Source of the DNA: Rubritalea marina DSM 17716 | GTDB taxonomy: Bacteria; Verrucomicrobiota; Verrucomicrobiia; Verrucomicrobiales; Akkermansiaceae | Direction of reading: 5' to 3' | Assembly (NCBI RefSeq): GCF_000378105.1 | Contig: NZ_KB899262.1 | Coordinates: forward strand, 1-64,000 | DNA: 64,000 bases | Shown: positions 1 to 64,000 of the stretch, one piece after another | How the letters are laid out: each line of letters starts with the position of its first letter | Position numbering within the stretch: position 1 is the stretch's first letter | Notes under the pieces: generated by a model | The model's database searches: none | Told to the model about the DNA's origin: nothing | The model's input: the letters and a program-made list of their open reading frames with translations, nothing else | Translations under genes and position numbers: made by a program

Positions 1-1
1 C

Positions 2-82
2 GAAGAGGAATTGTCGGTCGACGACACGCGAGACACAGTGGTAGATGGCGGGCCTGAGTTCTTTACCGACCCAAGGCGCTAG
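2..82 (+). CDS. 3' end of an unidentified gene (partial at left edge)
   Basis: An open frame runs from the left edge to a TAG stop at 80-82 and encodes 26 residues beginning EEELSVDDTR and ending FFTDPRR. The acidic, hydrophilic composition is typical of a protein C-terminus, and the frame is on the same strand as the next two genes. The other frames stop sooner or give Arg-rich peptides. With so little sequence the product cannot be named, and the call rests only on frame openness and composition. Confidence 0.3.
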   Translation, partial: EEELSVDDTRDTVVDGGPEFFTDPRR

Positions 83-225
83 GGTTCTAGGGGAGGACAT
101 AGAGCAGATTGTAACACGGGAAGCCCTGTGGCATCAACGATCCTCTCAATTTAGTCTGTCTAAAAAGAAAAAGAAAAAGAAAAAACCAAATTGTCTAAAT
201 ACGAAAAACCTCATTACATCATCCT

Positions 226-804
226 ATGGGAAACATACTCGTACTTTTTCAGAGCAATACAGGTAATACCGCAAAGATGGCGGAGCTTGTCGCCGAAGGC
301 GCTGGACGCGTGCCCGACATTGAACTGCGGCTAAAAAGCATCAAGGAGGCGGATGTCGAAGACTTGAAATGGTGCGACGGTATCGCGCTTGGGGCTCCAA
401 CCAACTTTGGCACCGTTCCTTGGGAAATGAAGAAGTGGTGGGACGATCTGGTCGATAAGAACATCTGGCCTTATATGGATGGTAAGATCGGCTGCTCTTT
501 TTCTAGCGCAGGAGCTATCGGCGGTGGCCAGGAACTGAACTGCATGACCTTGAATGTCATTCTGATGAACTTCGGCTTCCTCGTCTTTGGCATCACCGAC
601 TACACGGGGCCGGGCATCTCGGCGCACTACGGTGCGGTGCAGCAGGGAGAACCACGTAGCGATGGCGAGAAGGAAGCCTGCGCCCGCCTGGGCCAGCGCC
701 TCGCCGAGTGGGTGTCGACCTACATTGACCAGAACACCGCCTCCCACCCACTGAAGCAAAACTACAAAAGGCTACCGGATGAGTTCAAGCAGCGGAAAAG
801 CTGA
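226..804 (+). CDS. Flavodoxin-fold NAD(P)H:quinone oxidoreductase (WrbA-like)
   Basis: A 192-residue cytoplasmic flavoprotein of the flavodoxin/WrbA superfamily, expected to bind FMN and reduce quinones or similar acceptors with NAD(P)H. The N-terminal phosphate-binding loop is visible as QSNTGNTAKMAE (about residues 9-20), and the flavin-contact stretch GAPTNFGTVPWEMK follows near residues 56-69. The FSSAGAIGGGQE segment near residue 92 matches the third flavin loop. The length agrees with the family. ATG at 226 is chosen because the flavodoxin fold begins immediately after it. It sits 86 bases before lgt on the same strand; no functional link is evident. True WrbA and other flavodoxin-like reductases cannot be told apart here. 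Confidence 0.85.
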   Translation: MGNILVLFQSNTGNTAKMAELVAEGAGRVPDIELRLKSIKEADVEDLKWCDGIALGAPTNFGTVPWEMKKWWDDLVDKNIWPYMDGKIGCSFSSAGAIGGGQELNCMTLNVILMNFGFLVFGITDYTGPGISAHYGAVQQGEPRSDGEKEACARLGQRLAEWVSTYIDQNTASHPLKQNYKRLPDEFKQRKS

Positions 805-889
805 AGTGACTACCACACTCATCATTGTTGATAGCTGATTCCTGATCCGCTGCCTCGACATCTGCTTTGGATTATTCTAGCAAGTAATC

Positions 890-1951
890 GTGATTGCAAC
901 CTACATCCACGACCTCAATCCAGTGATTCTTGAAATCACTGACACGCTCAAGCTTCGCTGGTATGGTCTCGCTTATTTACTCGCCTTTGTCTGTGGCTAT
1001 TTGTTACTGAAGTTTTTAGGGGATCGCAAGCTTTGGGTTCTGCCAGGCAAGGTGGCTGGTGACTTCATTGCTTATGCGGCGATCTTTGGAGTCTTTTTGG
1101 GCGGGCGCATCGGCTCGGTGGTATTCTACAACTGGGATAGCTTTGTAGCAGATCCGCTATCGATCTTGCGCGTGTGGGATGGCGGGATGGCGAGTCACGG
1201 CGGGATATTGGGTTTGATGATATTCACCTTTATCTATGCGAAGAAGCATCACCTTTCATGGACGGGCTTAGGTGACGGGCTTTGTGTGGTGGCCCCGCTG
1301 GGTATCATGTTTGGTCGCATTGCGAATTTTATCAATGGCGAGCTCTACGGTCGCATTGATCGGAGCTTCCACTGGGCGATGAAGTTTCCGAATACTCTGT
1401 GGGACTCCAACATGGTGGAATCCAAAAGTGCTGGGCTTAGCCAGCAGGTGGCAGCACATGCTGACGCTGGGGGTGAGTACGCGGTATTTTACCAGCAATT
1501 GCTCGATAGTTACGATCATTACATCGAGGGTGCTTATGCCGAAGGCAGCCCAGAGCACCTCGCCTTCCTCGAGCTGAACCAGCAGAAGGTCGAAATGCTC
1601 AACCAGGCAATCCGCGAAAATGAAGTGGTTCGTGAAGCGGTAGGCAACTACCTAGAGCCTCGTTATCCTTCCCAGCTCTTTCAGGCAGCGCTTGAAGGTC
1701 TGGCACTCTTCGCCATCCTTTTCACTCTGCGTATCACCTGGCGCAAGGCTCCGCACGGTGCTCTTACTGGCCTGTTCTTTATCCTCTACGCCATTTTTCG
1801 CATCAGTATGGAACAATTCCGCGAGCCAGAGATCTCTGGGATACGCTTTCTGGGTGGTAGCTGGACGATGGGACAGTTCCTCTCACTATTCATGATCGCT
1901 ATCGGTGTGGGCTTTCTCATCCGTGCCTTCACGCGCAAGGAAAAGGTATGA
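890..1951 (+). CDS. lgt: Prolipoprotein diacylglyceryl transferase
   Basis: Inner-membrane enzyme that transfers a diacylglyceryl group from phosphatidylglycerol to the lipobox cysteine of prolipoproteins. The Lgt signature GRIANFINGELYGR lies at residues 142-155, the conserved HGG motif at 103-105 and the late PRYPSQL motif at 257-263; several hydrophobic segments span the protein. The start is GTG at 890, directly before the usual N-terminal sequence of the family. At 353 residues it is longer than the usual 260-300 because a hydrophilic, Glu/Gln-rich insertion of about 80 residues occupies positions 172-254, between the signature and the last membrane segments. The catalytic residues are kept, so it is probably active. 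Confidence 0.95.
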   Translation: MIATYIHDLNPVILEITDTLKLRWYGLAYLLAFVCGYLLLKFLGDRKLWVLPGKVAGDFIAYAAIFGVFLGGRIGSVVFYNWDSFVADPLSILRVWDGGMASHGGILGLMIFTFIYAKKHHLSWTGLGDGLCVVAPLGIMFGRIANFINGELYGRIDRSFHWAMKFPNTLWDSNMVESKSAGLSQQVAAHADAGGEYAVFYQQLLDSYDHYIEGAYAEGSPEHLAFLELNQQKVEMLNQAIRENEVVREAVGNYLEPRYPSQLFQAALEGLALFAILFTLRITWRKAPHGALTGLFFILYAIFRISMEQFREPEISGIRFLGGSWTMGQFLSLFMIAIGVGFLIRAFTRKEKV

Positions 1952-2132
1952 GCCTCACGCACGCCATCCTCATCCTGAGGTGATCCATAGCTCACGGGCT
2001 TGCTGAGGCGCAGTGCCTAGCAGGGTCATTCTGGCGCTGGTGCCTACGCTGGTAGCGGCTGCCCTCCTGCATCTGAATTGCTGGCAGAGCGCCATTCTCT
2101 ACGGCAGCATTGGAGTGGCTCTATCAAGCCAC

Positions 2133-2162
2133 AAAAAAGGGACCCAGTACGCTGAGTCCCTT
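2133..2162 (-). terminator. Rho-independent terminator of the 2505-residue esterase gene
   Basis: On the minus strand a stem AAGGGAC/GTCCCTT (2156-2162 with 2137-2143), extended by an inner CAG/CTG, is followed by a run of six T (2133-2138 on the plus strand). It lies 30-60 bases past the stop at 2191. Confidence 0.85.
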
Positions 2163-2190
2163 GGAAGTTTGTCTGGTCTGCTGTGTCTCG

Positions 2191-5100
2191 CTAGTTTTGC
2201 TCTACGGCAACTCGCAGGAAGAGATCATCCACCTCGACGCTTGACACCGTGGTGACGGTAGTGACGCCTCCCGAGGAGATGGTGCTAGCGTTGACCGTTG
2301 GGCCGCCATCTGGGCCATCCACGCCGTCTGCAGCGTACCAGTTCACCAGGTCAGGTGACCACTCGTAGCTTCCGCTGATTCCTGTTGGGAGATCGGAGTT
2401 GTGTGGGTGGGTGAAAGAGCTAGTGGTACCATCGGTGCTAAGGTTCTCAATACCCACGCTGTTGCTGGATGGGTCCGTACCGAAGTATGCTTCTACGATA
2501 TTCGGGATGTTATCACCATCAGCATCGTCCTCTGGATCTAGCTGGTCAGCCGGTAGGTTCAGAGTTGGATCCTTTGCCCAGTAATCATAGCTTTCTGTGA
2601 GGTCGAGCGCCTCAATGGCATTGAACCATTGCTGAGCCATGGTGTCGTAGCCTGCACCGTCTACCGCGTCATTCCAAGGATGGTTGAAGTCATTGGAGTG
2701 TCTGCCTGTCGCAGGGGCTGAGGTGTAGTCACTCGGGTTCGTGAGGAACATGGAGTACATGTCCACGGTGCTTACCTTGTAACCATTGGCGGCGTAGGTT
2801 GGCACCAGAGTGTCACGAATGTAGACGTTGTAGTTGTACAAATCTGTGTTCTTCGATTGCTTGCTGTTGGGGTCACCGTTGCTGTAGTCACCATCGTAAG
2901 GAATGATCTGCGCCACGATGACGTGTGCATCTGGCTTGAGGGTCACGATCTCATTCACCAAAGTATTGAGCGTATCCGGGCTCGCAGAGCTGATGCCATT
3001 GATACCAATCTTGAGCAAGATCACATCGGGGTCTGACTGTGAAAGCCAGCCTGAGATCGCTCCGATCGGTGCGCCGCCACCAGCCTGGTGGTAGCCTTGA
3101 TCGAGATCGCGCAAGTCAAAGCCTGGCTTGTAGCTATCACCAATCGTTGGGTTCGTTCCGAGGGTTGTTCCGTATGGTTGGTCAGAGGCTCCCACGTACT
3201 GGAATACATAGCCCGCATCGTTGAGCAAGTTGTAGAGGTGCCCTCGATAACCGAAGTTGAACGGATCACCAGTGAGATCATCGGTGTAGCCCACGGTGAT
3301 CGAGTCACCGATACAGAGGATCTTGATCGGCTCTTCACCGCGTGTCTTGAAGGTCCAAGTAGCGTTGTTGGCGATGCCACCATAGTTGTTGCCTGATCGA
3401 TCCGTCACGACGGATGAATCCAGCTGAACAGCATAACGTGTGTTCTCAAGCAGCTCCACACTTGGCTCAATCACTAGCTGGGATGCTTCGATAGTATCTA
3501 TGGAAACTTGAGCATCCGGAAGGCTAATGACTGTTTGCGCATTGGTGTCGAGGTTGACAATCGTCACGTTACCCGAGCCGAGCTCGATAGCTTCGTCAAA
3601 TGTTGCCACGAGCTTCGTCTTGGTGGAAATATTCGAACGGTAGCTGCTCTCGATGCTTGTGTCTGGAAGCATGCTTGTGATGGCCGGAGCCGTAGGAGTG
3701 GACTCAGCTGCGGAGTCTGATCCGAAGACGTCAATCTCACGCCACTGGAAGCTCCCACTATTCACGATGTTCGTCACCGAATTTGCAGTAAATCGGATGC
3801 GTTCAATCCCTGCGGCTAGCGTGCCACTCGGATCGTTCACAGTCACCTTGGAAGCACCTACTGTGATCGTATCAAATTCTTGGCAATCCACGGTCGCAAG
3901 AAGTTCCCAATCACCACCTACAGGCTTCACATCGACAGTCCAACCTTGATTGTTGAACCCGGCGCCAGCCCAGGCTGCGATCGACTGGATCGAGGTGATG
4001 TCATAGCCGGTACCATTCGCACCATAGCCCAAACGGTATTCAGCAATGGCACCCACCACTGTCGAAGCCGCAATGACGGCTCCTGGATCGTTGCTGTCGT
4101 AGGTTGCACCATGGACACCGTCGTTGAGTGCCTGAGGATTGATATACTTGAGGAATGGATCTGGATAGAGGTGACCCGGCTGCGAAGGAGTCAGTCCGTG
4201 AAGCAAGTCGCTCGCACTGACATCCGCCGTGTACTCGAGCTCGGTAGTACTGGACACACAGGTGATCTGTGGGCCACTCGCTGGGGCAATGCTGGAAGTG
4301 ATCACCATATTGTCGACAGCCGCACCATAGAAGACATTCTCATCGAGATCTACAGAACTCACATCATCATAATCTACAGCATCTGCTGTGAAACGAAGCC
4401 CGAGGTTATTGCCTGCTTCTGAAGAACCTGCAGTGTAGGAGAGAGTGCGCGTTTCCGCGTTGTTGTAGTCACTCACCGCGGCAAACACCTCACTCGCCAA
4501 CACCGTGGTGGTGTCCACATCATAGAGCTCTACTGTCAGAGCTCGTGCACCGACAGCGGTGTTTTTAGGCTGGTATTGTAGGAAACTCAGCGCATAGGTC
4601 GTGCCATTGGCCATGCTCACACCTGTGTCTGCCGAAGCCACCTGGCTACGACCCAGTGAACCATAGTATCTACCGCCAATGAAGGGCCCAGGGTTGTCGT
4701 TGTCTACGATGTTGTTGATGCTGCTGCTCGCCACACTGTTGGTGACGCTCACATCGAGCGTGAGACCAGTGGAGGTGAAGGACGTACCAGCCCAACCAAC
4801 TGAAAACGCAGCATCTGACCAAGCGAACGCACCCGGTGATGAGGACTCAAAGTCCTCCGCAAATTCCTGTGTGGGTGTCGACTCAGTGGATGCGCCGAAG
4901 ACATCAACCTCACGCCACACAAAACTGCCGTTGTTCGATGAACCCGCCACGCTCGCTGTGGTGAAGCGGATTGCCTCGATACCTGACACGAGGTCGCCAG
5001 AATCGCCAGTCAAGGTCACCTTGGTAGCTCCTACCCCACCAGATTCAGTGATCGGCTGATAGTTCACAGTCTCGAGAGTTTCCCAAGTGCCACCCACTGG

Positions 5101-8100
5101 CTTGACTTCAACTGTCCATGCTTGGTTGTTGAATGGATCAACGTAGGCTGCGATCGATTGGATCGATGAAACATCATAGCCTAGGCCATAGTCGCCGGTA
5201 CCGAGATTGAACTCAGCCACTGCTCCTACAGTGCCCCAAGCACCCTCCACCACATTGCCTGCCGTGAAGAAGTTACGCCCATGGATGCCATCGTTGATTT
5301 GGCTGAGGCCAGAGTTCCAGCCAGTGCCGGTGGCCGTGAGGCCATGGAGTAGGTCTGTGGTGCTCACATCTGCCTCATACGCGAGTTCATCTGTGTCGGA
5401 GTAGGCACCCGTGACCGTATTGTCTGAACTAGTTCCCTGGTAGATGTTCAAGAAGGCAGTTGCCATTCTCTCACCTAAGGTCACGGTGCTTGGTCCATCA
5501 AAGTGGAGGGTGTCGTACAAGGTAAGGTCGGTGGTGAGAGCAATGCCCACCTTTTCATCAGCAGCCGCCACTGCGATCTGCGCGTCAGCCACCACACCAA
5601 GGGGGGCTTCATAGCCTGAGAAGACACGGCCGATCTCACCAATCACGAATGGCAGCTCTGCACCGTACTTTGTGCGGATGTCTGCGATAAAGTCAGTGAG
5701 GCGTACCTGGTATTCAGTCGCACGAGTGGCGTCCAAGCCATCGCTTTCACCCTGCATCCATAGCATCCCTGCGATCTCTGGCTCATAACCCGCCGCCTCT
5801 AGGGCAGCCAAGCCATCGCTGACCGTGGTCTGGAAATTGGTGTAACTAGCACCCTCAAGATACCCACCAGATCCGTTGTCTACGAACCACGCGCCATAAA
5901 GTGAGGTGCCATTTTCACCGTGCTTGATGATGGCCACCCTCTCGCCACTCAGAGTTTCAGCCACATCGTAGCCAAAGCTGACCTCAGGACCAAAGTAATC
6001 TGGGGTGCCCGGTGTGAGACCACCACTACCGCGGCGCAAGGTCGTGAGAGCTGGGCTGCTCACCTGATCGTGGAAGTAAAATGGAATTTCACTCTGCGGG
6101 TTGAAGAGGTCTTTAGGGCTCGTTGGCAGGGTGTAAACGACCGATGGTGCGTTCGAAATCGCCCCGTTGCCATTGGCTTGACCCACGGAGTTCGATTGCC
6201 CACCCAAAAGGATGACCTTGATCGGAGTCGTGGTGCCACCGCCGCCACCATCACTCGTGGTTGAGGTGCCAAAGACATCAAGCTCGCGCCAGATGAAGGC
6301 GCCTGAATTGGATGTACCAGTCACGCTGGCTGAGGTGAAGCGTACTGCTTCAATGCCTGTGGCAATCGCAGTACCATTGTTCGCGAGCACCGCCTTCGTA
6401 GATCCAGCTGCGTCACCCAATGGCTGGTAATCAACGGTGTCGAGTGTCGACCATGCGCCACCCAGCGCCTTGACTTCGACTGTCCACGCCTGGTTGCTAA
6501 ATCCACCACCACTCCATGAGACAATCGATTGGATCGAAGTAAGGTCATAGCCTAGGCCATTGTCACCACTCCCAAGATCAAAGGTCGCAGAAGAACCGAC
6601 AGCGGCCCAAGCACCTTCAATTTGACTTCCCGCATCGGCGTAGGTTCTACCGTGGGCACCATCGTTCAAATAGTTGAGACCGAGGATCCAACCTGATGAT
6701 GCCGTTGGAGTGAGTCCATTGATCAAGTCAGTCGCACTCGCGTCATCTGAATAAGCCAGCTCTGAAGCGTCATTCACTTCAGCACTGGTGGTCGGAGCAT
6801 CGCTGGCTGTCGACTCACCAATCACATCAAGCTCGCGCCAGATGAAGGCGCCTGCGTTAGCACTTCCAGTCACGCTTGCACTGGTGAAACGAATCCCTTC
6901 AATCCCTGAAGCGAGGTTGCCGCTGCTGGCAGCAAGTACCACCTTCGTAGCCCCTGCGGTGTTTAAGGTGTTTGGCTGATAGTCTACCGTGTCAAGAGTC
7001 GTCCAAGTGCCGCCAACAGGCTTCACTTCCACGGTCCATGCCTGGTTACTAAATCCATCGCCACTCCAAGCTGCGAACGACTGAATGCTGCTGATATCAT
7101 AACCCAGGCCATTGTCACCAGTGCCGAGATCAAACTCAGCGGTGGATCCCACACTTGCCCAGGCACCTTCAACTTGGCTACCTGCCACAGTAAAGTTACG
7201 GCCATAATCACCATCATTGAGTAAATTCAACCCCAGTGTCCAACCCGAGGAAGCCACAGGAGTGAGGCCTTCAATCAAATCAGAATCACTTTCCTGACCG
7301 TCAAAAGCTAGCTCGTCCGTCGAAAATTCTTCGCTGCCGCCGCTCGGCGTACCGCCGCCGCCAACCGCGATCTCCACGGAAGCAAAATCGGCACCACCAG
7401 AGGCGTCTTTCGCCATCACAACAAATTTGTTGGTACCAGAATCACCAGCTGCAGGTGTGCCAGTAAGCGCACCACTGGATGCCACACTGAGCCATGCTGG
7501 GCCAGCAATCTTGGTGTAGCTGATCGCAGCAGCTTCTGGATCAGTGGCATCGCCAGCCAAGGTGTCAGAATATGCTGCATCTACGCTTGCTCCCGCTTTA
7601 GTCATCTCTTTCGAGCTAAAGGCTGGAGCCTCATTTGAGTTGGTAAGGTAGAAACCACCGGTCCAACGCATGTTGGAAATCACGGGCAAATCACCATTCC
7701 AGCCAGTTGCTGACATTTGGAATAGGACAATCGAATCCCAGTCAGTTAGAGTGCTGAAGTTCGTTTGATTGACCATCTCATTCATGGCGATGCTGACGGA
7801 CGTTGTTCCCGCAGTGGGGAGTGAAACGGTCTTACGGTAGTTTGTGCTACCAGTTCCCCAGCCATCATAGCCATTGAAGTTTACAGTATTGCCGGTGCCT
7901 GTGGTGGTCACATCAAACTGAAGCACACCATTCAGTGGGCCAGTGTAACGTAGGTCTGAGAGCTTGAAGGTACCGATGTCGATAGTGCCTGGCCCAAGAT
8001 TGCTGTAGTCGTGCCAATCAGCATAATCATCCGCAAAGTCGTCTACGACACGGCTGCGTGCGACATCTGGCACAATGCCATTGAGTGTCAGTTCATTCAC

Positions 8101-9708
8101 CCCATTGTCTTCAGCATTGGAGAACTGAACTTCGGAGGAAATACTGTACTCGGCTGATGTACTGAAAAACCCAATGTCTACCGCAGTATCGGCATCGTAG
8201 GTCACTTCTGCATAGGCAACCAATGGGTAGCTCGTATCATTGACCGGGCAGGCCGCCTGCCAAACTCCTGGAGAAGTTTCAACTGCTACTGCCTTATGCC
8301 AGTAGCGTTCGAGCGGGAAATACTCATAACCGTAATACACATCCACTGACTTCAGCGTGTTGCCAGCAGTCGCTTGGTCCGGAGTCACGGTGAATACCGG
8401 AACACCACTCGCGTGAGTCAAATCAAGGGATGAAGTCGGCTCGGATGGGAAGGTGAAATCTTCTTGAAGATGCTCCTTCATCCACAGCACACTGGCAGTC
8501 GTCGATTTGGTATTGAGACGGTGATTTGCATGCGGTGTGGTCTGCATCAAGCCCTTCACATTGTTGGGCAACAAGTTGATCGAGCGCGGGGTCGCATCGA
8601 ATGGCGCGTTGAAATCATTCGTACCATTCATGAACAATGATGGCACTTGAATGAGTGGCCAGTATGCCTCCTGACTGATCGTGCACTTGTACCATTCTAG
8701 GTTATCTTCATCCCCCACTGCTGGGCTCAAGCCAAGCTCAGGAAGCTGCCATAGATAGAGCGCTTTGCTTGGGTAATCTAGACCGTAATAATCTTCGTAG
8801 TCGTATGCCGTGCCGCCAACAGAAGGGATAATGGTAGTCACACGTGGGTCGGTACCAGTCACCGTGGTAGTAATGCCTCCCATACTAAAGCCCATCACAC
8901 CAATCTTGGTGGAATCGACTTCTGCCTGCTGCGTTAAAAACGAAATCGCACGACGCGCTGCGTAGGAATTCAGCACAAAGCTACCATTCATCGGGTGAGG
9001 CGCGTGCTGGAATAGGGTAGCACCATCAGTAAAGGTCTTTTCGTCGACAGCTTCCGTAGCTGAGTGAACCGCATTGATCACCGGATCGGTCACATTGTAG
9101 GCGGTGCCCTGCGTAATGTCGCGAGCAAATCCTGCTGAAAGACCGTCCCAATCCGTGTTATTATAATTGGCTCCAGCCACTCCAAGAGATAAGCCATCAG
9201 TTAGAGTAACAAACTCCATGGCACCAGTTCCGGCATTATAATTGAGGGTTGTCCCAAGGTCTTTGGCACCCCAGTTGATGGAAATGACTGCGTAGCCGCG
9301 AGCCGCCCAAAGGAAGGTGTCCAATGCACCTGGCACCTGGCCACCACCATGAATATTGACAATCGCTGGAACCTTATTCACCGAGCTCGCGTCACTAGGA
9401 TATGCGTAAAATGCAGAAATCTTAGGCGACACAGTCTTGCTTGAACCATCAGCATTCGTCCCCGTCAATGTACCTAAATCATAGCGGATTGTCTTGATCG
9501 TCACTTCGGGGTAACCAGCGTAGTTGATCGTACCTGTGTTGTAGGTCGTCGCATTCAATGCGTCGTTTTCAATCGCGGTCTGGAGCGCACTCCATAGCTC
9601 TGAAGGGTCTTCTGGGTAGCCAGCCCCATTGCTGAAATCAGCGCGTAGAATTTGCGTACACAAGGACACGCAGAGTAGTAAAATGGCAATTGGGGACAAT
9701 CTATTCAT
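2191..9708 (-). CDS. Giant secreted triple-esterase with discoidin-like repeats
   Basis: A 2505-residue exported protein. After a signal peptide (1-23) come: an alpha/beta hydrolase of the acetyl-xylan-esterase/dienelactone type (about 29-422; oxyanion HGGG 120-123, nucleophile S275 in GFSMGG, candidate Asp365 and His393/396); a beta region and Ig-like domain (to ~785); two discoidin-like repeats (799-964, 980-1147); a sialate O-acetylesterase-type SGNH domain (1162-1422; S1172 in GGQSN, WMQGESDG 1317-1324, H1402); a third repeat (1439-1606); a jelly-roll-like domain (1612-1805); a fourth repeat (1822-1996); a Big_5-like Ig domain (2010-2122); a GDSL hydrolase (S2136, N2237, D2340/H2343); and a DADGD-containing tail. 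ATG at 9708 is preferred over an in-frame GTG at 9726 because a TATAAT box lies just upstream of that GTG. No sorting tail is seen. Substrates are presumably acetylated polysaccharides (inference). Confidence 0.9.
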   Translation of the reverse strand: MNRLSPIAILLLCVSLCTQILRADFSNGAGYPEDPSELWSALQTAIENDALNATTYNTGTINYAGYPEVTIKTIRYDLGTLTGTNADGSSKTVSPKISAFYAYPSDASSVNKVPAIVNIHGGGQVPGALDTFLWAARGYAVISINWGAKDLGTTLNYNAGTGAMEFVTLTDGLSLGVAGANYNNTDWDGLSAGFARDITQGTAYNVTDPVINAVHSATEAVDEKTFTDGATLFQHAPHPMNGSFVLNSYAARRAISFLTQQAEVDSTKIGVMGFSMGGITTTVTGTDPRVTTIIPSVGGTAYDYEDYYGLDYPSKALYLWQLPELGLSPAVGDEDNLEWYKCTISQEAYWPLIQVPSLFMNGTNDFNAPFDATPRSINLLPNNVKGLMQTTPHANHRLNTKSTTASVLWMKEHLQEDFTFPSEPTSSLDLTHASGVPVFTVTPDQATAGNTLKSVDVYYGYEYFPLERYWHKAVAVETSPGVWQAACPVNDTSYPLVAYAEVTYDADTAVDIGFFSTSAEYSISSEVQFSNAEDNGVNELTLNGIVPDVARSRVVDDFADDYADWHDYSNLGPGTIDIGTFKLSDLRYTGPLNGVLQFDVTTTGTGNTVNFNGYDGWGTGSTNYRKTVSLPTAGTTSVSIAMNEMVNQTNFSTLTDWDSIVLFQMSATGWNGDLPVISNMRWTGGFYLTNSNEAPAFSSKEMTKAGASVDAAYSDTLAGDATDPEAAAISYTKIAGPAWLSVASSGALTGTPAAGDSGTNKFVVMAKDASGGADFASVEIAVGGGGTPSGGSEEFSTDELAFDGQESDSDLIEGLTPVASSGWTLGLNLLNDGDYGRNFTVAGSQVEGAWASVGSTAEFDLGTGDNGLGYDISSIQSFAAWSGDGFSNQAWTVEVKPVGGTWTTLDTVDYQPNTLNTAGATKVVLAASSGNLASGIEGIRFTSASVTGSANAGAFIWRELDVIGESTASDAPTTSAEVNDASELAYSDDASATDLINGLTPTASSGWILGLNYLNDGAHGRTYADAGSQIEGAWAAVGSSATFDLGSGDNGLGYDLTSIQSIVSWSGGGFSNQAWTVEVKALGGAWSTLDTVDYQPLGDAAGSTKAVLANNGTAIATGIEAVRFTSASVTGTSNSGAFIWRELDVFGTSTTSDGGGGGTTTPIKVILLGGQSNSVGQANGNGAISNAPSVVYTLPTSPKDLFNPQSEIPFYFHDQVSSPALTTLRRGSGGLTPGTPDYFGPEVSFGYDVAETLSGERVAIIKHGENGTSLYGAWFVDNGSGGYLEGASYTNFQTTVSDGLAALEAAGYEPEIAGMLWMQGESDGLDATRATEYQVRLTDFIADIRTKYGAELPFVIGEIGRVFSGYEAPLGVVADAQIAVAAADEKVGIALTTDLTLYDTLHFDGPSTVTLGERMATAFLNIYQGTSSDNTVTGAYSDTDELAYEADVSTTDLLHGLTATGTGWNSGLSQINDGIHGRNFFTAGNVVEGAWGTVGAVAEFNLGTGDYGLGYDVSSIQSIAAYVDPFNNQAWTVEVKPVGGTWETLETVNYQPITESGGVGATKVTLTGDSGDLVSGIEAIRFTTASVAGSSNNGSFVWREVDVFGASTESTPTQEFAEDFESSSPGAFAWSDAAFSVGWAGTSFTSTGLTLDVSVTNSVASSSINNIVDNDNPGPFIGGRYYGSLGRSQVASADTGVSMANGTTYALSFLQYQPKNTAVGARALTVELYDVDTTTVLASEVFAAVSDYNNAETRTLSYTAGSSEAGNNLGLRFTADAVDYDDVSSVDLDENVFYGAAVDNMVITSSIAPASGPQITCVSSTTELEYTADVSASDLLHGLTPSQPGHLYPDPFLKYINPQALNDGVHGATYDSNDPGAVIAASTVVGAIAEYRLGYGANGTGYDITSIQSIAAWAGAGFNNQGWTVDVKPVGGDWELLATVDCQEFDTITVGASKVTVNDPSGTLAAGIERIRFTANSVTNIVNSGSFQWREIDVFGSDSAAESTPTAPAITSMLPDTSIESSYRSNISTKTKLVATFDEAIELGSGNVTIVNLDTNAQTVISLPDAQVSIDTIEASQLVIEPSVELLENTRYAVQLDSSVVTDRSGNNYGGIANNATWTFKTRGEEPIKILCIGDSITVGYTDDLTGDPFNFGYRGHLYNLLNDAGYVFQYVGASDQPYGTTLGTNPTIGDSYKPGFDLRDLDQGYHQAGGGAPIGAISGWLSQSDPDVILLKIGINGISSASPDTLNTLVNEIVTLKPDAHVIVAQIIPYDGDYSNGDPNSKQSKNTDLYNYNVYIRDTLVPTYAANGYKVSTVDMYSMFLTNPSDYTSAPATGRHSNDFNHPWNDAVDGAGYDTMAQQWFNAIEALDLTESYDYWAKDPTLNLPADQLDPEDDADGDNIPNIVEAYFGTDPSSNSVGIENLSTDGTTSSFTHPHNSDLPTGISGSYEWSPDLVNWYAADGVDGPDGGPTVNASTISSGGVTTVTTVSSVEVDDLFLRVAVEQN
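3721..7314 (-). repeat. Four discoidin-like protein repeats (6817-7314, 6268-6771, 4891-5394, 3721-4245)
   Basis: Each unit is about 166-175 residues. It opens with an ELAY/ELEY segment, contains GLGYDISSIQS-like and NQAWTVEVKPVGG-like strands, then GIEAIRFT, and closes with a WRELDVFG-like strand. This resembles an F5/8 type C (discoidin) fold, normally a ligand-binding or carbohydrate-binding module. The first two units are so similar that a 26-base stretch of DNA at about 6280 and 6825 is identical, pointing to recent duplication. Confidence 0.8.
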
Positions 9709-9728
9709 AGTAAACAATAATTTCACTA

Positions 9729-9759
9729 ATTATAGCGCAGGCATTCCCAATTGCATCAA
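9729..9759 (-). promoter_or_regulatory. Candidate sigma-70-type promoter of the triple-esterase gene
   Basis: On the minus strand a perfect TATAAT (plus 9729-9734) is preceded by TTGATG (plus 9754-9759) at a 19-base spacing. Transcription would start near 9722, which fits translation from ATG 9708. The same AT-rich divergent interval also holds a dyad TTTAGTA/TACTAAA at 9780-9802 with a related ATACTAC at 9809-9815, a possible regulator site. Apart from these the 9727-9978 gap shows nothing else. Confidence 0.4.
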
Positions 9760-9978
9760 TTTAAAAACCACCCTTAATATTTAGTAGTATAAAAATACTA
9801 AAGTAAACATACTACCTAACCTAACATTTTATCATCCTTGAGATGGAAAAAGCCTAATTTTCAGCGGCTCTCTGGGGCACCCATATGCTCGACAGAAATA
9901 TGGTTTGCAATGTCTCGCTTAGGGCACAATGATAGACCCACCATTGCTCTCATTGGAGACTTAGAATCCTCTAGTTTT

Positions 9979-12177
9979 ATGACATCAAAGCCCACCCCAA
10001 AACTCACCAACCTCACCATGCGTGATGGCCAACAATCGACTTTAGATGCTAGCGACTGGCTCTTTGAGTCCTACAATTATGCTCGCGTGATTCGCGCCTC
10101 CAGAAAAGCAGGATTCGACGGAGCAGAAGTCTCGGGCGGGCAGAGCTTTCAAATCGCGATCAGCCGAGGCTACAATCCCTTCGTAGTCGTAGGCGCGGTC
10201 GGGCATGCCTTATGTCACGAAAATGACAACTCGCCATTTGAGCTACAAATGCTCATTCGCGGGGCCAATGCTCTCGGTTTTAGACATTACGATAAAGATC
10301 TGATCGAAATCACCCTCAAAGAATTCATCAAACACGGCATCACCAAGATCCGTTGTTTTGATGCACTCAATGACATCCAGAACCTCGAATTACCCACCTC
10401 ACTGCAAGGGACTGAAGGAGTCACTTTCGAAGGCGCAGTTTGCTTCACCCATTATGCCGACCACCCTGAACGCTATAGTGATGCATACTACTGCAACTAC
10501 GCTAAAGCACTCGTGGACGCTGGCTACAATGCCATCGCAATCAAGGATATGTCTGGCCAGCTCACTGCCCAGCGCATCCATCGCCTGGTGCCCGCGCTGC
10601 TTGAGGTCCTCGCGCCTCAGGGAATCCCCCTCACACTTCACTGCCACTCCACCAATGCCACCCTCTCGAGACAAGCGATCAGTGCCGCGACTGAATACAA
10701 GGTGCATGCAATCGAGACTGTAGAAGGTGTCCTCGCTGGAGGCTCGGCGCACCACGACCTAGCCTCGGTAGCACCACAGCTGATTCAAGACCAAAGCTCA
10801 TACAACGAACTCACCCGTCTCACCGAGCGACTCTGGGGCAATGCGCCGGTGCGCCGCGATCAAGACATCCCACAGGAGTTGAAAGACAAACTATGTGCTG
10901 CCGGCGTCCCAGGAGGCGCCATGCCCTTCGTCATTCGTGACCTCCACATGCAAGAGCCAGCAATCCGCGCCAAATTCTCCGCAGCAAAGCACATCGATCA
11001 ACCGGATTCCTTTCACTCCATCGTCGAGGTATTCATCAGAGAGCTCAAGCGCGTCTGCGTCGATGCTGGGCTCCCGCTACTCGTGACCCCCACCGCAGAC
11101 ATTTGTTGTAAACAAGCGATCATGAACCTCGCCATGGGTGCTGCGCCATACGAGGACTCTCTTGCACAGCGCTACCTCAACCGCAGCGGCCAACCGAATC
11201 CCGACCCCCGCTACGCCAAGCTCATTCTCGGTCATTACGGAGAGCTCAAAGCATACGATGAAGCAAACATGGTGCACGGCCCGAGCGATGAAGTCATCAA
11301 ATTCTTCGAAGCGAATAATGCGCTCCAACTGAAGCAAGTAGAACACCATCCCTCGCAAAATCCGGGTGGCGACGACCTCAGCTCAGCGCAGCACTCCGCT
11401 TGGCAGCTGATCCAGAAAAAGGGTGCCAAGGCGCTCTCATTTGCCAGCTTTGACCAGCTCACGATCCTCTATGGCCAAAAACCCGCCACCGCTCAGCAAG
11501 GCGAAGACCCGATTGCCAATGCTGTGGAAACATACTACAAACGCGCCGAACTCGCGAAAATCGATGGCCGCGGTCGTACCTTCCCAGACTATGAAGCACT
11601 GATGAGCCCGATACTGAACTGTCTCGGCGCTATGTTCGCGCTCAATCCCAGCCTCGACGCTCACGTGATCCCGAAGATGGCACTGAGCGAGCTCGGCAAC
11701 AACCTCTGCAATCGACTCTTTGATATTTATATCGATCTGCCGATCTGGGCCCAGGTCACAGTCCTCAACAACCACCTCTCAAAGCTGCTCTCCTCCGCCA
11801 ACACCTCTGATGAGCTCAAGGCTGCAGTGCTCCACGTGGCGGGCTCACTCAAAGCACTCGACCTTCGCCCACACCGCCGCGGCACCGAGGACCTCCCTAC
11901 CGCTTTAGCGAATTTCAAACAAATCACGATTGTCGAGCTCTTCAATAGCCTCGCGATCATCAATAGCTTCATCAATGATGTGGCAAAATACGCCACCAAC
12001 CCAAAAGCATACGCCGAGCGCGTATTGAACATCCAAGATATCAGCACCCTCTCTGCACCAGAGAACGCTGGACTCACACTCAATGAGTGGGAAAGCAATA
12101 TCCAGCAGAGCCTTGCAGGAAAATACCTCCAGCTCGAGGCCGACCTATTGCGCCGCGCCGAGCAGTGGAAAGCCTAG
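9979..12177 (+). CDS. Carboxyltransferase (oxaloacetate decarboxylase alpha / pyruvate carboxylase-type), no biotinyl domain
   Basis: A 732-residue cytoplasmic HMGL-like TIM-barrel protein with a PYC_OADA-type second domain. Visible motifs are MRDGQQS (14-20, metal-binding Asp16), the FDALND segment (126-131), KDMSG with the carboxyl-carrying Lys188, and LHCHS (219-223) with metal-ligand histidines. These are the catalytic features of enzymes that move CO2 between oxaloacetate/pyruvate and biotin. No MKM-type biotinyl domain is present; the last ~200 residues are a helical region I do not recognise. The ATG at 9979 is chosen because the barrel begins within ten residues; in-frame ATG 9910 and TTG 9838 add only non-conserved sequence. 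The biotin carrier and membrane subunits must lie elsewhere. Confidence 0.8.
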   Translation: MTSKPTPKLTNLTMRDGQQSTLDASDWLFESYNYARVIRASRKAGFDGAEVSGGQSFQIAISRGYNPFVVVGAVGHALCHENDNSPFELQMLIRGANALGFRHYDKDLIEITLKEFIKHGITKIRCFDALNDIQNLELPTSLQGTEGVTFEGAVCFTHYADHPERYSDAYYCNYAKALVDAGYNAIAIKDMSGQLTAQRIHRLVPALLEVLAPQGIPLTLHCHSTNATLSRQAISAATEYKVHAIETVEGVLAGGSAHHDLASVAPQLIQDQSSYNELTRLTERLWGNAPVRRDQDIPQELKDKLCAAGVPGGAMPFVIRDLHMQEPAIRAKFSAAKHIDQPDSFHSIVEVFIRELKRVCVDAGLPLLVTPTADICCKQAIMNLAMGAAPYEDSLAQRYLNRSGQPNPDPRYAKLILGHYGELKAYDEANMVHGPSDEVIKFFEANNALQLKQVEHHPSQNPGGDDLSSAQHSAWQLIQKKGAKALSFASFDQLTILYGQKPATAQQGEDPIANAVETYYKRAELAKIDGRGRTFPDYEALMSPILNCLGAMFALNPSLDAHVIPKMALSELGNNLCNRLFDIYIDLPIWAQVTVLNNHLSKLLSSANTSDELKAAVLHVAGSLKALDLRPHRRGTEDLPTALANFKQITIVELFNSLAIINSFINDVAKYATNPKAYAERVLNIQDISTLSAPENAGLTLNEWESNIQQSLAGKYLQLEADLLRRAEQWKA

Positions 12178-12206
12178 GCGCCTGAGCACTCGGGGCGCCC
12201 CACTAC

Positions 12207-12677
12207 TTAAAGGCCGAGCTCAGATAATCCCGGAAAATCATCAGGGCGGACCGCACCATCCCAAAGGAATTTGCGGTCTGCAGCATCGATCTTTACATCA
12301 TTGATGCTGGCGTGACGTTCAGCCATCAGACCAAGCGCGTCGAACTGCCAATTTTCATTGCCGTAGGAGCGGTACCATTGGCCCTGGTCGTCACGCCATT
12401 CATAGGCGAAGCGTACCGCAATCCGATTCCCTTCAAAGGCCCAAACCTCCTTGATCAACTTGTATTCATGCTCCCTCGCCCACTTCCGCTCTAGGAAGCC
12501 AACGATTTCTTCGCGCCCCTTGATAAATTCCGAGCGATTGCGCCAAGCACTCTCTGGCGTGTAAGCCATGGAGACCTTTTGCGGGTCACGATTGTTCCAT
12601 GCATTCTCAGCCATCCTCGCCTTCTGTGCAGCAGTTTCCGCATCATAGGGCGGGAATGGCGGTTTTGATTCATCCAT
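12207..12677 (-). CDS. NTF2-like DUF1348 family protein
   Basis: A 156-residue soluble protein matching the DUF1348 branch of the nuclear-transport-factor-2-like fold. Recognisable segments are [15 protein letters not shown] near residues 26-40, [14 protein letters not shown] near 45-58 and [12 protein letters not shown] near 98-109, followed by the HASINDVKI stretch. The length is typical. Members are widespread small enzymes or binding proteins without an established reaction, so no function is assigned. It lies downstream of cynS on the same strand but after a strong terminator, so it is probably a separate transcript; it converges with the carboxyltransferase gene. Confidence 0.85.
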
Positions 12678-12701
12678 TGTTTTCTTGGTTTCTCGTTCAA
12701 T

Positions 12702-12755
12702 AAAAAAAGGCTGGTAGCCCTCGGGGACCGTGCCTCCCCAAAGGAACTACCAACC
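12702..12755 (-). terminator. Rho-independent terminator of cynS
   Basis: On the minus strand a nine-base stem GGTTGGTAG/CTACCAGCC (one G-U pair) encloses a smaller GGGGA/TCCCC hairpin and is followed by seven T. It lies just past the cynS stop and before the DUF1348 gene. Confidence 0.8.
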
Positions 12756-12775
12756 TATTCTCATCCACAAAGCGA

Positions 12776-13222
12776 CTACCACTTTTTGTAAGGGAGGAAT
12801 TTCCCGTTCAAAGTAACCACCACACGGTCACCTTTCGGGTCTTCTTGCTTGGCAATGTCACAAGTGAAATCAATGGCGCTCATGATGCCGTCGCCAAATT
12901 GTTCGTGAATGCATTCCTTGATCGCCCCACCATACACATAGGCAATCTCATAAAAACGGTAAATCAATGGGTCTTTCGAGACGAGATCCGTGTCCGTCGC
13001 CTTCATCGGGCAAACCGTCAGCGCCTGAACCACCTCGTCACCTAAATCCAGAAAGCTAGCAAGCTTAGAAGCATCCTCCAGAATCAGGCTATTCTGCCCG
13101 AGACACACTGAGGAAACAAATACATCTGAGAGGCCAACTGCATCACCAATCTCTTTCCAAGTCACGCCCTTGGCTAACTTGGCTTCGAAGATTGCGTCTG
13201 TCATTTCTAATTTAGTCATCAT
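12776..13222 (-). CDS. cynS: Cyanate hydratase (cyanase)
   Basis: Cytoplasmic decameric enzyme that converts cyanate and bicarbonate to ammonia and CO2 (via carbamate). The N-terminal half is a degenerate helix-turn-helix-like domain; the C-terminal half is near consensus: PLIYRFYEI (85-93), FGDGIMSAIDF (109-119) and the terminal VVVTLNGKFLPYKKW. The catalytic triad equivalent to E. coli Arg96/Glu99/Ser122 is Arg89, Glu92 and Ser115. Length 148 matches the family. Two adjacent Met codons open the frame, so the start could be 13222 or 13219. It is followed by a terminator and lies 0.5 kb downstream of an FNT channel gene on the same strand, which may supply a small-anion substrate (inference). 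Confidence 0.95.
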   Translation of the reverse strand: MMTKLEMTDAIFEAKLAKGVTWKEIGDAVGLSDVFVSSVCLGQNSLILEDASKLASFLDLGDEVVQALTVCPMKATDTDLVSKDPLIYRFYEIAYVYGGAIKECIHEQFGDGIMSAIDFTCDIAKQEDPKGDRVVVTLNGKFLPYKKW

Positions 13223-13326
13223 TTTTTATTTATAGTACAAATTTATTATTATTTTGAATCATCCAAAACACCCATCAAGATTCATTGACCTAGAAAAAAA
13301 ACTGCTGAATGATCACTGAATTGCGT

Positions 13327-13560
13327 TTAGTGAAAAAACTTTTTCATCATATGGATTGGCATCTTTGAGAAGACAAGAGCAGCCCAAAGGGCAAAGCCAA
13401 TCATGATGCAAAAGGATACGGAAACTTGATGAGATGTTGAGGCAAAGAAGCCAAACAACTTACTTATTCTAAGGGAAGTAGAACCCATAGGACCTACACA
13501 TTCATCAGCACTGTGACGATCTACTTCCATGTACGGATACTTATATTTAACATCAGCCAT
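13327..13560 (-). CDS. Small membrane protein of unknown function
   Basis: A 77-residue protein that I do not recognise. It starts at ATG 13560, preceded at proper distance by AAAGGA, a credible ribosome binding site; a longer frame to 13611 has no such signal. The N-terminal 40 residues are polar (MADVKYKYPYMEVDRHS...), and one membrane segment lies around residues 47-66 (SFCIMIGFALWAALVFS). It sits between cynS and the FNT channel gene, after the channel's terminator. A channel-associated or single-pass accessory subunit is possible but only guessed from position. Confidence 0.6.
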   Translation of the reverse strand: MADVKYKYPYMEVDRHSADECVGPMGSTSLRISKLFGFFASTSHQVSVSFCIMIGFALWAALVFSKMPIHMMKKFFH

Positions 13561-13690
13561 AACAATTAATCCTTTCACTACCATTGAATAGCAACGCGCG
13601 TGCCGATTCAATAACTCCCTATATTATATTTTTCATCAAACTCATGAATAACACATTCGTAGAACACTGATCCTAAATGATCTAGGACAA

Positions 13691-13723
13691 TAAAAAGCGG
13701 CCCACCTCGTGAGATGGACCGCT
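13691..13723 (-). terminator. Rho-independent terminator of the FNT channel gene
   Basis: Minus-strand stem AGCGGTCCATCTC pairing with GAGGTGGGCCGCT (two internal mismatches) around an ACG loop, followed by five T. It lies 33-65 bases past the channel stop codon. Confidence 0.85.
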
Positions 13724-13755
13724 CTGCATCGAGCAATAGATTCGATAGTAAAATA

Positions 13756-14583
13756 TTATTCAGCAGCAGCCTCTGCCTTCTTCGCCTTGTAGTGCGTGAG
13801 GTAAATTGGAAGACCCACGAGGAAGAAACCACCGATGAAGTTACCAATGACTGTTGGAATTTCATTCCAGAGGAAGAAGTCACCGAGTGTGAAGTCAGCA
13901 CCCATAGTCATTGCGAATGGGAACAGGAACATATTCACCACAGCGTGCTCGAATACCATGAAGAAGAAGCACATGATAGGTGCCCACATGCAGAAGAATT
14001 TGCCAATCGTTGATTGAGCATACATGGAACCGATCACTCCCATAGAAACCATCCAGTTACAAAGGATACCTCGTACAAGACAGGTGAACCACCCCATCAT
14101 ACCCCACTTCTCAAAGCCGAGCGTTCTGCCTTCACCCACCTTCGCTAGAAGCTTGTGGAACGCTGGGAAGATCTCTGATGTCTCACCAGAGTACCCGAAG
14201 CGAACACTGAAAGAAGCAAGGAATACAACCATTAAGGCACCCACGAAGTTGGAGCAGAACACCAAGCCCCAGTTGCGGAATACCTTTGCCCAAGTAGCAC
14301 CTGGGTTCTTGTTGATGACCGGTAGAGGCGCCAAGGTGAAGACACCCGTGATCAAGTCAAACTTCATCATGTTCAACATGATGAAACCAATCGGGAACAG
14401 AATCGCTCCAAAGATAAGGCTACCCGTCTTGGTAATCACCGTGAGGGCGAAAAACGCGGCCAAAGTCAACAGCGCGCCTGCGCCAATACCGCGAATGATC
14501 GTATCTTTTGTGGACATGTTGAGCTTTTCCTCACCTGCCTCGATCATTTTTTTTGCCAATTCTGATGGTTGTAAATAATCCAT
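13756..14583 (-). CDS. Formate/nitrite transporter (FNT) family channel
   Basis: A 275-residue integral membrane protein of the FocA/NirC family, pentameric channels for small monovalent anions such as formate, nitrite or hydrosulfide. Six hydrophobic segments are visible, beginning near residue 33, with the FNT-typical stretches GAILFPIGFIMLN (59-71), ARG-type NWGLVFCSNFVGAL (104-117), GILCNWMVS (172-180) and the FEHAVVNMF histidine motif (212-220). A polar C-terminal tail follows. It has its own terminator; the 282-base gap to comEC upstream is AT-rich and probably carries its promoter. Because cynS is the next metabolic gene downstream, cyanate, bicarbonate or nitrite are candidate substrates (inference). 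Confidence 0.9.
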   Translation of the reverse strand: MDYLQPSELAKKMIEAGEEKLNMSTKDTIIRGIGAGALLTLAAFFALTVITKTGSLIFGAILFPIGFIMLNMMKFDLITGVFTLAPLPVINKNPGATWAKVFRNWGLVFCSNFVGALMVVFLASFSVRFGYSGETSEIFPAFHKLLAKVGEGRTLGFEKWGMMGWFTCLVRGILCNWMVSMGVIGSMYAQSTIGKFFCMWAPIMCFFFMVFEHAVVNMFLFPFAMTMGADFTLGDFFLWNEIPTVIGNFIGGFFLVGLPIYLTHYKAKKAEAAAE

Positions 14584-14865
14584 AATTCTCGTTTTTTAGT
14601 AGTTACTGTAATTTTTCGTTTTCGTCTTGAGTAGGTTCACCGGAAAATTTGATTCATGCTCAACCTCAAAATTGATTCATCATTTACTATACTAACAATA
14701 TCAACAATGAGGTAGATTCATTGAACCAATGCATTCGGAAAATACATCATAAACACATGCAAACTTCAGCACTTGTTATGCCAATCATTATATTCAACTG
14801 ATATATGAAGAACTCCTAGAAATGAGTAACTTTCATGGCCACAAAAGTCCACGGAAAGATGAATC

Positions 14866-17049
14866 TCACTCATCAGTGTGCAGCGCACCCATCTCCCAGC
14901 CGGACTCAAGCGCATGCAGCATCCAAGCCCCCTGTTTGGAGAGGATGTGCTGGGACACCCCCTCTAGGCTCTCCATGGCTTGAGGAGTGACAATGAGCTT
15001 AGGCTCCATACTGCGCAACCATGACGCACTGGGCTCAGGGTCTCTGCGGTGTTTACCCAGCACCAAAACATCAGCTCTGAGCTTCGGGTAGCGTTTGAGT
15101 ATGCGTTGGTGAGCACGAAAGCCACTGTCGCCAAGCACCAACACACGGAGCTCACGCCACCGAAGCATCAGCACGAGACAGGCATCATCCGCTATCGCGG
15201 CATCAGCACTACCCGCGTCTATCACTTCTACACTTGCATCCGGGCCGACTGGCAGCACTTGCCCCGGATGCAATGCTACTGGGTCCAGCCCCTGATCTGT
15301 GAGGCTACTCAGAGCATGGTGATAAGACTTACTCCTGAAGTGGCCCTCTGGGGTGGCAGCTTGCTTGAGTCTCCATTCTGTCGCGAGCTCTGCGACACCC
15401 CCACAATGCTGACTATCCGCATGGGTAAGGATGAGACTATCGATAGGCGCTCCATAAGACACCAGAGAAGGGCGCACACAGCGGCGATAGCTATAACTGC
15501 TTCCCGTATCAATCAAACAGCCACCCCCTAGGCTCCAATAAGCTGCCGCCCCATCGTAAGGGAGCGCGTAAACCACCAAGCGCTCGCCACGCTGCCACGG
15601 TTTCGCGCTCCAATGCCCAGCAGGCAACTCTGCCATCTGCCTCACCCAAGCATAACCACAATCCGCCACTGCGCCACTCAGACTATTCAGCTGAGTGGCA
15701 AGCACCGGCCAAAAGAGCCCAAGCAGCACCGTCGCCATGGCATTAGCAAGCAGGAAATACAGCATCAGCACCAATGGGATACTGGTGAGCATCGAAACAG
15801 GGGTGGCCAGCTGAAAGTAGTGCAATGACAGCGGAGTAGCCCCGATCAATGCACAAGCTGAAATACTCAATGTACCTTGCAAGCCACGCCTCAGCCTCAG
15901 CCCCAGATGCTGCCTAGGGCCCATCAAACGATAAGGCATGAACGGGTCATGGTAGGAAACCCATGCAAAGGCACGCTGCGTCCATTCCGAACACAGAGCA
16001 ATGGCGACCAACACGATAAAAGACAACTGAAAGCCCACTTGAAAGAGCGCGTGGGTGTCACTCAGCACAATACACAGCGCACTCGCGGCGATGCTGTTCA
16101 TCAACACCACACGGCGGTTCACCAAAATCCCTAGCAACAAAACCGCCCCCATACACGCCGCGCGCATCGCTGGAGGGCGCATCCCAGTGACCATCGCATA
16201 GGCGAACATCGCCCCAATGGCCCCGAGCACCCAGACCCTTGGCCCCCCTCCGACGAAACGCAATAGCAAAGCCACCAATGACCCCACCATCATCACATGC
16301 AGGCCACTCACCGCAAAGACATGCATGGCCCCACTGAGCCTGAAATGCTTGCTCATGGGGTCGTCATGGGCGGGCTTCTGCCCGAGCACCATCGCGGGCA
16401 AAATCACTGCAGCATCCTCACTCACCCCGTCACTCAAAATCCCCGCCACCTTAGCTCTAGCGCGCAAGGCCCAATCCTTCAACTGAGTCCGCGCCCTCCA
16501 GTACATCGAGACGCGAGCATCCCCACGGTATTCATAGTGCACCACGCGAAGCTCGGCCACCACCCCCTGGCGCCGCAACCAGGATTCTTGGTCAAACTCA
16601 GCCGGGTTAAGCGCAGGCTTCAAGGGATGCACTGCACCGTGGACATACAAGCAATCCCCAATATGCCTTGGGCCGGCACCATCCTCAAAGTAGGCACGCC
16701 ACCTCACAGAAGGCGTCTCAGATTCCAATAGCCGCAACGTGACTTGACCGTAGCGGCCGATATCTACCACCTGAACTTCACCCCTCCACCACTGGCCAAG
16801 CCCCTCGGCAAAGGCATCACGCTCAAGCAACTTGGCCCGATGGATCCCTAGACCCAGCCATGCGACAAACAAAGTAACCAGCAGAACATGCCGTCGGCTC
16901 ATCGCGCCCAGAACAAACGCAGAGGCAGCTATAGCAGTGCTCAACAGCACATGCTTCTCAGCAAAAAGAATTGCCGAAGCTAATGCCAGACTAACGGGCA
17001 GAAGCGGCACCTTCAGTGCGAATCGCTTCAGTCCGTTGACCCCCCTCAT
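14866..17049 (-). CDS. comEC: ComEC/Rec2-family DNA uptake channel
   Basis: A 727-residue inner-membrane protein predicted to carry single-stranded DNA into the cytoplasm during natural transformation. N-terminal membrane segments (10-66) are followed by the DUF4131-type OB-like region (~75-190), the Competence domain with many membrane spans (~215-470, including AVSGLHVMM 246-254 and GMRPPAMRA 289-297), and a C-terminal metallo-beta-lactamase-like domain with THADSQHCGG at 542-551. The last motif keeps the H-x-D-x-x-H pattern but has a Cys where Gly or Ala is usual. ATG at 17049 follows the upstream TPR gene stop after a single base, so the two are translationally coupled. Without pilus genes in the window, competence is plausible rather than shown. 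Confidence 0.92.
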   Translation of the reverse strand: MRGVNGLKRFALKVPLLPVSLALASAILFAEKHVLLSTAIAASAFVLGAMSRRHVLLVTLFVAWLGLGIHRAKLLERDAFAEGLGQWWRGEVQVVDIGRYGQVTLRLLESETPSVRWRAYFEDGAGPRHIGDCLYVHGAVHPLKPALNPAEFDQESWLRRQGVVAELRVVHYEYRGDARVSMYWRARTQLKDWALRARAKVAGILSDGVSEDAAVILPAMVLGQKPAHDDPMSKHFRLSGAMHVFAVSGLHVMMVGSLVALLLRFVGGGPRVWVLGAIGAMFAYAMVTGMRPPAMRAACMGAVLLLGILVNRRVVLMNSIAASALCIVLSDTHALFQVGFQLSFIVLVAIALCSEWTQRAFAWVSYHDPFMPYRLMGPRQHLGLRLRRGLQGTLSISACALIGATPLSLHYFQLATPVSMLTSIPLVLMLYFLLANAMATVLLGLFWPVLATQLNSLSGAVADCGYAWVRQMAELPAGHWSAKPWQRGERLVVYALPYDGAAAYWSLGGGCLIDTGSSYSYRRCVRPSLVSYGAPIDSLILTHADSQHCGGVAELATEWRLKQAATPEGHFRSKSYHHALSSLTDQGLDPVALHPGQVLPVGPDASVEVIDAGSADAAIADDACLVLMLRWRELRVLVLGDSGFRAHQRILKRYPKLRADVLVLGKHRRDPEPSASWLRSMEPKLIVTPQAMESLEGVSQHILSKQGAWMLHALESGWEMGALHTDE

Positions 17050-17050
17050 C

Positions 17051-17647
17051 CTACTGCAGTGCTTCTAACTCTTGCAAGCGGTCTGTAGCCTGCGCGGCGT
17101 AATGCGAATTCGGAAATAAACGAACGACTCGGCGAAACTCTTCCACTGCCCCATCGCGGTCATTGGCTTCCTCAGCTAGAATAGCCGCGATACTGACGCG
17201 AAAAAAAGCATCACTGTCGTCATCCCAATCGTAGCCATGCAAAGCCTCCCGCATCGTAGCCACCCCACCCTCGCTGTCCTTGAGGTTGTGCATCTGGATC
17301 TTCGCCATCGTCGACCAGGCCTCGCGGTCGCCAGGATTGGCAGTCACCCGATGACGTAGCTCTTCCAATGCAGCCACAAAGTCGCCCTGAGCTTGGAGCA
17401 CGCGTACCTGACGCATGTCATCATCCTCAGCACGCATCGGAGCTGCACTGCCGTATATCAAGCTCACCAAGGCATCAGAAATGAGAGGCAGAATAAAAAC
17501 CACAAAAAGAAGCCCAGCATAGAGGCCCGCAACCGCAAAGCTCGCCAAACGGATGAACACATCGTCATCCGGCACGTGACGAAACACATAGACCAAGGAA
17601 CCTGCTACCACGCATCCCATCGCTCCATATAATAGTGCCTTGCTCAT
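17051..17647 (-). CDS. Membrane-anchored TPR-repeat protein
   Basis: A 198-residue protein with two hydrophobic segments (about 5-22 and 34-62) and a soluble part (~75-198) made of tetratricopeptide-like helices: VLQAQGDFVAALEELRHRV, the DREAWSTMAKIQ unit, and DGAVEEFRRVVRLFPNSHYA near the end, the last being a clear TPR with the terminal Pro. Such modules hold protein partners together. Its stop is one base from the comEC start, which suggests a shared operon and perhaps a shared membrane complex, though no direct evidence exists for that. Confidence 0.75.
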   Translation of the reverse strand: MSKALLYGAMGCVVAGSLVYVFRHVPDDDVFIRLASFAVAGLYAGLLFVVFILPLISDALVSLIYGSAAPMRAEDDDMRQVRVLQAQGDFVAALEELRHRVTANPGDREAWSTMAKIQMHNLKDSEGGVATMREALHGYDWDDDSDAFFRVSIAAILAEEANDRDGAVEEFRRVVRLFPNSHYAAQATDRLQELEALQ

Positions 17648-17860
17648 AGATTCTTTGCTTTCCGTATCATTGATTGCATCGCCTGCTGATGGGGCGTCGC
17701 AGACACATTCACCGCATTCTTATCTTCACACAGATTGAAGATCTTTCAAGAACAGCGGGAAATATATTGCCTAAGCTATATGGAATTCTCGCTAACGCTA
17801 ACAATATAAATATCCAACTACCCTTAAACACTCGTTCTCTTCAGCCGTTAGATCGATGCT

Positions 17861-18439
17861 TCATTTCGACCAGATCTTCTGAACATCAGCAACATCTAAC
17901 AACTTCCACCTCCCTGGGGCACTTTCAAGATCGAGGCGATATTTTCCTATACTTATCCGAACCAATCGCAATGTGGGGAAGCCTAGCGTTGCGGTCATGC
18001 GACGCACTTGGCGATTCTTCCCTTCTCGCAGCTCCATGAGCAACCATGAAGAGCGAGCCTCTTGAGCGGCATCGATGGGCACCTCCCTGGGCGGGAGTTC
18101 AGGCGCCTGCTCTAGCAAGGTAACAGCACAGGGTTTGGTGACATGTTTTCGGATCGTGAGGCCTCCAGCACGCCACTGCCTCAGATCCTGCTCACTCGGC
18201 GTCCCGTCCACCTGCACCCAATAGGCGCGTCTGTGAGCGTGCTTAGGGTCGAGCAAACGATGCTCGACCGAGGTGTCGTCGCTGAGCAAGAGGAGCCCCT
18301 CAGAATCCATATCGAGCCGCCCAATAGGCGACAATCCTTCCGGCAATCCAATATCCGCTAGGGTACGTTGCTTGGGATAGTCTGGGTTCTTGTTGAACTG
18401 ACTCAGCACTCCGTAAGGCTTATTGAGAGCGATGATCAT
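17861..18439 (-). CDS. RsuA/RluE-family rRNA pseudouridine synthase
   Basis: A 192-residue cytoplasmic enzyme that isomerises a specific uridine in ribosomal RNA. It lacks the N-terminal S4 domain and therefore most resembles RluE (23S rRNA U2457 enzyme) among the RsuA-type enzymes. The catalytic motif GRLDMDSEGLLLLS is at residues 40-53, with Asp43 as the nucleophile; KPYGVLSQF (7-15) and the late EGKNRQVRRM motif (about 140-149) are also family-specific. It starts eight bases after the stop of the upstream unknown gene, so they form an operon. The 213-base gap on its other side (17648-17860) shows no feature. Confidence 0.88.
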   Translation of the reverse strand: MIIALNKPYGVLSQFNKNPDYPKQRTLADIGLPEGLSPIGRLDMDSEGLLLLSDDTSVEHRLLDPKHAHRRAYWVQVDGTPSEQDLRQWRAGGLTIRKHVTKPCAVTLLEQAPELPPREVPIDAAQEARSSWLLMELREGKNRQVRRMTATLGFPTLRLVRISIGKYRLDLESAPGRWKLLDVADVQKIWSK

Positions 18440-18447
18440 GCGATGGT

Positions 18448-19482
18448 TTAATGATACTTTAGATCCTCGATACCCAAAACATGCGCGATATGCTCCGCCG
18501 TCAGAGCGCCCATCGTCTTGCAGTCATCGAAGCGGTCCGTCTTGTGCATCCCGCCCAGCTGTTGCGCCAGCGAGATCACGTTCTCTTCCGGGCACACTTG
18601 TGAGCGGTTCATGGTACGCAAAATCGCCGAGAGCCTGCGATGCTCGGCGGTGGCTCGGCGTGCCATTTGAGAGCGTTCCTCCTCGGCATACTGCTTAATG
18701 GTCTGGCGGTTCAGCGCATCGAAGCTGAGTCGCGTGATTTGGCGGTTTGAACGGAAATTGTATGCGTGGTAGACCTTTGCCCGGCCTTCGTAGGATTGCT
18801 GGTCAAAATCGATTGGTCGCACCCGATACTGCACCTCCTCAAAGTCCGGCGTGATATCAACCACGTAGTTCACGGATCGCATGTCTCCGAGTAAGCGGAT
18901 GAAGCAACGCTCATTAAACTTCGAAAATTCCTTGGAGATACGCACTCGGTTCAACTCTGGATTGTTCAAATAATCTTCGGAAAACACATCACCTGGAACC
19001 CCCGCAATGTGATCCTCAATCAAGGTGTCGCCATTGACCAAATAATTCATCCGATTCGGCGAAAGAATGTGCTCAAGCTCAAGCCCAAACAAACGTGAAG
19101 CATCTGCCAACTTCACATAGAAGTAATCGGAGTTGTCGTTAAATTGGTTGGTGATCTTGATCCGGAAAGGACGCGAATTGCCAAATTCACCAAAATCGAT
19201 ACGATCGACTGTGAGGTGTTCATGCACGGGCGTGTCGCCACCGATTTTAAGTGCGGTATAAATGCTGATCAATTGCTCATCGAGCACCGCTTGCTCCTGA
19301 GGAGGGTACATTACCGTGAGCCAAAGCGTTTCATTCCCCTGTGGGTCATCGTAGGGGATCGACCCGACAAAGCGCAGCAGATCTTGGTAAATCAATGGGA
19401 TCTCAGAAACTCTCCCGAAGTGGTAGAGGTATTGCTGCAGCGAAGAGCTGATCGGATAGTGGACTTTACGTTGGAATATCAT
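18448..19482 (-). CDS. Conserved hypothetical protein
   Basis: A 344-residue soluble protein without signal peptide or membrane segment; I do not recognise the family. The composition is that of an ordinary globular protein. Features are FQRKVHYPISSSL at the N-terminus, a MNYLVNG / DFEEVQYRVRPIDFDQQSYEG central region, an Arg-rich helix (EEERSQMARRATAEHRRL) near 260-280 and a helical C-terminus. ATG at 19482 is preferred over an in-frame GTG at 19497. A terminator separates it from the response regulator upstream, and it ends eight bases before the pseudouridine synthase, so the pair is probably cotranscribed. The RPIDFDQQSYEGR stretch near residue 225 could belong to a nucleotide- or kinase-like fold, but this is too weak to call. 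Confidence 0.75.
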   Translation of the reverse strand: MIFQRKVHYPISSSLQQYLYHFGRVSEIPLIYQDLLRFVGSIPYDDPQGNETLWLTVMYPPQEQAVLDEQLISIYTALKIGGDTPVHEHLTVDRIDFGEFGNSRPFRIKITNQFNDNSDYFYVKLADASRLFGLELEHILSPNRMNYLVNGDTLIEDHIAGVPGDVFSEDYLNNPELNRVRISKEFSKFNERCFIRLLGDMRSVNYVVDITPDFEEVQYRVRPIDFDQQSYEGRAKVYHAYNFRSNRQITRLSFDALNRQTIKQYAEEERSQMARRATAEHRRLSAILRTMNRSQVCPEENVISLAQQLGGMHKTDRFDDCKTMGALTAEHIAHVLGIEDLKYH

Positions 19483-19528
19483 GGCTGCGGTTGGCACACA
19501 TCGAGGATGGTCTCAGAATTAAAGCAAA

Positions 19529-19572
19529 TCTGCCCCATTGGCGAGCCTACAAAAGCGCGCGTATGGGGCAGA
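19529..19572 (-). terminator. Rho-independent terminator of the first two-component operon
   Basis: A perfect ten-base inverted repeat TCTGCCCCAT/ATGGGGCAGA with a 24-base loop lies 26 bases past the response-regulator stop. On the minus strand it is followed by the T-rich TTTGCTTTAATT. Confidence 0.6.
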
Positions 19573-19597
19573 CAAAAACATGTGTTGCAAGGAAGCT

Positions 19598-20266
19598 CTA
19601 GCCCTTGTCGTCCAGTGTGAGCAAGCCTAGCTTGAAGGCTTTGGCAATTGCCGAAGGCGCGTTTTTCACGTCGAGCTTGGCGTAGATGTTGCACACGTGG
19701 GTCACCACGGTACTCACGCTGATGTTCAAACGCTCCGCAATCTCCTTCTTGACGAGCCCGTCTGCCAACAAAGCAAGCGTCTGAATCTCACGATCCGTGA
19801 GCATCGACTCCATCTGCTGCTGAGGAAGCTTAGACTTCAAAGTGGTCATCACAAACTTGGCCACCTTGGCATCGAGTGAGGCCCCACCCTTCATGACCAT
19901 GCGAATCCCTTCGGTGAGCTGCTTCACCGTCGAGGCTTTGAGGAGGTAGCCTGAAGCTCCGAGCATGATCGCTTTGAGTACGTCCGCTTCTTGGTCGGAC
20001 TGGGTCAGCACGATGATCTTCAAGTCTGACTCCTGCTTGGTGAAATAAGAAATTGCCTCTAGGCCATTCATCCCTGGAAGGTGTAGATCCAAGAGCACCA
20101 CATCAGGCGCCTCAGCACCCGGATCATCCAGGCTTCTGAGCGCACGCTCAGCAGTACCAAATTGGCTGACAAGTTCCATATCATCCTGGCGGCCAATCGC
20201 CAGTTCCACGATTTCGCGGTACTCCGGATGGTCTTCCACCATCATAATTCTAATTGTTTCACTCAT
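19598..20266 (-). CDS. NarL/LuxR-type response regulator (system 1)
   Basis: A 222-residue cytoplasmic DNA-binding regulator. The receiver domain (1-125) has the acidic pair in MMVEDHPEY (8-16), the phospho-acceptor Asp60 in VVLLDLHLPGMNG and the Lys of the LLKAS motif near 108-112. The LuxR-type helix-turn-helix (about 155-217) reads LTDREIQTLALLADGLVKKEIA... with the VVTHVCNIYAKL recognition helix. It starts nine bases after the histidine kinase stop and is its evident cognate partner. Two paralogous regulators at 38004 and 44552 share about half their residues. Targets are unknown; the surrounding sulfatase and esterase genes are the natural candidates (inference). Confidence 0.92.
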   Translation of the reverse strand: MSETIRIMMVEDHPEYREIVELAIGRQDDMELVSQFGTAERALRSLDDPGAEAPDVVLLDLHLPGMNGLEAISYFTKQESDLKIIVLTQSDQEADVLKAIMLGASGYLLKASTVKQLTEGIRMVMKGGASLDAKVAKFVMTTLKSKLPQQQMESMLTDREIQTLALLADGLVKKEIAERLNISVSTVVTHVCNIYAKLDVKNAPSAIAKAFKLGLLTLDDKG

Positions 20267-20275
20267 GGTAGTATC

Positions 20276-22270
20276 TTAGCTAAATATTCTTCGTCTTCGT
20301 GTAGGTAGTTTCAGGATAATGCGGGTACCGCCCGACTCGGGGTTTTCTGAGCTGACGGTCGCCTTGAGGAGCTTGGCTCTACGTTGCAATGAATGAGGAA
20401 TATAGTCCTCACCACGATCAGAGCCAATACCATTGTCGGTAACTGTTAATACAACACGTTTTTCATCAGCTACCAGCACAGAATCAAATGTTGTGGCTCC
20501 AGAGTGCCTACTAATGTTCACCAAGCACTCTTTGTAGAAGAGGAAAAGGTCAAATCGAACGCTACCTGGCAGGGTGCGTAGATACTGCTCACCCTCCACT
20601 TTCAGAGTATAATCGAGCTTCGCCATGATCCGCCGGGCCGCCCTCTCCATGTCGTCTTTGAGGTCTGTGTATAGCTCATCGGCTTCCAGCATATTAATAC
20701 AATACCGAACCGCCGCTCTGGACCTTTCGGTCTCCGAACGGATTCTGCGATGCAAGGTCGATAGCTCTTCTGGGTCGTCTTCAGTCTCTGATGCTAGGTC
20801 GCTCAAAAGGCCAATGGTGTGGATGTTGGCACCGAGCTCATCATGCAAGTCCGCAGCCAGACGCTCGCGAATCTGGGTGACCTGACGCACTCGATTCAAG
20901 CGCTCAATCAAAATCGTCACGATGATCCCAGCCCCAAGTAGCACCGCGAGCCAGCCAGTACGGTTTAGGATCTTAGTTTGGCGCGCGTAGCGCAGCTCCA
21001 GCTCAGCTTCGATGAGTGGCTTCTCCACCTCTAGCTCATGCCGCCTGGACAACTCCTGCATCCATAAGCGAAGCGGCAGGATGTCGCCATAGAGGTTGCG
21101 CCCATCCGTCAGTGCACTGATCGAGCGCACCGGACTATCCACCGGAAAGTCCGCATAGAGCTTCTTGCCCAACGCCACATTTTCTGCACCTGAGAAGACC
21201 TCGATCTCAGCAAAACCGATCTGCGTCTTCATCAGTCCACGCCACATTCTGGCGTAGGGCTCCAGCGCGACCACTCGGATGTAACGACAAACTTGTGGTT
21301 CAAAATCACGCATGATGATCGGCCCGGATTCATAGAGCGAAGTCATCTGGTACTCCGTAAGGCGATCGAAGGTCTTGAAATCAGGGTCATTCGATCCCTC
21401 TACCACTAGCCAACGAGGCATTCCAAAGTCATTGGTAATCACCTGCGGCACTGTGTCACTTAGGTCAAGTGAGTGGATATTGATCCGATCCAACAGGATA
21501 TCTTCTCCCAAGTCCATCGTGATCACCGGCTCTTTACCGATGCCGATGCGGCTGTTGAAGGCCAGGCTTTGCTCACCGTGCGCTGCATCCATCAAGTATG
21601 GTAGGAATCCATCCACCAAAAATCGCTTATCGCGCGCTAGGTCACCATCATCCGCATTCGGAGAGGACACCTCAATAGGGCGCTGGATCGCCACGTTGCG
21701 CTCGCCATTGAAGATCAACACTTCAAACAGCTGGAGGATGTACATCCCATCCCACGCGCGCCTTGAGAGCTTGGTGGCCTCGACGCGCACCCAAGTCCCT
21801 TCCACCGAACCACAAGGAATGACCACAGGGGCGATACGCGGCAGCAGCTGGTCATCGGCATCAAACGACGCCACCACCGTACCCTCATCGTCTGGGCCAT
21901 TGCCCACGATGATTTGAAACTCTTCTGGAAAGGCGTCCGCGACGAAGCCTTCTTTGGTATCGCGCCAGATCGAGGGCACGAGCACCACCTCATCCACCTG
22001 CTCCAGCTTGCCCATGTCAATCTGGACCCACTCGGTGTTGTCGCTACTTTGATGCGCTATGGTGCGGTAGCCTACCGCTCCTACTCCATTGCGAAAGCTG
22101 TAACGCGCGAGCGAGTCGAGCTCTTGCTTCACCTCAACCAGCCGTTGCTCCAGCTCGTGCAGCGATGATGCTTCGACCTTTTCAGAGATCTCGCGCCGAG
22201 TTGCCTCAGCCGAGCACAGGCTCAATAAAAAGATGCTGAGGTAGAAAATCTGTCGGACGCATGTGGGCAT
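20276..22270 (-). CDS. Histidine kinase with extracellular discoidin-like sensor (system 1)
   Basis: A 664-residue membrane kinase. A signal/anchor segment (5-22) and coiled coil (27-55) lead into an extracytoplasmic sensor of two to three discoidin-like (F5/8 type C) units: WVQIDMGKLEQVDEVVLVP (81-99) to LFEVLIFNG (181-189), then VITMDLGEDILLDRINIH (249-266) to IGFAEIEVFSG (351-361), and a short third unit. One membrane span (about 437-457) precedes a HisKA_3 domain with His476 in DLHDELG and an ATPase domain with Asn585 in the N-box and DNGIG (612-616). Discoidin folds commonly bind glycans, so it may sense an extracellular polysaccharide directly (inference). The cognate regulator follows after nine bases. 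Confidence 0.9.
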   Translation of the reverse strand: MPTCVRQIFYLSIFLLSLCSAEATRREISEKVEASSLHELEQRLVEVKQELDSLARYSFRNGVGAVGYRTIAHQSSDNTEWVQIDMGKLEQVDEVVLVPSIWRDTKEGFVADAFPEEFQIIVGNGPDDEGTVVASFDADDQLLPRIAPVVIPCGSVEGTWVRVEATKLSRRAWDGMYILQLFEVLIFNGERNVAIQRPIEVSSPNADDGDLARDKRFLVDGFLPYLMDAAHGEQSLAFNSRIGIGKEPVITMDLGEDILLDRINIHSLDLSDTVPQVITNDFGMPRWLVVEGSNDPDFKTFDRLTEYQMTSLYESGPIIMRDFEPQVCRYIRVVALEPYARMWRGLMKTQIGFAEIEVFSGAENVALGKKLYADFPVDSPVRSISALTDGRNLYGDILPLRLWMQELSRRHELEVEKPLIEAELELRYARQTKILNRTGWLAVLLGAGIIVTILIERLNRVRQVTQIRERLAADLHDELGANIHTIGLLSDLASETEDDPEELSTLHRRIRSETERSRAAVRYCINMLEADELYTDLKDDMERAARRIMAKLDYTLKVEGEQYLRTLPGSVRFDLFLFYKECLVNISRHSGATTFDSVLVADEKRVVLTVTDNGIGSDRGEDYIPHSLQRRAKLLKATVSSENPESGGTRIILKLPTRRRRIFS

Positions 22271-22286
22271 TTATAGATAACTAACA

Positions 22287-22300
22287 CAGCAAATTTGCTG
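22287..22300. promoter_or_regulatory. Perfect 14-bp palindrome upstream of kinase 1
   Basis: CAGCAAATTTGCTG lies 17-30 bases upstream of the kinase ATG at 22270, with a TATAAA-like element between the two on the minus strand. The position suits an operator or the 5' leader of the kinase-regulator operon; no such function is shown. Confidence 0.35.
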
Positions 22301-22349
22301 AATCCAATGCTATTCTCAATAGATTAGAAGGTCGAGGTGCTGGAGCGAC

Positions 22350-23738
22350 TTATTGATCCGCTTTGATGTCCTTGCGGAGCTCAGAGAATGTGGAGCTATC
22401 AGGACCATCTGGCAGGCTGGCCTGCCAATCGATGAGCTTCTTGGTGAGACGCTCAAGCACCTCTGGATGCTTCTCTTTGAGGTCTACGTTCTCCTGCACA
22501 TCTGACGCAATGTCGTAGAGCTCGAAATGCTTCATCACACGATCGGTCACAAGCTTCCAGTTTTGATCCACCACGGCATAGCCGACCCAATGATTGGGGC
22601 GACCCTTGGACCCTGGGTAAGCTGGGTTATCCATCTTCCAGAAAAGCGGCTTCTCACGCTTCGCCATCGTAGCCCCCTGAAGCACTTCCACCTGGCTCAC
22701 GCCATCCGGCTCGTATCCAGCTGGGAACTTCGCACCAGCAAGCTCGATGAAGGTTGGAAGAAGGTCGACTGCAGAGATCAGTGACTGGTCGTCAATACGC
22801 CCCGCCTCTACCTTGCCTGGCCAACGCACCAGAAATGGAACGCCAATCCCGCCCTCGAAGAGAGACGCCTTGTAGCCCTTGCGGCCGCCAGTCACGCCCT
22901 TAGCAGCAGCAATCCCATAGCCGGATCCAGTCGCTGTGTCGTGCTTGATCCTGAGCGGTTCTTCACCGACAGCACGCGCTGGTCCGTTGTCAGAGGAGAA
23001 AACCACCAAGGTATTGTCGGCGATGCCCATGCGGTCAAGCGCGTCCAAGATCTCACCCACGCGATCGTCTGCGTGCGAAAGAACGGAAGCGTAGATGTTA
23101 TCAGCCTCTGGCAGGTCGCGGAATCTCCAGCGGTACTTCGGCAGCGTGTGGAATGGTGTGTGCGGCTCGTGCATCCAGACATTCACGAAGAATGGTTTCC
23201 CAGCCTTGTGGCTCTTCTCCATGAAATTCACCGTGTGCATGGAGTCTTCAAACCACGGCATTTGCTCGCCAGCACAGTTGAAGGCACCGTACTCGTCGTA
23301 GCCATACTCACCTGGTACTGGTGAGTCGGGAATCATGTTGTTGGCGAGATGCCACTTGCCGTAGTGAGCCGTGGCGTAACCAGCTTCTTGCAGCATTTTT
23401 GGCAAGAGCGGCGCGTCCAAGCTCAACCAATCCGGCATGTTGCGCTTTGCATTACTTGGTACCCAAGCGAAATGACCATCAATACTATAGCGAGCCGGGA
23501 AATGCCCGGTCATCACTGCAGCGCGGCTTGGTGAGCAAACACCACTGGCCACAGTGAAACGCTGAAAATCTGCACCTTCTTTAGCCAAACGGTCGATGTT
23601 TGGCGTCTTGATGTATGGGTGGCCGTGGCAACTAAGGTCGCCCCAACCCCAATCATCAGTGAAGATAAAAATAATATTGGGTTTCGGCGCAGCCAAGGCT
23701 GTCGAAACCGTCATCGCAAGGAGCAGCAAGTATTTCAT
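22350..23738 (-). CDS. Secreted type I sulfatase (CSPSR)
   Basis: A 462-residue sulfatase of the S1/alkaline-phosphatase superfamily that hydrolyses sulfate esters of carbohydrates in the periplasm or outside. It has a signal peptide (1-16), metal-binding Asp28/Asp29 in FTDDWGWGD, the formylglycine site CSPSR at 68-72 (Cys68 must be converted by a maturation enzyme, not present here), HYGKWH near 126-131 and a KDIKAD-type tail. The ATG overlaps the stop of the preceding gene by four bases (ATGA), so the two are translationally coupled and are likely to act on the same substrate. The exact sulfatase subfamily and regiospecificity cannot be read from the sequence. Confidence 0.93.
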   Translation of the reverse strand: MKYLLLLAMTVSTALAAPKPNIIFIFTDDWGWGDLSCHGHPYIKTPNIDRLAKEGADFQRFTVASGVCSPSRAAVMTGHFPARYSIDGHFAWVPSNAKRNMPDWLSLDAPLLPKMLQEAGYATAHYGKWHLANNMIPDSPVPGEYGYDEYGAFNCAGEQMPWFEDSMHTVNFMEKSHKAGKPFFVNVWMHEPHTPFHTLPKYRWRFRDLPEADNIYASVLSHADDRVGEILDALDRMGIADNTLVVFSSDNGPARAVGEEPLRIKHDTATGSGYGIAAAKGVTGGRKGYKASLFEGGIGVPFLVRWPGKVEAGRIDDQSLISAVDLLPTFIELAGAKFPAGYEPDGVSQVEVLQGATMAKREKPLFWKMDNPAYPGSKGRPNHWVGYAVVDQNWKLVTDRVMKHFELYDIASDVQENVDLKEKHPEVLERLTKKLIDWQASLPDGPDSSTFSELRKDIKADQ

Positions 23739-26179
23739 GGGTGTTTGAATTCTATGTGTATGTTATCTGAGGTTTTCACTTGGGTAGGAATGTTGTAGGT
23801 GCGGCTCCAGAGTTGGGTCGCAGGATCATAGTCAGTCTGCCAGAAGTCACTGCCATGCACACTTTGGTCCAATGGCTTGCCATCTACCAAAAGCTCACCT
23901 TGGTCAGGTGTTGGCAACGCCATAATAGTGATGGGCAAGTAGCCGATACCACCCTCCAATTGCATGCTAAGGTTGCCCTTGTCGCTCATCACGCGAAGGT
24001 CTGGGTGACGGCGTATCAGGCCGCCACGCTCTATGGAGACTTGATAGTTACCACCCATGGCCTCGCGGTATGCGAGTTCCCAAGTATTGGCGCTTTTCTC
24101 GAGCGCCGCCTTCAGCTCTTTGTTCGGGCCATAGTACTCATCTGCAGCTTTCGGGAACACCAGGTACTCGACAGTGGCTTCCACATAGTCGCCAGCTTCT
24201 AGACGCTTAACATCAGCAGGCGGCACGATATCAAAGGTGGAAAAGTCCATGTCTCTGAGACGAGTGCCGCGCTCAGCAATCCATGCCGGAGCTTCCTTGC
24301 CACCCAAGCGAGCTTTCCAAGAACGGATCACCAATCCACGGTTCGCCCAGGGGCTCGGCAGCAATTTACCGCGTTGCTCAGAGTCGTGCATCGACACCCA
24401 AGGCACGCGACCCACACACTTGATCGGCTCGCCGCGGTAGACATCGCCACCCCAAGTGGCATCCCACTCACGCTTCAGACCGCCTTCATCACCAAAGGCG
24501 AGCTTCTTCTCAGCCGTGTAATTGTAGGTATCTGAACCGATTTGGAAGATCACAAAGCGTGAGAAATCAACTGGCTTGTGCACGTGCATGCGTAGCTTGA
24601 AGGTGCCACGCACGATGTCGTCACTGCGGCTAATGCTGGTCGTGGTGGAATGCCAAATCGATTCTTCCAAATTGCCTCCGTAGGTGACCTCAGTGAGGCA
24701 TGGACCCTGGCGGTGACGCAGCGCCTGCATCGCAGCAGGAACCACACGAGTGCCGTCTGGCTTAAACAATCTAAAGAAGTCGGCACCCCCCACATTGTTG
24801 GTCCACTGCCACACCCCGGATCCATCCGGCTTGCTCACCATCAAAGGACGCACATCCGTCACGATTGTGTCCGCCTGAGCCTGGCTTGGTTCGTAGCAAA
24901 TGCTCTCGCCCCAGGCACCAATGGCACTTTCCTCCCACAGCTGGTTACTGCCCCAGCCGATCAATGATAGCTGCGCGTGCGAAGCCGCTGCCACGCCACC
25001 CCAGTGGCCGTAACAAATCGTCAGCTCCAGCTCCTTCTGGCTATTCGCCGGCATGCGCATTTGTGAAACTCCGTGAAACCATTGGTTGCGGTAGATGCCC
25101 GCCTCTTCCAAGGTGTGCCAATTCTTGCTCAACTGCACCGGAATCCCCGTTGGATTGCCCTCGGTGTCGCGTAGCATTGCAGAAATACCAGTGACTGGAG
25201 CACCAATCGGCTGCGCCATCCCTGTGTTGGTCTTCTCAAAAATCATCCGCACCATCTGCGGCTTGTCGCTCGGGTTCTTCAGCACCACACGCACGCGCTC
25301 AATAGCATCATTCTGGGTCGCCCCCTCAAAGCTAGGCACGATTGGCTTCACCTTATCCAAATCCACTCGATAACTCGCTAAGGATTGGTCGTAGCGCACC
25401 TTGCGCTCCTGCCCCGTAGCGATTTCGTTGGCGAGAAGCTGCACTTCGGTCTGCGGCTGCTTCACCAACATCTTCGCTGGGTCAAAGTTTAGACTCACTT
25501 GCTTCCACCCTTTTGAGTACACTGGATCAGCATTCTCCGGAGCCGTATCGGTTTGGATTAAGCCCTGCTGGTTGCCCAGCTGGATTTTCAGATCCAAGTC
25601 CTTGTATGCACCAACTGGCTTCACCGCCAACACGAAAGTCAATCGATCCGGCCAAGCCACCGTCTCAAAACGCGATTCAGTCTTCAACACCTCGCCATCA
25701 GCTGCGACAAACTCCAAATCAGTCACATCGGCACGCTGGAGCAACTTGCCAGAAACGATCACGCGAGGTCCCTCAAAACGCGACCACTTGCCACCTTTGG
25801 CACAGACATAGGTCTTGCCATCCACCACTGCCTGCAGCTTTAGCTCGGCCGGCTGAAATTGAGTCGCTGGTCCATCCACGTGGTGGTAAATGTTGTAGCC
25901 CCTCTCACTCGGCGCACCCGCTAGATGCACCACCTCAAGCGTCTCAGTATTCAGATAAAACGAATAATGGCCGGTGCGAATACAACGAACCCATGGCGCA
26001 TTCTCAATCAAACCTGGAAAGCCTTCCGCCCACCACATGGAGGTGAAATCAGAATTCACAGGCATGAGCCTAGAAAGCGGTGCATCCACCATCTCGCCTG
26101 CCGCCGGAGCTGAAGCATCCTCAGCATGCGTTGACACCAAACCTGATAATAGAAGGAATAAACTGAATCGAAGTTTCAT
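23735..26179 (-). CDS. Large secreted protein of unknown function, coupled to a sulfatase
   Basis: An 814-residue exported protein (signal peptide 1-19) that I do not recognise. It appears globular and beta-rich, with many aromatic residues (FTSMWWAEGFPG, SLIGWGSNQLWEESAIGAW, VPWVSMHDSEQ), no membrane anchor, no repeats and no known catalytic motif. The Trp-rich segments and size resemble polysaccharide-processing enzymes such as lyases or glycosidases with a large open cleft, but no family assignment is supportable. Its stop overlaps the start of the sulfatase by four bases, which ties the two products to one pathway. A candidate promoter/operator dyad lies 75 bases upstream of the ATG. Confidence 0.8.
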   Translation of the reverse strand: MKLRFSLFLLLSGLVSTHAEDASAPAAGEMVDAPLSRLMPVNSDFTSMWWAEGFPGLIENAPWVRCIRTGHYSFYLNTETLEVVHLAGAPSERGYNIYHHVDGPATQFQPAELKLQAVVDGKTYVCAKGGKWSRFEGPRVIVSGKLLQRADVTDLEFVAADGEVLKTESRFETVAWPDRLTFVLAVKPVGAYKDLDLKIQLGNQQGLIQTDTAPENADPVYSKGWKQVSLNFDPAKMLVKQPQTEVQLLANEIATGQERKVRYDQSLASYRVDLDKVKPIVPSFEGATQNDAIERVRVVLKNPSDKPQMVRMIFEKTNTGMAQPIGAPVTGISAMLRDTEGNPTGIPVQLSKNWHTLEEAGIYRNQWFHGVSQMRMPANSQKELELTICYGHWGGVAAASHAQLSLIGWGSNQLWEESAIGAWGESICYEPSQAQADTIVTDVRPLMVSKPDGSGVWQWTNNVGGADFFRLFKPDGTRVVPAAMQALRHRQGPCLTEVTYGGNLEESIWHSTTTSISRSDDIVRGTFKLRMHVHKPVDFSRFVIFQIGSDTYNYTAEKKLAFGDEGGLKREWDATWGGDVYRGEPIKCVGRVPWVSMHDSEQRGKLLPSPWANRGLVIRSWKARLGGKEAPAWIAERGTRLRDMDFSTFDIVPPADVKRLEAGDYVEATVEYLVFPKAADEYYGPNKELKAALEKSANTWELAYREAMGGNYQVSIERGGLIRRHPDLRVMSDKGNLSMQLEGGIGYLPITIMALPTPDQGELLVDGKPLDQSVHGSDFWQTDYDPATQLWSRTYNIPTQVKTSDNIHIEFKHP

Positions 26180-26486
26180 AATATTTGTGAATAACCGTGC
26201 CTAGATCATGAGACACAGAAAGCGAATGTTAGGTGACGCGCCCTTCACGGTAATCCTCATTTTATACGAGGAAAACCACAAGAAATATCAAAATCTTTTA
26301 GGAAATTCTCAGATCACTTCATAATCACCCAATAAAGTAACAAACACTCAAGTGAGCCTAGTACCAACAGCTAGCCCCTAAAGCCAGGTCTAACGCGCTT
26401 CATGAAGCAGCAAAACCTAACAGGTGGACATCACTAAGCTCCCCCCTTGAACAAGGAGGGTCTATGAAACAATTGGAGTATCTTAC
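26180..26486. other. Intergenic stretch with a promoter-like dyad and a GC-rich hairpin
   Basis: These 307 bases hold no gene that I can support. They carry the dyad TCCTCATTTTATACGAGGA at 26254-26272 (see that entry), several CTAG-containing words, and a stem CCCTCCTTG/CAAGGGGGG near 26440-26463 without a T-run, which could weakly terminate the minus-strand gene ending at 26487. Confidence 0.5.
26254..26272 (-). promoter_or_regulatory. Dyad with 14-base core shared with 35346
   Basis: TCCTC and GAGGA flank ATTTTATAC; read on the minus strand it contains TATAAAATGAGGAT. The identical 14-mer occurs upstream of the PEP-CTERM gene at 35292, also inside a short dyad. It is 75 bases from the start of the 814-residue protein. 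TATAAA may act as a -10 element within an operator. Confidence 0.4.
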
Positions 26487-27161
26487 TTATTGCCGGCGAA
26501 GGACCAAGCCTCGTATTTTCATCCGCTTTGTACGAGGATCTTGATAGGCACACAGCAATGACTGCCGCCTCTCTTCCACCCAGCGAGTTCGTCCAAACGT
26601 TTTCCATTCTGGGGCCTGCTTGTATTGGAAGTGAACGTCCAACAACTTGCCATTAAAGCTAGGCTGAAAACTTGTCACTTTCTTTGAAGTAGCAAACACT
26701 TTTGTTTTACCTACCAGCCCACGTACGGGATATGGTGAAGCATTGATCAACTTGTAGCTTCCATAAGGGAAATTTGCCACAGCACGATCGAGCACCAGTG
26801 CATTGTATGCACTTTCCCCTTCGACAGGAAATAAGACTAGGAGTGGTTCTTGTACCCTCGTAGGTACTTTTACAGTGGTCAGTATTGGATACTGAACAAT
26901 GCCATCCTCATCCACTTCTTTGCGACAGAGCGCAACACGTCCACCCTCGTTGATAACAGACTTAAAGGGTCCAAGTACATTAGCATTTGAAAGCCGAATC
27001 GCCTCCCCTTGACCCTTCTTATTTAGAATGTAAATGGTTTCATGACCCTTCGCATATTCAAATGCGTATAATGAAAGTGCCACCTCTCTGGCTTGAGCTC
27101 TAATAGATTGGGGCATACAAACTAGCATTAATGCTAGGATTGGTAATAGATTCTTAATCAT
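26487..27161 (-). CDS. Secreted hypothetical protein downstream of the pseudopilin-like gene
   Basis: A 224-residue exported protein I do not recognise. ATG at 27161 is chosen because it opens a clean signal peptide (MIKNLLPILALMLVC...AQA, 1-23); the frame continues upstream into the preceding gene without a better start. The mature part is small, beta-strand-rich and basic at its C-terminus, ending RGLVLRRQ. It begins 20 bases past the end of the 1177-residue pseudopilin-like gene, so the two very likely form an operon. Two-gene sets of a long pseudopilin-like protein plus a small exported protein occur in Verrucomicrobia, but this partner has no known role. Confidence 0.7.
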   Translation of the reverse strand: MIKNLLPILALMLVCMPQSIRAQAREVALSLYAFEYAKGHETIYILNKKGQGEAIRLSNANVLGPFKSVINEGGRVALCRKEVDEDGIVQYPILTTVKVPTRVQEPLLVLFPVEGESAYNALVLDRAVANFPYGSYKLINASPYPVRGLVGKTKVFATSKKVTSFQPSFNGKLLDVHFQYKQAPEWKTFGRTRWVEERRQSLLCAYQDPRTKRMKIRGLVLRRQ

Positions 27162-27181
27162 GAAATTTGGTGTGACAGATA

Positions 27182-30100
27182 TTAAAGCTCTGATTCCGAA
27201 AGCCAACGGAATGAAAGAATGTTGAAGCGACGACCCAACTCTTGGTTCGTAACATTGAGATTATCCAATGATGTTGTTGGCTGTTGAGAAGCATCGCTGA
27301 ATTCATGGTCTCGCTGAACCACAGCCTCACACCATGCACGTGCCGTAGATTTACCATCGGAAGCCTCGCCATAGGATCGAATTTTAAATGTATCCCCTCG
27401 TACCGTGATCGATGGCGATATACGCGTGAGGATGTCCGCTTGGGTAAGTTGTGTTGGAGCACCATCAGATGTATTTGCTGTCCCTGCAGAATCTCCAAGC
27501 TCCGCAGCATTTTTGGGAGCGGGATCACCAAAGGGCGTATTTATGTCAGCCTTATCAATCGCTGATTGAATCGCCCCAGCGTCAGCGGTAGCTGAGTCTG
27601 ATTCCAACCTTCTATTGACAAACTCCGCAATGGATTGGAAAGGTCCGCGCAACTCAACCTCCTGCACGATAAGCTCAGCTAATGAATATATTTGCTGTGC
27701 AGACAATTGCCTGTGACCTGCCCATCGATTTGGACCAGATTCATTCGCATCAACCACCTCGCCCAGCAACGGAACATATCTTGAGAAAACACTATTGCTC
27801 GTATTCCCGGTTGAAGTGATCGCCCCAGTTCCATTTAGCAATTCTATGAAAGGTAACGCATCGTCAACTCCACTCGCTAGGAATAACGCCCATGCATCAA
27901 CCGATGTTGAGTTCACATTGAATGCACCATGGTTGTATAGATACTGAGCGAATGTCTCGTAATCGGACTCCGATACTTGTGCATTTGCTCCCTTTTTGGC
28001 CACGATATTTCTGTTTCTCAAGTACTGCACACCATCAAAAAAATCACTCACCACTTTACTCACATCGCGCCCACTACCATCGTATAAAGGACCAGATTCA
28101 GTTGCAGCTGACGACAGGAAATAGCTATCGAATAATGCCGTATTAGCCATGTAGGAGTGGTCCAGATGCCTACCGATACTGCCTGCCTTAGATTTCGAAT
28201 TCAAAGGAATGAGCGGAGAACTAAAAGAATTGCCGACAATTTGGGTCGTCAACGGTGCTTGACCGCCAGCATTCAATGGCGCGTGCACAAACTGAGCAAT
28301 TGAAGTAGCCGAACTCAGTGGGACTTGAGCAAAAGCGACCACGTTTACTCCGGACTCTGATGACACTCCTGTGCCGCCATACCCTCTATTGTCACTATCA
28401 ATTTCGACTGCAGGAATGTTATTCCAAGAAGTCATTTTTTCCCACGTGATTTCATACTGGTGACTACTCTCGTTTTCATTCTGATCAGTAGGATCATTAG
28501 AGCCGTCGGTAATTCCATTGGTAAAGTATGTGTTCGTGATCCCATTGTGCAACCATTGTGAAGCGGTTGGCGATCCGTCGATATCATAGGAATCTCTCTC
28601 AGTTTTCAGACGAACTGAAGCAATCAAAAAGGGCTGCTTATACTGCGGAAAATTAGCTACCCCTTGTGTGGTACGGTTGGCATCCGTCACATAGAATGTG
28701 GATAGTTCATCAGGACCCCACGATGGCAGCATGTCCTCCATTTTATTGGATTCCATATCGATTTCTACAGCCCCAATCTGCGTTCTATTCTGATTCAGAC
28801 TATCTTCGTAACTATCAACATTCGTCACTGTGCCATGGTTTCCTCCATCGCCACGGAATATTTTCATATAAGTCACTAGTTCACGATTGTTCGTCTCAGG
28901 CCAAAAGCTCGTAGTTCGCTCCACTTTTGCAGGGGAAACACCCACTCCAAAAGTATCTCCAGTTTTCCCCCATATTTGAAAAATGAAAGCTCCTGGTACT
29001 GTTGGAAGAGGAGACAAAGGAGTCTGGTCTTTACTCGAAGCAATGAAACGGTCAAATATACCACCGACAAGAGGATCATACCCTTCAGCCAAGACTAGGC
29101 CTCTAGAATAATTCCAATTCTGGTGGTTGTAGGTATAAGGTGGGCCTGGGTATTGCGGGTCAGCCACAGGAGCTCCAAAGACTCGATACTCACCAGGTTT
29201 CAAGATAATATCATTGGTTCCGGCGGCTGAGCTCGACCCAGGTATGCGAGCACGATATGGCAGAGCATCCTGTACATTATCTACACCTGTCGAATTATTC
29301 CCACCATTGAACATGAAGGCGGTATGAACGGGTGTATTCGATGTAACACTCTGCCACGGTGCATTGGATGTTTCTTTACGAAAAAATTCCACCTGCAGAG
29401 GAAAACGATACATCTCGAGCTCAAGGCCGTCAATTCTGATGGCAACATCATAGGGATTCCATAAGGTTACTGCCATATCTACCCAAAATCCTAAAAATGT
29501 GTTGTATGGTGGGGTCAAAGCGAAATCTTGAGCAGATAACGAAAAGATAAATTGAGCATTGGAAATGACCGGCAGTAATTGTTGTGAATCGAAAAACGCT
29601 GGATTATCTCTGGCCAAGATACTTGCATCTGCAGCATAACCACTAGAAGAGCCAGTTACCTTATCATACATTTTATAATGTGAATGCAGCAAAGCCCATT
29701 TGGGATCAGGGCTAGGGATCATTTCAGCTCCGTCAAACCTTGCGGGGGCATTCACTAATGGGCTGTTGCTCTCACTGTATAAATAGCGATTGTCATAGTC
29801 TGAAGGAAGTGAAGTGTTCTCAAACAAGAGCGATAGATCCTTTTGATATCCTCCATTCACAACATCAATGAGAAGGTTTTTTGAGTCCACCGTAAGGGTA
29901 TTGAATGCATTCGCCGTCTTGGGCTGGAAATTTGAGCCTACGAGTGCTGAGGAACCAAAAGAGTGAAGCTTTTCTTTTTCTTCATCTGTCAAATCTTCTA
30001 ACGCTTTATAGTCAACATTGCTCTTGGAGAGGGTTTCAAAGTCAGGCTTGCCAGTACCAGTAATCGCCGCAACACGGTCAGCTGTATTCTGAGGTTGGGG

Positions 30101-30715
30101 GTCATTGAGTTGGATGTTCGCCTTCAGCGACTCGTCAAACACATGCCAGGCGTAGCTTCCTTCTGTGAGCGAGCCGGACTGATCAGACACTGGCACCTTC
30201 GCGGCACGCACGCTTTGGCTCATTGGGTCGCCAGCAGTTTCGGTAAGGGTTCCATCACCGAGAAGCACCACAGAATCCTGTGGTGATTGTTCAGGATAAT
30301 TGTAATCAAGATTATCGTCATCGGCTGAGGAACTGAGCCACTGGATAAAGTCATTCCTCTTTTGTGAATCGTATGAGATGCCTGAGTTGTCGCTATTATC
30401 CTGGGCGAATGACTTCCACACTCCCACCAATTGAGGTTGATCCACGTTCTTGCCTCTAATACTCGCTGGGGCTGTGATGCGTTGGTCTGGACCTGCAGCT
30501 TTTTGAAGCTCTCCTAAAGCTACCATTAGCCCAAGCCTTGCATTGGAACGCGCCTCCATTTGGAGCTTAAAATTCTCTGAACTCCGAATCTGTGAGGTGG
30601 ATAAGCTCATCACGCCGAGGGCTACCATCACTAGTAATGCCATCACACTGATAGTGGCAATCAGGGCAAAGCCCGCTTGTGAGTCTCGTGTGTTTTTCTT
30701 TAAAAATGTGCGCAT
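27182..30715 (-). CDS. Long pseudopilin-like (PilX/Verru_Chthon cassette A-like) protein
   Basis: A 1177-residue protein with a class III-type N-terminus: a basic leader, then GFALIATISVMALLVMVALG (15-34), a single hydrophobic helix like that of type IV pilins and PilX, followed by the ARSNARLGLMVALGELQ segment (55-71) and AGPDQRITAP. This start is highly typical of the large verrucomicrobial pseudopilins described as Verru_Chthon cassette protein A. The Glu5 of true pilins is absent. The rest is a long extracellular region rich in Asn, Ser and Asp, with no recognised catalytic motif. It may be exported by a type II secretion-like machine and act at the surface. Its small exported neighbour follows 20 bases later. 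Confidence 0.8.
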   Translation of the reverse strand: MRTFLKKNTRDSQAGFALIATISVMALLVMVALGVMSLSTSQIRSSENFKLQMEARSNARLGLMVALGELQKAAGPDQRITAPASIRGKNVDQPQLVGVWKSFAQDNSDNSGISYDSQKRNDFIQWLSSSADDDNLDYNYPEQSPQDSVVLLGDGTLTETAGDPMSQSVRAAKVPVSDQSGSLTEGSYAWHVFDESLKANIQLNDPQPQNTADRVAAITGTGKPDFETLSKSNVDYKALEDLTDEEKEKLHSFGSSALVGSNFQPKTANAFNTLTVDSKNLLIDVVNGGYQKDLSLLFENTSLPSDYDNRYLYSESNSPLVNAPARFDGAEMIPSPDPKWALLHSHYKMYDKVTGSSSGYAADASILARDNPAFFDSQQLLPVISNAQFIFSLSAQDFALTPPYNTFLGFWVDMAVTLWNPYDVAIRIDGLELEMYRFPLQVEFFRKETSNAPWQSVTSNTPVHTAFMFNGGNNSTGVDNVQDALPYRARIPGSSSAAGTNDIILKPGEYRVFGAPVADPQYPGPPYTYNHQNWNYSRGLVLAEGYDPLVGGIFDRFIASSKDQTPLSPLPTVPGAFIFQIWGKTGDTFGVGVSPAKVERTTSFWPETNNRELVTYMKIFRGDGGNHGTVTNVDSYEDSLNQNRTQIGAVEIDMESNKMEDMLPSWGPDELSTFYVTDANRTTQGVANFPQYKQPFLIASVRLKTERDSYDIDGSPTASQWLHNGITNTYFTNGITDGSNDPTDQNENESSHQYEITWEKMTSWNNIPAVEIDSDNRGYGGTGVSSESGVNVVAFAQVPLSSATSIAQFVHAPLNAGGQAPLTTQIVGNSFSSPLIPLNSKSKAGSIGRHLDHSYMANTALFDSYFLSSAATESGPLYDGSGRDVSKVVSDFFDGVQYLRNRNIVAKKGANAQVSESDYETFAQYLYNHGAFNVNSTSVDAWALFLASGVDDALPFIELLNGTGAITSTGNTSNSVFSRYVPLLGEVVDANESGPNRWAGHRQLSAQQIYSLAELIVQEVELRGPFQSIAEFVNRRLESDSATADAGAIQSAIDKADINTPFGDPAPKNAAELGDSAGTANTSDGAPTQLTQADILTRISPSITVRGDTFKIRSYGEASDGKSTARAWCEAVVQRDHEFSDASQQPTTSLDNLNVTNQELGRRFNILSFRWLSESEL

Positions 30716-30822
30716 AACAGTACCTCCAATTCAACGATGAGGGTCATCCAACCAGCTTTCCTATCATTCAGCAAATCTTCTTTTTAAACTGCCTGAGCTA
30801 GGATGACCCATGTGTATACTAT

Positions 30823-30841
30823 GTGATTACATTGTAATCAC
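30823..30841. promoter_or_regulatory. Perfect inverted repeat upstream of the pseudopilin-like gene
   Basis: GTGATTAC-ATT-GTAATCAC is an eight-base perfect inverted repeat with a three-base spacer, about 108 bases upstream of the ATG at 30715. On the minus strand TAGTATAC follows directly and may serve as a -10 element. The layout suits a dimeric repressor or MerR-like activator; the regulator is unknown. Confidence 0.5.
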
Positions 30842-30966
30842 GCCGGAGGCAACACAAAATTTTTTAGCGAAAGGCTCAGCAGCAAAGAGATAGGGAAATT
30901 ATCGGCCCACTTTACTCCCATTGGAAAGTGAGGGGACGTATGGATACCGAAAAATCATTCTCTAGG

Positions 30967-31004
30967 ACAGAAAAAAGCGAAGGGTGATTCCCTTCGCTTT
31001 CTGT
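30967..31004 (-). terminator. Strong terminator of the esterase-sulfatase operon
   Basis: AAAGCGAAGGG/CCCTTCGCTTT is a perfect eleven-base stem with a five-base loop, flanked by ACAG/CTGT and followed on the minus strand by a T-run. It lies 50 bases past the sulfatase stop. Confidence 0.9.
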
Positions 31005-31053
31005 AAATGCTGCGAATCGAGACCAGAAACGCGGTGTCGTCACCTTGTGGCGC

Positions 31054-32889
31054 TTAGTTCTGATGGCCGAATTTGTTGCGGCCGTAGCTTGGATCGTAGA
31101 CTGGAATCCCCATGCCTTCTGGGGTTTGCCAGCCATCAAATGGCTTATGGGTGATATAGGCGTAGTACGGTGTGGCCTTAAACTTCCCATCGATAAAGAT
31201 TGGCGAGAACTTGGTGATGCCTTTCTTGAGCGTCACCTTGAAGGTAACTTCCTTGGCTCCGTAGGGAATCTCTACTGTTTGTTCGATATCGCCAATGCGC
31301 AGCATGGCCTTCTTGAATTTGAATGCTTTGCCGTAGGTGCCATCATTGATGGGTTTGTCTGCCTCTACTGGCCAGCGACGCAGCGAGATTTCGTAGTCGC
31401 CATCGCGCTCGACTTCGATTGCCCAGTGGGATTCGACAGCCATCTTGCCTTCAGCCACTTGTGGTTGGTTCCAAGACGGGTACTCTTTGAGCAACCAATC
31501 GTGCGAGGAAAGGGCGACGACCGGCGCCTGATCGGAACCGATGGCCATGTAGGTGGTGAGGTCGTGCTCTTGGGACACATCAGCCCAGAATGCATCGTAT
31601 TGCGCCCGCATTTGTTGCACCACTTCTGGGTGCTGTTTTGCTATGTCGGTGCTTTGCTCTGGATCGTTCTGAAGGTCGAAGAGTTCCTCTCCATTGACGA
31701 GGCGATAGCGATCATTCATCACAGCGCTCTTACGCCACTTGATCGGGTCGATCACACGTTGGCTTTCCACCACTAAATTGCGCTCTGCCCATGCTGCTTT
31801 AGGGTCGTAGATGAGTGGGCGAATGCTTTTGCCATCAAACTCAATCTCTGGGGCATCAAGATCGCAGAGATCGATCATGGTAGGTAAAAAGTCTAGATGT
31901 GCGGTGAGGCGATCGATCGTGGAGCCTGCTTCTACCTTGCCATTCGGCCAGCGAATGATCATTGGCACGCGGTGGCCGCCTTCGTACTCAGAGTTTTTGC
32001 TCCCACGCATGCCACCCATGTAGCCACCATTGGTATGGCCGTAGGCGGTGCCATTGTCGGTCATGAACACTAGAATCGTGTTGTCGGCGAGGCCCTCCGT
32101 ATCGAGGAAGTCCATGAGCTTTTTCATGTTGTCGTCGATGTTGGTGATCATGCCATAGAACCGTGGATCTGCGACACCTGGCTTATCCTTGTAGGGCATC
32201 CAATATTCTTCTGGTGTGTTGAGCGGGCCGTGTGGTGCATTGGTCGAGATGTAGGCAAAGAATGGCTTGTCCTTGTTGTCTTTGATGAATTTGATGCCTT
32301 CGTCGAACCAAACATCGGTACAGAATCCTTCAAAGCGCTGGTACTTCCCGTTCACCAGATAGGTGTCATCAAAGTAGTCATTGCCCCAGTAGTCGGGGGC
32401 TTGGCCAACGCCACCCGCACCATGGTAGACAGTGTGTTGGAAGCCTCGATCCTCAGGGCGGTACGGGTAGGCATCGCCTAGGTGCCATTTCCCAAAAATC
32501 CCAGTGGCGTAGCCGTTCTGTCCAAAAATGTCGGCCATCGTGATCTCACGGCTACGGAGCATGGAGCGACCCTGAATCGTGTGCCACACACCGACGCGGT
32601 TGGAGTAGCGCCCCGTCATCAACGCGGAACGTGTCGGCGCACAGGTCGGATCCACATGGAAGTTATCGAGCAAGAGCCCTTGGCTGCGAAGCGTGTCGAG
32701 ATGCGGGGTGTTGATTGCCTTGTTTCCAGTAAAGTTGAGGTCGCCATAGCCTTGGTCATCGGTGATGACCACGATGAGGTTGGGCGCCTTTTTTTCCTCT
32801 TTTGCCATGCTGCTGCCAGCCACGGAAATCACACCAAAGGCCGCAAAAGCAGCCCCTTGAGCGATGCGCATCAGGTTCGTTGTTTTCAT
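31054..32889 (-). CDS. Secreted type I sulfatase (CAPTR)
   Basis: A 611-residue sulfatase of the S1 superfamily. Signal peptide 1-29; metal site Asp44/Asp45 in ITDDQGYGD; formylglycine site CAPTR at 83-87; [10 protein letters not shown] (about 129-138) and [13 protein letters not shown] further on; and VFMTDNGT near 260 with the second metal-ligand Asp/Asn. The last ~120 residues form a beta-rich extension ([11 protein letters not shown]...) beyond the catalytic core, seen in some arylsulfatase subfamilies. It follows the esterase gene at 32948 after 58 bases and ends at a strong terminator, so the two are probably cotranscribed. The Cys-type site requires a formylglycine-generating enzyme, not in this window. 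Confidence 0.93.
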
Positions 32890-32908
32890 GTTATTGTGTG
32901 TGTTGTCT

Positions 32909-32925
32909 CACCCACGAGATGGGTG
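32909..32925. other. Intercistronic hairpin
   Basis: CACCCA/TGGGTG is a perfect six-base stem with a five-base loop between the esterase stop and the sulfatase start. With no T-run it is more likely a processing or translation-tuning element than a terminator. Confidence 0.35.
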
Positions 32926-32947
32926 TTGGAGTGATGTTGAGTGTGAC

Positions 32948-34201
32948 TTATTTTGCCTCTTGATAGTCTGAACTTACGGTGAGCTCAGACGCCTTCACAT
33001 TGATAAACCAAGCAGTGCTTCCCTCAGGCACCTCCGCAGATGCTTTCCAGGTGAAACCCTGGCCACTCAGTGTCGCTGGGCTCTCTACCCACTTGCGTTT
33101 ACCAGACACTCCAGTGTCTGTGGTGGAGATAAGCTGCGCACTATCGAGCTCTTTGGTCGACTGGAAGGTGGCGCTGAACGTGGCCCCCTTGTTTTCCAGC
33201 TGCACTTGCTGGCACCATGGCTTGCCTTCCTTGAGCACGCTCTCGGCAAAGGCATAGCTGTCTGGCTTAGTCCACGGCGGGCCATGACCGTGCCCCATCT
33301 TAGGAATCAAGGAAACCATATGCGGTCCAGCCACTTTGCCATAGCTCGATGCAAACTTGTCCATCGGGAAGTGCTTATCCTCCGGCCATGAGAACCAGAG
33401 TGTTGGCATCGTTACCGTATCCAGACGCAAGGCGGGATCCCAAACTTGCTTGTAAGTCTCATTCTTACCGAGTGCGCGGCCGTATTGGTTGAGCGCCTGA
33501 GAGATGTCACCGCAGCCATAGGTGGGGATGGCGAAGGCGAAGCGATCATCAATACCAATCACCGTGCTGGTAATCACACCACCCCATGAAATCCCCATGA
33601 GACCTACCTTTTCTGCATCCACCTCAGGAAGAGAACGCATCAAGGAATTGGCTAAAATCGTGTCAGCCACCGCATGGTACATCCATTGTTGCTCAAGCGG
33701 AGTTTCTGGTTTCGAATCATTGTAGATCCCGTGCCTGATCGGCCCAGCCCATTCGTGAGGCATCCAGTACCTCCCTTCTTTGGGCTTTTCTGGTCGGATG
33801 TCTGTCTGGCCTTCCACACCAATGCTGATCGCAGCGTATCCACGCTCATTCCACTTCTTGACCCACGCTTTAAATGCTGTGCCACCACCACCGTGCACTA
33901 GTACCATGGCCGGCACCTTCTGCTCCGCACTCGCAGACTCGGGCAGCCCCATCCAGGCGAATACCTTGGTCGCTTTCCCTTTCCAATCGAGTGCATCAAA
34001 ATAGATAGCTCGCAACGCCCCTTCTGCTTCGAACCCCTCAGCCGGCTGCATCGCCGGCGCTTCTGTCAGCTTGGCCAATGCCTCGACCTGCTTACGCTGA
34101 GCCGCATATCCATCCTCTGCCTGAACTCCTCCAAGTCCCAACAAAACCGCCACACCGCTCATGACAGCGGCCTTATATCTTCTTCTATTTGCTAGCTGCA
34201 T
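32948..34201 (-). CDS. Secreted alpha/beta hydrolase, acetyl-xylan esterase type
   Basis: A 417-residue exported esterase (basic n-region then signal peptide to about residue 28). The oxyanion-hole HGGG is at 103-106 and the nucleophile Ser205 in GISWGG (203-208); a candidate acid lies in the WPEDKHFPMD stretch and the histidine in KMGHGHGPPW. A beta-sandwich-like tail of about 90 residues follows. The sequence is of the dienelactone hydrolase/acetyl esterase group that removes acetyl or methyl esters from polysaccharide or glucuronoyl side chains. The downstream partner is a sulfatase, so together they could remove acetyl and sulfate decorations from the same glycan (inference). The exact ester cannot be read from sequence. 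Confidence 0.85.
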   Translation of the reverse strand: MQLANRRRYKAAVMSGVAVLLGLGGVQAEDGYAAQRKQVEALAKLTEAPAMQPAEGFEAEGALRAIYFDALDWKGKATKVFAWMGLPESASAEQKVPAMVLVHGGGGTAFKAWVKKWNERGYAAISIGVEGQTDIRPEKPKEGRYWMPHEWAGPIRHGIYNDSKPETPLEQQWMYHAVADTILANSLMRSLPEVDAEKVGLMGISWGGVITSTVIGIDDRFAFAIPTYGCGDISQALNQYGRALGKNETYKQVWDPALRLDTVTMPTLWFSWPEDKHFPMDKFASSYGKVAGPHMVSLIPKMGHGHGPPWTKPDSYAFAESVLKEGKPWCQQVQLENKGATFSATFQSTKELDSAQLISTTDTGVSGKRKWVESPATLSGQGFTWKASAEVPEGSTAWFINVKASELTVSSDYQEAK

Positions 34202-34336
34202 CCTCGTTATGTCTCAATTGAATCATCCCACCGCAGGCTAAGAATAGACTCAGCCACCAAGGCGGGCTAACAATTTATAACATAGGATCGAGATGTCCAT
34301 CCACAATTTAGGAGATCTAGCGCCACTTCATCGACA

Positions 34337-34372
34337 CAAAAATGCCCCAAGATCCTCAGACCTCAGGGCATT
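34337..34372 (-). terminator. Terminator of the PEP-CTERM gene at 34399
   Basis: Minus-strand stem AATGCCC/GGGCATT with an 18-base loop, followed by TTTTTG. Located 27-60 bases past the stop. Confidence 0.65.
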
Positions 34373-34398
34373 ACATAGAAAAAAGCGTCAAGGCGCGT

Positions 34399-35292
34399 CT
34401 AGCGACGGCGCTTCATCAGAAAACCTAGGGTGCCAATGCTAAGTAATGCCGCAGATGTTGGCTCTGGGACTGCAGCCACGACATTCAGGTAAACACTATC
34501 TGAATCGTAGGCAATCGAGCCAGCCAAACCATTACTGAGCCCATCTAAAGTATAATTCCCATCATAATCACCCACCAAAGAATTAGAGAAGCTCATCAAG
34601 TCGTAACTTCCAACTCCCAAGCCCCCCAAACCGTTCAAACTGAGCATCGCTCCATCAACAACAGAAATATCAGCGGCATCCCAAGTGACCATCGAGCTTC
34701 CATCCAAGCCTCCGAAGTCAAAAGCCAGATTAGAGCTAGCACTAAATAAGCTCGTAGCAGAATCCATAATCGAGCCACCACTCAAATTCACCACCCCATG
34801 CACAGTAGTGCCCGCACTACTGTAGGAACCACCACTTAGATTGAAAACTCCATTCGTGTTAATGGTGGTGACTCCACCTACGGAGATCGCACCATCAGAA
34901 ACGTCTAAGGTCCCTGAAAGCGTGTCCGATGGATTCAAGCCGAGAGTAGCATTGCCTGTCACAGTCAAATTAGCCGATGCTGAAGCTAAATTCAATTGCC
35001 CATTACCGTTGCTGCGCTGGAGCGAGAGGCTACCTATCGTTTGTGTGTGCCCTAGAGTCACTGTTGAATTCACATCAATAAAGACCAATCCATCATTTTC
35101 CACAAAGCCTGCTCCTGAGCCTGCTCCATTTCCGGAACCCCAAGTAATGCTATCCCAATTACCACTCCCGTACGCTTGGAACCAAGTGGCCGCCTGAGAT
35201 GTGCCCATAAGCACCATTGAGGATAGCAATACAGCACTTGATTTTAATGTCGGGATGCTCAATCGGGTGGAGAAGTATTGGGGATTTTTCAT
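34399..35292 (-). CDS. PEP-CTERM-anchored secreted protein with autotransporter-like beta repeats
   Basis: A 297-residue protein: signal peptide (about 1-34), a Gly/Ser/Asn-rich beta-helical body (GNWDSITWGSGNGAGSGAG, then strands such as GTLDVSDGAISVGGVTT), and a C-terminal VPEP, hydrophobic helix and KRRR tail, the PEP-CTERM sorting signal that is recognised by an exosortase. Such proteins are exposed outside the cell or in extracellular matrix. The body differs from the WDG module of the other PEP-CTERM proteins here. A broken paralog with nearly the same tail lies immediately upstream (35462-35740), and a dyad containing the 14-mer shared with 26254 is 54 bases upstream. Confidence 0.85.
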   Translation of the reverse strand: MKNPQYFSTRLSIPTLKSSAVLLSSMVLMGTSQAATWFQAYGSGNWDSITWGSGNGAGSGAGFVENDGLVFIDVNSTVTLGHTQTIGSLSLQRSNGNGQLNLASASANLTVTGNATLGLNPSDTLSGTLDVSDGAISVGGVTTINTNGVFNLSGGSYSSAGTTVHGVVNLSGGSIMDSATSLFSASSNLAFDFGGLDGSSMVTWDAADISVVDGAMLSLNGLGGLGVGSYDLMSFSNSLVGDYDGNYTLDGLSNGLAGSIAYDSDSVYLNVVAAVPEPTSAALLSIGTLGFLMKRRR

Positions 35293-35345
35293 ATTTAATA
35301 GGATTTAGGCTATTTCAGCTAAACATCTCACCCCACCCAAACGTC

Positions 35346-35363
35346 ATCCTCATTTTATAGGAT
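35346..35363 (-). promoter_or_regulatory. Dyad with 14-base core shared with 26254
   Basis: ATCCT/AGGAT surround CATTTTAT; the 14 bases ATCCTCATTTTATA are identical to those at 26253-26266. It is 54 bases upstream of the ATG at 35292 and may be the promoter/operator of this PEP-CTERM gene. Confidence 0.4.
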
Positions 35364-35403
35364 TTTGAGAGTTTGTTTCACTTATTGGGGCACTCGGTTG
35401 AGT

Positions 35404-35435
35404 AAAAAAGAACCCCGAACTCTCGCGAGCCCAGG
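35404..35435 (-). terminator. Candidate terminator of the broken PEP-CTERM gene
   Basis: Minus-strand stem CCTGGGCTC pairing with GAGTTCGGGG (several G-U pairs) around a GCGA loop, followed by TTCTTTTTT. It lies about 30 bases past the pseudogene's stop. Confidence 0.5.
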
Positions 35436-35461
35436 CTGAAGATGAGATTTTTCAATAACTC

Positions 35462-35740
35462 TTAGCGACGGCGTTTCATCAGAAAACCTAGGGTTCCAAT
35501 GCTGAGCAACACCGCAGATATTGGCTCTGGGACTGCAGCCACCTGAACCACTTGGAAGGCTAGGCCACTGCCAATCACAGAATTTTTAGCCAAAGTAATC
35601 ACGAGCTAATCGTAATCTGCCATCTCATCCAAGGCATAGCCACTGAGGTCGAGTGCCGCTTCCTTGCTGAAAGAAGCAGCCACAAAATCCTCATCGATCA
35701 AGCTGATCGTAGAGGCCGGAAGTGTCGGCGACGCTGCTTA
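35462..35740 (-). pseudogene. Broken PEP-CTERM protein gene
   Basis: Read on the minus strand, the end encodes a Val-Pro-Glu-Pro motif, a hydrophobic stretch (LLSIGTLGFLM) and KRRR, nearly identical to the tail of the gene at 34399. Going upstream in the same frame, a TAG lies about 45 codons earlier (after MADYD), beyond which ASTISLIDEDF and SKEAALDLSGYALDEM can still be read, until a TAA near 35740. No start codon or signal peptide precedes it. It is therefore a decayed duplicate, not a short functional gene. The 5' half has no recognisable counterpart in the neighbour. Confidence 0.75.
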
Positions 35741-35945
35741 GGACAAGGAAGCCGTTGCGCGTGGCAGCCTTCATCTTCCATGTGATAGTTGCTTTGCCGC
35801 TGGTGATTGACAGAGAGGAAGAGCTCTACCTTTCTCTGCGACCCCGTGTTTAAGGGATGCTAATGAGCTTGAGATCTTGATAGGTATAGCATTGCACCGC
35901 AAAACTCTTGGCCATGGGCTCGAGACAAGGGCATACTACGAAACG
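35741..35945. other. Short degraded stretch before kinase 2
   Basis: About 200 bases without a gene. Part may be the lost 5' end of the PEP-CTERM pseudogene; no promoter motif stood out. Confidence 0.3.
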
Positions 35946-37982
35946 ATGATCAATTCCTCTACTTTCCAGAGAGACCACAACGTGCAACGCGCCAGCCAGA
36001 GAGCATCGTGCCTGTGCATCGTCTTCTACCTCCTGGCGGGCTATTCCTACCTTCTCGCCGCCTCACCTAATCTCGCGGAGCTTCAGAAAATGAGCACTCC
36101 TGAGCTGGAGAATAGGCGCACGCAGGTGAACCAAACCCTCTCAGAAATATCGAGTTACACCATGCGCGGCGGCGTGGGCGGTGTCGGCTACCGTTCTATG
36201 GTGCACAACGATGGGGCTGACCAACACTGGGTACAAATCAACCTAAGTACCAGCTCTTTGATTGATTGTGTCGTCTTGGTACCAGAGATCTGGCGAGGAT
36301 GGGACCAAGGCTTTAAAGCTGATGCATTCCCGGTCGCCTTCAATGTATTGGCAGGCCTCCACGGTGACCCGAAAGGAAAGATCATCGCCAAGAGAAGATT
36401 GGAAGACAAGATCCTACCTCGTGTCGCACCAGAAATCATTCCATTTGCCCCAGTAGAGGCCGACTGGGTGCGTCTCGAATTTATCACTCTCAGCCCCAGA
36501 GGCTGGGATGGCAAACGATGTGTGCAACTCTCCGAGATGTATGTCTTTAGTGGCGCAACGAATGTGGCACTGAATCAAAAAATCACTGCCTCATCCAGTG
36601 AAGACTCCCCCTATGGCTCAAGGCATCGCAAATGCCTCACGGACGGGTTCACCCCCTTCATCATGGATTCCAATCTTGGAGACCGGAGCGTGGCCTTCCT
36701 GGCACCGGTTCAAACTGATGAACAACCATCGATCACCATCGATCTGGAGTCCCCCCAAATGGTCAGCCAAATCAACATGCACACCGTAGAAGTCAGTGAC
36801 AGTATCCCCCAGGTGCTCTCTAACGACTTTGCCATCCCCCAAGAACTCACCGTAGAAGGCGCCAATCATCCCGACTTCCGTGACTCCAAGGTCCTCACCA
36901 CCTACTATCGAAACTCCATCTACGACACTGGACCTATTATTTCTAGGAGCTTTGCACCCCACCAGTGCCGATTCCTCAGAGTCACCGCGACCAAGCCATA
37001 CGTCGACAAACAATATTCCCTCACACTCTCCGCTCTCGGCTTTGCCGAACTCGAATTTTTAGATTCCAATGGCCTCAATGTGGCACTCAATCAGCCCGTA
37101 GAGGTCACCTTCCTGGAGACATATTCTAACCGCCCAGAAGCCTCATTGACAGATGGGCTCAACATTTATGGGCAGATTCTACCCGCGAGAGAATGGTTAG
37201 AACAACTCGCTCTACGCCACGATCTCGATCGAGAGAAGCCGATGATTGCGGCGATTTTAGAGGACCGATACGCCAAGCAAAAAGCCAACCTCATTCTCCT
37301 GCAATGGATCGTGGTGATACTCGTGGCTGGCACGATCATCATCATCCTAATCACTCGCATTGGCCAACAACGAGCCATTCATATGACCCGCGAGCGCATT
37401 GCCGCTGACTTGCATGACGAACTTGGGGCAAACCTTCATGCTCTGGGGCTCCTCAGTGAGCTCGCTCAAAAATCGCAATCCAATGATGCCAAGCTCAGTA
37501 GATTGCTGGAACGGATCGGCCACCTTACAAGACGCTGTGGATCATCTGCACGCTACTGTACCGACATGCTCGAGGAGAGGCATCTCTACCAGAATGTTCA
37601 AGAGGAGATTACGCGCTGCTCCCGACGCTTCCTAGCAGATATCAATTACACACTGGAAATCATTGGCGAGGAGCATTTGGAAAAGTTAAGCCGTAAACAA
37701 CGTGTGGACTTTTGCCTATTCCACAAAGAATGCTTGGCCAACATTCTCAAACATTCCGAAGCCAACCGTGTGACGATGCTTCTGACAGCTACCGAACACC
37801 ATCTAGAATTCGCTATCACAGACAATGGTACGGGCATCGACACTGAGAGCGCGGCATCCATTCCAGAAGCCATCCAGCGGCGCTCTAGGTTGCTGGGCGC
37901 GCAAGTCAACATCCAGACACCTGAGGGTGGAGGCGCCTCCATTGTCCTCAGCCTCAAAATAAAAAAATTAAAGCTGCTCTAA
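35946..37982 (+). CDS. Histidine kinase with extracellular discoidin-like sensor (system 2)
   Basis: A 678-residue paralog of the kinase at 20276. A hydrophobic N-terminal segment is followed by coiled coil, then discoidin-like units: HWVQINLSTSSLIDCVVLVP to the MYVFSG strand, ITIDLESPQMVSQINMH to LGFAELEF, and a short third unit. One membrane span (about 453-470) precedes a HisKA_3 domain with His490 in DLHDELG and an ATPase domain with CLANILKHSEA and TDNGTGID. ATG at 35946 is chosen; upstream in-frame TTG at 35877 adds a poor leader. Its regulator begins 21 bases later. Relative to kinase 1 the architecture is the same but sequence identity is moderate, so the ligands may differ. Confidence 0.88.
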   Translation: MINSSTFQRDHNVQRASQRASCLCIVFYLLAGYSYLLAASPNLAELQKMSTPELENRRTQVNQTLSEISSYTMRGGVGGVGYRSMVHNDGADQHWVQINLSTSSLIDCVVLVPEIWRGWDQGFKADAFPVAFNVLAGLHGDPKGKIIAKRRLEDKILPRVAPEIIPFAPVEADWVRLEFITLSPRGWDGKRCVQLSEMYVFSGATNVALNQKITASSSEDSPYGSRHRKCLTDGFTPFIMDSNLGDRSVAFLAPVQTDEQPSITIDLESPQMVSQINMHTVEVSDSIPQVLSNDFAIPQELTVEGANHPDFRDSKVLTTYYRNSIYDTGPIISRSFAPHQCRFLRVTATKPYVDKQYSLTLSALGFAELEFLDSNGLNVALNQPVEVTFLETYSNRPEASLTDGLNIYGQILPAREWLEQLALRHDLDREKPMIAAILEDRYAKQKANLILLQWIVVILVAGTIIIILITRIGQQRAIHMTRERIAADLHDELGANLHALGLLSELAQKSQSNDAKLSRLLERIGHLTRRCGSSARYCTDMLEERHLYQNVQEEITRCSRRFLADINYTLEIIGEEHLEKLSRKQRVDFCLFHKECLANILKHSEANRVTMLLTATEHHLEFAITDNGTGIDTESAASIPEAIQRRSRLLGAQVNIQTPEGGGASIVLSLKIKKLKLL

Positions 37983-38003
37983 GCTCACTAAGGAAATCAC
38001 ACC

Positions 38004-38657
38004 ATGCAAGACACCATCAAAGTTTCCGTCATCGAAGACAACCCTCACTATAGAGAAGTCATTAGCCTCGCTCTAGAAGATGAAAAAGACATCCATCTCA
38101 TTAGCGAATTTGGCACAGCCGAGGTCGCGCTTCGCGAGCTTCAAGCACCAAAAAACCAAGTCACCCCCGATCTCATCTTGCTGGATTTGCAACTTCCGAG
38201 CATGAGCGGTCTTGAATCGATCCCCTTCATCAAGCGCATCGACGCAAATGTTAAAATCATCATACTTACTCAGTCTGATAGCGAAGCAAATATCCTAAGA
38301 GCAATCTCGGAAGGAGCAGATGGCTACCTTTTGAAATCTGCAAGTCTCGAGGAAATCACCACCAGTATTCGTGAAGTCATGGCGGATGGTTCCTCGTTGG
38401 ATCCCAGTGTGGCCAAGTTCATCCTACAAACACTCAAGCAACAACTCCCACAAACCTTGGTAGAATCAACTCTCACCAATCGTGAAATTGAAATTCTCGA
38501 ACACTTAGCCGATGGCTTGGTAAAAAAGGAAATCGCCACGGCACTTCGAATCGGGTACTCCACCGTCGATAGCCATGTGAGTAATATCTATAAAAAGCTC
38601 AATGTGAAAAACGCCCCAGCAGCAGTGAGCAAAGCCTTCCGCCAGGGTATTCTCTAG
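38004..38657 (+). CDS. NarL/LuxR-type response regulator (system 2)
   Basis: A 217-residue regulator with receiver (Asp61 in LILLDLQLP, acidic pair in VIEDNPHY, LLKSAS at the late Lys) and LuxR-type DNA-binding domain (LTNREIEILEHLADGLVKKEIA, then TVDSHVSNIYKKL). It follows kinase 2 by 21 bases. The first 28 codons are almost identical at DNA level to those of the regulator at 44552, whereas the rest is clearly more divergent. Confidence 0.92.
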   Translation: MQDTIKVSVIEDNPHYREVISLALEDEKDIHLISEFGTAEVALRELQAPKNQVTPDLILLDLQLPSMSGLESIPFIKRIDANVKIIILTQSDSEANILRAISEGADGYLLKSASLEEITTSIREVMADGSSLDPSVAKFILQTLKQQLPQTLVESTLTNREIEILEHLADGLVKKEIATALRIGYSTVDSHVSNIYKKLNVKNAPAAVSKAFRQGIL

Positions 38658-38684
38658 CGGTGCATCAGGCGTTTCCCTCAATGC

Positions 38685-40076
38685 TTAGGGTTGTACTGGT
38701 TCATCATTGAGAAGTTTACTGAGTGTCGGCTCCATCGCCTCTGCCCAGATTGCGTAGCCCTTGGTATTCGGGTGCAAGAGATCCGGCATCACTTCGCTTG
38801 AAAGGGTGCCATCAGCCTCAAGGAAAGCTTGATTGATATTGAGGTGCGTGATGGCTGGGTCCGCAGCAGCCAGCTCGGGCAGACGCGCATTGATTTGCTC
38901 GTTGATCCTCCGCAGCGGGTCTGCAGCATTCTCACCACGTGGAAAAATCGAGAGCAGCAAAACCTTGGCATTGGGTAGACGTCTGCGGATGTTGTGGATG
39001 TTGCTGGAGATCCCAGCTATCGTTTCATCTGGGCTGTACTTCCCGATGTGGGTGTTGTTGGTGCCAATCATGAGAACGACAAGTTTGGGGTCCAATCCGT
39101 CGATCTCACCATTCTGCAGCCTCCAATTTACAAATTCTGTGCGATCCCCACCGAAGCCGAGGTTGAATGCCTTGCGATGGCCGTAGTATTTCTCCCAAAC
39201 TGGCATACCAAACTCGCCTTCACGCTCCCAAAAGTGCGTGATCGAATCGCCCACGAAGACCAGCTCGTAATCTCCACGTTTCACCTCTTCGAGCTTTTGC
39301 TGATGGCGCGGGCCATCCCGGGTGCCTGAGAGTACTGCCATGGGCGGGTTCGCTGGCAGGGGCTCTTCATTCAATGCCTTGCTGAGGTATGGCTCTAGAG
39401 CATCCCACCAAATTTGGTAACCTTTGGTGATCAGGTGCAACATATCACGGTGGTACAACTCTGGATTGAGCTCGCCATTTGCGAGATAAAACTTTGGACG
39501 AATGTCCACCAACGTCACCTTCTCACGCGCATCAAATTGCGTGAGCAGTTGGTTCACCCTATCCAGCGTGTTCTGCTCCTTGCCCGCCTTGCGGGGAAAT
39601 ACTGAAAATAGAATCACTTCTGCTTCAGGAGTGCGGACTTTTAATGCATCAAGGATCGCCCCGATACCTGCCACAATCGCTTCTGGACTCTGATTTCTCG
39701 CATCATTGGTACCGATCATTAAAGCCACTAGCTTTGGCTCAACACCGTCTAGCTCTCCATTCTGCAATCTCCACAGCACACGCTCTGTTCCATCACCACC
39801 GAAGCCCAGATTCAGTGTCTTGCGGTTACCAAAGTAGTATCCATAAAGGCTATCACGCTCAGCGTAGTGGGTGATCGAGTCACCAATGAGGACCACATCG
39901 TGCGCCCCTTGCTTAGCTTCTGCTACTTTCTGCTCGTGGCGCTCGCGCCAGCTCTCGCTGGAGCCTTGTGGGACTTGAACTTGTGGCGATGCCGTAGCTG
40001 CTGTGACCATCAGCGAGCCCATCGCTGTCAATGCAATGCCACGAAAGCGGCATTTGAGGTTTTTTGTGATATGCAT
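38685..40076 (-). CDS. Secreted tandem SGNH/GDSL esterase (two catalytic domains)
   Basis: A 463-residue exported protein (signal peptide about 1-29) made of two homologous SGNH-hydrolase domains of the PAF-acetylhydrolase/GDSL type. Domain 1 has GDS at 65-67, GTND at 122-125 and Asp211/His214; domain 2 has GDS at 276-278, GTNN at 338-341 and Asp432/His435. All four catalytic blocks look intact in both. The domains share stretches such as NLGFGGDRTE and WRLQNGE, showing internal duplication. It presumably removes acetyl or similar esters from glycans. It converges with the regulator gene at 38657 and has its own upstream region. Confidence 0.9.
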   Translation of the reverse strand: MHITKNLKCRFRGIALTAMGSLMVTAATASPQVQVPQGSSESWRERHEQKVAEAKQGAHDVVLIGDSITHYAERDSLYGYYFGNRKTLNLGFGGDGTERVLWRLQNGELDGVEPKLVALMIGTNDARNQSPEAIVAGIGAILDALKVRTPEAEVILFSVFPRKAGKEQNTLDRVNQLLTQFDAREKVTLVDIRPKFYLANGELNPELYHRDMLHLITKGYQIWWDALEPYLSKALNEEPLPANPPMAVLSGTRDGPRHQQKLEEVKRGDYELVFVGDSITHFWEREGEFGMPVWEKYYGHRKAFNLGFGGDRTEFVNWRLQNGEIDGLDPKLVVLMIGTNNTHIGKYSPDETIAGISSNIHNIRRRLPNAKVLLLSIFPRGENAADPLRRINEQINARLPELAAADPAITHLNINQAFLEADGTLSSEVMPDLLHPNTKGYAIWAEAMEPTLSKLLNDEPVQP

Positions 40077-40199
40077 AAAGAATATTAGTTTTGTGATGAA
40101 TCAATAGGCTCTTGGCCCAGTTGCTCGAGGTGAAATACGCCTCAAGTTCTCAGAAGAACCTGGGCAGATTGAATGCTAAGTTGTGGCTCGATCACTCCA

Positions 40200-40979
40200 T
40201 CAACGCTGCTTGATACTTAACGCTCCGATAGTTAGCAAACTTCTACCGGTCGGCCGCCCCTGAAGGTGCTTCCTGACCTTGAGTACCAAACTTCTCTGTG
40301 GCTCATCCCAATGCAGGTATGAGCCAATAAACTCACCTTTGCCTTGGATGCGTTGCGAAACCTTGGTGAACCAGTCACTCCCCGGGTCTGAAATTGCTTT
40401 CTGGTATCGAACCAGTAGGACATCGGCTTCTGGCCCCTGATAGGCAGCCATATCAACAACATAAGTGGACTCTTGGTGGACACTCGTTTTAGCCTGCATC
40501 ATAAGCTCCGGTTCGAGAGGCTCGAAGCCATCCGCTCCGAGCTGGAAGGTAAAGCTTGGCTGTGACTTCGTCTCCCATATCAAAGAGCCCTCTACTGAGG
40601 CGCCGTGCTCAAAGGTGACCTTCGCACCCAGCCAGTCGAGAAACACATTCCCACCCGAGCCACTCAGCGTGGCCTGCGGCCCAATAAAAACTTCAGCATG
40701 ATTGGCCCGAAACACACTAAGCAATCTAAGGTGTGCCTTGCCCAGCAAATGGAGCGAAGAAGCCAGAAGGTTGCCATGCTCATTTGCATCCTCCCAAAGC
40801 ACCTCGGCATCTTTGATGAACACTGCATCCCCAACGCGAGGTAAGCGATCGCTCGACCAGTTTGCCGCCGTGCTCCAGCGCCCGTCCCCTGCGTCTCCAT
40901 CCCAAGACACGCGCTCGGCGTGAATCAGAGAGACACTCAGTAACCAGCTGGCAACAATCACAAGTTTCAAATCATTCAT
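40200..40979 (-). CDS. Secreted WDG-module protein without sorting tail (copy 1)
   Basis: A 259-residue exported protein (signal peptide MNDLKLVIVASWLLSVSLIHA, 1-21) consisting of one WDG beta module: VSWDGDAGDGRWSTAANW, then LPRVGDAVFIKDAE, a VFLDWLGAKVTFEHGA strand region and SFTFQLGADGFEPL. The module also occurs in the PEP-CTERM and giant proteins here, but this protein ends SIKQR with no VPEP tail. ATG at 40979 is chosen for its clean signal peptide; an in-frame start at 41048 adds a poor leader. The closest relative is at 58345-59151. Function unknown; the module could be a glycan-binding or structural unit. Confidence 0.75.
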   Translation of the reverse strand: MNDLKLVIVASWLLSVSLIHAERVSWDGDAGDGRWSTAANWSSDRLPRVGDAVFIKDAEVLWEDANEHGNLLASSLHLLGKAHLRLLSVFRANHAEVFIGPQATLSGSGGNVFLDWLGAKVTFEHGASVEGSLIWETKSQPSFTFQLGADGFEPLEPELMMQAKTSVHQESTYVVDMAAYQGPEADVLLVRYQKAISDPGSDWFTKVSQRIQGKGEFIGSYLHWDEPQRSLVLKVRKHLQGRPTGRSLLTIGALSIKQR

Positions 40980-41109
40980 TGCTTTGATAGGGGGTGAAGC
41001 ATTGTTTTTCGTATGCTTCTGGGCTGAGCTCAAGGTCAGGACAAGCAAGCCGTGAGAGTCAGCACGAAACAGCCTTCTATCAAAAAGTAGGGAGAAGGTT
41101 TGCTAAAAA

Positions 41110-41146
41110 ACAGCAGTGCCATCGATGCGAGTCATAGCACTGCTGT
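41110..41146 (-). terminator. Rho-independent terminator of the PEP-CTERM gene at 41213
   Basis: Perfect ten-base stem ACAGCAGTGC/GCACTGCTGT with a 17-base loop, followed by six T on the minus strand. Confidence 0.85.
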
Positions 41147-41212
41147 CTTGTGGGATAGTCATGACTCTCGGATGGGTGGAATAGTCGCCCATCTCGGAGT
41201 CAATCAGGTCGA

Positions 41213-41998
41213 TTATCGACGACGACGAAGGAGAAAGGCAAAGCCGCCCAGGCCGATCAGCGATGTCGATGCTGGCTCTGGCACCGCAGTGACGTTGAGC
41301 TGAATCGCACCAGAGTCGTCATAAGCAAGGGCTGCATTGAGCCCCGCTCCGACGTTGCTAATGTTGAGCGTAGCCAACTGAAAATCAGCATCATCAATGG
41401 CATCGTTGGCAAACTGCATCAAGGTGATGGTTCCAACGCCTCCAGTGTAGGAAGCCATGTCGACATTGTAAGTAGCATCAGCCATGGTAGCAAATCCTGA
41501 ACCGTTGTTACCGAATGCCAAGTTGCCTGCATTGATTGTGGTGAAGCCTGAGCTATCCAAGGAGAAGCCGAATGCATTACTGCCCTTATGTTCCCAATGG
41601 CTAGCGCTGATTATCGCGCCAGATGTAAAGTTGAAGGTGCCGCCATTGAGGTCGTGAAAACCGCCAGATCCGAGCGTCGATAATGCCTCAATATTGAGTG
41701 TCGAGTGATTTGCTCGGAACACACCTGTGTCGGCGAGTGTCGATCCGCCAGAAATGGTGATGATCGAGCCGAACGGCAGATTACCAGAACCAAGATCGTT
41801 GGTAACCGTGTCACCATTTGAGATGGTAATCGTGTCACCAAAGGTCGGCACTGTATCGTTATCCCAGTTGTTGGCACTGGACCAAAGTCCATCACTAGCA
41901 CCACCATCCCATACGACGGTGGCCGCTTCTAGGCTCGCAGTACTCGCCATTGTGAGGGCAATAGCTCCGAGCAAACTATGTTGTTGTTTTACTTTCAT
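41213..41998 (-). CDS. PEP-CTERM protein with one WDG module
   Basis: A 261-residue exported protein: signal peptide (about 1-25), a single WDG module (VVWDGGASDGLWSSANNW, HKGSNAFGFSLDSSGFTT, YNVDMASYTGGVG), and a C-terminal VPEP, hydrophobic helix and RRRR. ATG at 41998 follows an A-rich stretch and opens the signal peptide; the longer frame adds only a Lys/Gln-rich leader. It lies 81 bases downstream of the large esterase gene at 42080 on the same strand, so they may share a transcript that ends at the terminator at 41110. Confidence 0.88.
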   Translation of the reverse strand: MKVKQQHSLLGAIALTMASTASLEAATVVWDGGASDGLWSSANNWDNDTVPTFGDTITISNGDTVTNDLGSGNLPFGSIITISGGSTLADTGVFRANHSTLNIEALSTLGSGGFHDLNGGTFNFTSGAIISASHWEHKGSNAFGFSLDSSGFTTINAGNLAFGNNGSGFATMADATYNVDMASYTGGVGTITLMQFANDAIDDADFQLATLNISNVGAGLNAALAYDDSGAIQLNVTAVPEPASTSLIGLGGFAFLLRRRR

Positions 41999-42079
41999 TT
42001 GTTTTTGTTTTTGTTTTCTGGGCTTTTTGGGGGGTGTTTCCCTCACAGCTCCAAATCGTTTTAAGTGAATAACTAGCTG

Positions 42080-44110
42080 CTATTCTTGTGCTTTTTTGAC
42101 TCCATCCACAGCCTCTTCGAGCTCAATGGATTCATCAATTTGATCAGCAAATTGTTTTTCGTAATCTTCCGGGCTAAGTTCGATCCCTCCACCATTCATC
42201 AGAATCGTTTTAGGGTACGCACCGCCTACCCACTGCATCATGCGAAGTTGCTGTCCATGGCCGTGCTTGTTATTGCTGTGGAAGGTTTTTTGATGTCCAT
42301 CAACACGCACATCCAAGCGATGTGTCAGCGTGAGATGATCCAAAGTCTGCCAATCTTTTGGCATGCCTTTTTGATCCGACTTGACTGGCTTGAGGTCCGC
42401 AATGTCGATCTCGACTGACTGCCATTCATCCGATTGCTTCAGCGGCACCACGGCATAGAATTCACCTTGCGGGTATTCACGCCCATACTTTGCGTAATCA
42501 TTGAAGCGAAATTCCAAGATGAGATTCTCGGCATTTGGGTCAAGAACCTCCACCGCGAGCTTCGCCCCCACTGGCCCACGCCACTTAGGGTCGCGAATCT
42601 TACGCGTGTTGAGACGGTTTTGAGAATAACGATACCAATCTGGCTTGGCGTAATTTTCAAAACTTTCCTGGATCATACGAGTCGAACTATCAGTGACGGC
42701 TGGATTCGCTGCCTGAACTTCCGGGATTTCAAATTTCTCGATATTCGTCGATATGAAGTATGTCTTTGCTGGTGTCGCACTCCACCTAGGGCCCTTAAGC
42801 TTCAAGTGCTCAGGGTGCTTGTAGTTCACATTCGCCGTAGCAAAGAAGCCAAGGTTCTTCGATGTGATGGGAGTGGAGGCCACGTAGACATCTCCTTGCT
42901 TCTCCACCTCAGCCGAACGGTTGAATCGGAACTGACCATTTGGGTCCTGCGAGTAAAAGATTTCAACACTCTCGATTGCCTGAGACGAGTCTGGGCGCAC
43001 GGTGATGATCGGACCATTGGCATCGCCCTTCAAATCGACTTCGATCTCCGGTGTCTTCGGAACGGTGTAAGTCCCCTTCAGGTATTGCTCAAACATCAAG
43101 AGATCCACAAAATCACCTTCAAGCGCGTGGCGGTGGTTCATATGCGGCGTCATCGAATAACGCACTTCTGTATCTGCTGGGATGTTGCGCCAGTTGAATG
43201 CCATGCTCGAGACCAAGCCATTGAAGTCATTGTGTGGTCCCTTGTACATGATGGGAGCCGTGATCAATGGAAGCATCTGTGCATCGTCGATGTATTTTGC
43301 ATATAGAGGCTTCATTTGCTGTGGGCGCGAGGAATTCCCCTTGCGTTGCTTCAGTGCCTCTGGCGCGGCACCAGTACCACCACAGGATGGCACGGCAACT
43401 TTCACACGATCATCAGTGCCAGCGAGCATCACAGAGAGCTTTCCTCCCATCGAATGCCCGTGTACTCCAATCTTCTCTGGATCTACCATCACGTGCTGCT
43501 GCAGGAGGGTGATGGCGCGTTTATTGGCCAGGTTGATTAAAAACCAATTGTTGTTTCGCGGTGAATCAAAGTCGTCATAACCGAGTGGGCTAGGATCGGT
43601 ACGAGCATACCAGCCATTGTTTTTTTGGGTCGCGTCAAGTGGTGACCAATCGGTACCAATGGTGCCCTCTGCTGGCTGCCCAGCTTCTTGATGTTGCATC
43701 AATCTACCACCCCAATTGGTGGCGAGCACCACATAACCATTTTGAGCAATACCGAGTGCGTAGTCGGCTCCTGCTCGCTGACCACCGCCGTGGATTTGTA
43801 CAATGCCAGGAAGCTTCTCGTCACTATTGCTTGGGTAGGCGAGGTAGCCGCCCATCCATACTTTCTTCCCTTTAAATGTCCCTACTAGGTAAGATATCAT
43901 CTCCACCTTCACTCCATCTTGTTCATAACTGTGGAGTACTTTTTTCTCTAATGGATCCTTACTGGCATCAAACCGAGCCCACAATGACTTCACATCCGCT
44001 GGCAATGAATCTGCACTCATAGGCGCCAGTGTATCCTGGAGTTTATCTTCTGCCTTTGCACTTAAAACAGGCAAGAGCGTCATTGTACTTAATATCACCC
44101 ACTTATACAT
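42080..44110 (-). CDS. Large secreted alpha/beta hydrolase (acetyl-xylan esterase type) with C-terminal beta domains
   Basis: A 676-residue exported esterase: signal peptide 1-20, alpha/beta hydrolase (about 60-350) with HGGG at 107-110 and nucleophile Ser220 in GHSMGG (218-223), a candidate histidine in PHMNHRH, then an approx. 300-residue beta-rich C-terminal part. The latter includes an accessory domain starting near EIEVDLKGD and a jelly-roll-like region (KLAVEVLDPNAENLILEF) plausible for carbohydrate binding. The terminal 250 residues are strongly similar to the partial gene at 63218-64000. The closest architecture elsewhere in the window is the first domain of the 2505-residue protein. 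The downstream PEP-CTERM gene may be cotranscribed. Confidence 0.88.
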   Translation of the reverse strand: MYKWVILSTMTLLPVLSAKAEDKLQDTLAPMSADSLPADVKSLWARFDASKDPLEKKVLHSYEQDGVKVEMISYLVGTFKGKKVWMGGYLAYPSNSDEKLPGIVQIHGGGQRAGADYALGIAQNGYVVLATNWGGRLMQHQEAGQPAEGTIGTDWSPLDATQKNNGWYARTDPSPLGYDDFDSPRNNNWFLINLANKRAITLLQQHVMVDPEKIGVHGHSMGGKLSVMLAGTDDRVKVAVPSCGGTGAAPEALKQRKGNSSRPQQMKPLYAKYIDDAQMLPLITAPIMYKGPHNDFNGLVSSMAFNWRNIPADTEVRYSMTPHMNHRHALEGDFVDLLMFEQYLKGTYTVPKTPEIEVDLKGDANGPIITVRPDSSQAIESVEIFYSQDPNGQFRFNRSAEVEKQGDVYVASTPITSKNLGFFATANVNYKHPEHLKLKGPRWSATPAKTYFISTNIEKFEIPEVQAANPAVTDSSTRMIQESFENYAKPDWYRYSQNRLNTRKIRDPKWRGPVGAKLAVEVLDPNAENLILEFRFNDYAKYGREYPQGEFYAVVPLKQSDEWQSVEIDIADLKPVKSDQKGMPKDWQTLDHLTLTHRLDVRVDGHQKTFHSNNKHGHGQQLRMMQWVGGAYPKTILMNGGGIELSPEDYEKQFADQIDESIELEEAVDGVKKAQE

Positions 44111-44374
44111 ATAACCCTAATTTACACGAGTAAGTCTCAGCGAGTATCCTGTATTCACGGGATGCCATTCTACAGGTATGAGATCCACGCCACGAAAAAC
44201 ACTCAAGCTGATCAGAATGGCAGATGATGGCTCCGGCAAAGCCACGGAAGTCACATCACACCAATACTCAACGCGAAATGGCCGAACAAGAAATGCCAGA
44301 GTATCAAATATTTCTATACATCATGCGCGACATCATGAAATCATACCTACTCGTTGGTCATGGCTCTCTTGACA
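44111..44374. other. Gene-poor stretch upstream of the kinase remnant
   Basis: No gene is supported. This interval starts at the divergent large-esterase gene and probably carries its promoter; a TTGACA hexamer occurs at 44369-44374 but no matching -10 was found. Confidence 0.3.
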
Positions 44375-44527
44375 GATGCTTCTGACAGCTCCCAAAAACC
44401 ATCTAAGTCGCTATCACAGAAAATAGTGGGGACATCATCACTGATGACCTAGACATCCATTCCAGACACCTGAGGGTGGGGCCACCTCCACTGTACTCAG
44501 CCTCAAAATAAAAATTCAAAACCTCTT
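44375..44527 (+). pseudogene. Decayed 3' remnant of a discoidin-sensor histidine kinase
   Basis: The stretch aligns with the last ~200 bases of the kinase gene ending at 37982. Shared words are GATGCTTCTGACAGCT, CTATCACAGA, ACATCCATTCCAGA, ACACCTGAGGGTGG and CTCAGCCTCAAAATAAAAA, in the same order, but about 50 bases are missing in the middle, small indels shift the frame, and the stop is lost. It directly precedes a regulator gene, as intact kinases do in the other two systems. The kinase of system 3 has thus been lost except for this tail, leaving an orphan regulator. Confidence 0.85.
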
Positions 44528-44551
44528 CAAGCTCACCAAGGAAATCACACC

Positions 44552-45205
44552 ATGCAAGACACCATCAAAGTTTCCGTCATCGAAGACAACCCTCACTACA
44601 GAGAAGTCATTAGTCTCGCTCTAGAAGATGAAAAAGGCATCAATCTCATCAGCCAATTCGGCACTGCAGAGGTCGCACTGCGCACGCTTCAAAATGCCAA
44701 ACCTAATGATCTTCCAGAACTCATCCTGCTGGACCTCCACCTACCCAGCATGAACGGGATCGACTCCATCCCCTTCTTCAAACAAATCTCCCCCGAGATC
44801 AAGATCATCATCCTCACCCAGTCCGACAGCGAGGCAGATGTCCTCAATGCCATTTCCGAGGGAGCCGATGGCTACCTGCTCAAGTCCGCAGCGCTCGATC
44901 AGATCACCCATAGCATTCGTAAAGTCATGAAAGGGGGCGCCACCCTCGACCCAAGCGTGGCCAAGTTCATCCTCAACACCCTCAAACACAAACTCCCCAA
45001 AAGCGAAGTCGAGGCCACCCTCACCAGCCGCGAGCTCGAAGTCCTCGAACTCATCTCTTCGGGCCTAGTGAAAAAGGAAATCGCCGCCAAACTCAACATC
45101 GGCTACACCACCGTCGATAGCCACGTCGGCAACATCTACAAAAAACTCGACGTCCGCAACGCGCCAGAAGCGATTAGCAAAGCCTTCAAACAAGGGATTT
45201 TGTAG
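44552..45205 (+). CDS. NarL/LuxR-type response regulator (system 3, orphan)
   Basis: A 217-residue regulator, paralog of the one at 38004, with Asp61 in LILLDLHLP, the acidic pair in VIEDNPHY, LLKSAA, and a LuxR-type helix-turn-helix (LTSRELEVLELISSGLVKKEIA, TVDSHVGNIYKKL). All functional residues look intact, so it is probably an expressed protein although its kinase is reduced to a remnant. The first ~84 bases differ from the paralog at only a couple of silent sites, while the later part is GC-richer and more divergent, suggesting gene conversion at the 5' end. It could be served by kinase 2 (cross-talk) or act without phosphorylation. Confidence 0.9.
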   Translation: MQDTIKVSVIEDNPHYREVISLALEDEKGINLISQFGTAEVALRTLQNAKPNDLPELILLDLHLPSMNGIDSIPFFKQISPEIKIIILTQSDSEADVLNAISEGADGYLLKSAALDQITHSIRKVMKGGATLDPSVAKFILNTLKHKLPKSEVEATLTSRELEVLELISSGLVKKEIAAKLNIGYTTVDSHVGNIYKKLDVRNAPEAISKAFKQGIL

Positions 45206-45311
45206 AAGTGAAACGTGCGAAGTCAAAAGTGTGAAGTGCCTTCACCAAGAACGCTCGCCCCTCCACAAAGCTCAGGCAGCGACAGAGACGCATCCCTGCC
45301 ACGGTACAAAA

Positions 45312-46136
45312 CTAGCGCTTGCGGCGCACGAAAAGCGCGAGAGCTCCGAGACCTAGGAGACTCGTAGTAGCAGGCTCTGGGACGGCTGTGACATGGAGTT
45401 CGATCGCCTCAGTGGAATCATTCCATTGGAATTCCGCTTGAAGTCCAGCACCCAGCCCGCTCACACCAAAGTTGGCACCAGTCGCAGCATCTGTGAAAGT
45501 TGCGTTGTCCATATTTGCGCCGTCACTACTGAAATCCACTAATGTGATCACCCCCACACCGCCAGTATAAGCGGCCATGTTAGCATTGTAGGTAGCATTA
45601 GAGATCGCTCCTGTCATGCCACCATTACCGAGTCTAAATGTACCTGGTGTTAGCGTGGTAAAGCCAGCAGCCCCTAATTCAAAACTGAAGACATTGAGGT
45701 CTTTCTGCTCCCAGTTACCCATGTTCACGGAAGCTCCGTTTTGGAAATTAAATGTACCACCATCAAGATCCCAGAATCCTCCTCCGTTCAAAGAAGATCC
45801 TGAGCTCACGTGATAGGTCGCATTGTTAGCCCTAAATACAACTCCATCACTAGAAAGGTTTGAATTGCCTGAAAGGGTGAGATCGACACCAAAGGTAATA
45901 TTGTCACCAGCTAAGTCCATGATAACCGTATCGCCATTGTTGATGGTTACAGTGTCACCGATTCCGGGAGCTCCAGAAGTTCCGCTGCCATTGCCATCCC
46001 AGTTTGCGGCATCCGACCAATTACTATTCCCAGCAGCGCCGCCAGTCCACACGACTGTGGCCGATTGCGCCGCCATTGGCAAAATGGCGAAGAGTGCGAA
46101 TGTTCCTAGTAGTTTGGATTTGGGTAGGTTTTTCAT
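45312..46136 (-). CDS. PEP-CTERM protein with one WDG module
   Basis: A 274-residue exported protein with signal peptide (1-25), a WDG module (VVWTGGAAGNSNWSDAANW, NVFSFELGAAGFTT, YNANMAAYTGGVG) and a VPEP/hydrophobic/RRKR tail. ATG at 46136 is chosen because it begins the signal peptide. The final tail is identical in protein sequence to that of the neighbouring gene at 46342, with DNA about 90% identical over the last 80 bases. It converges on the regulator gene ending at 45205; no terminator is evident between them. Confidence 0.88.
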   Translation of the reverse strand: MKNLPKSKLLGTFALFAILPMAAQSATVVWTGGAAGNSNWSDAANWDGNGSGTSGAPGIGDTVTINNGDTVIMDLAGDNITFGVDLTLSGNSNLSSDGVVFRANNATYHVSSGSSLNGGGFWDLDGGTFNFQNGASVNMGNWEQKDLNVFSFELGAAGFTTLTPGTFRLGNGGMTGAISNATYNANMAAYTGGVGVITLVDFSSDGANMDNATFTDAATGANFGVSGLGAGLQAEFQWNDSTEAIELHVTAVPEPATTSLLGLGALALFVRRKR

Positions 46137-46283
46137 CACAAATATCAATATGGTGTTAGCTTCCTCAGTTCATTGAGGCCAAAGAGTATATTGTTACATG
46201 ACTCACTTAATATCAACCTAAAAACACCCTGTATATGTAGGAGTTCGCTAACAGATCGAGTTCTAGGCCGCAGCACACACAAA

Positions 46284-46315
46284 GATGCCGTCATTCCCGA
46301 AGGAATGACGGCATC
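46284..46315 (-). terminator. Strong terminator of the PEP-CTERM gene at 46342
   Basis: A perfect 14-base stem GATGCCGTCATTCC/GGAATGACGGCATC; on the minus strand the loop is the very stable TTCG. It is followed by TTTGTG and lies 27-58 bases past the stop. Confidence 0.85.
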
Positions 46316-46341
46316 TGAAATGAGAATATGTTTCGTAGTGC

Positions 46342-47118
46342 CTAGCGCTTGCGGCGCACGAAGAGCGCGAGAGCTCCGAGGCCTAGGAGGCTCGTAGTTG
46401 CTGGCTCTGGGACTGCCGTAGTCACCACTAAGTTGACGTTACCAGAGTCGTAGACCAACTCCCAATCACGTCCACCATCAAGGTTTTGCACATCAAGGGT
46501 TGCAGTTTGGAAATCTGAATCAGTAATGGCATTATTCGAGAATGACATGAGCGTGAGTGTGCCGATCCCCTTGAACGCATCGGCATTCACGGTGTATGAA
46601 GCATCAGCCATGGTAGCTCCTCCACCTAATAATAAATTGCCAGCATTGATGGATGTGAAGCCACTACCACTGAGTTCGAAATTAAAAGCATTGGTGCCTT
46701 TATGCTCCCAAAATGATGCATTCACCGATGAACCATCAACAAAATTGATAGTGCCACCACTGAGGTCAAGAAAGCTGCCACCACCAAAAGTCGAACCAGC
46801 ACCAATGTTCACTGTGGTACTACCTAGACGTAAAACACCACCCGCAATACTAGTGGTAGGATCTATTAATGAAGATCCGCCTGAAAGGTTGATTGTATAA
46901 GAACCGTTGAATTCCGTAGCTGTGACAGAGGATCCATCGGTGATGAACACATCATCGCCAGCTACAGGAACAGCATTACCGTCCCAGTTAGCACTATTGT
47001 TCCAATCGTTATCAGCTTCGCTGCCATCCCAGGTGACTGTCGCAGCATGAGCTCCCATTGGTAGTATTGCGCTCAGGGCTATGGCAGCGAGCAATTGAGG
47101 AGTGGATTGTTTTTTCAT
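46342..47118 (-). CDS. PEP-CTERM protein with one WDG module
   Basis: A 258-residue exported protein: signal peptide (1-25), WDG module (VTWDGSEADNDWNNSANW, HKGTNAFNFELSGSGFTS, TVNADAFKGIGTL) and VPEP/hydrophobic/RRKR tail identical to that of the gene at 45312. The start is ATG 47118. The body has diverged more from its neighbour than the tail, so the tail is under constraint or has been homogenised by conversion. A strong terminator follows. The 115-base gap upstream carries one of two GTGATCACAGG-containing palindromes that flank the glycosidase-SASA pair. Confidence 0.88.
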   Translation of the reverse strand: MKKQSTPQLLAAIALSAILPMGAHAATVTWDGSEADNDWNNSANWDGNAVPVAGDDVFITDGSSVTATEFNGSYTINLSGGSSLIDPTTSIAGGVLRLGSTTVNIGAGSTFGGGSFLDLSGGTINFVDGSSVNASFWEHKGTNAFNFELSGSGFTSINAGNLLLGGGATMADASYTVNADAFKGIGTLTLMSFSNNAITDSDFQTATLDVQNLDGGRDWELVYDSGNVNLVVTTAVPEPATTSLLGLGALALFVRRKR

Positions 47119-47212
47119 AATTTCAGGATTATTTGTATGATTGAATGAACTGGCTCCTTAGAATCGGCAGTTCGGATTAATAACTATGTCAAAGTGGTGG
47201 TAATTTGTCTTT

Positions 47213-47226
47213 CCCGTGATCACAGG
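47213..47226. promoter_or_regulatory. Palindromic motif downstream of the glycosidase-SASA pair
   Basis: CCCGTGATCACAGG: the GTGATCAC core is a perfect palindrome, with one mismatch before the outer CC/GG. Eleven bases (GTGATCACAGG) match those at 49665-49675 on the other side of the operon. It could be a regulator site for the PEP-CTERM gene at 47118, or a boundary mark of a transferred unit. Confidence 0.4.
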
Positions 47227-47234
47227 GTCTTTCT

Positions 47235-48068
47235 CTAGTGCTGGATCGCTTGAGCAGGGAATGAGAACACTGGCCAAGAGTTTTCATCCTGTAAATTCGG
47301 GATCGCGATGTCTGACCACCCCATTCTGACGAAGCGTGGCTTGGGGCAAGCTTCAGCGCTGAGTAAGACGGTATTTCCCTGGAGGATGGCAGAAGCTGGC
47401 ACGAAGTCTGTGCCGTCGGCTGAAACTTCAAAGAACGATGGTTCCTTGCCGTCTTTTGTCTGCAAGCCACGGTCAACCTGAGAAAATTCGACCTGCACCT
47501 TGTCCCCCACGAGGCGCGCATAAGCGAAGCTGGGGCCAGCGCAGACTACGTCTTTGGCATAAATTTTGGCGAGCGCCATGGAAGCGAGCCGCTCACCGAC
47601 CGGTTGCTTGCTTTTGGGGTGGATGTCTTTGACATGGATGTCTGTATCGTGGATGGCCACCAGTTCGACGCCTTCAATTTCCTCGGTAGCTTTGTACTGG
47701 GCAGCCCAGATCGTATCGCAGAGTGTGCTATTCTTTGGCTGCTGGCCATTGCTGTAATCATAGGGTGCGATTTGCACTTGGTAGAGCGGGATGTTAGGCA
47801 CACGAAATGCTTTCGACCAGCCGTAGGACAAGGCTTGTAGCTTTTTAAAGTACTGAGTATCTCCACGATTGGACTCCCCTTGGTACCAGATACTTCCTTT
47901 GATCGCATAGGGGGTCAGCGGGGCGATCATGGCATTGTAGATGATGTTATCCGCCCAGCTATAGACTATATGACTGGAAATCACCTTCGGCAGAGAAACC
48001 TCAGCTTGGGCATTCATTGCCATAGCTAGGGTGCAGGCTCCGAATAGTTTTGCGTATTGGTTCAACAT
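47235..48068 (-). CDS. Sialate O-acetylesterase-like protein with large internal deletion
   Basis: A 277-residue exported protein (signal peptide about 1-22) that belongs to the sialate O-acetylesterase/SASA family by its C-terminal part: YAIKGSIWYQGESN, then IHDTDIHVKDIHPKSKQPVGERLA, which holds the catalytic His. The family is normally ~450-500 residues. Here the start of the mature protein (SLPKVISSHIV, the family's N-terminal strand) joins directly to IIYNAMIAPLTPYAIKG, so about 200 residues with the GQSN nucleophile motif are missing. It is therefore very likely inactive as a serine esterase. Because the frame is intact and it starts one base after the glycosidase stop (TAAGATG), it is still expected to be translated. 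Confidence 0.75.
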   Translation of the reverse strand: MLNQYAKLFGACTLAMAMNAQAEVSLPKVISSHIVYSWADNIIYNAMIAPLTPYAIKGSIWYQGESNRGDTQYFKKLQALSYGWSKAFRVPNIPLYQVQIAPYDYSNGQQPKNSTLCDTIWAAQYKATEEIEGVELVAIHDTDIHVKDIHPKSKQPVGERLASMALAKIYAKDVVCAGPSFAYARLVGDKVQVEFSQVDRGLQTKDGKEPSFFEVSADGTDFVPASAILQGNTVLLSAEACPKPRFVRMGWSDIAIPNLQDENSWPVFSFPAQAIQH

Positions 48069-48069
48069 C

Positions 48070-49608
48070 TTAGTTTCCTTGCTTTGGCATTGCTTTCAGC
48101 GATTGCTTTCCTGGTTTGATCTGGTGGTTCTCGCCATTGATCACAAGCTCGAATGCGGTATTGCTTTGCACGGTGACACGGCCCGCTCCATCGTAGAGGA
48201 TGTCTGCCACGGTCTCACCAAACTTAAAGTTCTTCAGGCCATGCTTTTGCTCTTGGTGGAGCCTCCACTCGATCCGCTTTTCCTTCGCATCCACTGTGTG
48301 AAAGCCCATCACATTTTCTATAAACATAGAAATGGGGCCAAGTGCTGACCATCCGCAGAAGTCTTTGCGCACGATGTGACCATTCCTACGCACCACTGGG
48401 TAGTCGCGAGTCGGGCTGTAGCATTCCCAAATTGTGTGCGGCTCCACGGCCTTGTAGGTGCGGTACATGTGTGCCAATAGATTCTCAGCCGCCTCGTCTG
48501 CTTCTTTGTGGAAGCCATATTTTTCCAAGGCCTTGGTGCCCATGTAGGCAGTGGGCAACCAAATACCACCACGCCAGTAGGCTCCATCTGGTGCCACAAA
48601 GCTAGGGTGATCACGCGCCACCGTGGCCCAGGGTCTCTCGCCGCCAAAGGTATTGGGGTCAGTGATGTGTTTTACCATCCGCTGCGCTTGCTCAGGCGAG
48701 CACATTTCAGCAAGCATCGGCCAAAACGATGCGGGAGTCTTCACTTTGTGAAATGTCTTCCCGTCCTCAGAAATATCGTAGTAAATGCCATCTTCTTCGT
48801 CCCAGTAGTAGTCATTCACCATTTGCTTGACCGACTCGTACTTGGCTTGCCACTTGGCAGCGATTTCCTTCTCTCCGAGTCGTTCCGCCATCCGCTGGAT
48901 TGCCAATGCTGAGAGCCCTTGCTGGGCAATGGCATCGACCCAGAGGCCATCACGATTGCGGGAGGTGTTGTCCATGCCGCTGGAACATCCGGTCCACTTG
49001 TAGCCGAGCTTCTTTGGTTCCAATGTCACCTCAGCACTCGGGCCTTCTTGGGTTTGCAACTGCCAGCCATATTCTAGTTGGTTGAACCAATGGTGGTGCT
49101 TCTGCAGGTACTTGGTTTCTGTCAGCAATGTCTTTGCGTGATCGTCATCCCCGGTGAAAAGGTAATTTCCGTGCTCAGCCCATGCGAACAAGGGTGGATT
49201 GTCTGGATGGCGGATCCCCAAGGGAAAGGTCCCACCTGCATATTTATCAGAATGCAGGGGCTCATAAAAGTTGTTCAAGGTCTCCACCCCGGGGAATTTC
49301 TCAGGTGAGTACTTGCAAAAGAGGACCATGAAACACGTATCCCAAATCCACACATGGCTATCCGAAAATGCTTCATCCATGTAGGGTGTTTGCGCGATCC
49401 CTTCTTTGTGCGCCACGTGATCGTAGGCTTGCTGCCAGGCGGTCCAGTAAAGTTCTACATAGCCAGGTTCTTTCTCAAAAACCGGCTGCGGCACCCAGGC
49501 TCGATCGAAAGGCTCCTTCTTCTCAGGCTTTGCTTCCAAGCCAGTCCCCAGTGCCGGCGCCACCAGCGCCAGTGCCATCCACTTTTTCCATTGATTTGCT
49601 CGCATCAT
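48070..49608 (-). CDS. Secreted (alpha/alpha)6-barrel glycosidase (GH63/trehalase-like)
   Basis: A 512-residue exported protein (signal peptide about 1-26) of the six-hairpin glycosidase group. Motifs typical of GH63/GH37-like enzymes include HVWIWDTCFM (near 85-94), the SSGMDNTSRNRDG stretch with candidate acid Asp213, PDGAYWRGGIWLPTAYMG near 345-362 and HTIWECYSP near 405-413. GH63 members hydrolyse alpha-linked glucose or mannosylglycerate; trehalases cut trehalose. The substrate here is not decided. ATG at 49608 is preferred to one at 49635 because it opens a normal signal peptide. Its stop is one base from the next gene's start. It is the only clear glycoside hydrolase in the window. Confidence 0.82.
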   Translation of the reverse strand: MMRANQWKKWMALALVAPALGTGLEAKPEKKEPFDRAWVPQPVFEKEPGYVELYWTAWQQAYDHVAHKEGIAQTPYMDEAFSDSHVWIWDTCFMVLFCKYSPEKFPGVETLNNFYEPLHSDKYAGGTFPLGIRHPDNPPLFAWAEHGNYLFTGDDDHAKTLLTETKYLQKHHHWFNQLEYGWQLQTQEGPSAEVTLEPKKLGYKWTGCSSGMDNTSRNRDGLWVDAIAQQGLSALAIQRMAERLGEKEIAAKWQAKYESVKQMVNDYYWDEEDGIYYDISEDGKTFHKVKTPASFWPMLAEMCSPEQAQRMVKHITDPNTFGGERPWATVARDHPSFVAPDGAYWRGGIWLPTAYMGTKALEKYGFHKEADEAAENLLAHMYRTYKAVEPHTIWECYSPTRDYPVVRRNGHIVRKDFCGWSALGPISMFIENVMGFHTVDAKEKRIEWRLHQEQKHGLKNFKFGETVADILYDGAGRVTVQSNTAFELVINGENHQIKPGKQSLKAMPKQGN

Positions 49609-49661
49609 ATTTTTGCAATTTTGATGCCATAGCATAGACTGGCCAGCTGGGTTTAGTCTGC

Positions 49662-49675
49662 CCTGTGATCACAGG
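49662..49675. promoter_or_regulatory. Perfect 14-bp palindrome upstream of the glycosidase
   Basis: CCTGTGATCACAGG lies about 55 bases upstream of the glycosidase ATG (49608). Its GTGATCACAGG half is repeated at 47216-47226 past the end of the same operon. The position suits a regulator binding site. It is not the spaced CRP consensus, since TGTGA and TCACA abut directly. Confidence 0.45.
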
Positions 49676-49702
49676 ACTAGGGAGCACATCTAGAGAATAA
49701 AC

Positions 49703-49740
49703 AACCCTAGGTTTCACGCATATGCTACAAACCTAGGGTT
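49703..49740 (-). terminator. Terminator of the long esterase operon
   Basis: A perfect 12-base stem AACCCTAGGTTT/AAACCTAGGGTT with a 14-base loop, followed on the minus strand by TTGTTTATT. It lies 13 bases past the stop of the 2847-residue protein. Confidence 0.8.
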
Positions 49741-49752
49741 CCAAGTTAGGGG

Positions 49753-52700
49753 CTAATTTTCTTCAACAATGGTGAGGACCAATGACGATGTGACAGTGTC
49801 GAAACCTAGGGTGCCATTGAGCCCGCTAGACCCTGAGTAAACATTGACTGCTGCTGGAGTAAATGGCTCATCATAAGCGCCAGCATGCATGCTGTGATCC
49901 ATCAGAACAACGGTGGTGCCATTGCTTATATCGTAATCAGATAGATCCACTTCATAGGTCACATTGTCCCATCCCGAACCCATCAGGCTGCCTGCTTGGA
50001 TTGTGGTGAAACCTGCAGCCGACAAGTTAAAGGAAAAGGTATTCTGCCCCTTATGTTCAAAGCTCATGTTCGGGTTAGCAAAGGCTGCCCCATCGTGAAA
50101 TTCAATGAGTGCTCCATTGGTATCAAGGAATGTGAGGGAAGCACCAAGGCTGCCACGGAGCTCGAGCACCGATGCCTGCAAGCGGAAGACTCCAGACTTA
50201 TCGATTTCCCCATCCACCACAAAGTAATTTGAATCCATGAACTCATCAGCAAAGGTGACCGATGCCCCCGCTTCCACAGTGAGCGAGTTGAAGTCACGCT
50301 TACCATCCACAACGGCAGCACCCTGGCTCACTCTCACCCAATCATCCATATTTGGCAGGGAATCTCCCTCCCAATTGCTAGCACTGAGCCAAGAATTATC
50401 TCCAGCATCACCATCCCAAGCAAGCTCCACGAACAAGTCAAGGACGAGCTGGGAATTTGCCGTGTCGAAGTAGAGAGTGGCCGCCAAGCCTGAGTCGCCA
50501 CTCACGATCACCACATTCGGGTTGAAGACGCCATCAAATACCGCATCGTGTGACAAGTAGTCCATCAGGATGATGGGTGAATCCAAGTCCCCCGCGTACT
50601 GCGAGACATCCACATGGATCGTGATGTCCGACCATGAACGGTCAGTGCCATCCAAGTTATCTTCTTCGACCGTGATGAAGCCAGACTCATCGAGCACAAA
50701 GTGGTGGGTATTTCCATCTTCACTCAGGTAGTGGTCAATGACCAAGGTCACAGCTGAGCGCGCGACATCGAACTCGAGCACCGCAGCAATTCCGCGCCCA
50801 CCATCGTTGATGTTCACGCTAGGGTTGAACTCGCCATCATAGGCGGCAGCGTGGCTCGCGTAGTCGATCAGATCAATGACCAAGCCATTCTCTAGCTCGT
50901 ATTCAGACAGGTCGACATTGAAGGTCACATCCGACCAATCTTCATCCACACCATTGTAGAGATTCCCAGGAGTGAGGGTGGTGAAGCCCGCACTAGAGAA
51001 GTGAATCCCGTAGGTGGTCGTGCCACGGTGCTGGATGTTGCTCGGGCTGAAGGTGGCTCCATCTTCAAAATTCAGGGTGCCATCCTGGAGATCAATCCAA
51101 GCCCCATCCATCCCGCTGCCATCGTAGAAGTGGAAAGTCATTCCACCATACAATCGCGCAGCTGCCGCGCTATTCGTGATCTGAGCGCCATCCACCACGT
51201 GCATGGTGACCCCAGTTGGGAGCGACCAATCGTTGGCTGGGATGTCAATCGTCTGACCATTTGCAATGACCAAAGTCTCGCCATTCGCTGGTACCACTCC
51301 ACTGCTCCAATTACTAGAAGATGTCCAGAGTGAGTCACCTGATCCACCGAGCCACATTTGATCTGCTGGTGCTGCAAGCTCTAGGTAGTGCGCTGTGTAG
51401 GTGACAGCGCCACTCGCAGGTGCCACCACAGGCCAGCCCGCAAAGTAACGGCTACCCGAATTCAGCCCGATTGGTGGTGCGGCCGTTTGCCCTTCAGCCA
51501 CCGTCTGGGTGCTCACGGAGCCATCCACATTGACGAAACTAATCTCATAATTCGTATCAACCGTGAAGACCACCATTGAGTTTTCGAGGTCGAATGTCAG
51601 CGAACCTGTGATTCCAGCACCAGCATCCTCGACATTCACCACGGGATGGAAGCTGCCGTCGTATGCTGCCGTATGGCTAGCGTAGTCGATCAATTCGAGA
51701 ACCTTACCATGGCTCGTGTCATAGGCACTCAAATCGATGTTGAAGGTCACATCTGACCAATCTTCACTACCAGAATCCTTGAGGGCTCCGGGAGTGAGGG
51801 TGGTGAATCCAGTCGCTGAAGCCACCAATCCATAGCTTGTCGTACCACGGTGCTGGATATTGCTTGGCGTGAAGGTCGCACCATCCTCAAAATTCAGAGT
51901 GCCATCGTAGAGGTCAATCCAAGCACCTGACATGCCTGAGCCGGTAGCAAAGTTGAAAGTCATCCCACCGTAGAGACGGGCTGCAGCCGAGCTGTTGTCG
52001 ATCTGTGAGTCACCCGCAACATTGACCGTAATCCCAGCTGGGAGTGACCAATCATTGGCTGGAATATCCACAGTATCTCCATTCGCGATGGCAATCACAT
52101 CACCCTGAGCTGGGAGCAAATCTTCAGTCCAGTTCGCTGCAGAAGTCCATACGCTATCCGCAGCACCACCGTCCCAAGTTACATCCACAGCACCTAGGTC
52201 TACTTGGTATTGAGCCACGTATGTCGCATTAGCAGATGCCGGAGCAACCACTGGCCAAGCCGTGAAGATTTTGTCTCCATCACTCACTCCCGCGGGAGGA
52301 ACAGCCACTTCACCAGTCATCACCCATTGGCTGCTTTCTGAGCCATCGACATTGATAAAGGTGATCTCATAACTAGTGTCGAAGGTGAATACCACTTTAG
52401 AAGTCGCCACCTCAAAGCTGAGCGCACCACTGAGCCCAGAATCGCCGGCGGTGACATTCACCACTGGGTCGAAGCTTGCTCCGTATGCGGCGCTGTGGCT
52501 TGCGTAATCGATCAAGTCCACAGTGAGTCCATTGGCGATGTCGTAAGCTGACACATCGATGTTGAAGGTCACCTTTGACCAATCTTCATCACCCGCGTCG
52601 TGCAGCGCCCCCGGAGTGAGGGTTGTGAAGCCTGCGCTTGAGAGCGTCATCCCATAGCTCGTCGTCCCACGGTGTTGGATATTGCTTGGCGTGAACGTGG

Positions 52701-55700
52701 CTCCATCCTCGAAATTGAGGGTTCCATATAGGAGGTCAATGTAGGCTCCGCTCATACCACTTCCAGCAGCAAAATTGAAGGTCATCGATTCATACAAACG
52801 AGCAGCGGCAGTGCTGTTGTCGATCTGTGAATTTCCGGCCACATTCACGACAATGTCGTTTGCTAGGTCAAAGAAATTGGCAGGGATGTCAACGACTTGA
52901 CCATTGCTGATTGCGATCACTTGACCAGCACTCGGCAGGACTGACCCCGACCAATTTGCAGCAGATGTCCATAAATTATCGCCAGCACCACCGACCCAAC
53001 TGATGTCGACTTGACCGACATCGATCTGATAATTCGCCGTATAGGTCGCATCTGCAGCCGCAGGCAAAATCTGCGGCCATGAGGTGAAGATCTTGTCACC
53101 ACTATTCACTCCGGCTGGGGCAGTCGCCACCACGCCCGCGTCCACAGTCTGAGTGCTCACTGAGCCATCCACATTCACAAAAGTGATGGTGTAGGTGACC
53201 ACCATCTCTTCATAGAGTGCGGTGTAGGTGGCATTGGCCGTAGCAGGTTCGATCGTTGGCCAAGCAATGAAGTTACGAGTCTCCGTACTCACACCAGTTG
53301 GTGCTTCAGCAATCTCTCCTGCAGCTACTGTCTGGTTCGTCTCAGTTCCGTTGACATTGACAAAGGTGATAGTGAAACTATCGAGTGGCCCAACGAGGGC
53401 TCCATAGATGGAATCTGCCTCAATCTGCTCACCATTAGCATTCGGGTGAACCCCGTCGTAGTAGACGTCAGCAGCCGTATCGAAGGTGCTTGCTAGATCT
53501 AGAAAGCTGACTTCAGAGCTCGCCGTAGATTCATCGGCAGCTAGGGTGCTCAGCAAACCATTGATCGCCACATAGTGCAGGTTCTCAGCCTTTGGTACAG
53601 TGAAGTCACCATTCACATCAGCATTGAAACGTGGAAGAATCGACACCAATAAGATACGGATATTCGGGTTACCATGACTGCCGACATCCCCCTGAAGGTT
53701 GTCCACGATGGACTTGAGGTTATCTCTGACGTCTTCAGCAGTCGTCGTATCATCGTGACCAATGTCATTCCCGCCCAAGAAGACAACCGCTGTGTCAGGG
53801 GTCTCATCCTGATCTTTCAGGGTGCTCAGGAATGATGGAGCCATGTTGGCAAGATGAACTGCCCCCAAGCCCCAGTACCCTTCATGCCTATTGACAAAAG
53901 TCTGACCACTGTAGTCGGGGTAGACCGAGAACGCGTCAGGATTTACTGGATCGTAATTGTTCGTGCTCGTGCCCACAAATTCATGGGCAATCCCTTGATC
54001 CACTAGATGCTTCCAGAATGGATAGCGCCACGACCAATTACCGTCACCGGCAGTGTGAGTGGCTGAGGCTTCGGTCAGGGAATCACCGATACAGATGATC
54101 TTGCCTAAGCCTTCCACCGGCTCATGCACACTGACTGCTGCCAACGAGAAGGCCTCGTAGGCAAAGATCGCATTATTGCCACCACTTTTCACTAAATCTA
54201 GTGTCAAGGTGTCTGCGCCATCAGTCGTGAAGTCGATGGTGTATTCGTACTTCTCAGTGCTATTGCTCTGATAGTTACCAGCAATCGTGTCAGTGGTGCC
54301 ACTACTCGCTAGGCGCACCGTGGCATCGAGGTTCAATTCATAGGTTGTGGCATAGAACTTCAGCTGGTACGTGCCCGCATTAGCCACATCTAGGGTGAGA
54401 CGTACTCCATCACCAACAGCGGCAATCGTTGCATTTCCAGCAAAACTGGTACTTCCTGAAGCGGTAGGAGAACCATTGCTCCAAGAATACTGGTTCTGGC
54501 CATAAAACGAGCCACCATCAAAGCTGGTATTGCCAATCGCCGTCAGACTGGTGAATCCAATGCCACCATCCATGCTCTGCCCAGGAACCGTAAGCGCACC
54601 ATCCCAAGCTCCCCAATCTAGAGTGCCATCAGCACTGAGATCAATTGCGGTGCTTCCCTGCGCCCCACTAGCACTCTGGCTCAGCGATACGGCCAAATCA
54701 GCGGAACCACCCACCAATAGATATTGGGCTAAGTAGCTTGTATCCTCAGTCGCTGGAGCGATGCTTGGCCAGGCAGTGAAGGTTCGATCTGGGGTGCTCA
54801 CACCCGCTGGAGGAATCGCCACCACTCCTTGCAGAACCGATTGAGTTGTCGTAGAACCATCCACATTGATGAAAGTAATCTCGTAGCTTGAAGGCGTGGC
54901 ACCATCGACAAAGCTATTGATGTAGAGCTGCACATTGGCCTCACCGACTGCGAAATGATCGTAGCCGTGAATGTCCGCAAAGTTGGTCCGGTAAGGAGCC
55001 ACTTGGGTATTAAAAAGCGCAGCTCGGGAGTCCGTATTCGTGATCGAAGCGAGGACATTATTAATCCGTTGCCCCGAATTGCCTACAGTGTTCATCACAT
55101 AGCGGAAGTCACTGCTTCCTACATCGCCAGCCAGCTCATTGAGCATGCCATTCCAACGTTCGATATAGACCGAATCTGGGGTGCTTACCCCCGTGGTGGC
55201 TCCATCACCATCCGCTTCTCCTTGGAACCAGAAGAGGCCCTTGAAGTGAACGGTTTTACCTTGGCCTTCGAGCTCAGCTATCTTGGCTTCGAGTGCTGCC
55301 GTCCCACCCTGATAGGTGCCGAAGAAGTTCTTCTGATAGGCCCACTGCGGAGCACCATCCTTGAACCAATTCTCAATTGCCATGCCCGGCTCGCCTTGGA
55401 TCACGACCGTCGGATTGGTAAAGCGACCAGAAGCGGTCAGTGCCGCCTGCACGCCCGCACCAAATTGGAAAGTACCGACCTGATTCACGGAATCCCACGG
55501 CCAAGCAGCATTCGACTGACCAGTCGCGATGAACAAATCCACAATGTCACCACTTGCTTCAGTATACTCTGCGGTGTAGGTGGCATCTGCGGTGGCCGGA
55601 GCAATTGTCGGCCAGCCTGTGAAAGTACGGTTACCCGAGTTCACTCCCGCTGGTGGGGTCGCTACCACTCCTGCAGAAACCGACTGAGATGACTGCGATC

Positions 55701-58296
55701 CATCAACATTAACGAAGGTGATCGTGTAGCCAGTTGGCGTGTTTTCGAAAGTATCAATGAAGAGCTGAGCATTTGCCTGCCCCACCGCGAAGTGGTTGTA
55801 ATCATGAAGATTGCCATATTCCGCTTCCACGATGATATTTTGATTATGATACGGAGAATTGAGCGCATCATAAATGGCTCCACGCGGGTCAGCGTCAGCC
55901 ACAGCATTGAGGATCGTGTTGATTTGGTCTCCAGACTCAGCCACAGTATTCACCACGAACTTGTATTGAGTGTGGTCCAGCCCAGCGGCTTGGAGATCGG
56001 CATCTAGCTTTGCCAGCAAGCCGTCCCAGCGGGTTTGATAATCTGCCTGTGTGGTATTGGCAGTGGCATATGGGCCAAGTCCATCGCTCTCACCCTGCCA
56101 CCAAAAGACGCCGCGGAAGCGAGGTGTATTGCCCGCTGCGATGATCTCATTGATCTTCGCCTGGAGGCTTCCTTCACCACTGCCATCGATGTCAAAGAAG
56201 TGACGGTCATATCCGGTGTAAGCAGCTCCGCCAGCAGCCCAGAATTCTGCCCACCAATAAGCAATCGGGCGGCCACCATCCCCCTGCAATACCACCGTCG
56301 GGTTGGAAAATTCGCCAGAAGCACTCAGAGCCGCTTGAACCCCTCGGCCAAAGCCGTATTGATTGTCCATCGGGTACACCGCATTCGACTGCCCAGTCGC
56401 GATGAAGACATCCACGATGTCGCCACCCGCTGGCGGAGGCGTTACTTCGCTAGGCTCTACCACAGTAGCCAAAGCATCCGCATAGGCTTCACCAATGTCG
56501 TACATGTCATTGGTGCCATTCCCAGTGTTATCGGACGATCCTTCACCGCTCTTGCCTACGTGAACTTGGCTATTCGATTGGCCGTAGTGATCTGAGTTAA
56601 CAAAGGCGATGTCGTCATCTGGATTTGCAACTCCAGCCTCCAAACCTGCTCCCCAGCGGTTGTTGCCAGTGATCACCACTGGGAAATTTGCAGAATCCTG
56701 CAAGCCATGCTCACTCGCAAGGTGAGCGCGCACTGCTGTGATGAACTCATTCAAAGCCGCTGCTGATGTGCCATTCTCACCTTGCCACCAGATCATGCCT
56801 TTAAAGTTCGGGGTGTGGCCATCCGCTTCTAGCTTGGTGACCGCATCAGAAATCGCTGCTTTGAACCCGCGCCAAGCATCACCCTGTCGGTAGCCCGTCG
56901 CAGTTGTATCCCAGTCCGACGCGGCAGTGACCTCCGTCGAGGTGCTGAGGCCGGAACCATCCACACCATATTTGATGATCCCGATCGGGTTACCCGTCAG
57001 ATTGATTTCATTGGCACGAGCGGCAAAGCCAATCTCAGGACCAAACCACGCAGCTGGCCCTAGGGCACCGGCAGCCGTATCACCACCCAAGGCGCCACCA
57101 TTACCAAATCGATTGTCGTACCAATATGCGCGAGTGTAGCCAGCCTCAGTTTGCTCCGCCCAATCGGAGAAATTCTGAGTGCTCTCGGCATTGTAGCCAT
57201 CGCTGTGCCACGAACAATAGAACATCACATCGTGCGGTCCTGACTGTGCTGGGCTCATTAAATTGGAGCGCTCCCCTTGCCCATTCGCATTCGATTGCCC
57301 AGCAATGATGAAGAGGTCCACTACCTGTGCCACATCGCCAGAACTCACAGCAATGTTCACCACAGTGTTGGGTGCATCTGAGTCATTGGATGCAATCGTC
57401 AGCGTGGCATTGTAGACTTTGTCTCCCGCGCCTGGGTTGAAATTGAGCGCAATATTGCCTGCAGCGCCCACGGCGAGCGATGAATTGTAAGCTCCCACCG
57501 TGAAGTGTGCGGCATCAGCACCACCAACAGTGACACCAGTCACCGACAATGGCTCCTGCCCATTGTTGTTGTAGGGAAGCTGGAACGTCTCGGCTGCTGA
57601 ATCGTTATCGAAGCCAAAGCTCGGATCGATGTTAAGGTTCGGCACTGGAGTCACATCCACTGCAGACAAACTAAAGGCTTCATAGGCGAGAATAATATTA
57701 CCGCCATCCTTCACCACATCCAGCGTGAGCGTGTCACCACTATCAGTCGTGAAATCTACCGTGAACTCATACTTGCCCAAATTGCCTGGAACCGTTCCAG
57801 TCGCAAGATCACTGACACCACCATTCGCCAAGGTGGCAGTGGCTTTCAAATTCGTCTGTGAGGTGGTCGCGTAAAACTTAAGTCGGTAGGTGCCAGCGCT
57901 TGGCAAGTTAAAGCTGAGGCGCACCCCGTCACCATCAGCTCCCAGATTGGCATTGGTGGTCAGGTTGTTGCTCCCCGTACCCGGTGAGTCACCATTATTC
58001 CAAGTGTAACTATTCTCACCATAAAAGTTATAAAATGCATCCGAGGCACCACCAACGTAGGTCATATTGACGTAGCCGGCACCACCATTCATCCGAGTAC
58101 TCGGCGCCAATGTGCTATTGGCAAACACCCCCCAATCAAGATCTCCCTCAGCTGAGATATCCACTGGATTTGTACCGGGCGATCCATGGGCACTCTGATT
58201 GAGTGACACATCGATACTCGCTGCCATTGACGACAGCGCGGCATAGATACTGAACAGAATCAGCGTGATTGTTTTTTTAAGGATTGGATTTTTCAT
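49753..58296 (-). CDS. Giant secreted four-esterase protein with InlB-like and WDG repeats
   Basis: A 2847-residue exported protein. Order: signal peptide (1-26); discoidin/CBM-like domain (27-213); Ig-like domain (219-320); SASA-type SGNH domain 1 (326-612; Ser335 in GQSN, WWQGEN); SASA 2 (627-848; Ser637, WWQGESDG 732-739, His835); SASA 3 (918-1130; Ser928, FQGEADG, His1114); second discoidin-like domain (1199-1389); GDSL esterase (1398-1636; Ser1406, GGND 1508-1511, Asp1614/His1617); then WDG modules at 1764-1975, 2037-2249, 2311-2521, a half-module at 2522-2622, and a last module at 2625-2844. Six InlB B-repeat-like linkers (FVNVDGS...) occur at about 855, 1137, 1640, 1701, 1975 and 2249. 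It ends IVEEN with no PEP-CTERM or anchor. SASA 1 is the most divergent and lacks the ESD part of its QGESDG motif. Confidence 0.92.
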   Translation of the reverse strand: MKNPILKKTITLILFSIYAALSSMAASIDVSLNQSAHGSPGTNPVDISAEGDLDWGVFANSTLAPSTRMNGGAGYVNMTYVGGASDAFYNFYGENSYTWNNGDSPGTGSNNLTTNANLGADGDGVRLSFNLPSAGTYRLKFYATTSQTNLKATATLANGGVSDLATGTVPGNLGKYEFTVDFTTDSGDTLTLDVVKDGGNIILAYEAFSLSAVDVTPVPNLNIDPSFGFDNDSAAETFQLPYNNNGQEPLSVTGVTVGGADAAHFTVGAYNSSLAVGAAGNIALNFNPGAGDKVYNATLTIASNDSDAPNTVVNIAVSSGDVAQVVDLFIIAGQSNANGQGERSNLMSPAQSGPHDVMFYCSWHSDGYNAESTQNFSDWAEQTEAGYTRAYWYDNRFGNGGALGGDTAAGALGPAAWFGPEIGFAARANEINLTGNPIGIIKYGVDGSGLSTSTEVTAASDWDTTATGYRQGDAWRGFKAAISDAVTKLEADGHTPNFKGMIWWQGENGTSAAALNEFITAVRAHLASEHGLQDSANFPVVITGNNRWGAGLEAGVANPDDDIAFVNSDHYGQSNSQVHVGKSGEGSSDNTGNGTNDMYDIGEAYADALATVVEPSEVTPPPAGGDIVDVFIATGQSNAVYPMDNQYGFGRGVQAALSASGEFSNPTVVLQGDGGRPIAYWWAEFWAAGGAAYTGYDRHFFDIDGSGEGSLQAKINEIIAAGNTPRFRGVFWWQGESDGLGPYATANTTQADYQTRWDGLLAKLDADLQAAGLDHTQYKFVVNTVAESGDQINTILNAVADADPRGAIYDALNSPYHNQNIIVEAEYGNLHDYNHFAVGQANAQLFIDTFENTPTGYTITFVNVDGSQSSQSVSAGVVATPPAGVNSGNRTFTGWPTIAPATADATYTAEYTEASGDIVDLFIATGQSNAAWPWDSVNQVGTFQFGAGVQAALTASGRFTNPTVVIQGEPGMAIENWFKDGAPQWAYQKNFFGTYQGGTAALEAKIAELEGQGKTVHFKGLFWFQGEADGDGATTGVSTPDSVYIERWNGMLNELAGDVGSSDFRYVMNTVGNSGQRINNVLASITNTDSRAALFNTQVAPYRTNFADIHGYDHFAVGEANVQLYINSFVDGATPSSYEITFINVDGSTTTQSVLQGVVAIPPAGVSTPDRTFTAWPSIAPATEDTSYLAQYLLVGGSADLAVSLSQSASGAQGSTAIDLSADGTLDWGAWDGALTVPGQSMDGGIGFTSLTAIGNTSFDGGSFYGQNQYSWSNGSPTASGSTSFAGNATIAAVGDGVRLTLDVANAGTYQLKFYATTYELNLDATVRLASSGTTDTIAGNYQSNSTEKYEYTIDFTTDGADTLTLDLVKSGGNNAIFAYEAFSLAAVSVHEPVEGLGKIICIGDSLTEASATHTAGDGNWSWRYPFWKHLVDQGIAHEFVGTSTNNYDPVNPDAFSVYPDYSGQTFVNRHEGYWGLGAVHLANMAPSFLSTLKDQDETPDTAVVFLGGNDIGHDDTTTAEDVRDNLKSIVDNLQGDVGSHGNPNIRILLVSILPRFNADVNGDFTVPKAENLHYVAINGLLSTLAADESTASSEVSFLDLASTFDTAADVYYDGVHPNANGEQIEADSIYGALVGPLDSFTITFVNVNGTETNQTVAAGEIAEAPTGVSTETRNFIAWPTIEPATANATYTALYEEMVVTYTITFVNVDGSVSTQTVDAGVVATAPAGVNSGDKIFTSWPQILPAAADATYTANYQIDVGQVDISWVGGAGDNLWTSAANWSGSVLPSAGQVIAISNGQVVDIPANFFDLANDIVVNVAGNSQIDNSTAAARLYESMTFNFAAGSGMSGAYIDLLYGTLNFEDGATFTPSNIQHRGTTSYGMTLSSAGFTTLTPGALHDAGDEDWSKVTFNIDVSAYDIANGLTVDLIDYASHSAAYGASFDPVVNVTAGDSGLSGALSFEVATSKVVFTFDTSYEITFINVDGSESSQWVMTGEVAVPPAGVSDGDKIFTAWPVVAPASANATYVAQYQVDLGAVDVTWDGGAADSVWTSAANWTEDLLPAQGDVIAIANGDTVDIPANDWSLPAGITVNVAGDSQIDNSSAAARLYGGMTFNFATGSGMSGAWIDLYDGTLNFEDGATFTPSNIQHRGTTSYGLVASATGFTTLTPGALKDSGSEDWSDVTFNIDLSAYDTSHGKVLELIDYASHTAAYDGSFHPVVNVEDAGAGITGSLTFDLENSMVVFTVDTNYEISFVNVDGSVSTQTVAEGQTAAPPIGLNSGSRYFAGWPVVAPASGAVTYTAHYLELAAPADQMWLGGSGDSLWTSSSNWSSGVVPANGETLVIANGQTIDIPANDWSLPTGVTMHVVDGAQITNSAAAARLYGGMTFHFYDGSGMDGAWIDLQDGTLNFEDGATFSPSNIQHRGTTTYGIHFSSAGFTTLTPGNLYNGVDEDWSDVTFNVDLSEYELENGLVIDLIDYASHAAAYDGEFNPSVNINDGGRGIAAVLEFDVARSAVTLVIDHYLSEDGNTHHFVLDESGFITVEEDNLDGTDRSWSDITIHVDVSQYAGDLDSPIILMDYLSHDAVFDGVFNPNVVIVSGDSGLAATLYFDTANSQLVLDLFVELAWDGDAGDNSWLSASNWEGDSLPNMDDWVRVSQGAAVVDGKRDFNSLTVEAGASVTFADEFMDSNYFVVDGEIDKSGVFRLQASVLELRGSLGASLTFLDTNGALIEFHDGAAFANPNMSFEHKGQNTFSFNLSAAGFTTIQAGSLMGSGWDNVTYEVDLSDYDISNGTTVVLMDHSMHAGAYDEPFTPAAVNVYSGSSGLNGTLGFDTVTSSLVLTIVEEN
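49765..53007 (-). repeat. Array of WDG beta modules (52372-53007, 51550-52188, 50734-51366, half at 50431-50733, 49765-50424)
   Basis: Each full unit is about 210-220 residues: an N-half with W-(D/V/L)-GG-x-G-D-x-x-W-T-S-A-x-N-W and an IQHRGTT(S/T)YG strand, and a C-half with GFTTLTPG, EDWSxVTFN, LIDYASHxAAY and NV. The unit at 50431-50733 is only the C-half, showing that the halves are exchangeable. The first three units are separated by InlB-like linkers. Confidence 0.85.
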
Positions 58297-58344
58297 TGGA
58301 TTTCGGATGGCTTTGGGTTTTGGGAGGAAAGATTATATCGTGAA

Positions 58345-59151
58345 TTATTGGCTGCTATTGGTGCGGTGTTGATTGAGGGTTAGATTACCCATTTTGATGA
58401 GAGTCGTACCATCTTGAGCATCGCGGGCTGAATGATTTTTCTCGATATGCAGCACGAGAGAGTGGGTTTCTTTTTCCCATTCGAAGCGACAGTCTTGGTA
58501 GACACCAGCATTGAGGATTTCTGTTGATTTCGTCGAAAACCACTCAGGGTACGTGTCCTTCGAGCAACGATCGAATTGCACTAAGACTAGCTTCTGTGAC
58601 GGACCTCGATAATCTTTGAGATCCACTACGTAGCGGGTTGCCGCATTTTCAGGTGGGGCATCCACTGAGAATATATAGGGACGCAGTGGCTTGAACCCTT
58701 GAGCATCCAACTTAAAGGTGAAGCTTGGCTGCAGCTTATTTTCCCAGAGCACCTTGCCTCCTAGCTCAGCCCCAGACTCGAAAGTGACTTGCCCACCCAG
58801 CCAATCCAAAAACATCTGGTGCTCTTGTTCACTAGTAAGTTTTGCCTTAGACCCGATGTGAATCTGAGCGTGGTTAAAGCGAATCACTGCTGCCACTTTC
58901 AAGTGTGTTTTCCCATCCAATCGTAGTGATTCAGCCAGTAGGTTGCCGTTCTCCAATGTATTATCCCAGATCACCTCCGCGTCTTTGATCACCACATCAT
59001 CACCAAGCCGAGGTAGACGATCGACTGACCAATTCTGCGGTGAAGTCCAAAGCCCATCACCAGCCTCACCATCCCAAGTGACAGGATTAGCCAGTGCTAT
59101 ACAGGTCAGTGCTATGGGGGTAATTGCGTGTAGTGTTGTGCTTATTTTCAT
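58345..59151 (-). CDS. Secreted WDG-module protein without sorting tail (copy 2)
   Basis: A 268-residue exported protein, paralog of the one at 40200 (both with a VFI/VVIKDAEV segment, FLDWLGG/A-VTFE and SFTFKL/QL). It comprises a signal peptide (to about residue 22) and one WDG module (VTWDGEAGDGLWTSPQNW). The tail LTLNQHRTNSSQ is not a PEP-CTERM signal. ATG at 59151 is chosen over an in-frame start at 59184. It sits between the 1338-residue and 2847-residue proteins, with 38 and 48 bases on either side, so it is part of the same operon. Confidence 0.75.
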   Translation of the reverse strand: MKISTTLHAITPIALTCIALANPVTWDGEAGDGLWTSPQNWSVDRLPRLGDDVVIKDAEVIWDNTLENGNLLAESLRLDGKTHLKVAAVIRFNHAQIHIGSKAKLTSEQEHQMFLDWLGGQVTFESGAELGGKVLWENKLQPSFTFKLDAQGFKPLRPYIFSVDAPPENAATRYVVDLKDYRGPSQKLVLVQFDRCSKDTYPEWFSTKSTEILNAGVYQDCRFEWEKETHSLVLHIEKNHSARDAQDGTTLIKMGNLTLNQHRTNSSQ

Positions 59152-59189
59152 AGCCTTTGTTTGTTGAATGTTTGCTGTCAGCATCTGCT

Positions 59190-62100
59190 CTACTCGACGC
59201 GTACTCTGAAGAAGCCTTTTCTATCTTCTGGGTTGAGTTCGATGCTGACCGACTCGATCGCCTCATCCGCCACATGACCAGTGGCGATTTCATCCCACCC
59301 CTCGTTACTGAGATCGAATGAATGATCGATCGAATAGCTTTTCCCACTCACTGCCGGCCATTGGATGACGAAGTCACCATTTTCAGAGGAACTCGTGGTA
59401 ACACGGAAGACCGAGAATGCATCGCTGGGGATAGTGCCTGTGATGAATTCTTCCCAGTTGGCTTGCCCGTCACCATCCGCATCATCGAGCAAAGCGTCAT
59501 TGCTCCAGCGGTACCCGTAGGTGTCTAGCCAGCTAGTCGTCACTCCATGTTCCAGTGTGTGCTCACCACCCGACCAGCTGAGCTGGGCGATCGTTGGGAC
59601 TGATCCAGTCCAAGCACTTGCTCCCAGATTGAAGGTTTGTTCAGCACCAAAACCAATGAACTTCGCCTGACTCCAAGCGCCCAGCTCGGTAGTGCCGTCG
59701 GCTAACTTGAAGTCAGAAAGCTCCAACTCCACTTCATTGAGCCCAATCGTAATAGGCACATAGGCCATGTAGGTATTACTAGATCCTCCATTCCAATCAT
59801 CAGCCACCAAACGTACCACGAGGGTATTTTCAGCATCTGCTGTCAGATCAAATTGGAACGTCGCTCCTACACCACCACGGTAGCAAATGTCACTGATCTT
59901 GCGGGTGTGGAACTGCCAAGCCTGCGAGTTTGACCCATTGATGACAAACCAATCACGGAACCCATGGCTTGCCGATGGGTCATCAATCGCTTCGCTAATC
60001 TCCGCAGTTTCCTTCACCCCACTCGCTAGCAAGGCATCTGGATCTAGCACATGGATTTGATGGATCGCTGTGTCTAGATCATCGGGTAGCGAGTAATCAT
60101 CATCCACGCCACTTGGGTAATAGGTGTGCACCTTGGAAGCGATCGTCAGATGCTCCGTCGGCGAGCCAAATGGAACGTCCTGCGAAAAGCCGACATCGTA
60201 GGTGATCACAGCATGCGCCACCATCATTTCTTCCACATCAAAGACGGGCAATGCAGCCTCCCAGTGGCTCCCTTGATCAATCGCTTCTGCATGGCGCCAG
60301 AAGCGCGTGCGCGAATCACGATCCGTGCCATAATAAACATCCACGGAAACAATAGAGAATGAGGTCGATGAGTCAGGGAATACTCTGAAGCGCGGCACAC
60401 CGTCATCACTTGACCATTCGAGTTCGGAATCTGAAGTCTCTGGGAAATCAATATCCCCCTTGAGGTGGTGGCGCATCCAATGCACCCGTGCAGCCAACGA
60501 GGAATCGGTCACTCTGTGGTTGTAATGAGGATCGGTCACCAAGCGGTTATTCGGTGAGACATCACCTAAGCCCACTTCGTGGATCGATAAGCTCTTCGTC
60601 GCTAAGTCAAATGGTGCATTAAAATCATTAGATCCATTGAGAAAGAGCACCGGGACAGAGACATGCGGCCAGTAGCTTTGATCCGCCACCGCATTCTTGA
60701 AGAGCTCAATATCTTGCCAGCCGGTGGAATGACGTGCGGTTCCTGGGAGCCCCCAGAAATCTTCATAAAGGTAGCCAGTTCCGCCAACTGCAGGCGCCAG
60801 CACCGTGATGCGTGGATCAGTCGATGACATCATCGTCGTTCTTCCACCCATACTCCAGCCCAGCACACCAATCTTACTATCGTCCACTTCCGCTTGGGAC
60901 TGGAGGAAAGTAATCGCACGGCGCACGGCATACCCATTCAGCGTCCAGCTGCTATTCATTGGGTGCGGAATGTCGAAGAGCGTCTGGCCATCGCTAAATG
61001 TCGCTGGATCTACAGCGGCCCAAAAGATCGCTTCAGTGACAGGGTTTTCCAGTGGTTCGCTATCTGTAGAAACTCGGGTAAAGCCACCTGCGATACCGTC
61101 CCAGTCGGTATTCGGATGCACTTCACCTTCCGCGGGTGCTGGTTCGTCTGGATTTGCCGCACTGAGGTGCAAGCCACCCCAATTGATAGAAATTGCAGCG
61201 TATCCTTGCTCGGCCCAGAACTTTGGAATCACACTCTGCGCCCGTTGACCCCCGCCATGGTTCTGCAATAAACCAGGCAAATTAGAAGCCCCGGTTGGGC
61301 GGGCATAATAGGCCGCAATCACTGGATTTGCCGTGTGCTGGCTCCCAGTTAGGGTTCCTAGCTCGTAAGTAATACGCGAGATCGTGATCGTATCGCCAGA
61401 TCCATCGCTGTGAGGCTCAGTCCAGGTCGTCACGGTGGCCGTGTTTAAGGGATCATTCTCGATCTTATCCTGAAGCCAGACCCACATGTCTGAGGATGTC
61501 TGAGGCGTGTAGGAAATCGACACTGTGGCCACATTCGAATCATCAACACCATCATTCACTTTGAAACTAAAGCTATCATGCGCTGGTGAGTCACCTGTGA
61601 AGGTGTAGACGAGGTTTGGTGCCGTCCCGGAAAGAGAACCGTGGTTCGGGTTGCTCACGATGCTGTAGCTGAGTTCATCCCCCTCGATGTCGCTCGCCAC
61701 TAGCGTGACATTCACCACATTCTCGCCGTCATAGGCGTAGCTGCGACCACTCGCCACCGGAGCATCATTGCCAGCGGCGTCAATCGTAGCCACTAGCTGT
61801 GAGGTGCTCGTATCAAAACTCAAGGCGGCACCAATACCAGTGCCACCATCGATCACATTCACCGTGGGATTGAATGTCCCATCGAAGTCCGTCGCATGGT
61901 TGCTGAAGTCAATCAAAACGACCGAGAGCCCATTGCTCGTGTCGTATTCAGAAAGATCCACATTCATTGTGAAATCACTCCAACCTAGGGTGCCACCATC
62001 AGCTAAGCCACCCAAAGCTAGGGTGCTAAATCCAGTCTCTGAAAAGGTGAAATCTAGGGTTGTGGCACCACGCACCTCCACGGTGCTAGCCACATCAAAG

Positions 62101-63206
62101 CTTGCGCCGTCAGTGAATTTTAGATGCGAATTTGTCCCTATGTCCAACCACCCTAGGTTCGAACCTACCTTACCAGTCGCTGAAAATTCTAGTTCACAAC
62201 CGTAGGGACGGAAGGCGCTATTCGTATCCAAATCTAGGGTGCCGTGCACCTTGATCAACTTGCTGGATGGAAAGTATGAAGCAAAACTCACACTGGCACC
62301 CTGCCCAATTTCTAGGCTCTTGAAGTCGGTACTCGCCCCAGTCACCACTGCGGAGCCAGCCACTAGGACATCATCGGCATTGGTCGGCACGGCATCGCCC
62401 ATCCAGTTCAATGCGCTCGACCAGAGGCCATCACCAGCCTCACCGTCCCATGACAATGGGCCTTCTGCAAAGCTATACAGCAATTGTCCGGAGCCGCTAT
62501 CAAAGCTCAGCTCACCTTCCAGCCCACTCTCACCAGCCACCACATTGACCACTGGATTAAAATCGCCAGTGAAGTCACCCACCACATTGCTGAAATCCAT
62601 CAAAACCACACTGGAGCCATTCACGATATCGTAATCACTCACATCAAGGTTCACCGTGATCTCACTCCATCCAGCGATCCCGCTATCCCAGAGTGCCCCT
62701 AAATTCAAGGTATCGAAACCCGAATCAGAAAGCGTAAAACCTAGGGTGGTGGCACCACGCATTTCTAGGGTGGAGCTGGTTCCAAAGCTCGCACCATCAT
62801 CAAAACTCAAGACCGCACCAGTGCCCAGATCAATCCAGTTGATCCCACTGCCCATCACCCCCGTGCTGGAAAAATTCAGGGTGCTTCCCTTGGGCCTGAA
62901 TGCCCCACTAAAACTTAGGGTGCCTCCAATGTTGAGCACCTTCGAGCTCACGTTGTCAGTGGAGAAGTCGACACTCGCCCCGGACTCAATCGTCAAGGTC
63001 GCAAAGTCCGCGGTGGCCGCCGTCACGGTAGCTCCCACACTTACCTCATCACTGGCACTTGGCAGTCCGTCTGGATTCCAGTTGGAAGGAGAACTCCAAA
63101 GCCCATCTCCCGCTTCACCGTCCCAAGTTATTTCTGCTTGGGCAATGCTGGCACCGAGGGTGCAAAGTAGGATTGAGGAGAATGCTTTCATGTGTAGTTG
63201 TTGCAT
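59190..63206 (-). CDS. Secreted WDG-module/acetyl-esterase fusion
   Basis: A 1338-residue exported protein: signal peptide (about 1-24), two WDG modules (27-246 and 252-476), a cadherin-like/Big_17-type Ig domain (481-566), an alpha/beta hydrolase of acetyl-xylan-esterase type (about 573-920; HGGG 650-653, nucleophile Ser785 in GWSMGG, candidate Asp861 in GSNDFNAP and His894/897), a beta accessory region (to ~1220) and a C-terminal DADGDGQANWEEF stretch (1242-1254) that resembles a calcium-binding loop. The esterase and accessory domains are most like the first part of the 2505-residue protein, including the FLNGSNDFNAPFD stretch. A start six residues in, at 63191, is also possible. It begins 11 bases after the partial gene on its right. 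Confidence 0.9.
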   Translation of the reverse strand: MQQLHMKAFSSILLCTLGASIAQAEITWDGEAGDGLWSSPSNWNPDGLPSASDEVSVGATVTAATADFATLTIESGASVDFSTDNVSSKVLNIGGTLSFSGAFRPKGSTLNFSSTGVMGSGINWIDLGTGAVLSFDDGASFGTSSTLEMRGATTLGFTLSDSGFDTLNLGALWDSGIAGWSEITVNLDVSDYDIVNGSSVVLMDFSNVVGDFTGDFNPVVNVVAGESGLEGELSFDSGSGQLLYSFAEGPLSWDGEAGDGLWSSALNWMGDAVPTNADDVLVAGSAVVTGASTDFKSLEIGQGASVSFASYFPSSKLIKVHGTLDLDTNSAFRPYGCELEFSATGKVGSNLGWLDIGTNSHLKFTDGASFDVASTVEVRGATTLDFTFSETGFSTLALGGLADGGTLGWSDFTMNVDLSEYDTSNGLSVVLIDFSNHATDFDGTFNPTVNVIDGGTGIGAALSFDTSTSQLVATIDAAGNDAPVASGRSYAYDGENVVNVTLVASDIEGDELSYSIVSNPNHGSLSGTAPNLVYTFTGDSPAHDSFSFKVNDGVDDSNVATVSISYTPQTSSDMWVWLQDKIENDPLNTATVTTWTEPHSDGSGDTITISRITYELGTLTGSQHTANPVIAAYYARPTGASNLPGLLQNHGGGQRAQSVIPKFWAEQGYAAISINWGGLHLSAANPDEPAPAEGEVHPNTDWDGIAGGFTRVSTDSEPLENPVTEAIFWAAVDPATFSDGQTLFDIPHPMNSSWTLNGYAVRRAITFLQSQAEVDDSKIGVLGWSMGGRTTMMSSTDPRITVLAPAVGGTGYLYEDFWGLPGTARHSTGWQDIELFKNAVADQSYWPHVSVPVLFLNGSNDFNAPFDLATKSLSIHEVGLGDVSPNNRLVTDPHYNHRVTDSSLAARVHWMRHHLKGDIDFPETSDSELEWSSDDGVPRFRVFPDSSTSFSIVSVDVYYGTDRDSRTRFWRHAEAIDQGSHWEAALPVFDVEEMMVAHAVITYDVGFSQDVPFGSPTEHLTIASKVHTYYPSGVDDDYSLPDDLDTAIHQIHVLDPDALLASGVKETAEISEAIDDPSASHGFRDWFVINGSNSQAWQFHTRKISDICYRGGVGATFQFDLTADAENTLVVRLVADDWNGGSSNTYMAYVPITIGLNEVELELSDFKLADGTTELGAWSQAKFIGFGAEQTFNLGASAWTGSVPTIAQLSWSGGEHTLEHGVTTSWLDTYGYRWSNDALLDDADGDGQANWEEFITGTIPSDAFSVFRVTTSSSENGDFVIQWPAVSGKSYSIDHSFDLSNEGWDEIATGHVADEAIESVSIELNPEDRKGFFRVRVE

Positions 63207-63217
63207 GTCTCTTTGCT

Positions 63218-64000
63218 TTATTGCTTCGCCTTCTTCAGTCCATCGACCTTCTCTTCGAGCTCAATGGAGACGTCTATTTGATCTGAGAATTGTTTTTCGT
63301 AGGCCTCTGGACTGAGCTCAAGGCCACCACCATTCATGAGAATGGTTTGTGGATATTGCCCGCCGAGCCATTGCATGTTGCGCAGTTGCTGGCCGTGGCC
63401 ATGCTTGGCATTGCTGTGGTAGGTTTGAGGCTGCCCGTCGACCGTCACATCCAATCGATGGGTGAGCGTGAGGTGGTCGAGCGTCTGCCAGTCCGCTGGC
63501 ATGCCTTTTTGGTCAGCCTTCACTGGCTTGAGGTCATTGATGTCGACTGTGACTTGCTGCCAATCTGCAGACGGTTGAACAGGCACCACAGCATAGAATT
63601 CACCTTGCGGGTACTCGCGACCGTACTTCGAATAGTCATTGAAGCGGAACTCCATGATCACATTCTTCGCTGCGGGGTCGAGCACCTCCACCGCAAGCTT
63701 TGCCCCAATCGGGCCACGCCATTTGGGATCGCGAACCTTGCGAGTGTTCAGCCTGCGCTGGGAATAGCGGTACCAATCTGGCTTACCGTCATTGGCGAAG
63801 CTTTTCTGGATCATGCGAGTCGAGCTATCGGTGACGGCTGGATTCGCTGCCTGCACCTCTGGGATTTCAAACTTCTCAATATTCGTACTGATGATGAATG
63901 TCTTTCCAGGATCTTTACTCCAACGCGGCCCCTGCAGCTTCAAGTGCTCAGGGTGCTTGTAGTTCACATTCGCGGTGGCGAAGAACCCTAGGTTTTTCGA
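63218..64000 (-). CDS. Large alpha/beta hydrolase, C-terminal part (cut by window edge)
   Basis: An open frame enters from the right edge and ends at 63218, giving 260 residues that closely match the C-terminal part of the esterase at 42080-44110 (for example NVNYKHPEHLKL and NIEKFEIPEVQAANPAVTD). The catalytic alpha/beta hydrolase half must lie beyond position 64000. The methionine at 63967 is internal and not a start. It is the first gene seen of the operon that continues through the 1338-residue, tail-less and 2847-residue proteins. Confidence 0.88.
   Translation of the reverse strand, partial: SKNLGFFATANVNYKHPEHLKLQGPRWSKDPGKTFIISTNIEKFEIPEVQAANPAVTDSSTRMIQKSFANDGKPDWYRYSQRRLNTRKVRDPKWRGPIGAKLAVEVLDPAAKNVIMEFRFNDYSKYGREYPQGEFYAVVPVQPSADWQQVTVDINDLKPVKADQKGMPADWQTLDHLTLTHRLDVTVDGQPQTYHSNAKHGHGQQLRNMQWLGGQYPQTILMNGGGLELSPEAYEKQFSDQIDVSIELEEKVDGLKKAKQ

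Follow-up and report, generated by a model that had tools for sequence, protein, structure and literature searches.

P0001, a protein of 2847 amino acids encoded in the stretch of DNA analysed here (64,000 nucleotides, the window), carries four SGNH-type esterase domains and is probably a secreted multimodular carbohydrate esterase that de-O-acylates a sulfated, acylated polysaccharide. Acyl groups and sulfate shield many marine polysaccharides from attack, and to our knowledge the bacterial stripping of heterogeneous acylation is poorly known. A single P0001 chain brings four esterase lineages together; S1 and S2/S3, two of its kinds of domain, lie outside the usual CE6/CE20 patterns, and the linked W-module family has surface-anchored members. 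The parts of the protein are small enough for single expression, which makes position specificity, calcium dependence and surface docking directly testable.

P0001 is encoded by a single uninterrupted ORF (58296..49753) with an ATG start and without a PEP-CTERM, and the plus strand opposite is full of stops. The preliminary description had placed a 2847-residue protein at 49753-58296; these coordinates were exact, and the strand, which it left unstated, is minus. Motif counts and internal BLAST gave the order signal peptide-A1-Ig(ASH-like)-S1-S2-Lk1-S3-Lk2-A2-GDSL-Lk3-Lk4-W1-Lk5-W2-Lk6-W3-half W-W4, with the following features:

49753..58296, minus strand: whole ORF P0001, 2847 aa, ATG start
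58219..58296, minus strand: Sec signal-peptide-like N-terminus, aa 1-26 (judged by eye)
57652..58224, minus strand: module A1, aa 25-215, CBM-like beta-rich family (internal BLAST; weak CBM35 matches)
57331..57648, minus strand: ASH/DUF1573-like Ig domain, aa 217-322 (Pfam, sub-threshold)
56452..57327, minus strand: SASA copy S1, aa 324-615, with S335, WWQGEN 503-508, H579 and EF-hand-like loop 589-600 (Pfam, motifs, model)
55741..56421, minus strand: SASA copy S2, aa 626-852, with S637, WWQGESD, N829-x-H831 and also D832-x-x-H835 (Pfam, motifs)
55552..55728, minus strand: linker Lk1, List_Bact/InlB-type (Pfam, internal identity)
54904..55548, minus strand: SASA copy S3, aa 917-1131, with S928, WFQGEAD, D1108-x-H1110 and H1114 (motifs, model)
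54709..54885, minus strand: linker Lk2 (internal identity)
54127..54705, minus strand: module A2, aa 1198-1390, 50% identical to A1 (internal identity)
53380..54111, minus strand: GDSL domain, aa 1396-1639, with S1406, N1510, D1614 and H1617 (Pfam; nearest solved relatives CE3 acetyl esterases)
53017..53379, minus strand: tandem linkers Lk3 and Lk4 (internal identity)
52378..53010, minus strand: W-module 1 (internal identity)
52195..52377, minus strand: linker Lk5 (internal identity)
51556..52188, minus strand: W-module 2 (internal identity)
51373..51555, minus strand: linker Lk6 (internal identity)
50734..51366, minus strand: W-module 3 (internal identity)
50434..50733, minus strand: half W-module, C-terminal half only (internal identity)
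49765..50430, minus strand: W-module 4 (internal identity)

The SASA, GDSL, linker and W parts of this inventory had been recognised before, whereas A1, A2 and the ASH/DUF1573-like Ig domain had been missed. The claim of four SGNH-type esterase domains, three SASA and one GDSL, was confirmed with Pfam, both families scoring above cut-off: SASA (PF03629) matched three stretches (whole protein E 5.8e-19, 69 bits against a cut-off of 24.8) and Lipase_GDSL_2 matched with E 3.8e-10. List_Bact_rpt/Flg_new was found in three stretches (E 1.9e-8). S3 alone reached 19.6 bits with SASA, which is below the cut-off and the weakest value among the window copies; all six S2/S3-type domains from the window and its relatives match the profile at E <= 0.01. 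Block I (GQSN) and block III (QGE) do not vary among the ten S1-S3 domains.

AlphaFold models of S1 and S3 revealed the SASA/SGNH fold, with a best Z of about 17. The S1 model (mean pLDDT 71.8, pTM 0.79, with the His loop below pLDDT 50) was closest to 2apj (Z 17.1, rmsd 3.2 over 198) and to the CE20 structures 7kmm/9ega (Z 16.6), the S3 model matched 1zmb (Z 16.9, rmsd 2.9 over 184), and the two models matched CE6, CE20 and SIAE structures at Z 13-17. S2 is assigned to the SGNH fold through its homology to S3. In a model of the part S3-Lk2-A2-GDSL-Lk3-Lk4-W1, S3, the linkers and W1 were mostly well predicted and A2 was mixed; the GDSL part, modelled without aligned relatives, had a pLDDT below 50. 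The GDSL domain is the only one of the four esterase domains in which the canonical Ser/Asp/His motifs are complete (S, GxND and DxxH blocks with S1406, N1510 and D1614/H1617). It appears CE3-like, CE3 membership being suggested by a weak phmmer match to the CE3 enzyme 5b5s (E 7.5e-4). A sequence search of solved structures with the S1, A and W profiles returned nothing convincing.

The six InlB-like linkers described earlier were recovered as exactly six I.F.NV.G copies, which are 45-76% identical to one another. Three stretches matched List_Bact_rpt/InlB B-repeat (PF09479; 34.7 bits, cut-off 27) and the other three linkers were assigned by identity. Many large surface proteins contain repeats of this type. 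The linkers had been thought to separate the W-modules, which is true for Lk5 and Lk6 between W1, W2 and W3; Lk1 follows S2, Lk2 follows S3, Lk3 and Lk4 follow the GDSL domain, and none lies between W3, the half module and W4. Likewise, the array of modules named after WDG is present, but the literal WDG occurs in W2 and W4 only. W1 to W3 are full copies with 59-68% identity, W4 is 30-37% identical to them, and one C-terminal half copy completes the array. The W-module corresponds to no Pfam family. The three Lk-W units have exactly 274 amino acids each and a DNA identity of only 60-66%, showing that the tandem array is old; with this DNA identity a collapsed assembly repeat is unlikely as well. 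A1 and A2 are modules of about 190 amino acids, and module A matched Pfam CBM35 weakly (E 0.02) in two of seven members. Foldseek matches of a beta-module to CBM35/61/6/4 had E values of 4e-3 and weaker, with the matched model region not specified.

The three SASA copies differ from CE6-type SASA esterases in block V, which contains the catalytic His. The S2/S3 domains end with the motif [DN][IL]H-x7-G in six of six cases, with the same spacing as in SIAE/CE20-type sequences (DIHPHNKIDVG). All six carry a block V of the CE20 kind, DxH-x7-G in which Asp or Asn occupies His-2; an insertion at this place takes S1 out of the comparison. In the CE6-type sequences of the relatives, block V is DxxH-x9-G (DGLHFNKAAKLRIG), which is absent in S1 (SQVH/TNTH/ANVH/FNSH) and S3 (DIHGYDH); S2 carries DYNH in addition to the CE20-spaced NLH. 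As judged with small home-made sets, the overall S2/S3 profile appears nearer to CE6 (97.9%, E 3.5e-12) than to CE20/SIAE (58%, E 1.4e-5). Each S2/S3 domain has a second invariant His four residues downstream (DYNH/GYDH) and thereby two candidate catalytic His residues. The hhalign alignment to the CE6-type set places the second His on the CE6 His; in the S3 model, the last helix starts with the second His and the preceding loop contains the first, which favours the first His as the catalytic one. The possibility that S3 is a degenerate copy, as GYDH might indicate, was rejected, since the motif is common to three genomes including a single-domain enzyme.

In a CE20 study from 2025, the Asp/Asn at His-2 of the DxH block V was found to hold a water contacting the His; D513N lowered the efficiency about 2.5-fold, and D513Q lost nearly all activity, with kcat dropping from 9.70 to 0.18 per second (PMC12313940). 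EcNanS is active although it lacks the block-V Asp (PMC9487903). The block-V deviations of S1-S3 are of kinds known from active SASA/CE20 enzymes.

At an overall S1 identity of 52-57%, the Ser, QGE, FGPE, IIKY and His are conserved. S1 is peculiar in that an EF-hand-like loop follows the His and in that N or Q is found at His-2, Q577 in the window S1 and N in the other three S1 domains. The loop is recognisable in all four; every ligand position is acidic in one copy from the relative G434 (DVDGDGINDMFE), and the window S1 (DNTGNG versus DVDGDG) has T in place of the acidic residue at ligand position 3. When the window S1 sequence is shuffled, the relaxed EF-hand-like motif arises in 0.2% of cases. 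Going by this motif, the loop may bind calcium. Because of T at ligand position 3 together with Q at His-2, the window S1 may be the least active copy; since D513Q is nearly inactive in CE20, the Q might even mean a weak enzyme or a binding domain. The WWQGEN that the preliminary description had noticed in S1 is present (aa 503-508), but it is not a mark of specialisation: QGE is followed by N in only two of the S1 domains, and by S in both S1 domains of G434. The EF-hand-like loop and the block-V residue are stronger marks of S1.

When the S2/S3 profile was run against 84,980 species genomes by way of exact peptide patterns, which can miss distant members, two loci were returned. L022 belongs to the Lentisphaerales MAG ALOHA_ZT_19, and L023 is a contig from the genus of the window genome that was also reached as G006. 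The phylum samples yielded one further relative, G434. Searches for viral relatives of S2/S3 and for plasmid relatives found none. L022 and G434 are Lentisphaeria-type genomes in which the modules occur in other orders in one or two proteins. The L022 gene (L022:8861-12075, plus strand) reads S1-Lk-S2-A-W; it has one in-frame stop inside W, after which the frame is open to the module end, either a nonsense mutation or a MAG error. The two G434 proteins (S1-Lk-A-Lk-S2-Lk-A-Lk-S1'-repeats and A-Lk-S3-Lk-A-repeats) lie in the same stretch, share a C-terminal tail and adjoin an alpha/beta-hydrolase and a double-GDSL protein. In G006, S3 occurs alone with a PEP-CTERM-like end. The architecture had been called unfamiliar, and indeed the full P0001 arrangement was not found elsewhere in the phylum samples or the pattern-based genome scan. 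Since its modules occur apart in other genomes, P0001 looks like a module fusion.

The tree separates S1 from S2 plus S3 at 100/100 and groups S3 at 89/100; S2 is not resolved as a group against S3, its members being 71-74% identical to one another and 41-47% to S3. These lineages are common to several genomes, so that the split between the three copies most likely predates their acquisition by these genomes. The phylogeny suggested earlier thus reveals separate old lineages, and a recent local triplication of SASA was rejected, since the copies fall in lineages found in other genomes. Identities of 69-74% across distant genomes raise the suspicion of horizontal transfer of the cassette. The 676-aa alpha/beta-hydrolase at the head of the window operon is 69-72% identical to the L022 and G434 copies.

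P0001 is part of a putative operon of minus-strand genes, and a second similar set lies at 38685-44110. The neighbouring features are:

63218..64000, minus strand: C-terminal part of a 676-aa alpha/beta-hydrolase, head of the putative operon (C16:63218-65248)
59190..63206, minus strand: P0003, two W-modules, an Ig-like domain and an alpha/beta-hydrolase, same putative operon (Pfam, internal identity)
58345..59184, minus strand: P0004, lone W-module protein, same putative operon as P0001
48070..49635, minus strand: GH63/GH37-like glycoside hydrolase
47235..48068, minus strand: SIAE-type esterase fragment without the GQSN half
46342..47118, minus strand: lone W-module with PEP-CTERM anchor
45312..46148, minus strand: lone W-module with PEP-CTERM anchor
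42080..44110, minus strand: second 676-aa alpha/beta-hydrolase, 79% identical to the operon head
41213..42046, minus strand: lone W-module with PEP-CTERM anchor
40200..41048, minus strand: lone W-module, no recognisable anchor, 44% identical to P0004
38685..40076, minus strand: double-GDSL protein with a counterpart (47.5% identity) in the G434 cassette

The 676-aa hydrolase, P0003, P0004, P0001, the GH63/37-like gene and the SIAE-type fragment stand nearly end to end, with gaps of 11, 5, 48, 117 and 1 bases in this order, and are followed by two PEP-CTERM W proteins. The second set comprises the other 676-aa hydrolase, two lone W proteins of which one has a PEP-CTERM, and the double-GDSL protein. 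The SIAE-type fragment retains a signal peptide and the QGE/DIHP blocks and lacks the GQSN-serine half; it may have suffered an internal deletion or be a remnant that is not catalytic. About twelve W-modules are located in the window, and the rest of the genome contains one weak partial match. The genome has exosortase genes, making PEP-CTERM sorting plausible. The operon and its flanks encode further esterases, two S1 sulfatases, the GH63/37-like enzyme and, in the remainder of the contig, a GH95-like enzyme with a DUF5703 domain. In the whole genome (G000, 3.0 Mb), 36 sulfatase matches were over the cut-off.

An esterase function is favoured by the Pfam matches, folds and motifs described above, by this context and by the conservation of the S1 and S2/S3 lineages across distant genomes. 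We propose that P0001 would be exported and that the three different SASA lineages and the CE3-like GDSL domain would each release O-acyl groups, most likely acetyl, every domain acting at other positions of a single polysaccharide that is heterogeneous and sulfated. The CBM-like A modules and the W-modules may hold P0001 on the glycan or the cell surface, with the linkers as probable spacers, and acyl removal by the four domains would allow sulfatases and glycosidases to act. Fucoidan as the definite substrate was considered and is not supported (one weak GH29 match in the genome; the single GH95-like enzyme is indecisive).

Multi-esterase enzymes are already known, as shown by the published Fll4 and by the SASA-GDSL fusions common in related bacteria. 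Fll4 of Flavimarina sp. Hel_I_48, the only relevant match in a full-text literature search for enzymes with several esterase domains, has a CE6 and two CE1-like domains, was called the first with three distinct esterase domains and has acetylxylan and feruloyl esterase activities; its third esterase domain was inactive on every substrate tested (PMC12247016). Like P0001 it is a marine enzyme with several carbohydrate-esterase domains, but only one of these is of the SGNH type (CE6, next to two annotated as CE1), whereas all four are in P0001, which in addition contains A, W and linker modules. SASA-GDSL or GDSL-SASA fusions are frequent in the family and order of the window genome (L046, L047, L051-L054, L056-L059); within the family, they were detected by motif in 10 of 14 loci and confirmed by Pfam in all five of those checked. 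Their GDSL domain is homologous to that of P0001 (30-43% identity, for example in L046, L051, L053, L054 and L057), but they have one SASA domain, of the CE6 type (DxxH-x9-G) where the motif is readable, and no S1-S3 type domains were found in the fusions of the family and order. The CE6/PF03629 SASA esterases (At4g34215 2apj, CAC0529 1zmb, EcNanS 3pt5) share GQSN, the QGE block III and the SGNH fold (Z 13-17) with S1-S3 and differ in block V, which is [DN]xH-x7-G in S2/S3 and [NQ]xH followed by the EF-hand-like loop in S1. CE20/SIAE enzymes (7kmm, 9ega, 9h4u, 8f9o) have the DxH-x7-G spacing and the Asp/Asn at His-2 in common with S2/S3; however, S2/S3 have about 220 amino acids and are devoid of the inserted ancillary domain, which in CE20 helps to hold the catalytic water. 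The novelty of P0001 lies in the joining of four SGNH-type domains to A modules, W-modules and linkers.

A rather unlikely alternative is that only some of the domains are catalytic, namely GDSL and probably S2/S3, with S1 and perhaps one more domain now serving in glycan binding or as structural parts. Q577 of the window S1 in place of the N of the other three copies, the missing acidic residue at ligand position 3 and the inactive third domain of Fll4 (PMC12247016) would be in line with this. However, the S1 motifs are kept at 52-57% identity, more than a dead domain would need, and EcNanS is active without the block-V Asp (PMC9487903). It is also conceivable, though very unlikely, that P0001 mainly serves as an adhesin at the surface or as a matrix protein, with the W/Lk/A arrays as its main part and the esterases as accessories. 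W-modules do occur alone in the PEP-CTERM proteins of the locus and in a giant of more than 5300 amino acids in G104, and linker repeats of this kind recur in many large surface proteins. The four esterase domains, the wealth of esterases in the operon and the lack of an anchor in P0001 itself argue against an adhesin.

The least probable explanation, hardly credible to us, takes the Pfam name SASA literally and makes P0001 a sialic-acid O-acetylesterase. Apart from this name nothing points to it: no sialidase or sialic-acid gene was present among the ORFs scanned in the window, the context is one of sulfatases and glycoside hydrolases, and acetylated xylan is a further substrate of SASA/CE6 members (PMC9487903). 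Beyond a polysaccharide esterase, P0001 could belong to a W docking system, an extension that we regard as unlikely: the lone W proteins with PEP-CTERM would hold the W-tailed esterases P0001 and P0003 by W-W contact or a shared glycan, forming a surface esterase complex outside the cellulosome and Sus types, and S1 would represent a SASA lineage that depends on calcium and has its EF-hand-like loop beside the catalytic His.

Several further genes were observed. In another family of the order, frames of more than 5300 amino acids (G104:C126, L020; C126:33844-34500) combine W-modules with cadherin-like and autotransporter-type repeats. The window contains a second giant multi-esterase, P0002 (2191-9726, minus strand, 2511 aa), with alpha/beta-hydrolase, Ig-like, CE6-type SASA and GDSL domains and repeated modules of about 140 amino acids in between, and the remainder of the contig encodes a 914-aa double esterase (L021:8800-11544, minus strand) with two different alpha/beta-hydrolase domains (AXE1/DLH-like and BD-FAE-like). 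Possible glycan sensors for the locus are a pair of histidine kinases (window 20276-22270, minus strand, and 35877-37982, plus strand), both of which contain F5/8-type C domains of a glycan-binding-like kind, and a LuxR-type response regulator (window 44552-45205).
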